From contig JACVJK010000019.1 of assembly GCA_015711955.1 (NCBI GenBank), positions 1 to 33,301 of the forward strand: a stretch of DNA of 33,301 nt. Reading direction: 5' to 3'. The DNA comes from Actinomycetota bacterium (lineage in GTDB: Bacteria > Actinomycetota > Geothermincolia > Geothermincolales > RBG-13-55-18). The position numbers were made by a program, and so were the translations under genes. Of the stretch, positions 1-33,301 are shown one piece after another. Each line of letters begins with the position of its first letter. The stretch's first letter is position 1. The notes below the pieces were generated by a model. The model searched no databases, was not told the DNA's origin, and saw nothing but the letters and a program-made list of their open reading frames with translations.

Positions 1-1121
1 ACCTCATGCTGGAGGCCCTTACCGAGGCGCTGGAGGACGCGGGCATCGAGAAGAAGGATATCCAGGCCGCTTGGCTAGGTATCCACCTGGACGAGATCAG
101 CATAGGCAAGGGGGCCACCTATGCGGGGGGGGTGCTCCACACCCCCTTCATACCCTTCACCCGGGTGGACAACTTCTGCGCCTCGGGAACCGAGGCCTTC
201 CGGGGAGCCTGTTACGCGGTGGCCTCCGGGGCCTACGAGATCGCCCTGGCCCTGGGGGTGGAGAAGCTCAAGGACACCGGTTACGGCGGCCTTCCCGATT
301 CCCCCGTCTTCGGCCAGGAGGCGGTGATGATCGGGCCCAACGCCACCGCCCCCGGCATGTTCGCCCAGCTGGCCACCGCCTACGCCGCCAAGTACAACAT
401 CCCCATGGACAAGCTCAAGGAGGCCATCACCCACGTTTCCTGGAAGAGCCATCAGAACGGGGCCAAGAACCCCAGGGCCCACCTGCGCCGGCCGGTGACC
501 AAGGAGCAGATCATGGGGGCCCCCATGGTGGCATACCCGTTAGGGCTTTTCGACTGCTGCGGGGTCTCCGACGGCTCGGCGGCAGCCATCGTCTGCACCC
601 CAGAGGTGGCCAGGAAACTTAAGCCCAACCAGCCCCTGGTGAAGGTCAAGGCCCTGCAGATCTCGGTGAGCTCAGGGGAGGAGGCCATGTTCAACAACTG
701 GGACGGGGCGGGCATAATCACCACCCGCACCGCCGCCCGCAAGGCCTACGAGGAGGCGGGGATAAAGGACCCCCGCAAGGAGATAAGCATGATGGAGGTG
801 CACGACTGCTTCTCCATCACCGAGCTGGTCACCATGGAGGACTTGGGCATCTCCCCACCGGGCAAGGCGCCGGAGGACATCCTGAACGGCTTCTTCGACC
901 TGGACGGGCAGATCCCCTGTCAGACCGACGGGGGACTGAAGTGCTTCGGCCATCCCATCGGCGCCTCCGGCATCCGCATGATATACGAGGTGTACAACCA
1001 GCTGCTGGGACGCTGGCCCGAGGACCGGGCGGTGAAGAACCCCAAGTTCGGCCTCACCCACAACCTGGGAGGGGTTCCCACCCAGAACGTCTGCTCCATA
1101 GCCATATTCGGCGTGGATTGA
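1..1121 (+). CDS. Thiolase family protein (acetyl-CoA acetyltransferase / SCP2-type), 5' truncated by the window edge
   Basis: ORF 6..1121; nucleophile motif DNFCASGTEAF, GGLKCFGHPIGASG and C-terminal HNLGG. The usual thiolase N-terminus is missing, so the true start lies upstream of base 1. Confidence 0.9.
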   Translation, partial: LMLEALTEALEDAGIEKKDIQAAWLGIHLDEISIGKGATYAGGVLHTPFIPFTRVDNFCASGTEAFRGACYAVASGAYEIALALGVEKLKDTGYGGLPDSPVFGQEAVMIGPNATAPGMFAQLATAYAAKYNIPMDKLKEAITHVSWKSHQNGAKNPRAHLRRPVTKEQIMGAPMVAYPLGLFDCCGVSDGSAAAIVCTPEVARKLKPNQPLVKVKALQISVSSGEEAMFNNWDGAGIITTRTAARKAYEEAGIKDPRKEISMMEVHDCFSITELVTMEDLGISPPGKAPEDILNGFFDLDGQIPCQTDGGLKCFGHPIGASGIRMIYEVYNQLLGRWPEDRAVKNPKFGLTHNLGGVPTQNVCSIAIFGVD

Positions 1122-1129
1122 TGGGCGGT

Positions 1130-1198
1130 CCTTGGCGGGGCTTGACCCGCCAAGGTGGATTCGAGGGCCCGGGGAAGGACTTGACCTCGGGCCCTTTT
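1130..1198 (+). terminator. Tandem hairpins downstream of the thiolase; the second is intrinsic-terminator-like
   Basis: CCTTGGCGGG-GCTTGA-CCCGCCAAGG (1130-1155, perfect 10-bp stem), then GGGCCCG...CGGGCCC followed by TTTT (1165-1198). Confidence 0.65.
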
Positions 1199-1364
1199 CC
1201 GTCGTTCAGGTCCGCTTTACCGGGAGTATAATTAGGCCGCACGGTGATGGGAGGCGAAGCTTTTCGCCCAGGAAGCGAGGACGAACCGGATCGGGATAGG
1301 GTATTTTAGGGTATTTGTCCAGGAGGCGGATCGCGATCTCCGACCTCAGGCATGTAGGAGGGAG

Positions 1365-2351
1365 ATGGACAGGCTCCTGCGGATGCTGATGGGGGCGCTG
1401 GGGGCCGGGCGCCTCATCCTGTACCTCAACTGTTCCCAGGCCACCCTGAACACCTTGAGGAGATATCTCAGGGTGCCGGACAAGGAGCTGCTCCTTTTCG
1501 CCTGCCCCCTGGAGGGGGGTGGGGCGGGGAGCGGTTCCACCTGCGGCGTGGTGTCGGGCGGCTGCCTGGCCATCGCCCTGGGGCATCTGGGGGACATCCT
1601 CGAGCCCGCCGAGGGCAAGGCGGATCCCCTCTACCGGAGGCTCAAGGACTACACCGATGGGTTCCGGGAGAGGTTCGGGAGCGCCCTGTGCAGGGAGCGG
1701 ACGGGTCTCGAGCTGGAAAGGCCCATCGGTCTGGCGCGGTACCTGCTGCAGGGGCGTTTCCTCACCCGCTGCGCCCACGCCGCCGCGGTGGCCGTGCCCC
1801 GCCTGGTGGGCCTGGTGGAGGAGCCCCTTTCGGGATCCGGCGAGCCCGGGGAACTGGATGAGAGGATCTTCCGGGAGGGAGGCCTGTGCGGGTCGAAGGT
1901 CCTGGCGGAGGTGAGGAGGAGGTTCGGGCTGGGAAGCGCCACTCTGGAGAGGCTCTCGGTGGCACTGGACGGGGGCGTGGGGCTCTCAGGGGGACTGTGC
2001 GGGGCCCTGGCGGCCGCCCTGGGGGCTCTGGGACTGGCCTTGGGCAACGACCCCGAAAGGGGAACGGCGAGAAACGTCGCCTTCTTCGTCCGGGGGCACT
2101 ATAACCTCTATCTCGGCAGGGAGTCGGACGAGATGTGGTCCCGCGGCAGCGGGCTGGTGAGGTCATTCCGAGAGAGATTCGGCTCCACGGAATGCCTTTC
2201 CCTGACGGGAAGGAGTTTCGACTCCGGCACCGATCTCATGGGATACCTCGAAGGATCCCCCACCTGTGATGATATAAGGCGTTGGTGCGCGGAGAGGGCG
2301 GTGGAGATCGTGGGAGCTCTGCGCGAGAAGAAAAGGCCCGGGCCGGTTTAG
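1365..2351 (+). CDS. C_GCAxxG_C_C-type putative redox protein with two tandem copies of the domain
   Basis: NCSQATLNTLRR...STCGVVSGG...FRERFGSALC, and again LCGSKVLAEV...GLCGALAAALGALGLALG...FRERFGSTEC...CDDIRRWCAERAVEIV. Confidence 0.6.
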   Translation: MDRLLRMLMGALGAGRLILYLNCSQATLNTLRRYLRVPDKELLLFACPLEGGGAGSGSTCGVVSGGCLAIALGHLGDILEPAEGKADPLYRRLKDYTDGFRERFGSALCRERTGLELERPIGLARYLLQGRFLTRCAHAAAVAVPRLVGLVEEPLSGSGEPGELDERIFREGGLCGSKVLAEVRRRFGLGSATLERLSVALDGGVGLSGGLCGALAAALGALGLALGNDPERGTARNVAFFVRGHYNLYLGRESDEMWSRGSGLVRSFRERFGSTECLSLTGRSFDSGTDLMGYLEGSPTCDDIRRWCAERAVEIVGALREKKRPGPV

Positions 2352-2394
2352 GGTTCAATGGGAAGCGCTGAAGGAAAAGAGAGGGGAAGACGGC

Positions 2395-3510
2395 ATGACG
2401 GTGGCGGTGGTCAGAGCGGAGAAAGCCGAAGACGTGGCGAAGGCCTTGGAACTTTTGGGTGGTATGGGAAGATTCGTCAAGAATGGCGAGAGAATCCTGG
2501 TGAAGCCCAACGTATGCGCCGCCAAGCCCAGCTCCACCGGCACCGTCACCGACCCGGAGCTGGTGGCCGAGATCTGCCTGATGGTGAAGGAGGCGGGAGG
2601 GGAGCCGGTGGTGGGGGAGAGTCCCATCCACCCCTTCCGTTCCGCCCGGGTCTTCCGCAAGGCGGGATATGGGGACTTCCAAAAGCGTTTCGGTTTCCCG
2701 TTGGTGGACTTCGACGCCTCGGACTCGGTCGTGGTGAAGGTCCCCCGAGGGAAGGTCCTGAGGGAGGTGAGGGTGGCAAGGACGGTCCTGGAATGCCAGG
2801 GGTTGATAAACGTCCCCGTCCTCAAGACGCACCTGCAGACCATAGTGACCTTGGGATTGAAGAACCTCAAGGGCCTGGTCCCGGGGGAGGACAAGGTCCA
2901 CGTGCACGTCAGGGGTCTGGACGAGGGCATCGTGGACCTGAACACCCTCTTTCCCTCCCGCCTGGTGGTGGTGGACGCGATGGTGGGGATGGAAGGGGAG
3001 CTGGGGCCCACCAACGGGAGGCCGGTGGGGATGGGCCTCCTGGTGGCCGGGGACAACGTGGTGGAGGTGGACGCCACTTGCTGCCGCCTCATGGGGCTTG
3101 ACCCCCGCCGGGTACCCCACATAAGGAAGGCGGAGGAGAGGGGACTGGGGAGGACCCAGGGTTTCCAAATCTTGGGAGAGAATCCCGAAGAGGTCAAGAG
3201 GGAGTTCGATCTCCCGGACCACCCGGAGCTTAACAAGTTCATGATCACCTCCGTCCTCTTGCGACTCTACCACTACGCGAGGAAACCCTTGGACCTTTTC
3301 CTGGGAAGAGAGCGAGTTCAACGCCCTGAGGGCAAGGTGGGGCTCAAGGAGGATTCGTGTGACGGCTGCACCCTATGCGTAAGTTCATGTCCGGTGGGCG
3401 CCATGACCATGGAGGGGAAAAAGCCTCGGATCGACGAGAACTCCTGTATCCTTTGCTTGTGCTGCGCCGAGGTGTGCCCCCGCGGCGCCCTATACCGGGC
3501 CAGAAAGTGA
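2395..3510 (+). CDS. DUF362 domain protein with C-terminal 2x[4Fe-4S] ferredoxin domain
   Basis: DUF362-like N-terminal region (LVKPNVCAAKPSSTGTVTDPELV, NVPVLKTHLQTIVTLGLKNLKG) and CDGCTLCVSSCP...CILCLCCAEVCP. Confidence 0.85.
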   Translation: MTVAVVRAEKAEDVAKALELLGGMGRFVKNGERILVKPNVCAAKPSSTGTVTDPELVAEICLMVKEAGGEPVVGESPIHPFRSARVFRKAGYGDFQKRFGFPLVDFDASDSVVVKVPRGKVLREVRVARTVLECQGLINVPVLKTHLQTIVTLGLKNLKGLVPGEDKVHVHVRGLDEGIVDLNTLFPSRLVVVDAMVGMEGELGPTNGRPVGMGLLVAGDNVVEVDATCCRLMGLDPRRVPHIRKAEERGLGRTQGFQILGENPEEVKREFDLPDHPELNKFMITSVLLRLYHYARKPLDLFLGRERVQRPEGKVGLKEDSCDGCTLCVSSCPVGAMTMEGKKPRIDENSCILCLCCAEVCPRGALYRARK

Positions 3511-3546
3511 GCCGAGGTCGATACGGGAAGAAAGGACGGCGGAGCG

Positions 3547-4302
3547 GTGAAGCTGGACCCCAGGGCCTATCGGGCCATCTACACCCGGGAAGAGAACCAC
3601 TGGTGGTTCGTGGGAAGGAGGAAGATCCTGGCGAGCCTTTTGAAGCCCCATTTCGTTCCGGGAAAGAAATGGAAGATACTGGATGTGGGTTGCGGGACGG
3701 GAGGGAATTTCCCCTTCCTTCGGACCTACGGCGAAGTGGAGGGTTGCGACTACTCCGAGGAGGCCCTCAGGTATTGTCAGCTGCGAGGGCTTAAAGAGGT
3801 CAGACAGGCAGACATCTGTGACCTGCCCTATCCGGAGCGTTCATTCGACTTGGTGACCTGTCTGGACGTTATCGAGCACATCCGCCTGGATCACGTCGCT
3901 TTCCGGGAGCTCAACCGCGTCCTCGCGGACGGTGGACTGCTCCTGGTGACCTTGCCAGCCATGCCCAGGTTGTACAGCGACTTCGACTGCCTGGCCGGAC
4001 ACCTGCGCCGCTACACTCGTGAGGATGTCGAGAGGATCCTGCGGCGCAGCGGTTTCGAGAAGGTGAGGATGACCTGTTACACCTTCCTGACCCACCCCCT
4101 TGTGAAGGCCTACATAAAGCTAGGCGACTTCACGGGAGGCAAAGCCAGGTACACCCACGGCATGGACACCCTGTTCCCCGGTTCCAACGCCCTGCTCAAA
4201 GGGGTTATGGGTTTGGAGTCCCTCCTAATATCCCGCTTCAACCTTCCCGTCGGGGCATCCCTGGCCGCGCTGGCCAGGAAGGCAGAGCACGTTCCTCGCT
4301 AG
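3547..4302 (+). CDS. Class I SAM-dependent methyltransferase
   Basis: ILDVGCGTGGNFPFL motif I, FDLVTCLDVIEHI; GTG start. Confidence 0.88.
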   Translation: MKLDPRAYRAIYTREENHWWFVGRRKILASLLKPHFVPGKKWKILDVGCGTGGNFPFLRTYGEVEGCDYSEEALRYCQLRGLKEVRQADICDLPYPERSFDLVTCLDVIEHIRLDHVAFRELNRVLADGGLLLVTLPAMPRLYSDFDCLAGHLRRYTREDVERILRRSGFEKVRMTCYTFLTHPLVKAYIKLGDFTGGKARYTHGMDTLFPGSNALLKGVMGLESLLISRFNLPVGASLAALARKAEHVPR

Positions 4303-4515
4303 ACCCGTTCCCCGAAAATGAGGGATGGGTGAGATCCTCAAGTCATCCACCCGTCTTGCCACGCCTCCGATGCCGAATAACCTGGATGTGCCATAAACTG
4401 GTCCTGCGAGGGCTGGGACAAGTTCCGGTCGGCAACATCAAACTCGTGCTTTGCCTCCCGGCGCGTTGAAGTTTAAAATAGTGAAAGTCAAAAGTGTTAA
4501 TCACCAGTTAAGGCA

Positions 4516-4544
4516 TTTACATGTCCGTCAGACGATATTAGTAT
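4516..4544 (+). promoter_or_regulatory. Candidate sigma70-type promoter for the DUF35/thiolase operon
   Basis: TTTACA-17 nt-TAGTAT in an AT-rich stretch about 80 bp upstream of the 4627 start. Confidence 0.4.
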
Positions 4545-4626
4545 TAACCCATGGAGGGCTGCGAGCGGGAATGCCGGCAATCCCCTAAGGTGAGGTGCTT
4601 CGGTCCTTGGGAAAAGGAGGGATGAG

Positions 4627-5088
4627 ATGGAAGCGGAAAAGCTCGAGTTCTTCAATCCCAAAGTGCCCCTGGATTTCCAGTACAACAACCGCGTGGGGAT
4701 CGGCATAGAGCGATACCTGCGGGGCTTGGGCGAAAGGAAGATCCTGGGCTCCAAGTGTCCCCAGTGCGGGAAGGTGGCCGTTCCGCCGCGCACCGTCTGC
4801 GGAAAATGCAGCGCCACCATGGGCGAGTTCGTGGAGGTCTCCCAAGAAGGTACCTTGGAGAACTTCACCGTTGGTCACGTGCAGTTGGTCAAGGGACAGA
4901 GACTGGAAAAGGCCGAATCCCCCTACGTGGTGGGGTTGGTGAGACTGGACGGGGTGGATTCGTTGCTGCTGGCCCGCATTTCCGGGGTGGATCCATCTGA
5001 TCTTAAGGTGGGCATGCGGGTGAAGGCGGTCTGGAGGGATGAGGTTCAGGGCGACTACGCCGACCTGGACCACTTTCAACCGGCATAG
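4627..5088 (+). CDS. Zn-ribbon / OB-fold (DUF35) acyl-CoA-associated protein
   Basis: Zn ribbon CPQCGKVAVPPRTVCGKC followed by an OB-fold-like domain; adjacent to a thiolase. Confidence 0.88.
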   Translation: MEAEKLEFFNPKVPLDFQYNNRVGIGIERYLRGLGERKILGSKCPQCGKVAVPPRTVCGKCSATMGEFVEVSQEGTLENFTVGHVQLVKGQRLEKAESPYVVGLVRLDGVDSLLLARISGVDPSDLKVGMRVKAVWRDEVQGDYADLDHFQPA

Positions 5089-5103
5089 CAGGGGGTGAGA
5101 GGG

Positions 5104-6249
5104 ATGGCGGAAAAGGTCGCAGTGGTCGCTTTTAAGTTGGCTTGCGCCCCAGATTTGCACACCACTCGGGAGAGGTTGGTCTTCAACCTCACCAGGGGTC
5201 TTTTCGACGAGCTGGGCATCGACCGACACGCGATAGATTCCTTCGTGATGAACTCCAACGACTTCTTGGATGGCAGGACCATCTCCACCGTGTTCTTGGA
5301 TGCGCCCTCCGGAGCCTACCTGAAAGACGAGACCAAAGTGGAGATGGACGGGGTTCATGCCGTCATGTACGGATGGATGCGGATAATGTCGGGACAGTAC
5401 GAGACGGCCTTGGTGGTAAGCCTGGCGCTCACCGGTTCCCAGGTCAGCCCTTACGTGTACACACAGTATTCCCTGAGTCCAGCCTACGAGAGGCAGGTGG
5501 GACTGCTCAACGAGCTCTCGGGGGCCGCCTTGCAGGCCAAGGCCTACCTCTCCCGGCGCGGATATTCCGAGGAGTTGCTGGATTTGGTGGCCGCCAAGGA
5601 CTTGGAGCTGGCTGCCAAGAATCCCAGGCAGATAAGGCGATTAGAAAACGCGGGGGTGGAGCGCGTCAGGAGCTCTGGCCCAACTTATGAGCCCCTGCGG
5701 GAGCTGCATTGCTACCCTCCCACCGATGCAGGATGCGTGGTTCTCTTGGCCTCAGAAAAGAAGGCGGCGGAACTCACGGACAAGCCGGTTTGGATCAAGG
5801 GGTTCGGGTCCAGCATCGACACCTACTTCTTCGGGGAAAGGGATCTCACCCGCTCACCGTCGGCTGCGGATGCCGCCAAGAGGGCCTTCTCCATGGCGGG
5901 GTTGACCGATCCCGCGCGCGAGATAGACTTCGCCGAGATCAGCGCCCTCTACGCCCATGAGGAACCGCTTCTGGCCGAGTCCATGGGCCTGCTCCCCGAG
6001 GGGGAGGCGGAGAAGGCATACCGCGCTGGCGACACCCGGCCGGGTGGTTCCCTGCCCATCAACCCCTCCGGCGGCTCATTGGGTGCCCACGCCCCCTGCG
6101 TGGGAGGCCTGATGCGCCTGTGCGAAGCGGTCCTGCAGCTCAGGGGGGAAGCGGGAGACCTACAGCTGGATGGGGCGAGAACGGCGCTGGTGCACGGCCA
6201 GGACGGGATTTGCGCCCAGCAGAATGGCGTGGTCATCCTGGGAGTCTGA
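5104..6249 (+). CDS. Thiolase-fold protein lacking the canonical nucleophilic Cys (thiolase-like / possible aldolase subunit)
   Basis: Thiolase-type C-terminus (LPINPSGGSLGAHAPCVGG); the CxSG segment reads VEMDGVHAV (Cys replaced by Glu in my alignment). ORF opens at GTG 5095; ATG at 5104 is a plausible start. Confidence 0.75.
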   Translation: MAEKVAVVAFKLACAPDLHTTRERLVFNLTRGLFDELGIDRHAIDSFVMNSNDFLDGRTISTVFLDAPSGAYLKDETKVEMDGVHAVMYGWMRIMSGQYETALVVSLALTGSQVSPYVYTQYSLSPAYERQVGLLNELSGAALQAKAYLSRRGYSEELLDLVAAKDLELAAKNPRQIRRLENAGVERVRSSGPTYEPLRELHCYPPTDAGCVVLLASEKKAAELTDKPVWIKGFGSSIDTYFFGERDLTRSPSAADAAKRAFSMAGLTDPAREIDFAEISALYAHEEPLLAESMGLLPEGEAEKAYRAGDTRPGGSLPINPSGGSLGAHAPCVGGLMRLCEAVLQLRGEAGDLQLDGARTALVHGQDGICAQQNGVVILGV

Positions 6250-6270
6250 GGATAAGGAGGTGCTCTGGCC

Positions 6271-7503
6271 ATGCGAAATGTGGGAATAGTGGGCGTGGGT
6301 TATTGCCCCCGCTTTGTGAGCAAGAGGACGGACGTGTGCATCCCCGAGATGGTCTCCGAGGCGGTGGAGGCGGCGTTCGCCGACTGCGGACTGGGGCCCG
6401 AGGACATCGACGCAGTAATTTTCGGGAACATGCATCCCTTCGAGGGGGTGAACATGCCCCACCTGTGGGCGGTGGAACACATGCGGGCCCTGGGCAAGCC
6501 GGTGATGCGTATAGCCACCGGCGGCACCACGGGAATGACCGCTTTTCACGCCGCTTATTATCACATCGTGTCCGGCCTGCATGACGTGGTGATGGTGGTC
6601 ACCTTCGAGAAGCACTCCGAGGGCGACGCCCAGGTGGGCCTGTTGGGAATCATCACCCCGGAGGCGATGGCCATGATGATGGCGGGCATCGACCTCACCG
6701 GCGCCGGAGGTATGGGGGCCCAGGGGGGCGGAAGCGCCGGGGCCATCACCTACCAGGCGGTCTCCTGGATGCACAAATCCGGGGCCACCATCGACCATAT
6801 CGACGCCATCGCTGCCATGGAGCGCCGCAACGCGGCCCGCAATCCCTATGCTCATTTGAAGGATCCCGAGGCCACGCCGGAGAAGATCGCCAAGACCCCC
6901 ATGATCTCCTATCCGGTCCGCTTCGGCCACGTGTGTCCCACCACCGACGGGGCGACCGTCTGCATCCTGGCCAGCGAGGAGAGGGCGGCCAAGATAGCCG
7001 ATAAGGTTGCCTGGGTATGGGGAGTGGCCAGCTGCGCCTCTGACCCCACCACCGGCAACCTGATCGAGGGCCTCATCACCGACCCGGCGGAACAGCGCCA
7101 GTGCGTCATCGCTGCCCAAGAGGCCTACAAGCGAGCCGGCATCGAGGATCCCAAGAAGGAGATCGACTACGTGGAGATATACAACGGCTTCGCCCATCAG
7201 ACCCTCATGTACCTGGAGCTGGTGGGCATGTGCGAGGTGGGAGAGGCCCACAAGCTGCTGGAGAAGGGCGAGCTGGAGATCAGCGGTAGGCTTCCCGTGA
7301 ATGCCTCTGGGGGCGTGGTGAGCACCAACGCCATCGGCACCTCGGCCCTGAACCGGGTCACCGAGTGCGCCCTGCAGATCATGGGGAAGGCGGGCGAGCG
7401 CCAGGTGGAGAAGGAGGTGCACAAGGCGCTGGCCCACGGTTGGGGAGGCCTTATGCAGTATGTGAGCATCACCATCCTGGCGGACAAGCCCAAGAAGCTC
7501 TGA
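6271..7503 (+). CDS. Thiolase family protein lacking the canonical nucleophilic Cys
   Basis: SCP2-thiolase-like over its length (LPVNASGGVVSTNAIGTSAL); the nucleophile segment reads ATGGTTGMTAF. Confidence 0.82.
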   Translation: MRNVGIVGVGYCPRFVSKRTDVCIPEMVSEAVEAAFADCGLGPEDIDAVIFGNMHPFEGVNMPHLWAVEHMRALGKPVMRIATGGTTGMTAFHAAYYHIVSGLHDVVMVVTFEKHSEGDAQVGLLGIITPEAMAMMMAGIDLTGAGGMGAQGGGSAGAITYQAVSWMHKSGATIDHIDAIAAMERRNAARNPYAHLKDPEATPEKIAKTPMISYPVRFGHVCPTTDGATVCILASEERAAKIADKVAWVWGVASCASDPTTGNLIEGLITDPAEQRQCVIAAQEAYKRAGIEDPKKEIDYVEIYNGFAHQTLMYLELVGMCEVGEAHKLLEKGELEISGRLPVNASGGVVSTNAIGTSALNRVTECALQIMGKAGERQVEKEVHKALAHGWGGLMQYVSITILADKPKKL

Positions 7504-7519
7504 GAGGAGGGAGGCCGTG

Positions 7520-7960
7520 ATGGAGGAGACCAGGATAGTGCACGGGTATTGGGAGCTCTCCACCTTTAACTTCAACATAGAAGCCCGGGGCATTAACCTC
7601 ATGCTGGAGGGATTCAAGGAGAAGAAGCTCAAGGGCATCAAGTGCCATCAGTGCGGGATGGTGTATCTCCCGGGACCCTTTTACTGCCGCAAGTGCCACG
7701 TAAATATCGACGAGCCGGTGGAGATAAGCGACCACGGCACGGTGCGCACCTACACCGTGCAGTATGCCGACATCCGCGGGGAGCCCATGCCGGAGCCCAG
7801 GGTATCGGCCATGGTCCAGTTCGACGGTTGTGACTCCTGGGTCATGGGAGTGGTGCAGTGCGACCCGAAGGACATCCACGTGGGGATGAGGGTGAAGATC
7901 AAGTGGAAGGAACAGACGGTGGGGAACATGCAGGACATGGAGGCCTTCGTCCCCGAGTGA
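7520..7960 (+). CDS. Zn-ribbon / OB-fold (DUF35) acyl-CoA-associated protein
   Basis: Zn ribbon CHQCGMVYLPGPFYCRKC plus OB-fold-like C-terminal domain. Confidence 0.88.
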   Translation: MEETRIVHGYWELSTFNFNIEARGINLMLEGFKEKKLKGIKCHQCGMVYLPGPFYCRKCHVNIDEPVEISDHGTVRTYTVQYADIRGEPMPEPRVSAMVQFDGCDSWVMGVVQCDPKDIHVGMRVKIKWKEQTVGNMQDMEAFVPE

Positions 7961-7979
7961 TTCGGGAAACAGCGGAACT

Positions 7980-8010
7980 AAAAGGGCGGGGCTTTTGCCC
8001 CGCCCTTTTT
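7980..8010 (+). terminator. Rho-independent terminator of the thiolase/DUF35 operon
   Basis: AAAGGGCGGGGC-TTTT-GCCCCGCCCTTTTT, perfect 12-bp stem with T-run. Confidence 0.92.
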
Positions 8011-8076
8011 GACCGAGGCCCGCGGAGGCGACTCGCACGCACCATCCCCATGGAGGACGGAATCCCAGTACGCTTC

Positions 8077-9321
8077 TCAGACCATGCTCACGATCTCCTC
8101 CAAAGCCCTTATGAGGTAGTCCACCTCCTCCACGGTGTTGAGGAAACTGAAGCTCACCCGCACCGTGCCCTCCCGAAGGGTGCCGGCGGTGGCGTGGGCT
8201 AAGGGCGAGCAGTGCAATCCCGACCGCACGCAGATGCCATATCGTTCGTCCAGCAGGTAGGCCAGATCAGAGGAGGATATACCCTCCAGGTTGAAGGACA
8301 CCACCCCTATCCTGTGTTCCCAAGTGCGGGGGCCGTATATCCTGACCTTTTCCAAGGATTCCAGGCCATCGAGGAGCCTTTCAGTGAGGATCTTATCGTG
8401 CTCCCGGATGCGCTCCACTCCCCAGTGGGACACGAAGTCCACCCCTGCCCGCAGGCCCGCCAGTCCCCAGGCGTTGAGGGTGCCGCTCTCGTAGCGGTCA
8501 GGAAGGAAACCCGGCTGTTCGGCGCTCTCGGAAAGGCTTCCCGTCCCCCCGTAGGTCAGGGGTTCCACCTCCCAACCTGGGGCTATGTACAACCCCCCCG
8601 TGCCCTGAGGGCCGAACAGCTCTTTATGGCCGGTGAAAGCCAGATATTGGATGCCTGCCTCCTCCACGTCGATGGGATAACGGCCGGCCGTCTGAGCCGC
8701 GTCCACCAGCAGGGCAATGTCGTGTTCGGAGGCGATGCGTGCGATCTCCCTCACCGGCAGCAGGGAACCGAGCACGTTGGAGGCGTGGGTACAGGCTATG
8801 AGTCGAGTATCGATCCTAATTAGCTTGGCCAGTTCATGGGGGTCGAGGGTCCCATCGGGGCCGCACTCAGCTATGGAGTAGTCAGCTCCCATGCATCTCA
8901 ACGCCCTGACCGGCCTCCATACCGAGTTGTGTTCCACCGAGGTTATGATCACGTGGCCACCTCGGCGAAGCCTTCCCAGCAGGACTAGGTTGAGGGCCTC
9001 GGTGGCGTTCTTGGTGAAGACTATCCGGGAAGGGTCGCTCACCCCCAACAGAGCGGCCAGGGATTCCCGACAGCGCAGCACCTCCCTTCCCGCCTCCAGC
9101 GCCTTTTCGTGCCCGCTCCTTCCAGGATTTCCCCCCACTTCCCTCGCAAAACGGTCCATGGCCCGGTAGACGCCCTCCGGCTTGGGCCAGGTGGTGGCGG
9201 CGTTATCGAGATAGACCTTGCGCTTGTCGTCGCGCTGCATTCGGGCCACCCCTTTATTGGAGACGCTGGACGCCCTGGTTACCAGCTCGTCTTGACCCTT
9301 CAATGAGTCATTTTCGGACAT
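8077..9321 (-). CDS. Cysteine desulfurase-like class V aminotransferase
   Basis: VYLDNAATTWPKP, TSVEHNSVWRP, LVDAAQTAGR, FTGHKELFGPQGTGGLYI, VRSGLHCSPLAH. The start may instead be the internal ATG at about 9240 (MQRDDKRKVYLDNAATT). Confidence 0.9.
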   Translation of the reverse strand: MSENDSLKGQDELVTRASSVSNKGVARMQRDDKRKVYLDNAATTWPKPEGVYRAMDRFAREVGGNPGRSGHEKALEAGREVLRCRESLAALLGVSDPSRIVFTKNATEALNLVLLGRLRRGGHVIITSVEHNSVWRPVRALRCMGADYSIAECGPDGTLDPHELAKLIRIDTRLIACTHASNVLGSLLPVREIARIASEHDIALLVDAAQTAGRYPIDVEEAGIQYLAFTGHKELFGPQGTGGLYIAPGWEVEPLTYGGTGSLSESAEQPGFLPDRYESGTLNAWGLAGLRAGVDFVSHWGVERIREHDKILTERLLDGLESLEKVRIYGPRTWEHRIGVVSFNLEGISSSDLAYLLDERYGICVRSGLHCSPLAHATAGTLREGTVRVSFSFLNTVEEVDYLIRALEEIVSMV

Positions 9322-9573
9322 ATGTCGCGTCTTGGCAAAAGGTTATCTGATCGGAGGAATTTGGAAACTGATCTTCCCGTTATTTATCGAGTCTCGGGAT
9401 CTTCCCCGGGCCAATAGAGCCCCTCAACTTGGCTCGGAGACGGCTGCTGTCACGAGTTTCCACGGGTCCGGGACGGAGACGTCCCCTCCCCATATGGGCA
9501 AATGGTGGGGATTGGGACTTCAGGTGAGCGAGCGAGGGGACGATTTAGAAGGTGACGGGAGCGCGCAAAAGGG

Positions 9574-11985
9574 ATGGGAAGAGCATTGGAAGAGAAAAGC
9601 GTGTTAATGACCCTATCGGGCAGTAGGCTCACGGTCTTGTTCTTGTGCCTGCTCACCTTGGCCATCTCCTTGCCGGGGCCGTCCTCGCGGGCTTTCGGTA
9701 ACGCCACGGCCTCCCTCTCGGATACTGGGGATCTCCCCGCAGACCTCAAGGAAGCCATAGGACATTCCGTTTCCAGGGGCTACATGATGGCCGAGCCTGA
9801 CGGCAGGTTCCGCCCGGGGGAAGCCGCCTCCCGAGCGGAATGTGCCCGGGCGCTGGTATCCGTCTTCGGCTTTGGCGGTGATCCTATTGATCCCTTGATC
9901 TGTTTCCCCGACCTCGGAAAGGATCATCCGGCCTACCGTTGGGCCAATCTGGCGGTGCGGCACGGGCTGATGCGACCTCGACCCAACGGGAGGTTCGCAG
10001 CGGAGGAGCCCGTGGCGTTGGAAGAAGTGGCCCTCGGGGTTTGCCGCGGACTCAATCTCGAAGCGCAGGCCCAACACCTTCAAGAACTTTTAGGGCCAGG
10101 TTGTCCCCATGCCGGTGCCCTGGTGACCTTTTTGAACCTGAGATTGAAGTATTCCGGGAGCCGGGTGTGGCCGGGCAATCCCTATCCCCGGGCGGAGTTG
10201 GCCTACACCCTTTGGAGGCTGGACAGGCTGGAGAGGTGGCGCCTAGGCTACGTGCGGGATACTTTCACCTCCGATCGATGTGCAGTGCCTGCCATGGGCA
10301 CCGAGCAGCGCAGGGCCATCACCTATGCGGGCGAGCGCATAGGCTGTCCTTACGTTTACGGGGGGGAGAGGGAGTCAGAGGGCGGGTTCGATTGCTCCGG
10401 GCTGGTCTACAACGTGCTCTGCCTGCGCATGGGATATCCCATGAAGCGAGTGGCAGACGACCAGGCGCGGGACGAGCGTTATCTAAAGGTGACCAGGGAG
10501 TCCCTGAGGCCGGGGGATGTCGTCTTCTTCTTCTCCAGTACCGGTAACGGGATGAGCGGTTACGTGAACCACGCCGGGCTTTACATCGGCAACGGCCTCT
10601 TCATCCACTCCACCGGTTCAAACTCTGGGGTCAGCGTGGACTGTCTGGATACCAGCGGATACTGGGGGAGCCACTTCGCCTGGGGAAGGAGGGTGATCGG
10701 CGGACCTTACCATGACCGTTTTGATACCTGGCTTTTGATGTTCAACCCCCATCCCCATCCCGTCCAGGTGAGCGTTGATTACCTTCGTCCTTCCGAACCC
10801 CCTGTGGCCAAGACCTATCAGGTTCCGCCCCTTTCGAGGTACACCGTCTCCGTGGACTCGCTCCTCAGTTGGGACGAAGTGTCCATGGTGGTCCGAGCCG
10901 AGGGAGGCGTGGTGGCGGAGCGGGCCGAATATTTCAACTACCAAGGATGGGCCGACGACGGACACGTCTCCACCGGAGGTCTCCCATCCCTTTGCGGTCA
11001 TTTCGCCGAAGGCTACACCGGCGAGGGCTTTCACACCTGGCTGCTCATGGCCAACCCCGAGGAGAGGAGGGCGGAGGTAGAGGTGACCTTCCTCAGGGAG
11101 GGAAGGCCTCCCCTGGTGCAGCATTACTCCATCCCTCCGCGGTCCCGTCATACAGTTTTCGTGAACGGTGTGCCGGGTATCTCGGAAGAGAGCGTGGGGA
11201 TGAGTTACCGATCCCTCAACGGCGTGAGGGTGGTGGCCGAAAGGGCTGTCTATTTCCGCTACCGGGGGAAGCAAAGAGGAGGTCACTGCAGCCAGGCGGT
11301 GACAGAACCCGCCGCTGAGCTCTACTTCGCCGAGGGCTATACGGGCGGGGGCTTCGACACCTGGCTCCTGTTGGCCAATCCTAACCCAGAAGAAGCCCGG
11401 ATAACCGTTCGTTATCTCCTCCCGGGAGGGGGGTTGGTGGAAGACCGGAGAGTAGTCCCCGCCTTCTCCCGGCTTACCTTGAACGCAAAAGAGAAGGTGC
11501 CAGGGGCTTCCTTCGGCGTCCACCTGGTGTCGGAAAACGGGGTGGGGATAGTGGCCGAACGGGCCATGTATTTCCAGTATCGGGGAAAGGTGGACGGGGG
11601 ACACTGCTCCCCTGCGGTCGCATCGCCGGGAAGGGAGTGGTACATGGCGGAGGGATACACGGGAGGGGAATTCGAGACTTGGGTCCTCCTGTCCAATCCC
11701 AACCCCGAGAGCAATCCGGTGGAAGTGGTCTTTTACCGGGAGGATGGTTCACGGGTGGTGAGAAAATTGGTGCTCGCTCCCTTATCCCGGGAGACCCTGG
11801 AAGTCAAGAGGATCGGCGGCCTGGAGAGCTGTTCCTTCGCCATATACGCCAAAGGCAAGCTGCCCTTCTTCGCCGAAAGGTCCTCTTATTTCGTCTACCG
11901 GGGATGGAAGGGGGGAAGTAACGCCCAGGCGACGCCCCAACCCATGGAGGTGATCTACTTCGCCGAGGGCTATACGGGCGGTTGA
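9574..11985 (+). CDS. Secreted SLH-like / NlpC-P60 peptidoglycan hydrolase with C-terminal ~106-aa repeats
   Basis: Signal peptide-like N-terminus; SLH-like segments (AIGHSVSRGYMMAEPDGRFRPGEAASRAECARALV); NlpC/P60 GFDCSGLVYNV ... NHAGLYIGNG; four repeats of FxTWLLxxNP...FAEGYTGG. Confidence 0.85.
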   Translation: MGRALEEKSVLMTLSGSRLTVLFLCLLTLAISLPGPSSRAFGNATASLSDTGDLPADLKEAIGHSVSRGYMMAEPDGRFRPGEAASRAECARALVSVFGFGGDPIDPLICFPDLGKDHPAYRWANLAVRHGLMRPRPNGRFAAEEPVALEEVALGVCRGLNLEAQAQHLQELLGPGCPHAGALVTFLNLRLKYSGSRVWPGNPYPRAELAYTLWRLDRLERWRLGYVRDTFTSDRCAVPAMGTEQRRAITYAGERIGCPYVYGGERESEGGFDCSGLVYNVLCLRMGYPMKRVADDQARDERYLKVTRESLRPGDVVFFFSSTGNGMSGYVNHAGLYIGNGLFIHSTGSNSGVSVDCLDTSGYWGSHFAWGRRVIGGPYHDRFDTWLLMFNPHPHPVQVSVDYLRPSEPPVAKTYQVPPLSRYTVSVDSLLSWDEVSMVVRAEGGVVAERAEYFNYQGWADDGHVSTGGLPSLCGHFAEGYTGEGFHTWLLMANPEERRAEVEVTFLREGRPPLVQHYSIPPRSRHTVFVNGVPGISEESVGMSYRSLNGVRVVAERAVYFRYRGKQRGGHCSQAVTEPAAELYFAEGYTGGGFDTWLLLANPNPEEARITVRYLLPGGGLVEDRRVVPAFSRLTLNAKEKVPGASFGVHLVSENGVGIVAERAMYFQYRGKVDGGHCSPAVASPGREWYMAEGYTGGEFETWVLLSNPNPESNPVEVVFYREDGSRVVRKLVLAPLSRETLEVKRIGGLESCSFAIYAKGKLPFFAERSSYFVYRGWKGGSNAQATPQPMEVIYFAEGYTGG
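10711..11985 (+). repeat. Intragenic tandem repeat, ~318 bp period (four units, ending within a fifth unit's opening motif)
   Basis: TWLL/TWVL-xxNP motifs begin near 10711, 11027, 11350 and 11669; an exact 28-bp copy (TCTACTTCGCCGAGGGCTATACGGGCGG) occurs at 11321-11348 and 11954-11981. Confidence 0.8.
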
Positions 11986-12036
11986 TGGGACAGGAAGGGA
12001 TCCCCTGACTCACCGGGTCGGATGTCATCCATGAGA

Positions 12037-12783
12037 TCAGTCCCTTAGGGCAGAGAGGGCGGCGCCGTAAGCCCCCACCAATTGGGGCTCGGGAGGCACC
12101 AAGACCGGCAGGCCCAACCTCTCTTCCAGCAACTCCCTGAGGCAGGGGTTCAGGGCTACCCCCCCCGCGAAGACCACTTCTTCCCGAACCCCTACTCTCC
12201 GGAGCAAGGAGAGACAGCGGTCGCAGATGGCCTCGTGAAGGCCGCGGGCGATGAGGGGGAGGGGTGTACCCTGGGCTATCAAGCTGGTCACCTCCGATTC
12301 GGCGAACACCGCGCACATGCTGGAGATCTTCACCGATCCCCCCGCCCCCAGGGCCAGACGCGCCATATCCTCCAAGCCCAGCTTCATGGCCCCGGCCATG
12401 ACCTCCAGGAACTTTCCCGTCCCGGCGGCGCATCGGTCGTTCATCTGGAACTCCACTACCCTTCCGGAATCGTCCACCGATATGGCCTTGGTATCCTGAC
12501 CGCCGATGTCCAGGATGGTGCGGCAGCCAGGGAAGACGCGGTGGCACCCCAAGGCAAAGGCGGTGATCTCCGTGATGACCCGGTGAGCGAAGTGGGCCTG
12601 GGCCAGGTGCCGGCCGTAGCCGGTGGCCACCAGCAAGTCCACTTCTATCCCGTTCAGGATTTTCTGGCATTGGGATAGGGGGTCAAAGGTGGTCTCCACC
12701 AGGTCCCGGTGCACCACGTCACCGTCATCCAGCACCACCAGGCCAATGGTCCTCGACCCTATGTCCAATCCTGCCACCCTCAT
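12037..12783 (-). CDS. Acyl-CoA dehydratase activase (BadF/BcrA/HgdC ATPase family)
   Basis: GLDIGSRTIGLVV, TGYGRHLAQ, ILDIGGQDTKAI, NDRCAAGTGKFLEVMA, CAVFAESEVTSLIAQG, VVFAGGVALNPCL. Confidence 0.93.
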   Translation of the reverse strand: MRVAGLDIGSRTIGLVVLDDGDVVHRDLVETTFDPLSQCQKILNGIEVDLLVATGYGRHLAQAHFAHRVITEITAFALGCHRVFPGCRTILDIGGQDTKAISVDDSGRVVEFQMNDRCAAGTGKFLEVMAGAMKLGLEDMARLALGAGGSVKISSMCAVFAESEVTSLIAQGTPLPLIARGLHEAICDRCLSLLRRVGVREEVVFAGGVALNPCLRELLEERLGLPVLVPPEPQLVGAYGAALSALRD

Positions 12784-12904
12784 GACCGCCTCCTCAGCCC
12801 TCGTCTGCCGAACCGCGAGTTCTCGAGTGCCGCTACGACGTCGAGCTTCCCTAGTTTTCCACGAACCTTTGGAGAAGGGAATGTATTTGCACCAGGGTTT
12901 GTTG

Positions 12905-13270
12905 TCACGACGTCATGCCTCCCTCGCTTTCCATGAACCGGGAGTAGTAGGGCACCATCTCCCGGAAGCCCGTCCCCTCCCGGCGCAGCGCCTGCTCGGC
13001 TGCCTTGGCCCAGTGGGAGGGAACCCTCAAGGATATACCGCAGTGAAGAGAGAACTCCCTGGGCGTGTTCACCACCGAGAACGGGATTTCCGCTCTCCTC
13101 AACGCCCCCTCTGCCCTCAATGCCTGGTGTGGGGAGTCGAAGAGGAAGAGACAGCAGTTAGTGTTCCTCGATCCCTCCCCGAAATGCCGCGGGATCTCGC
13201 CCCCCTTCTTCATGACCTTCGCCCCCGAGATTGCCGACCTCCTCGTGACCTGTTGGCTCTCCGTCGCCAA
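12905..13270 (-). CDS. DUF3343 (putative Se/S carrier-like) domain protein
   Basis: CCLFLFDSPHQALRAEGALRRAEIPFSVVNTPREFSLHCGISLRV; directly upstream of the activase on the same strand. The true start is probably internal (MKKGGEI...). Confidence 0.7.
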   Translation of the reverse strand: MATESQQVTRRSAISGAKVMKKGGEIPRHFGEGSRNTNCCLFLFDSPHQALRAEGALRRAEIPFSVVNTPREFSLHCGISLRVPSHWAKAAEQALRREGTGFREMVPYYSRFMESEGGMTS

Positions 13271-13689
13271 ATCGCCTTCCTCATGACCTTCCCCCTGCGA
13301 TTACCGGTTCTGCATGACATAAATGATTATTCCAGAAAATGGTCCTCTGGGAGAGGGCGATGCACAACCGAGCCCGGCGACCCCGAAGGAGCAAAAGCTG
13401 CTTCCCCGGACCGCCGGGAGGCCTTCAGGGAGTACCTGACCCCGTTTCCCGGAAGGGCCGTCGTTAGGGGGAGGGAAACCCTCATAACATAAGGGACTGA
13501 CCTGAGGGCCCCAGTAATACGCTGGAACTCCCCCGTGCCTGACCCTCGGCAGGGCTCGTCGTGGCGGGTCTGTCAGCACGGGGACCGCGTTTAGCAGCTC
13601 CTTGGTGAGGAGATAAAAGAGTAAAATGTGTCGTCGCTTGCCGATTTTATCGTGGACGCGTGGCGAGAAAGAGAGGGGGGTGCCTTTAA

Positions 13690-14469
13690 GTGGGTAACAG
13701 GAGCAGCGGCAAGGAGTTCGGGAGAATACGCCTCTTCAACGCCGTCATGGCCGTCCTGCACAGTTTGCAGGGCCTGCTCATGCTCCTATTGAGCAACGAT
13801 TATTCGCTTCCTGTGACCACCACCTTCCTGAGGGGAGGGGGGCCTCTGGATCAGCCTCGCATGCCCGAGGTCTTGGCCCGTTTGCGCATAGGACCGCTGG
13901 TGGCGGCCTTCCTCTTCATGAGCGCCCTTGCCCACCTGATATTGGTCCTCCCGGGCGTTTTCCGTTGGTACACCAGCAACTTGTCTCGAGGCATGAACCC
14001 CGCCCGCTGGATGGAGTATTCCCTCAGCGCCAGCCTCATGATCGTGCTCATCGCCATGCTCTCGGGCGTGTTCGATCTGGGCGCTCTTTTGCTCATCTTC
14101 TTTTTGAACGCCAGCATGATCCTTTTCGGCTGGCTCATGGAAGCAATGAACCAGTACACGGAGAAGGTGGACTGGCTCCCTTTTTACTTCGGCTGCCTGG
14201 CGGGTATCGTTCCTTGGGTGGTGGTGGCGATATACTTCTTCGGGGCCTTGGCCGACCCGCAGGCCCGAGTGCCCACCTTCGTATACTTCACCCTTCCCAT
14301 ACTCTTCGTGTTCTTCAACATCTTCGCTTTGAACATGGCGCTGCAGTACCGGAAGGTGGGCCCCTGGCGTGATTATCTCTTCGGGGAAAGGGTGTACATC
14401 CTCTTGAGCCTTCTCTCCAAATCATTTTTGGCTTGGATGGTCTTCGGGGGCACCCTGCGAGGAAGGTAG
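13690..14469 (+). CDS. Heliorhodopsin
   Basis: 259 aa, about 7 hydrophobic segments; TM3-like RWMEYSLSASLMIVLIA (E109, codon 14014-14016), NASMILFGWLMEAMNQ, PFYFGCLAGIVPWVV, TM7-like ILLSLLSKSFLAWMVFGGTLR (K244, codon 14419-14421). GTG start with upstream AGAGGGGGG. Confidence 0.88.
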   Translation: MGNRSSGKEFGRIRLFNAVMAVLHSLQGLLMLLLSNDYSLPVTTTFLRGGGPLDQPRMPEVLARLRIGPLVAAFLFMSALAHLILVLPGVFRWYTSNLSRGMNPARWMEYSLSASLMIVLIAMLSGVFDLGALLLIFFLNASMILFGWLMEAMNQYTEKVDWLPFYFGCLAGIVPWVVVAIYFFGALADPQARVPTFVYFTLPILFVFFNIFALNMALQYRKVGPWRDYLFGERVYILLSLLSKSFLAWMVFGGTLRGR

Positions 14470-14648
14470 TGCTTCGGAAGGCGGTTTACCGGGTGCGCTC
14501 CCGAGGGCCTGGCTTGAAGGGCAGAAAGGGGCGCGCTGACCGCAGGCATGGGAGGTCAGTTCGGCCGGGCGGGCGCCCATGGGGCAACCGTTCGGCTTGG
14601 GGTGGCCATGAATATCCCTTTAAAAGTTCCCTTAAAAGGCGCCTTTAC

Positions 14649-15401
14649 TTAACCTGACGTTTTTCGGATGAACTCCGGGCAACGCCTGATTATTAACTCC
14701 CGGTCGTGGTCCAAGGTGGCCACGTGATACGAGTTCTCCAGCCAGACCAGCTCTTTTTCTCGCGACGAGACCCGGTCCAGGATCAGGGGCCCGTTGGAGG
14801 GAGGGACCACGTGATCCTGTTTGGACACGAAAACCAGGATCGGGGCGGTCACCTGGTTTAGACGGGCTTTCACCATCCGAGTGAGCTTCAACAACTCGTG
14901 GGCCGCCCTCACCGGCACCCGCTCATAGCAGAGTTCTTTCTGGGAAGGGTCCTTTATGTCGCTGCCCACTCCAGGGACCGTCTTGAGGATGTACTTCACC
15001 ACCGGGGTGAGGAGGAGCAAGGGGTTCTTCATGTCTACCGCGGCGTTGATGGGCATCAAGCCCGCTACCTCCTGGGGGTAGCGCTCACCCAAGTAGAGGG
15101 CGAGGGTGCCTCCCATGGAAAGGCCGGTGACGTACACCCGAGAACACCTTTCCTGCAACGCCTTGAAGCCCCTTTCCGCCTCACCGGTCCATTCTTCCCA
15201 CGACCTCTTAGCGAGGTCCTCGATGTCCGTTCCATGACCGGGCAGGCGAGGGCCCAGCACGGTGAACCCTTCCTTGGCCAGCCCTTCCCCCAGTGGCCGA
15301 ACGCTCTGGGTGGTACCGGTGAAACCATGGAGGACCAGTACCCCCGTCTTTCCTCCGTCGAAAAAGAAAGGTTCAGCTCCCCTCATCACCTTGGGTGACA
15401 T
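14649..15401 (-). CDS. Alpha/beta hydrolase (carboxylesterase / monoacylglycerol lipase-like)
   Basis: GVLVLHGFTGTTQS, VTGLSMGGTLAL (GxSxG), ENSYHVATLDHD; ATG at 15401 preceded by AAAGGGGGTGG. Confidence 0.88.
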   Translation of the reverse strand: MSPKVMRGAEPFFFDGGKTGVLVLHGFTGTTQSVRPLGEGLAKEGFTVLGPRLPGHGTDIEDLAKRSWEEWTGEAERGFKALQERCSRVYVTGLSMGGTLALYLGERYPQEVAGLMPINAAVDMKNPLLLLTPVVKYILKTVPGVGSDIKDPSQKELCYERVPVRAAHELLKLTRMVKARLNQVTAPILVFVSKQDHVVPPSNGPLILDRVSSREKELVWLENSYHVATLDHDRELIIRRCPEFIRKTSG

Positions 15402-15559
15402 CAGTCCACCCCCTTTCCGTTCCGCGGTGATGGCCCGTAAAACCTCCTCAGTCACGACGCTTGGGCACCTGGGTTTGCCCTGATATGGCACCCTCGGTCG
15501 GGGTCTTTTTGGCTATGATCGGAAGCGGAAGCCGCTCGCCTGCCGGAAGGTCCTGTGGT

Positions 15560-17059
15560 TCAGCAACCCTCCTCCAGCCAGTTCAGGCAGCGCTCCACCG
15601 CTTTTTTCCAGCCCTTTTTCAGGGCGGCCATCTCCCTTATTTTCTCCGTACGAGGCAAGAACCTTCTTTCTTCCTCCCAGGTGGAGGAGATCTCCTCCAG
15701 GTCCTTCCAGTACCCCACCGCCAGCCCTGCCAAAAGGGCCGCCCCCAAAGAGGTGGTCTCTTTCACCACCGGACGGACCACTGGCACTCCCAGCAGGTCA
15801 GCCTGATATTCCAGCAGCAGATCCATGACGCTGGCCCCTCCGTCCACCCTGAGCTCCCTTATGGGGATCCCGGTCTCCTCCACCATCAGTTGGATGATGT
15901 CGTCGGTCTGCAAGGCCATGGACTCGATGACCGCTCGCGCAATATGAGCCCTGCCCGTTCCTCGGGTCATCCCTATCATCAGTGCCCTGGCGGACGGATC
16001 CCAATAGGGGGCCCCCAGTCCCACGAAGGCCGGGACGAAGAAAACCCCCTCACTGCTTTCCACGCTCCTGGCCATGGGCTCTACCTCCTGGGCCTCGCCG
16101 ATGATTCCCAGGCCATCCCTGAGCCAGTTGATGGCCGCGCCGGTGACGAATATGGAGCCCTCCAGGGCATAGGTGGTCCGTCCACCTATGCTCCAGGCCA
16201 CCGTGGTGAGGAGGCCCCGCTTTGACAGGGTGGGGCTTTCTCCAGTGTTCATGAGCACGAAGCTGCCCGTACCGTAGGTGTTCTTGGTCATGCCGGGATG
16301 GAAGCAGGCTTGACCGAACAGGGCCGCCTGCTGGTCGCCGGCGATGCCCGATATCGGGGCCCCTATCCCCAAAAAGGAGTCGGGGTCGGCATGTCCGAAG
16401 ACGCCGCTGGAATCCCTCACCTGCGGGAGCATGGAGAGGGGAACCCCTAAGATGTCCGCCAACTCCGCGTCCCAGGCTAGCTGGTGGATGTTGAACAGGA
16501 GAGTGCGGCTGGCATTGGAAGCGTCGGTAGCGTGTAACCTTCCCCCGGTCATGCGGAAGAGGAGCCAAGAGTCCACCGTGCCGAAGGCGAGCTCCCCCGC
16601 CTCCGCCCTCTTGGCGATATCGGGCTCGTTCTCCATCACCCAGGACAGTTTGGTGCCTGAGAAATAGGGGTCGAGCAATAAACCGGTTCTCTGGCGGAAG
16701 GTATCCTGGTGGCCGAGTTCCTTGAGTTTGCGGCATATGTCTGCGCTGCGCCGGCACTGCCATACTATGGCTCGCCTCACCGGCCTTGCGGTTTCCCGGT
16801 CCCAGATTATCGAGGTCTCCCTCTGATTGGTGATTCCCACCGCCGCTACCTGACCAGGGTCTATGTTCCCCGTTTCCAGGACCTCGCGCACGCCCTCGAG
16901 GGTCACCTCCCATATCTCCTCGGGATCATGTTCCACCCAGCCGGGCCGGGGATAATACTGGGGGAACTCGCGGTTGGCGATGGCAATGGGCTTTTGGTCC
17001 CTGCCGTAGGCCACCACCTTGGTGCCGGTGGTCCCCTGGTCGATGGCCAGCACGTACAT
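15560..17059 (-). CDS. glpK: Glycerol kinase
   Basis: MYVLAIDQGTTGTKVV, PGWVEHDPEEIW, TNQRETSIIWDRETARPVRRAIVWQCRRS, AGDQQAALFGQACF, ALEGSIFVTGAAINWLRD. Confidence 0.95.
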   Translation of the reverse strand: MYVLAIDQGTTGTKVVAYGRDQKPIAIANREFPQYYPRPGWVEHDPEEIWEVTLEGVREVLETGNIDPGQVAAVGITNQRETSIIWDRETARPVRRAIVWQCRRSADICRKLKELGHQDTFRQRTGLLLDPYFSGTKLSWVMENEPDIAKRAEAGELAFGTVDSWLLFRMTGGRLHATDASNASRTLLFNIHQLAWDAELADILGVPLSMLPQVRDSSGVFGHADPDSFLGIGAPISGIAGDQQAALFGQACFHPGMTKNTYGTGSFVLMNTGESPTLSKRGLLTTVAWSIGGRTTYALEGSIFVTGAAINWLRDGLGIIGEAQEVEPMARSVESSEGVFFVPAFVGLGAPYWDPSARALMIGMTRGTGRAHIARAVIESMALQTDDIIQLMVEETGIPIRELRVDGGASVMDLLLEYQADLLGVPVVRPVVKETTSLGAALLAGLAVGYWKDLEEISSTWEEERRFLPRTEKIREMAALKKGWKKAVERCLNWLEEGC

Positions 17060-17080
17060 CCCCTCACCCCCTCACTGGTT

Positions 17081-18619
17081 TCAGGTCTCCTCGACTTCCG
17101 TCCCCCCAGGTGCGGATCCCTCCTCTTTCTGGGAGATTTGGGGGCGCAGGTCCACTATCCTCCGTTCCCTGCCCGCCCTCTCCAAGCCCAGGCGATCCAG
17201 CAGGCGGTTCAGCCCCATGAAGACCACTTTGGAAGGGGTAATTTCCACTTCTTTCTGGAGCAGGTCCACGAGTTCCTTTTCTAAATGCTTCTTCATGATC
17301 CCCTCCACAGGGGTGACGTAGAGGATTATCTCGTCGAGGTCGTAGGGGTCGTCGTTGCGCTTCCTGATCTCCAACTGCCACTCCAGCACGTCCTTGTGGC
17401 CCGAGAGCAGGGGATAGAAGGCGTTGAGATCCACCAGGGTACCTTTCAGTTTGGTAAGCTGGAATTCCTTGTATTCCGAAGCCCGGGTGATGGTGATGCC
17501 CAAGCGGGGCAGGCTCCTGCCGCAGTATGGGCAAGGTTCGTAACTTATCCCCTCCCGGACCAGGTCACCGGTGCGGAAGCGCAGCAGGACGCTCCCGCGC
17601 CAGTCCAAAGAGGAGTAGACTACCTCACCGCTTTCTCCCTCGTCTACCCTGTCGCCTGTCTCGGGGTCGATGATCTCCACGACCTCCATATCGGGGAATA
17701 AGTGGTAACCGGAGCTTTTCTCCTTCGACAGTGCGGAAGGACGGCACTCGCTCCAGGCCACCCTTCCCTCGGTGAAGCCGTAGGTGGCCATCACCGCCGC
17801 TCCCTCCGCCCCCACCCTTTTCAGGAGGTATTGGATCTTGTCCTTCAATCCCTCGGGGAGTGCGTCGCCTCCCAACATCACGGTGTGGAGGCGAGAGAGG
17901 TCTCTTCCCTCCTCCGCCGCCCTTCTCAGCAGGTGGTAAGCATAGGAAGGGGTGGCGGTGAGCACGTTGCCTCTCAACTTTTCCAGGGCATCGAGGATGC
18001 GCTCCGTGCCCAATATCCTTCCTCCGCCGGTGTGCAGGGCAGGCATCCCCGCCGCCTCGGCGGCGAAATATGTCATCCAAAACGCCAGATGAGGGGCGAA
18101 GGGAAAGGCGTTTATGAGTACGTCCTCCCTTTTCAGTTCCGCCAGTTCGAAGAGTCGGCGTCCGGCTTCCCTGACCCGAGCGAGGTCGTGACGGGTGTAG
18201 AAGATGGGGGTGGGAAGGGCGGTCCTGCCGATGGTGAAGTGGGTGTGCACCGGCAGATACTCTTCCTGGAGCAGCTGAGTGTAACCCTTCCTGCCCCGGG
18301 TGGCCCGCAACCAGGCGTGTTTCATCCTAATGGCAGGAGAGATCCCCTTGAACTTCTCGGGATCGGGCTGGAGAAGGAGGGAAAGGGGCAACTCCGGATT
18401 GTCGGGGAGGGGGGCTATGTCCGCCTTAGTGGTGAAGGGTATGCAATCTATCTCTTCCAGTCGACTGATGTGCCTCGGCTTCAGCCTTTGGTGTTTGAAC
18501 AGTCTCCGGTAGAAAGGGCTGAAAGGATAAACCTGCTCCCTCAGGTAGCGAAGAAACCTTTGCTCCTGGGCCAGACGGTAGAGTCGATAAGGCATCCGAT
18601 CCCATAAGGTTTTACTCAT
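17081..18619 (-). CDS. Phenylacetate-CoA ligase (PaaK)-like adenylate-forming enzyme
   Basis: SPFYRRLFK N-terminal signature, ATYGFTEGRVAWSEC, FRTGDLVREGISYEPCPYCGRSLPRLG. Confidence 0.83.
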   Translation of the reverse strand: MSKTLWDRMPYRLYRLAQEQRFLRYLREQVYPFSPFYRRLFKHQRLKPRHISRLEEIDCIPFTTKADIAPLPDNPELPLSLLLQPDPEKFKGISPAIRMKHAWLRATRGRKGYTQLLQEEYLPVHTHFTIGRTALPTPIFYTRHDLARVREAGRRLFELAELKREDVLINAFPFAPHLAFWMTYFAAEAAGMPALHTGGGRILGTERILDALEKLRGNVLTATPSYAYHLLRRAAEEGRDLSRLHTVMLGGDALPEGLKDKIQYLLKRVGAEGAAVMATYGFTEGRVAWSECRPSALSKEKSSGYHLFPDMEVVEIIDPETGDRVDEGESGEVVYSSLDWRGSVLLRFRTGDLVREGISYEPCPYCGRSLPRLGITITRASEYKEFQLTKLKGTLVDLNAFYPLLSGHKDVLEWQLEIRKRNDDPYDLDEIILYVTPVEGIMKKHLEKELVDLLQKEVEITPSKVVFMGLNRLLDRLGLERAGRERRIVDLRPQISQKEEGSAPGGTEVEET

Positions 18620-18860
18620 GGCTCCCCTCCCCTAAACCAGCTCGATCTCACTTTTGACAAACGAGAGTCGGAGCAGAGTGGTGCGTCTTTCGCTCTCATG
18701 CCCCGACTGTGGCTGATCAAGCCCTTCACTCGCCCTCGATACTACCATGAATGGAGGCATGTCCGCCAAAAGATTGAGGCGGCTCATCGGGGGAGGTTTC
18801 GTCGGGAGCGATCTCGACCACGGGATTTACGGATATTTGTCCAAGCCGGAATCGTGAAAG

Positions 18861-18917
18861 AAAGGGCGCGCCCGATGGCGCGCCCTTTTTCGATCAGGCC
18901 CCTTTCGGGGCCTGATT
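18861..18917. terminator. Back-to-back perfect hairpins; bidirectional terminator
   Basis: AAAGGGCGCGCC-CGAT-GGCGCGCCCTTTTT (18861-18890) and ATCAGGCCCC-TTTC-GGGGCCTGAT (18893-18916); read on the minus strand the second has a GAAA tetraloop and the first is followed by TTTCTTT. Confidence 0.8.
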
Positions 18918-18970
18918 CAGCAGCCCTCCGAACAATGGGCCACCCTGGGGACCATGAACCTGTACCTCAT
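18917..18970 (-). CDS. Candidate 17-aa small ORF MRYRFMVPRVAHCSEGC
   Basis: AGAAAGGAGGCAGGT-ATG (near-ideal Shine-Dalgarno and spacing), stop TGA abutting the double hairpin. Confidence 0.4.
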   Translation of the reverse strand: MRYRFMVPRVAHCSEGC

Positions 18971-19049
18971 ACCTGCCTCCTTTCTGTTTCCCCGCCTCGG
19001 TGGAGGCGGATCTGCCGACCCTGCGGGGATCATATAGGTCGCATGAACC

Positions 19050-19493
19050 TCACCCATGCACCCGGTAAGCGATTCGGCATTCTCCCACAGGACCGGGCTT
19101 GGTTACCTGGGAGAGGGACGCGTTCCTTCCCGCCACCCTCCTTATGGAGAAAAGCCCGGTGGGTATGATAGGACACATGGTGGGGGAGCCTTCCTTCCTC
19201 AGCTCCTCGTTGCCGAAACAGATGTGGCATCCCTGGACTTCCACCGCTATCTCGTCTTCGGAAACTTCCACCTTTACATCTTTGCAGAAATTCAGCTCAT
19301 CCCGAAGATATCTCTCGTATGCAGCAGCGAAATCGCCCAGATCACCCACCTCGCCCGCCTTGCCACGGAATTCTTCGGCCCATAAGGATCCTATCCTGGA
19401 CTTCATGTTCTCCAGCCGGTCGCCCAGGACCTTCACCACCGCGTGATGGTATCTTTTGATGAATTCCCTTTCCCTTTCGGACATTTTCCCCAC
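19050..19493 (-). CDS. Uncharacterised ~147-aa protein with Cys motif
   Basis: Acidic helical N-terminal half and VEVQGCHICFGNEELRKEGSPTMCPIIPTGLFSI; ORF with start close to GGGAAGTGGGGAAA. Confidence 0.6.
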   Translation of the reverse strand: MGKMSEREREFIKRYHHAVVKVLGDRLENMKSRIGSLWAEEFRGKAGEVGDLGDFAAAYERYLRDELNFCKDVKVEVSEDEIAVEVQGCHICFGNEELRKEGSPTMCPIIPTGLFSIRRVAGRNASLSQVTKPGPVGECRIAYRVHG

Positions 19494-19617
19494 TTCCCTT
19501 CAGCTTAACGGATTGACATGGATTCTGCCCTGATATATACGTCCTGCGGACGGATTAGGGGCAAAGTGCTCGTCATCGCCTTGCCCACGACTCCCATGAC
19601 ACTTCGTTCTCTCCCCG

Positions 19618-19836
19618 TCAGACCATCTTCACCGCGAAAAGGTCACAAGCGTGAGAGCATTCACCGCAACGGCGGCACCTCTCCCAGTCGATGAAGACAT
19701 CATGGGCTTTGCCTTCTCCGCCCTTTTCCCGCACCGTGAAGGCTCCATGGGGACAGTGCTTGGCAGCCTTACATGATTTCCCCACCGATTCCACGTCGCA
19801 CCTCAGCCGATCCACCCACGGCATCTTGTTCCTCAA
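19618..19836 (-). CDS. 4Fe-4S ferredoxin-like protein
   Basis: CDVESVGKSCKAAKHCPHGAF and CRRCGECSHACDLFAV; TTG start at 19836 preceded by GGAGGTGG. The supplied ORF starts further upstream, at 19878. Confidence 0.75.
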   Translation of the reverse strand: MRNKMPWVDRLRCDVESVGKSCKAAKHCPHGAFTVREKGGEGKAHDVFIDWERCRRCGECSHACDLFAVKMV

Positions 19837-20037
19837 AGTAACCACCTCCGATACCCATAGGGGTATTGTATGGAACAAATCCCGTGTGGGGGATGAGATG
19901 GATCAGCGTCCGTAATAGGATCCCCTGAGGGTGAAGAGAACCCCTTGGAGGTGAAAGAGGCGCTTTCTGCCCGCAAATCGCGCGATCCCTTGGGTAGAGT
20001 GGTTTATTTTCCCCCAAATGTGGTAAATTAGAAAATA

Positions 20038-20114
20038 GAAAGCTCCCGAGGTAAAGCGAGATTGCGGGGATCTCCGCTCAGTTGGGAAAGAAGAGGCTTT
20101 ACTCGGGAGCTTTT
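20038..20114. other. Large imperfect inverted repeat / leader hairpin upstream of the PAS sensor gene
   Basis: GAAAGCTCCCGAG-g-GTAAAGC (20038-20057) pairs with GCTTTAC-TCGGGAGCTTTT (20096-20114): 19 pairs (including one G-T) with one bulge; inner GAGAT/ATCTC hairpin (20058-20074); T-rich flanks on both strands. Confidence 0.7.
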
Positions 20115-20328
20115 CCCCGTGGGGCGCGAAAGGCCCGATCGTCGACTAATCCATGGACTTGGTCGTGCCCTCTGTCCTTCCCCGAGCCGCGGGCAAGCGA
20201 TTACCTGCGAGAACGTCGAGGCATTTCGGGAGGAAAAGCGAAAGAGGACGTCGAAGACCATAGACGGCGGGATAGAACCTTTCTTTGATCATATCGCCGG
20301 TGAACAACAGGTTGGAGATGGATCTCTC

Positions 20329-22740
20329 ATGGAAGGGATGAATGCCCTTTTCGCTTCCCTGCTTCTGGACGAGCAGGCGAGGGTGATCGACGGAAATCGA
20401 GATGCAGAGGTTCTCCTGGGTTGTCCTCTGGAAGAGGCTCGAAAAATACCCCTGGAGAAGTTGAACTCTTCTTTGTTCCAGATACTCAAGGACCTCTTGG
20501 ATAAGGCCCGCAGGGGAAAGGGGGTTGAAAACTACTCCTTCGCCTACAAACTTGGGAGAAGGCTGACGCGGCTCATGGCTTCCGTCACCCCATATCCCCT
20601 GGAGGCCTTGGGTTCGGTGGGCACTTTGGTGACCATCAAAGGGGAGGCGGCAGTACGGCGTCCCGCGTCAGCGGTTGAGGAAAGGATACAGCAAGAGAAG
20701 GGAGATTCGGGAGACTTCAAGAGTTTCCTGCAAATTCTCCCCGAACCCGCTTTCCTCCTGGACGAGGAGGGAAATTTCCTCTTCGCAAATCAGGCGCTGT
20801 GCCGATTGATTGGACACTCCCCCGAGGATATCCTGGGACGCCCCCTTTCGTTCTTGCTGGGCAGGGATCATCCTCCGGGAACCCAGGAAAAGCTCCTCGA
20901 AGCCTCCTTGCTTGCACCTTGGAGGGGAGAGCTCCAGTTGCAAGGGCAAGGTGGCCGCACGTTCTTGCGAGCCACCTGTTCCCTGATCCCGATGGGAGAA
21001 GATGGCGGGAGATGTTTTCTGTTCCTGGCTTGGGATTGCGGTGACGAGGTGAGAATACGCCGGGAGCGGGAAGGGGAGATCAAGAAGCTCTGGGGCAGAC
21101 TCGACGCCACGGGCCTCGGAATAGTGGCCTTCACACCCGATCGGCGCATCACCGCCTTCAGCGTGGGAGCCGAGGAGGCCTTGGGTGTCGGCAGGGAAGT
21201 GGCCATCGGATCCTTGCTGGAGGAAATCCTCCCCCTTGACCTCAAGGTCATGAGGGAGGTCTTAGAGGCAGTGGCACAAGAAGGAGAGGCAGCCTTCTCC
21301 ATGACCTTGAAAGGCAAAAGGGAAGGCAAGGACATTCATTATGAGTGCAGGGCGAGGAAAGTGGAAGGAGGGGATCCCAAGGCGCCGGAGACGGTGATAC
21401 TTTTGGCTCCCACCGAAAAGACGAATGAACCCTCGGAGGAGGAGCTCTGGGTCAGGAAATGGTGGGAGGAAAGATTCTACTCCCTCTGCCTGGAGAGCAT
21501 GCTCCAGGGGAGTGACGAGGAGGTTTTCTGGTCGGGCGCGCTGCGTCTCTTCGAAGGCGAGAAGATGGCGGAAGGAGGCGCTGTCTTAGTGGTCGAGGGC
21601 GGTGGCCTCCGGCTGTCAGCGGCATTCGGCCTCGATTTGAGGGAACGTGAGAGGCTGGCTGGACTTCGTCCCCGGGGCGACTCCCTAAACCTGTGGACCT
21701 TCTCGCCTTTCCTCGAGATAAGTTTCCAAGGAGGGATCCCGAGACGGGGGTGGGACGAGGCCAAGACTTACTTCGAGGATCCAGAATGTCTTTCCCGGCT
21801 GGCGGGGGAGAGGAGATGGAAGAGCGTGGCCGTGTTCCCCGTGGGGAGAAAGGAGGTGGTCGCCCTCCTCGTTTTAGGAGGCTTGCATTGGAGGCACTCC
21901 GACGTCTTGTGCGCGGTGGAAGCCATGCTGGAGGGCTGGAACAGGGCTCGTGCCCTGCGGTCAGCTGGAGCCGCCTACCAGGGGAAATCGGCCAAGCAGG
22001 GTGGAGTCGCCAAGGCTGCTGGTAGGCGGGAAACGCACGGGCTTACCAAGGGATTTGAGGTCGATCAGGGCCTAACCCTTCTTCCCACCGAGGAGGATGC
22101 TGCTTCCGAGGAAAACACCGGAAAAGACCCCTCGAGTCCGTCGAGCGCGGGGGAGTTTCGAGGGGAACTGCTACTCAAGGCCAGGGAGGCCAAAGGCCAG
22201 GATTCCGCAGAGGAGATCCCGCTTTGGAGCAAGAGGTTCCCGTCAAGATCAGGGGGGCTTCTGGACTTGAATGACTTCGCAAAAAGGCTGAGGAGGCGCA
22301 TGCAGGAGATTCACGGCAACGTCCTGCTCTTCGAGGTGGAGGAGGACCTACCCCGCGTTTATCTCGACGAGGGAACATTGGAGAATCTGTTATTGAGTTT
22401 GGTGGGAGACGCCGTGGAGGCGTCACCATCGGGCAGTCCGGTGGTCTTCGGGGTGGAGAGGTGGGGAGACGAGATACTGTTTCGAGTGGAAGATCAAGGT
22501 ATGCCCCCTTTCCCAGGAACAGATGGGGAAGGAGGAGCCCTGCAGCCCACCCCATCCGCCGGCGAGCGGGGGGGCGAGCCGCAGTCGGTTCCAAAGAACA
22601 GGGAGTCCAGGCTGAAGCAATATGAGGAATTGGCGAGAAGGGTCAGGGGATCCCTTACCTGGAAGAGCACTCCGGGAGAGGGCAACGTGGTATATCTGCG
22701 GGTGGGCATAATTCCTTTCCTGGGTCGGGCAGAGGCCTGA
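20329..22740 (+). CDS. Multi-PAS sensory protein with a degenerate histidine-kinase-type ATPase C-terminus
   Basis: PAS-like segments (LPEPAFLLDEEGNFLFANQALCRLIGHSPEDILGRPL and others); HATPase-like EGTLENLLLSLVGDAVEAS...FRVEDQGMPPF. The open frame begins at 20062, but the leader hairpin makes the ATG at 20329 more plausible. Confidence 0.7.
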   Translation: MEGMNALFASLLLDEQARVIDGNRDAEVLLGCPLEEARKIPLEKLNSSLFQILKDLLDKARRGKGVENYSFAYKLGRRLTRLMASVTPYPLEALGSVGTLVTIKGEAAVRRPASAVEERIQQEKGDSGDFKSFLQILPEPAFLLDEEGNFLFANQALCRLIGHSPEDILGRPLSFLLGRDHPPGTQEKLLEASLLAPWRGELQLQGQGGRTFLRATCSLIPMGEDGGRCFLFLAWDCGDEVRIRREREGEIKKLWGRLDATGLGIVAFTPDRRITAFSVGAEEALGVGREVAIGSLLEEILPLDLKVMREVLEAVAQEGEAAFSMTLKGKREGKDIHYECRARKVEGGDPKAPETVILLAPTEKTNEPSEEELWVRKWWEERFYSLCLESMLQGSDEEVFWSGALRLFEGEKMAEGGAVLVVEGGGLRLSAAFGLDLRERERLAGLRPRGDSLNLWTFSPFLEISFQGGIPRRGWDEAKTYFEDPECLSRLAGERRWKSVAVFPVGRKEVVALLVLGGLHWRHSDVLCAVEAMLEGWNRARALRSAGAAYQGKSAKQGGVAKAAGRRETHGLTKGFEVDQGLTLLPTEEDAASEENTGKDPSSPSSAGEFRGELLLKAREAKGQDSAEEIPLWSKRFPSRSGGLLDLNDFAKRLRRRMQEIHGNVLLFEVEEDLPRVYLDEGTLENLLLSLVGDAVEASPSGSPVVFGVERWGDEILFRVEDQGMPPFPGTDGEGGALQPTPSAGERGGEPQSVPKNRESRLKQYEELARRVRGSLTWKSTPGEGNVVYLRVGIIPFLGRAEA

Positions 22741-22835
22741 CCTGCCGGTGACGACACCCCTTTGCCGTTTAAATCGCGGCTGTGCCGGTGGTCAGCGGAC
22801 CCGAGGCGCAGAGCTCGTCCGTTGCAAGGAGGTAG

Positions 22836-22862
22836 GAAAAACGCCTTTCCGAGAGGAAAGGC
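22836..22862 (-). terminator. Minus-strand intrinsic terminator with no annotated upstream gene
   Basis: Minus strand: GCCTTTCC-TCTC-GGAAAGGC-GTTTTT (perfect 8-bp stem). Confidence 0.65.
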
Positions 22863-22867
22863 CTGGT

Positions 22868-22899
22868 GTTGCCTTTCCTGATGGTTCCCTTTCCTGATG
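22868..22899. repeat. Two tandem 16-bp repeats able to pair with the adjacent terminator arm
   Basis: GTTGCCTTTCCTGATG (22868-22883) and GTTCCCTTTCCTGATG (22884-22899), 15/16 identical. Confidence 0.8.
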
Positions 22900-23115
22900 A
22901 GCGGCATCCACGAAGTTCTTTCACGGCCGTGGGTCATGTTGAGCTGAGGCCTCGAAGATTTACTGCCGCCACGCGTTCCCACCTTGGATTGGGTCCGTAT
23001 TTCCCGTGGCACGACCTCCCTAGTCCTGCCTTCCTCATGCCCCCGAAGGCAATGGCCGGATAGCCGTGGTCCAAGGCCGGATGGTTGTCGCCTTTCTTGG
23101 GGACGAGGCAGCAGG

Positions 23116-23163
23116 TTGACGGAAATAGTCAGGGACTTTACGATAAGACTGACCGGTTGGTCT
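23116..23163 (+). promoter_or_regulatory. Sigma70-type promoter overlapping a TetR-type operator palindrome
   Basis: TTGACG-17 nt-TACGAT (23116-23144), followed by imperfect palindrome AGACTGACCGGTTGGTCT (23146-23163; 7 of 9 arm positions symmetrical) covering the predicted +1. Confidence 0.7.
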
Positions 23164-23180
23164 AATCACGCCTCGGGGGA

Positions 23181-23858
23181 ATGCGAAAGAGTCTGGGGCT
23201 GCGGCGCAACCCGTCCAAGGACGAAAGGGAAAAGACCTTGAAGGAGGCGGCGCTCAAGGTCTTTTCCCAAAAGGGCTACCATAGGGCCACCATGTCCGAG
23301 ATAGCCCTAGAGGCAGGCTACGGCAAAGGAACCCTCTACTGGTATTGGAGGTCCAAGGAAGACCTCTATTTCTCCCTCATAGAGGACATGCACCGGGAGT
23401 TCCTCCGGGTAGTGGAGGAATGCGTTGTCGGGGATGAGCCCGCCTTTTGCAAGCTTGAAAAAATGGGCCATCAGGTGGTGGACCTCTATTACAGGCTGCG
23501 CGATTACTGCAAACTCTCCTGGAAGATGAGGGCTGAGGAATTGGAGACCTTTTCCCCTCAATACGTGGAGAGGCTCCGGGACTACATAAAAAGGACCAAG
23601 GAGGCCCTCGCCACCATCATGAGGCAGGGGGTCGAGGAGGGACTCTTCCCACCCCATGACCCCTATTACCTCGCCTGCATTCTCATGGGGCTCATCGAGG
23701 GCCTGGAGATCCAGTGGCTGGAGGATTCCCAGGCCTTTGACCTGCGCAAGGGCATGCAAATAATTCTCGATTTCTTCGGAAAGCACTTGATCCCCGCCGC
23801 GGAATGTCTCCCGCGGGAGGACAAAATGGGCATCATCGGCGAGGAGGTGGATCCATGA
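23181..23858 (+). CDS. TetR/AcrR family transcriptional regulator
   Basis: AALKVFSQKGYHRATMSEIALEAGYGKGTLYWYWRSKEDLYFSLIEDM helix-turn-helix. Confidence 0.93.
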   Translation: MRKSLGLRRNPSKDEREKTLKEAALKVFSQKGYHRATMSEIALEAGYGKGTLYWYWRSKEDLYFSLIEDMHREFLRVVEECVVGDEPAFCKLEKMGHQVVDLYYRLRDYCKLSWKMRAEELETFSPQYVERLRDYIKRTKEALATIMRQGVEEGLFPPHDPYYLACILMGLIEGLEIQWLEDSQAFDLRKGMQIILDFFGKHLIPAAECLPREDKMGIIGEEVDP

Positions 23859-25075
23859 AGACCCTGGCGGTACTGGGAGGGTGCGGCGCAGTGGGCGGCA
23901 CCGCGGTGAGGGTGCTGGCCACCACCCGGTATTTCGACCAAATTTACATAGCCGACCGGGAGGTGGAGGAGGCCCGCAGGATGGCAGAGGAACTGGGAAA
24001 GGAACGCTTCGAGGCCTATGCCTTGGACGCGGATGACCCACAAAGCGTGAGGGGGATCATGGGCAGGGCAGACTTGGTCCTCAACTGCGTGGGTCCCTTC
24101 TATCACTACGGGCCGATCCTGCTGAGGGCGGCCATCGACATGGGAGTCGACTACGTGGACATATGCGATGACATGGACGCCACCGCCGAGATGCTGGAGC
24201 TCGACGGGGAGGCTAAGGCAAAGGGCGTTTCGGCTCTGGTGGGTATGGGGAGCTCGCCGGGCATGGCCAACCTGTTGGTTCGCTTCTGTGCCGAGCGCAT
24301 GTTGGACCAGGTGGATTCGGTGGACATCTATCATGCCCACGGCGGCGAGCCGGTGGAGGGACCGGCGGTGATAAAACACCGCTTCCATTCCATGGAGATA
24401 GATATCCCGGTTTTCTTGGACGGGGAATTCCGCACGGTACGCCTGTTCGAGGATAGCGGGAGAGCCCTGGAAGAAGAGACCGAGTTCAAGAACATCGGCA
24501 CATATCCCGTTTACGCCTATCCCCACCCGGAGACCATCACCCTTCCCAAGTACATCAAGGGGGTGAGGAGGGTCACCAATTTGGGACTGGTCCTCCCCGT
24601 CGCCTACGCGGAGCTCATAAAGAGCATGGTGAGACTGGGGCTGACCTCGGACGAGCCCCTGGATGTGCAGGGCCAAAAGGTCATTCCCCGGGAGTTCGCC
24701 GTCGCCTTCGTCCTCTCCCGAAGGCAGAAGCTGCTCGAAGAGGCGGGCATCACCGAGCCCATGGGATGCTTGAAAATCGTGGTGAAAGGGCTGAAGGACG
24801 GCGAGCCCCATACCTATGTCTTCTCCATGACTTCCAAGGGAATGGGTATGGGCGAGGGCACGGGAATACCGGCCGCCTTGGGTGCCATAGCCATGAGCGA
24901 GGGCATGATAGCCCTCAAGGGCGTCTTCCCTCCCGAAGCAGCTCTGGATCCCATGGACATGATAAGGCTAGCTGGAGAGGTCATCAGGTCCTCGGGCAAG
25001 GGCGAGTCTGTTCCCCTCTACATCGACCACATAGATCAGCACGGGAGGACGGAATCCCTGGATCTCAAGTTCTGA
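23855..25075 (+). CDS. Saccharopine dehydrogenase-like NAD(P)-binding oxidoreductase
   Basis: MKTLAVLGGCGAVGGTAVRVLA Rossmann motif, VLNCVGPFYHYG, GVDYVDICDD, GMGSSPGMANLL; ATGA overlap with the TetR stop. Confidence 0.87.
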   Translation: MKTLAVLGGCGAVGGTAVRVLATTRYFDQIYIADREVEEARRMAEELGKERFEAYALDADDPQSVRGIMGRADLVLNCVGPFYHYGPILLRAAIDMGVDYVDICDDMDATAEMLELDGEAKAKGVSALVGMGSSPGMANLLVRFCAERMLDQVDSVDIYHAHGGEPVEGPAVIKHRFHSMEIDIPVFLDGEFRTVRLFEDSGRALEEETEFKNIGTYPVYAYPHPETITLPKYIKGVRRVTNLGLVLPVAYAELIKSMVRLGLTSDEPLDVQGQKVIPREFAVAFVLSRRQKLLEEAGITEPMGCLKIVVKGLKDGEPHTYVFSMTSKGMGMGEGTGIPAALGAIAMSEGMIALKGVFPPEAALDPMDMIRLAGEVIRSSGKGESVPLYIDHIDQHGRTESLDLKF

Positions 25076-25084
25076 CGAGGCGCC

Positions 25085-26668
25085 TTGACGACCGTGGAGG
25101 GAGTCGTGGGAGAAGGCAAGTTGATCCTCAGCTACGACGTGGGCACCGGAGGCGTTAAGGCCGCCCTGGTGGACCTTTCCGGGGAGGTGATAGCCAAAAC
25201 CTTCCAGGCTTACCCCCTTCACCATCCCAAGCCGCACTGGGCGGAACAGGATCCGGAGGATTGGTGGAAGGCGGTCTGCGTCGCCACTGAGCAGCTCATG
25301 TCCCAAGCGGGGGTGGCGCCGGACAAGGTGGCGGGCCTGGGCTTTGCCTGCCAGATGATGGGATTGGTGGCGGTGAACCCAAAAGGCAGACCCCTCCGGC
25401 CGGCGGTCATATGGATGGATAACCGGGCCGAGGACCAGGCGAAGAGGCTGGTGAGGAAGATCGGTGGGCCCCGGGTGGCCATGCTTCTCGCCGGGGCCGT
25501 GCCATCGGGGAAGGACGTGGTGTGCAAGCTTCAATGGATGAGGGAGGAGGAGCCCCGGGTATTCCGGGAGACCCACAAATTCCTGGACGTCACCGGTTAT
25601 CTCGTGTGTAGGGCCACAGGAGAGATGGTCATGGACCACACGGCCGGAGGGGTCACGGGGTTGCTCGATTCCAAAACCCGGGATTGGTCCCGTTTTCTGG
25701 CGAGGATACTCGGGGTTCCGCTAAGCAAGCTGCCGAAGTTGAAGGCCTGCACCGAGGTGGTGGGAGGTCTCAAGAGGGAAGCTGCCCTCGAGATGGGCTT
25801 GGTTCCCCGTTTGCCAGTGATCGCAGGCATGGGTGATGTGCCCGCCGCCGCCACCGGTTCGGGCGCCCTGGAAGATGGGGACGCTCATTATTATCTGGGG
25901 ACCTCGGGGTGGTTGTGCGTGAGCGTCAGAAGGCCGGTGAACATCGGAAGGCACGGAATGGTTTCGGTGGTTTCGCCGGACCCGGAGATGTTCTTGCTCA
26001 TAGGGGAGACGGAGACGGCCGGGGCATGCCTCAGGTGGTTCGCGGAACACCTCTCAAGGCCCGAGGAGAGGGAAGCCGCGGCTCAGAGGGGTGGGGAGAT
26101 GGCCATTTTCGAGGTTCTGGACGAGGTGGCGGGAGAGGTGGAGCCAGGAGCCGGAAGACTGCTGTTCGCACCCTGGATGTTCGGGGAGAGGTCCCCCATC
26201 ACCGATGTGTCGCTGCGCAGCGCCTTCGTGAACCTCTCACTGGAACACGGGAGGGAGCATCTACTCCGATCCATCTACGAAGGTGTGGCCTTCAACTGTC
26301 GTTGGCTCCTGGAGGTGGCTGAAAGGAAAGGTTACCCTTGCCGCACGTTGAGGGCCATAGGGGGAGGGGCTCGCAGCGACCTGTGGATGCAGATACTCTC
26401 CGACGTCACCGAGAGGACGGTGGAAGCGGTGAAGAACCCGCAGGAGGCGGGGGCCGTGGGATGTGCCTTGGCGGTGGCGGTGGGATTGGGAAGGCTGAGG
26501 AGGTATAGGGACATAAAGGGCACCGTTAGGTTGAGGAGGACCTTCAGGCCACGTCGGGAGTACTGCCGGGTATATGGGGAGATGTACGCGTCCTTCAAGT
26601 GTCTTTACGAGAGCATAAGGGGCATATGCCGGGAACTTAACGAGGGGGGGAAAGCCTGTGAGGTTTAG
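25085..26668 (+). CDS. FGGY-family carbohydrate kinase (xylulokinase-like)
   Basis: LSYDVGTGGVKAALVDLSGEV, HWAEQDPEDWWKAV, RPAVIWMDNRAEDQA, RAIGGGARSDLWMQILSDVTERTVEAV; TTG start. Confidence 0.9.
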   Translation: MTTVEGVVGEGKLILSYDVGTGGVKAALVDLSGEVIAKTFQAYPLHHPKPHWAEQDPEDWWKAVCVATEQLMSQAGVAPDKVAGLGFACQMMGLVAVNPKGRPLRPAVIWMDNRAEDQAKRLVRKIGGPRVAMLLAGAVPSGKDVVCKLQWMREEEPRVFRETHKFLDVTGYLVCRATGEMVMDHTAGGVTGLLDSKTRDWSRFLARILGVPLSKLPKLKACTEVVGGLKREAALEMGLVPRLPVIAGMGDVPAAATGSGALEDGDAHYYLGTSGWLCVSVRRPVNIGRHGMVSVVSPDPEMFLLIGETETAGACLRWFAEHLSRPEEREAAAQRGGEMAIFEVLDEVAGEVEPGAGRLLFAPWMFGERSPITDVSLRSAFVNLSLEHGREHLLRSIYEGVAFNCRWLLEVAERKGYPCRTLRAIGGGARSDLWMQILSDVTERTVEAVKNPQEAGAVGCALAVAVGLGRLRRYRDIKGTVRLRRTFRPRREYCRVYGEMYASFKCLYESIRGICRELNEGGKACEV

Positions 26669-26709
26669 CTGAATAAAGAGGAAAGGAAGGCGGTTTTCGC
26701 GAGAAGGGG

Positions 26710-28053
26710 GTGATCATCGTGCTCCACTACGAGGCGCAGCCAAGGGGTCTGCCGGAGATCGTCTACGACGACGATTACATCGTGGCCACTTATTACACCG
26801 CGCTGCCCCGGGACCTGATCATGTACCACCTGGCGCCATTTCTGGCCATAGAACAGTCCACGGGGACCTGGACGCCGGTTCCAGGGGAGACGCCGGAGGT
26901 GAGGGCCAAGCATGTGGCCAAGGTCATAGGCATTTACGAGGTCCCCAATTTCGAGTTCGAGGTACCCAGGGACGTGGTGGAACGCACTTACGTGGTGCAG
27001 ATAGCCTTCCCGTATCGCAACATAGAGAGCCAGATACCCATGCTCCTCACCGCGGTGGTGGGTAACATATCCTCCGGGGGCAAGATAAAGCTTCTGGACT
27101 TGAGCTTTCCCAAGAAGTACACCGACGGATTCCAGGGCCCCAAGTTCGGGATAGAAGGGATCAGGAAGATCCTGGGGGTGTACGACCGGCCGCTGTTGAA
27201 CAACATGATCAAGCCCTGCACCGGGTATTCCTGTGAGTTGGGGGAAAAGTTGTTCTACGAGGCCGCCTTGGGGGGCTGTGACTGCGTCAAGGACGACGAA
27301 CTTTTGGCGGACATGGAGTTCAACCGGGTAGTGGATCGGGTCAAGCGCTACATGGCCATGGAGAAGAAGGTCTATGAGGAGACCGGGGAACGGACCCTGT
27401 ACACCGTTAATGTCTCCGGACCCATCCCGCACATGTTCGAGGTGGCAAAAAGGGCGGTGGATGCGGGGGCCAACGCCATCATGGTCAATTACTTGGCGGT
27501 GGGCTTTCCCGCCCTGCAGGCGTTGGCGGAGGACCCCGACATCAACGTCCCCATCCTGGCTCACATGGACTGCGCTGGCGCCCTATACGAGTCTCCCATC
27601 TCAGGGATCTCCTCCCACTTGGTGATGGCCAAACTGCCCAGGTTGGCGGGAGCCGACATCATCGTATTCCCGGCTCCCTACGGAAAAGCGCCCTATCTGA
27701 AGGACAGGTTCCTGGTCACCGCCGATACCATGCATTACCCCATGCACGGGATCAAACCCACCATGCCCATGCCCTCCGGGGGTATCACTCCCCAGGTGGT
27801 TCCCGTGTGCGTGGGGGACATAGGCTGGGACATAATGATCGGTTCCGGTGGGGGCATCCATGCCCACCCCATGGGGCCGGTGGCGGGGGCCAGGGCGTTC
27901 CGCCAGGCCATCGAAGCCACCATGAGGGGGATCCCGTTGGAGGAGTACGCCAAGGACCATCAGGAACTGGCGGTGGCCCTCGGGCTGTGGAGCGGGATCT
28001 TTAGGGAGACCACGGCGGAGACTGGGATCGAGGCCAAGGCCGAGCATTTGTGA
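26710..28053 (+). CDS. RuBisCO large-chain-like protein (form IV / RLP)
   Basis: RuBisCO-fold landmarks: EQSTGTWTPV, VVGNISSGG, NMIKPCTGYS, GGCDCVKDDE, PAPYGK, MPSGGI, IGSGGGIHAHPMG; several CO2-fixing residues substituted. Confidence 0.88.
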   Translation: MIIVLHYEAQPRGLPEIVYDDDYIVATYYTALPRDLIMYHLAPFLAIEQSTGTWTPVPGETPEVRAKHVAKVIGIYEVPNFEFEVPRDVVERTYVVQIAFPYRNIESQIPMLLTAVVGNISSGGKIKLLDLSFPKKYTDGFQGPKFGIEGIRKILGVYDRPLLNNMIKPCTGYSCELGEKLFYEAALGGCDCVKDDELLADMEFNRVVDRVKRYMAMEKKVYEETGERTLYTVNVSGPIPHMFEVAKRAVDAGANAIMVNYLAVGFPALQALAEDPDINVPILAHMDCAGALYESPISGISSHLVMAKLPRLAGADIIVFPAPYGKAPYLKDRFLVTADTMHYPMHGIKPTMPMPSGGITPQVVPVCVGDIGWDIMIGSGGGIHAHPMGPVAGARAFRQAIEATMRGIPLEEYAKDHQELAVALGLWSGIFRETTAETGIEAKAEHL

Positions 28054-28127
28054 GCCAAGGTCGAGGTCTGGTCCTGTTTTTTGCGAACCCAACCGTTTTG
28101 GGAAAAAACGGCCCCCCCTTGCCCTTG

Positions 28128-28154
28128 CCGTTTCCCAACCTTGGGCACGGTTTT
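28128..28154 (+). terminator. Terminator-like hairpin after the RLP operon
   Basis: CCGT-TT-CCCAACCTTGGG-C-ACGG-TTTT; a second small hairpin CCGTTTT-GGGAA-AAAACGG lies at 28093-28111. Confidence 0.45.
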
Positions 28155-28260
28155 ACGTTGGTCGGGCAGGAAGGCCGCCTCAAGACGTGGAATTAGGATG
28201 GAGAGGCGGGAGGGTTAGTCGGAAGAACTAGTTCATCTGCCGATCGAGGAGGCTTGAGAA

Positions 28261-29028
28261 TTGAGGTTTGACGTCGATCGTTCATCCGGTGCTTCCGGAG
28301 TGTTCAGGCGCGAGGGGGACAGGGTGCTCATCGATGCCCGTTCCCTCCATTACCGGGAGCTAAACGGCATGGTTCAGAAAGCATCTCGGGAGGGCGTGGG
28401 GGATATCGAGATCCACCGAGTTCGTGGGCATCCGTATATCGGCACGGGCTTGAGGGGCAAACTGAGAATAAGGGTATGGGGTGACGTGGGGGACGACCTG
28501 GGCGCGCTCATGGACGGCCCGGAAATCGAGGTGGAGGGCTCTGCCGCCAAGGACTTGGGTAACGGCATGAGGGGGGGAAGGATCGTGGTCCGGGGTTGGG
28601 CGGGAGAAGGGGCTGGGAAGGGCATGAAAGGGGGGCGCGTGTTCGTCGGAGGGGACGTGGGGCCCAGGGCAGCCCTTCACATGCAGGAGCTTTGGTATGG
28701 AAGTCCGGTCATGGTAGTGGGAGGGCGCGCCGGCGACCTGCTGGGGGAGTATATGGCAGGAGGAATGGTGATTGTTCTCAACCGAAACATGGAGGAGGGC
28801 GAGGGGTATCCCACTGGGATCGGGTACGGCATGTCCGGTGGGAGCATATATTTCCGCGGCCTCTTGCGGGCCGACCAGGTGGCGGAATCTGCCAGGATCG
28901 AGGTGGTGGAGGGGGAGGGTCTTTGGGAGATTGCCGACAATGTCCGCGAGTTCTGCCAAATCTTCGGTGGGGATCCCGAGATGCTCCTGGCGGGAAAATA
29001 TTGCCGCATCTCCTCCGCCCGGATTTGA
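28261..29028 (+). CDS. Stand-alone GXGXG-domain protein (glutamate synthase alpha C-terminal / GltB3-like)
   Basis: Repeated G-rich beta-helix: GDVGDDLGALMDGPEIEVEGSAAKDLGNGMRGGRIVVRGWAGEGAGKGMKGGRVFVGG...; TTG start with GAGGAGG upstream. Confidence 0.82.
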   Translation: MRFDVDRSSGASGVFRREGDRVLIDARSLHYRELNGMVQKASREGVGDIEIHRVRGHPYIGTGLRGKLRIRVWGDVGDDLGALMDGPEIEVEGSAAKDLGNGMRGGRIVVRGWAGEGAGKGMKGGRVFVGGDVGPRAALHMQELWYGSPVMVVGGRAGDLLGEYMAGGMVIVLNRNMEEGEGYPTGIGYGMSGGSIYFRGLLRADQVAESARIEVVEGEGLWEIADNVREFCQIFGGDPEMLLAGKYCRISSARI

Positions 29029-29119
29029 CCTCAAAAGGCCTCACGGCACGTGATTGGGAACCCTTAGACACGGTAGCGCCCTTTCGGCGAGGCACTCGCT
29101 CCAATCGGGACCTTCACCC

Positions 29120-29168
29120 ATAACCCCTCCGTAACCGGGATTTAACTTTTCCGAAAAAACCAAGTAAC
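29120..29168. promoter_or_regulatory. Helically phased pentamer array upstream of glnA (candidate nitrogen-regulator site)
   Basis: ATAAC-n6-GTAAC-n6-TTAAC-n6-GAAAA-n6-GTAAC: five pentamers at exact 11-bp spacing, 72-121 bp upstream of the glnA ATG. Confidence 0.5.
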
Positions 29169-29240
29169 CATAGCCATCTACCATGGACGTGAGAGGCGAG
29201 TGGTCACGCACATAAGGGGCAAAGGTGAAAGGAGGAGAAA

Positions 29241-30581
29241 ATGGCCAGCGAGAGAGAAGAAGCCAAGGAGTACGTGATCAGGATGGCTCATGAGAACAAC
29301 GTGCGCTTCGTGAGGCTCTGGTTCACCGACATCCTGGGGTTCCTCAAGAGCTTCGCCATCACCATTGGCGAGTTGGAGGAGGCCTTGGAGGACGGGATGG
29401 GGTTCGATGGATCCTCCATAGAGGGTTATGCCCGCATCGACGAGAGCGACATGATCGCCTTGCCCGACCCCAACACCTTCTGCATACTTCCCTGGCGCCA
29501 TCGGGACGGCCACGCGGTAGCCCGCATGTTCTGCGACATACTTAAGCCCGGGGGGGAGCCCTACGAGAAGGATCCCCGCTTCGTCCTAAAGAGGAACCTG
29601 GAAGAGGCCAAGAAGATGGGTTACACCTTTTACGTGGGCCCCGAGCTGGAGTTCTTCTACTTCAGGTCTTCCGAGAAACCTGAGGTGCTGGACCGGGGCG
29701 GTTATTTCGACCTAACCCCTCTGGATCTCGCCTCCGACCTGCGGCGGGAGACCATCTTGGCCTTGGAGGAGATGGGTATCGAGGTGGAGTACAGCCACCA
29801 CGAGGTGGGTCCCAGTCAGCACGAGATAGACATGCGCTACGCCGATGCCCTCACCATGGCCGACAACGCCATGACCTTCCGCTTGGTGGTGAAGGAGGTG
29901 GCCTTGATGCACGGCGTGCACGCCACCTTCATGCCCAAGCCCCTTTACGGCGAGAACGGATCGGGCATGCACACCCACATGTCCCTTTTCCAGGGCGACC
30001 GTAACGCGTTCTTCGACCCCGATGACCCCTATCACCTCTCCGACGTGGCCAAGAAGTTCATCGCTGGACTGCTGACACATGCCCCGGAGATAACCCTGGT
30101 GTGCAACCAGTGGGTGAATTCCTACAAACGTCTGGTCCCTGGGTACGAGGCCCCCGTCTACATCACCTGGGCGGTGCGGAACCGCTCTGACCTGATAAGG
30201 GTACCTGAATACAAGCCGGGGAAAGAGAAGGCCACCCGCATAGAGTTCCGATCGCCTGACCCGGCCTGCAACCCTTACCTGGCCTTCTCTTGCATGCTGG
30301 CGGCGGGCCTGGAGGGCATCAAGAAGGGATATGAGCTACCTCCCATGGTCAACCGTAACGTTTACGAGCTCACCGAGAAGGAGAGGGAGGAATTGGGCAT
30401 CAGGCAACTTCCGGAAGACCTATGGGAGGCCATCCTGATCGCCGAGAAGAGCGAGTTGCTCCGGAGGACCTTAGGGGATGCGGTGTTCGAATCCCTCATA
30501 GAGAACAAGAAGATCGAATGGGAGAGGTATAGGGCTCAGGTCACGGAGTGGGAACTCGTCAACTACCTGCCCGTGCTGTAG
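29241..30581 (+). CDS. glnA: Type I glutamine synthetase
   Basis: LWFTDILGFLKSF, MGFDGSSIEGYARIDESDM, GPELEFFYF, NGSGMHTHMSLF, NSYKRLVPGYEAPVYITW, RIEFRSPDPACNPYLAFS. Confidence 0.96.
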   Translation: MASEREEAKEYVIRMAHENNVRFVRLWFTDILGFLKSFAITIGELEEALEDGMGFDGSSIEGYARIDESDMIALPDPNTFCILPWRHRDGHAVARMFCDILKPGGEPYEKDPRFVLKRNLEEAKKMGYTFYVGPELEFFYFRSSEKPEVLDRGGYFDLTPLDLASDLRRETILALEEMGIEVEYSHHEVGPSQHEIDMRYADALTMADNAMTFRLVVKEVALMHGVHATFMPKPLYGENGSGMHTHMSLFQGDRNAFFDPDDPYHLSDVAKKFIAGLLTHAPEITLVCNQWVNSYKRLVPGYEAPVYITWAVRNRSDLIRVPEYKPGKEKATRIEFRSPDPACNPYLAFSCMLAAGLEGIKKGYELPPMVNRNVYELTEKEREELGIRQLPEDLWEAILIAEKSELLRRTLGDAVFESLIENKKIEWERYRAQVTEWELVNYLPVL

Positions 30582-30625
30582 GGAAATTCCTCCCGAACGC
30601 CTTCGTTCAGGAACTCTTGTGGTCA

Positions 30626-30657
30626 GGAGGGAAGCCCCGCCGGAAGGGCTTCCCTCC
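30626..30657. terminator. Perfect 12-bp hairpin downstream of glnA (no T-run)
   Basis: GGAGGGAAGCCC-CGCCGGAA-GGGCTTCCCTCC. Confidence 0.6.
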
Positions 30658-30837
30658 ACTTCCTTCCGGGATACTGACTCCCGAATTCGTTCCGGCCCTT
30701 GATAAGGTCACTCTCGTTGGCCGCTGACGACGGCCTTTCCCGCGGGAATCCAAGGGATACTCTTCGTTACCGCGGGCACACCCCCCATTTTTACCTGCCC
30801 TGACCGATGGCTCGCGGGAGGCAAGTCCGTTTGAGGC

Positions 30838-32133
30838 TCACTCCCGCTCCCTCAATGACTCCAAAAAGGCCTCCAGTCGGGTGAGGATCTGGCCCTCTTG
30901 CAGTTCCCTCTCGTCTACGCAGTCTCCCTCTATAACCAGAACGGGTATGCCTCTTTGCTGGAATCGCATTCGAATGGTTTGGGCGGCCCCGCAGCTCTGC
31001 CGGCATCCCCAGTGGTTGAAATGGATGGCGCCCTGGACTCGGTAAGCCACGGCCATGGCTTGTAGGTGCGCGATTCGCCTTTCGGCTTCCCCCACCAAGA
31101 AATGACCGGCGGTCTTTTGCGCCAGGGAGACAAAGGGATGCCGGGGATCCATCGCTTTCCAGTATGGATGGGTATACTCCTCGCAAACTATCCGGGCTCC
31201 ATGAGCCGTGATGGTATCGAAGATGGAATGTTTATACCAGGGCTTAAGATGCATCCACATGATGCGCTTGGCTCCCTCGCCCGGCCTGCCCCGCTCCGTG
31301 ACCTCTTCCAGAAGGGTCTGGTAGAATCTCGCTCCCTCACGGGTGCCCATGCAGGCGGCGAGCACGCTCACGTAGCCCATGACGTCCTTTCCGTCCAGGA
31401 GGCAGTCCGTCTCCCTTCTCAACCTCTCCAATTCCGCGTGGTACTTCAGGGCTTGGTTGGAGAGCTCGATGGCCTCCGCAAGGCCTTTCCGCAACTCCCT
31501 TCCCTCTCTTCCCGCCAGCGAGGCCAAGGAGTGAGCCACCCTCTCCATCTCTGCTGCCACAAACTCGACCCTCTTTTCGCCCCGGATAAGGGGGACCTCC
31601 AGCGCGAAGTGGGGAACCCGGTACAGATGGGAGAGGTAACGAAAGGACAGGACCGCCGAGTCGCAGGGGTAGTTCACCGAGATGAAGGCGTGGGGGCGAG
31701 GAAGCAGGTCCTCCAAGGCGGCCCCCAGGAGGCAACGGTGATAGGAACAGGCATCGGGGGAGAACCCGGCCTCCCCTGCCCGGTCCAGGAAGCGGGAGGC
31801 TAAGCCGGCGGAAGCGATGACCGCGGACGCCATCTCCGGATAAAAGGGAAGACAACCGCTTCCGTGGACCAGCTCGGAGGGCACCAGGAGATTACACCAC
31901 ACCACGGGCCTTCTTCCCAGATAGGCGTCCCTGGTCATCCTCACGAAGGCGTTCAGGGAGATCCGGTCAGCCTTCCAGCGGGTCTTGTACAGGGGCGAAC
32001 GGGAGAGGATTTCCACCGTTTCCCACAACATCCGGGACCTCATGAGTTGGGGAGAGAGTCGGTGGAGGAAACGCGACTTGAGGGCCTCGAGCAAGGTTTT
32101 CCCGTTCTCACCCTCATCGCGCAATGGCTTCAC
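30838..32133 (-). CDS. 2-hydroxyacyl-CoA dehydratase subunit (HgdA/HgdB / BcrB/BcrC superfamily)
   Basis: GRRPVVWCNLLVPSELVHGSGCLPFYPEM, CSYHRCLLGA, AIHFNHWGCRQSCGAAQTIRMRFQQRGIPVLVIEGDCVDERE. Confidence 0.88.
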   Translation of the reverse strand: MKPLRDEGENGKTLLEALKSRFLHRLSPQLMRSRMLWETVEILSRSPLYKTRWKADRISLNAFVRMTRDAYLGRRPVVWCNLLVPSELVHGSGCLPFYPEMASAVIASAGLASRFLDRAGEAGFSPDACSYHRCLLGAALEDLLPRPHAFISVNYPCDSAVLSFRYLSHLYRVPHFALEVPLIRGEKRVEFVAAEMERVAHSLASLAGREGRELRKGLAEAIELSNQALKYHAELERLRRETDCLLDGKDVMGYVSVLAACMGTREGARFYQTLLEEVTERGRPGEGAKRIMWMHLKPWYKHSIFDTITAHGARIVCEEYTHPYWKAMDPRHPFVSLAQKTAGHFLVGEAERRIAHLQAMAVAYRVQGAIHFNHWGCRQSCGAAQTIRMRFQQRGIPVLVIEGDCVDERELQEGQILTRLEAFLESLRERE

Positions 32134-33164
32134 CCCCTTGAGCCCCTGGACAGCATCTCCAGAAAGGCCTCCACCCTAGTGACCACCTGCCCGACGTGAG
32201 CGTCCAGGTAGTCGCTCTCCAGGCGCAGCGTCTTTACGCCCTCTTCCTCCAGCACCTTTTCCAGCAAGGGGAACTCGTAGATATAGGGGTCACAGAATTT
32301 CAGGGTGACGTATATGAGGCCTGCTGCCCTCGCCTTTCGCAGCCTCTCGATCAGGTCTTTCGTTCGTCCCTGCCAGCCCTGCATCCTGGCGCAATGGTGT
32401 CTTCGCAGGTAAGCGGTGGCCAGTGCGCGGTAGGGATCATCATCTGCCTCCAGTGCCGCGGAGGCCAAAAAGGGCCTATCGCCGTTGCACACGTCGAGGA
32501 TGACCACTTGGGCACCTGCCTGTTCCAAGGCCCTGAGGATGCCGTTTGGGTTGAGGATGTTGCCCACCAGCGCGACGGGCACGCGTGCCCCGGAGGTTCT
32601 CTCTTCGTCCTTTGGGGGATCGATTTCCGGCTGGGACGACTGGAGGGCAAGGCTGGTTTTAACTTTTTCCACCCCGGATAACTTGGGGGCATGTCGGAGA
32701 TAGATCTGCCTCCGTTCCTCCCTCCTTCGGCTGGCCTCGATGACCGCTTCCTGGGTTACCTGGGTGGCGAAACGCTCCTCCAACTTTTCCGCGAGTCGCT
32801 TCATCTCGTCTGTGAGGATCTCCACCTCCCGAGGCGAGCTTCCTCGTGGCAAGTCCATCAGGTAGACGAAGGACTCGGGAAAGAGGTAGGACCACGCATC
32901 GTAGAGGCGCCGCAAGGCGTCGCAGGCGTTTACGAAGACCGCGTGGTGGTGCCCCGGCGGCAAGCGTAGTCCCTCTGCGAGGCAGGACCTCACATAGGGG
33001 CAAAGGGAGGGATGGAGGTAGGCGTCGGCATCCTCGGCGTCCTCGGCCACGCCGGTGGCGCGGCGATGATCTAGGCCGGCAGCCTCCAAGATCTCCACCG
33101 GCGTGTAACCGCAGAACCAGGTCACCTCCGGAGTCGCTTCCCCACGCTCCCTCAACTCGCTCAC
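32130..33164 (-). CDS. 2-hydroxyacyl-CoA dehydratase, second subunit
   Basis: WFCGYTPVEILEAAGL, PSLCPYVRSC, VFVNACDALRRLYDAW, GLIYVTLKFCDPYIYEFPLLEKVLEEEGVKTLRLESDY; 4-bp overlap with the downstream subunit. The 5' end lies inside a duplicated segment. Confidence 0.88.
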   Translation of the reverse strand: MSELRERGEATPEVTWFCGYTPVEILEAAGLDHRRATGVAEDAEDADAYLHPSLCPYVRSCLAEGLRLPPGHHHAVFVNACDALRRLYDAWSYLFPESFVYLMDLPRGSSPREVEILTDEMKRLAEKLEERFATQVTQEAVIEASRRREERRQIYLRHAPKLSGVEKVKTSLALQSSQPEIDPPKDEERTSGARVPVALVGNILNPNGILRALEQAGAQVVILDVCNGDRPFLASAALEADDDPYRALATAYLRRHHCARMQGWQGRTKDLIERLRKARAAGLIYVTLKFCDPYIYEFPLLEKVLEEEGVKTLRLESDYLDAHVGQVVTRVEAFLEMLSRGSRG

Positions 33165-33301
33165 ACTCTCTTTCCCTCGGCCACGCCGGTGGCGCGGCGA
33201 TGATCTAGGCCGGCAGCCTCCAAGATCTCCACCGGCGTGTAACCGCAGAACCAGGTCACCTCCGGAGTCGCTTCCCCACGCTCCCTCAACTCGCTCACAC
33301 T
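33041..33301. repeat. Exact 127-bp direct duplication reaching the last base of the window (offset 134 bp)
   Basis: 33041-33167 is identical by eye to 33175-33301, separated by 7 bp (CTCTTTC). Confidence 0.93.

Follow-up and report, generated by a model that had tools for sequence, protein, structure and literature searches.

Which reaction does a RuBisCO-like protein (RLP) catalyse when its gene is followed through evolution by a kinase of the FGGY family? This question is raised by a four-gene operon in a 33,301-nucleotide stretch of DNA (hereafter the window), which comes from an actinobacterial MAG (G000), with Ca. Geothermincola and Ca. Solincola as its named relatives. A preliminary description of the window had tentatively assigned the operon to an undescribed sugar-acid pathway in which the substrate is oxidised, phosphorylated and finally decarboxylated or isomerised. 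Few RLP reactions have been assigned so far, and the RLPs of these anaerobes have been published either as proteins of unknown function (PMC7325909) or, by default, as enzymes of methionine salvage, in which type IV genes of uncultured groups were placed without testing (PMC7495880). In the literature outside subscription papers and preprints, no paper joining an RLP with an FGGY kinase was found.

Operon layout and local regulation

The genes for a TetR-type repressor, a saccharopine-dehydrogenase-like enzyme (SDH), the FGGY kinase and the RLP lie in this order on the forward strand and form one operon with a single promoter (Table 1). The open reading frames and domain matches bear out the four genes and the families that had been named previously. 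The TetR and SDH genes overlap by ATGA, as described, but the gaps of 9 and 41 bp given for the other two junctions are probably rather about 30 bp (SDH to kinase) and about 50 bp (kinase to RLP). The mechanical reading frames begin at TTG 25085 for the kinase and at GTG 26710 for the RLP. The true starts are probably the GTG codons listed in Table 1, because the homologues begin later and a Shine-Dalgarno-like stretch also favours the later starts.

Table 1 Features of the operon (positions in the window)
Feature	Position	Strand	Basis and remarks
Promoter-like element TTGACG-17-TACGAT	23116..23144	+	Consensus scan; weak alone
Predicted TetR operator palindrome, 21 bp, AAGACTGACCGGTTGGTCTAA	23145..23165	.	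Conserved in relatives, 5' of the TetR gene
TetR-family repressor gene	23181..23858	+	Operon gene 1; PF00440 (E=1.1e-18)
SDH, NAD(P) enzyme, probable C-N oxidoreductase	23855..25075	+	PF03435 (2.3e-20) and PF16653; profile and fold matches
FGGY-family kinase	25106..26668	+	PF00370/PF02782; likely start GTG 25106
Form IV RLP	26719..28053	+	PF00016 (8.4e-47) and PF02788; likely start GTG 26719

Relatives carry TTGACG or TTGACA at the position equivalent to that of the promoter-like element (e.g. L041, L043, L045). The predicted operator lies directly 3' of the -10-like hexamer and recurs near-identically in relatives at the same place 5' of the TetR gene, sometimes as a pair; for instance, two copies are present at the operon in G012 and G014. 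A search allowing two mismatches located the operator in 13 of 13 related genomes at the TetR operon and at no second site, and further regulon members were thus not found in these genomes. The chance expectation of the operator within the window is 0.01. The confinement of the operator to one operon argues that TetR is most likely a dedicated, autoregulated repressor. The best NCBIfam match of the repressor is a FadR-type TetR, and this match is weak (70 bits versus a cut-off of 200). At the 3' end, the terminator-like hairpin that had been proposed behind the RLP gene could not be upheld: the region folds no better than shuffled sequences (z +0.87) and a terminator scan gives no site on the forward strand there.

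Several other genes of the window are worth recording. A gene with a GXGXG (glutamate-synthase-like) domain and glnA follow 3' of the operon (28261-30581); both are also present in G001 and absent from this place in the other relatives examined. On the reverse strand, a second FGGY kinase gene adjoins a gene for an AMP-binding enzyme (15560-18619), and two HGD-D genes (2-hydroxyacyl-CoA dehydratase type) without close NCBIfam assignment overlap by four bases (30838-33164). Moreover, three thiolase-like genes and a gene for a ChsH2-type OB-fold protein on the forward strand (6-7503) suggest a CoA cluster of the sterol or lipid type.

Partners of the RLP gene

The RLP is encoded in 28 of the 30 genomes of the class (60-93% identity) and in few genomes of the phylum outside the class, and the FGGY gene adjoins it in all 28. 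A genome-wide scan, comprising the best 80 of 539 candidate relatives, yielded 80 named loci with 59-93% identity. The bacterial loci among these best 80 belong to Actinomycetota, Chloroflexota, Caldisericota/Cryosericota, Acidobacteriota, Bacillota and deltaproteobacterial and spirochaete MAGs, and the archaeal ones to Bathyarchaeota, Baldrarchaeota, Hermodarchaeota, Theionarchaea and Ca. Methanolliviera; the taxon labels of some loci may be blurred by MAG binning errors. An FGGY gene is linked in 72 of the 80 loci (again the best 80 of 539), always on the same strand and in 62 cases at a distance of at most 300 bp. Three of the eight loci without it end at a contig border within 500 bp. The pairing, for which a neighbourhood check had been suggested, is hence conserved across phyla and in both domains, and the absence of conserved linkage that would have spoken against the proposal was not observed. 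As many anaerobic bacteria and some archaea keep the two genes adjacent, the operon marks a widespread metabolic pathway.

Neither a transporter nor a downstream enzyme recurs consistently in the annotated neighbourhoods of the RLP. Genes for an acyl-CoA synthetase, an acyl-CoA dehydrogenase and a G3P acyltransferase occur near some loci, and the lipid link that they might indicate was set aside because these genes are common. A HAD phosphatase (cluster c47) follows the aminotransferase gene in two Bacillota loci and lies near a third locus in a Chloroflexota genome, which is too few for it to be regarded as a partner.

The SDH gene is exchangeable. Of 89 annotated loci, 31 have a linked SDH and another 31 a linked class-III aminotransferase, and no locus has both. 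In a curated set of 81 loci, from which duplicates and one doubtful case had been dropped and to which two partial ones had been added, the respective counts are 29, 29 and 0, with the genes at equivalent positions. The hypergeometric probability of the zero overlap is 4e-8, a value that ignores the kinship of the phylogenetically non-independent loci. On the RLP tree, the label switches eight times, seven of which are forced by starred branches, corresponding to at least 7-8 swaps. The replacement of the SDH by a class-III aminotransferase is new here. The linked aminotransferases fall into a group resembling GSA aminomutase (n=22), an omega-type group (n=8) and one outlier. In a Baldrarchaeota locus (L127:2864-8296), a class-III aminotransferase and a HisC-like class I/II aminotransferase precede the FGGY-RLP pair in one row.

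The SDH contains an NAD(P) domain and the C-terminal fold of the family (PF03435, PF16653; 8deb, 8h4z, 3abi). Its model (pLDDT 90) is most similar to carboxyspermidine, lysine and saccharopine dehydrogenases, and all best profile and fold matches are enzymes acting on C-N bonds. Because the SDH resembles such enzymes and alternates with the aminotransferases at the same loci, we infer that both do the same job, namely the conversion of an amine to a carbonyl compound or the reverse. The oxidation that had been envisaged as the first step is thereby redirected towards an amine, and deamination seems more likely than the oxidation of an alcohol. The exclusivity of the two enzymes holds at the level of the locus only, since G020 and G021 have the aminotransferase at the RLP locus and an SDH elsewhere in the genome. 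Four genomes of the class without a linked SDH possess one elsewhere (54-61% identity). The SDH gene of G020, which is not linked to the RLP, adjoins a second kinase gene of the same type as the operon FGGY, and this indicates that SDH and kinase belong together. No recognisable shared pathway enzyme was found in the neighbourhoods of the unlinked SDH genes of G019 and G021. A HemL above the family cut-off was not found in G020-G022, and the linked aminotransferase of these genomes may have a role in haem synthesis.

Active sites of the RLP and the kinase

The RLP has the domains of the RuBisCO large chain (PF00016/PF02788) and the catalytic replacements of a form IV protein. In all of the best 80 of 539 homologues, the residues E60, T65, W66, N123, K175, K201, D203, E204, H294, K334, G380, G381, G403 and G404 (spinach numbering) are kept, and S379 is kept in 78 of these best 80. 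Likewise, K177 is replaced by C, R295 by M and H327 by V and position 296 is D in all of the best 80 of 539, with H298 changed to A, S or T. Judged by these residues, the metal-carbamate site and the first phosphate site (P1) are intact, and the second phosphate site (P2) is lost and nonpolar. The protein is no true RuBisCO of forms I-III, as the P2 ligands R295, H298 and H327 are missing and the rubisco_III score (275 bits) is below the cut-off of 497. A second gene of the RuBisCO superfamily was not found in 14 genomes.

In the RLP tree, the clade is monophyletic (support 98/98) and branches on the MtnW side, outside all clades of assigned function among the reference sequences (forms I-III, MtnW, photo-type RLP, OiaX, DUF1537-linked RLPs and R. 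palustris RLP1), of which the sampling is limited and some branches are long. Together with the FGGY-RLP linkage, this placement bears out the earlier idea of a conserved module in which an FGGY kinase takes the place of the DUF1537 protein. The nearest structures to the RLP model (pLDDT 80) are those of MtnW. The RLP clade, OiaX and the DUF1537-linked RLPs all have K at position 334, where MtnW has S and the photo type has R; in this small comparison, K334 tracks carboxyl chemistry and suggests that the RLP may be a decarboxylase. A separate group of RLPs with about 42% identity (L060:4133-11819 and L061:5939-11795) has T334, Y295 and G60 and probably another function; its neighbours encode UPF0261, PEP-hydrolase-like (L060), xylose-isomerase-like and MFS proteins, and no FGGY kinase.

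The kinase has the FGGY_N and FGGY_C domains, and the catalytic Asp251 is invariant in 62 of 62 linked kinases. However, the position of His78 of XylB, which we take to be the sugar-binding residue of xylulokinase, is occupied by L, I or M in most of them, changing the pocket motif from QMHG to QM(L/I/M)G. The XylB score of the kinase is 316 bits, below the cut-off of 380.

Possible pathways and known systems

The reading that we put forward, although tentatively, is a locally regulated module that deaminates its substrate, phosphorylates it and passes the monophosphorylated ketone, which would have a partly nonpolar tail, to the RLP for enolisation or decarboxylation. Gene order, operator conservation, linkage, the SDH/aminotransferase exchange and residue conservation are the observations from which we infer each chemical step, the step order and the substrate. 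The SDH, or elsewhere the class-III aminotransferase, would turn an amino group into a carbonyl group, and the kinase would phosphorylate the neighbouring hydroxymethyl group to give a 1-phospho-2-oxo compound. The RLP would bind the single phosphate in its P1 site and, with Mg2+ on the carbamylated Lys201, enolise the substrate. It would then probably break or form the bond to a carboxyl group, as in an OiaX-like decarboxylation of a beta-oxo acid, assisted by Lys334, Glu60 and Asn123. Compared with a sugar phosphate, the substrate should be less polar at its distal end. Its arrival, or that of a derivative, would lift the repression of the operon that TetR exerts at its one operator. The decarboxylation of a beta-oxo acid made from a hypothetical beta-amino-gamma-hydroxy acid would account for all the residue and gene evidence together; sphingoid-type amino alcohols as substrates are a guess. 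However, SDH-family enzymes often run in the aminating direction. Moreover, an amine might be bound by Asp296, which is invariant in the best 80 of 539 homologues and lies in the former P2 site; deamination would then not be the first step. The wider claim that anaerobic bacteria and archaea share an as yet undescribed, amine-derived pathway, with a new functional class of RLPs decarboxylating or even carboxylating a nonpolar-tailed monophosphorylated ketone, is on the doubtful side.

The catabolism of a sugar acid, in which the SDH oxidises a hydroxyl group, the FGGY enzyme phosphorylates the keto acid and the RLP decarboxylates or isomerises the product as in D-apionate degradation, is unlikely. 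The combination of kinase and RLP does resemble the oia-type clusters with DUF1537, the FGGY family includes gluconokinases (NCBIfam match of 259 bits) and decarboxylation can still be entertained, because Lys334 is kept as in OiaX. However, the SDH fold and its replacement by an aminotransferase indicate C-N chemistry, and the RLP loci lack a consistently linked sugar-acid dehydratase, aldolase or transporter. Since the kinase also lacks the sugar-binding His of XylB and the RLP has lost R295 and acquired a nonpolar P2 site, the label of a sugar-acid substrate is at most partly supported.

It is rather improbable that the module is biosynthetic, with an amino product obtained when the SDH or aminotransferase aminates the phosphorylated ketone made by RLP and kinase. 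Among characterised proteins, the SDH is most closely related to carboxyspermidine dehydrogenase, which works reductively in the aminating direction; moreover, GlnA is encoded 3' of the operon in the genus of the window and Asp296 could hold the amine. However, a TetR operator dedicated to one operon speaks for induction by a substrate, and no further conserved biosynthetic partner is present. A variant of methionine or 5-methylthioadenosine salvage, in which the RLP acts like MtnW or as a methylthioribulose-1-phosphate isomerase and the FGGY enzyme as a methylthiopentose kinase, is disfavoured and still more improbable. A methylthio group would fit the nonpolar tail pocket, MtnW is the nearest family and MtnA is encoded in 14 of 14 genomes tested. 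However, the residue, linkage and clade evidence argues against it: the general base Lys98 of MtnW is Asn in the RLP clade, which lies outside the MtnW clade, and mtnA is located away from the operon in the genomes tested; in five of them its neighbour belongs to the class II aldolase family, an arrangement that recalls the MtnA/aldolase (DHAP) shunt or MtnB-type salvage. Finally, a carboxylase adding CO2 to a monophosphorylated ketone is very improbable, as E60, N123, K175, K201, K334, S379 and the P1 residues are those of RuBisCO but K177, R295, H298 and H327 are lost, K334 also serves decarboxylation in OiaX and no carbon-fixation partner is linked.

The invariance of the active site, the constancy of the kinase partner and the exchange of SDH and aminotransferase make the RLP clade amenable to experiment: "function unknown" becomes a short list of assays. 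The clade also bears on the diversification of RuBisCO chemistry in anaerobic bacteria and archaea. Among known systems, a form IV RLP from the Hakuba actinobacterium, which belongs to a related anaerobic clade, has been reported as of unknown function, and the part of that article dealing with it names an epimerase gene and a DeoR-sensor-domain gene as neighbours and mentions neither FGGY nor SDH (PMC7325909). The Vibrio nigripulchritudo plasmid RLP (L146:11797-14458, NZ_AP027047.1) has an FGGY gene directly 3' and represents a second, independent RLP-FGGY pairing; however, it belongs to a different clade, as sister to R. palustris RLP1 (3qfw; support 100/99), has R334 and lies in a cluster with a sugar ABC transporter and a split transketolase. 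MtnW, the 2,3-diketo-5-methylthiopentyl-1-phosphate enolase (form IV YkrW), is closest in sequence (36-39% identity) and fold and shares the nonpolar P2 residues and the Lys201 carbamylation motif. In contrast, MtnW has Lys98, Gly60 and Ser334 where the RLP clade has Asn (N123 in the best 80 of 539), Glu and Lys, the clades are separate, no mtn gene occurs in the annotated neighbourhoods, and the scores are below the cut-offs (TIGR03332, 323 versus 513.6 bits; PRK09549, 375 versus 409). OiaX, the 3-oxo-isoapionate-4-phosphate decarboxylase, and the DUF1537-linked RLPs are placed, like the RLP of the operon, with an oxidoreductase and a kinase and keep Lys334. However, they form a distant clade (OiaX score 187 bits versus a cut-off of 700), their kinase is a DUF1537 protein rather than an FGGY enzyme, and they keep R295, and in most cases H327, both of which the clade of the window has lost.
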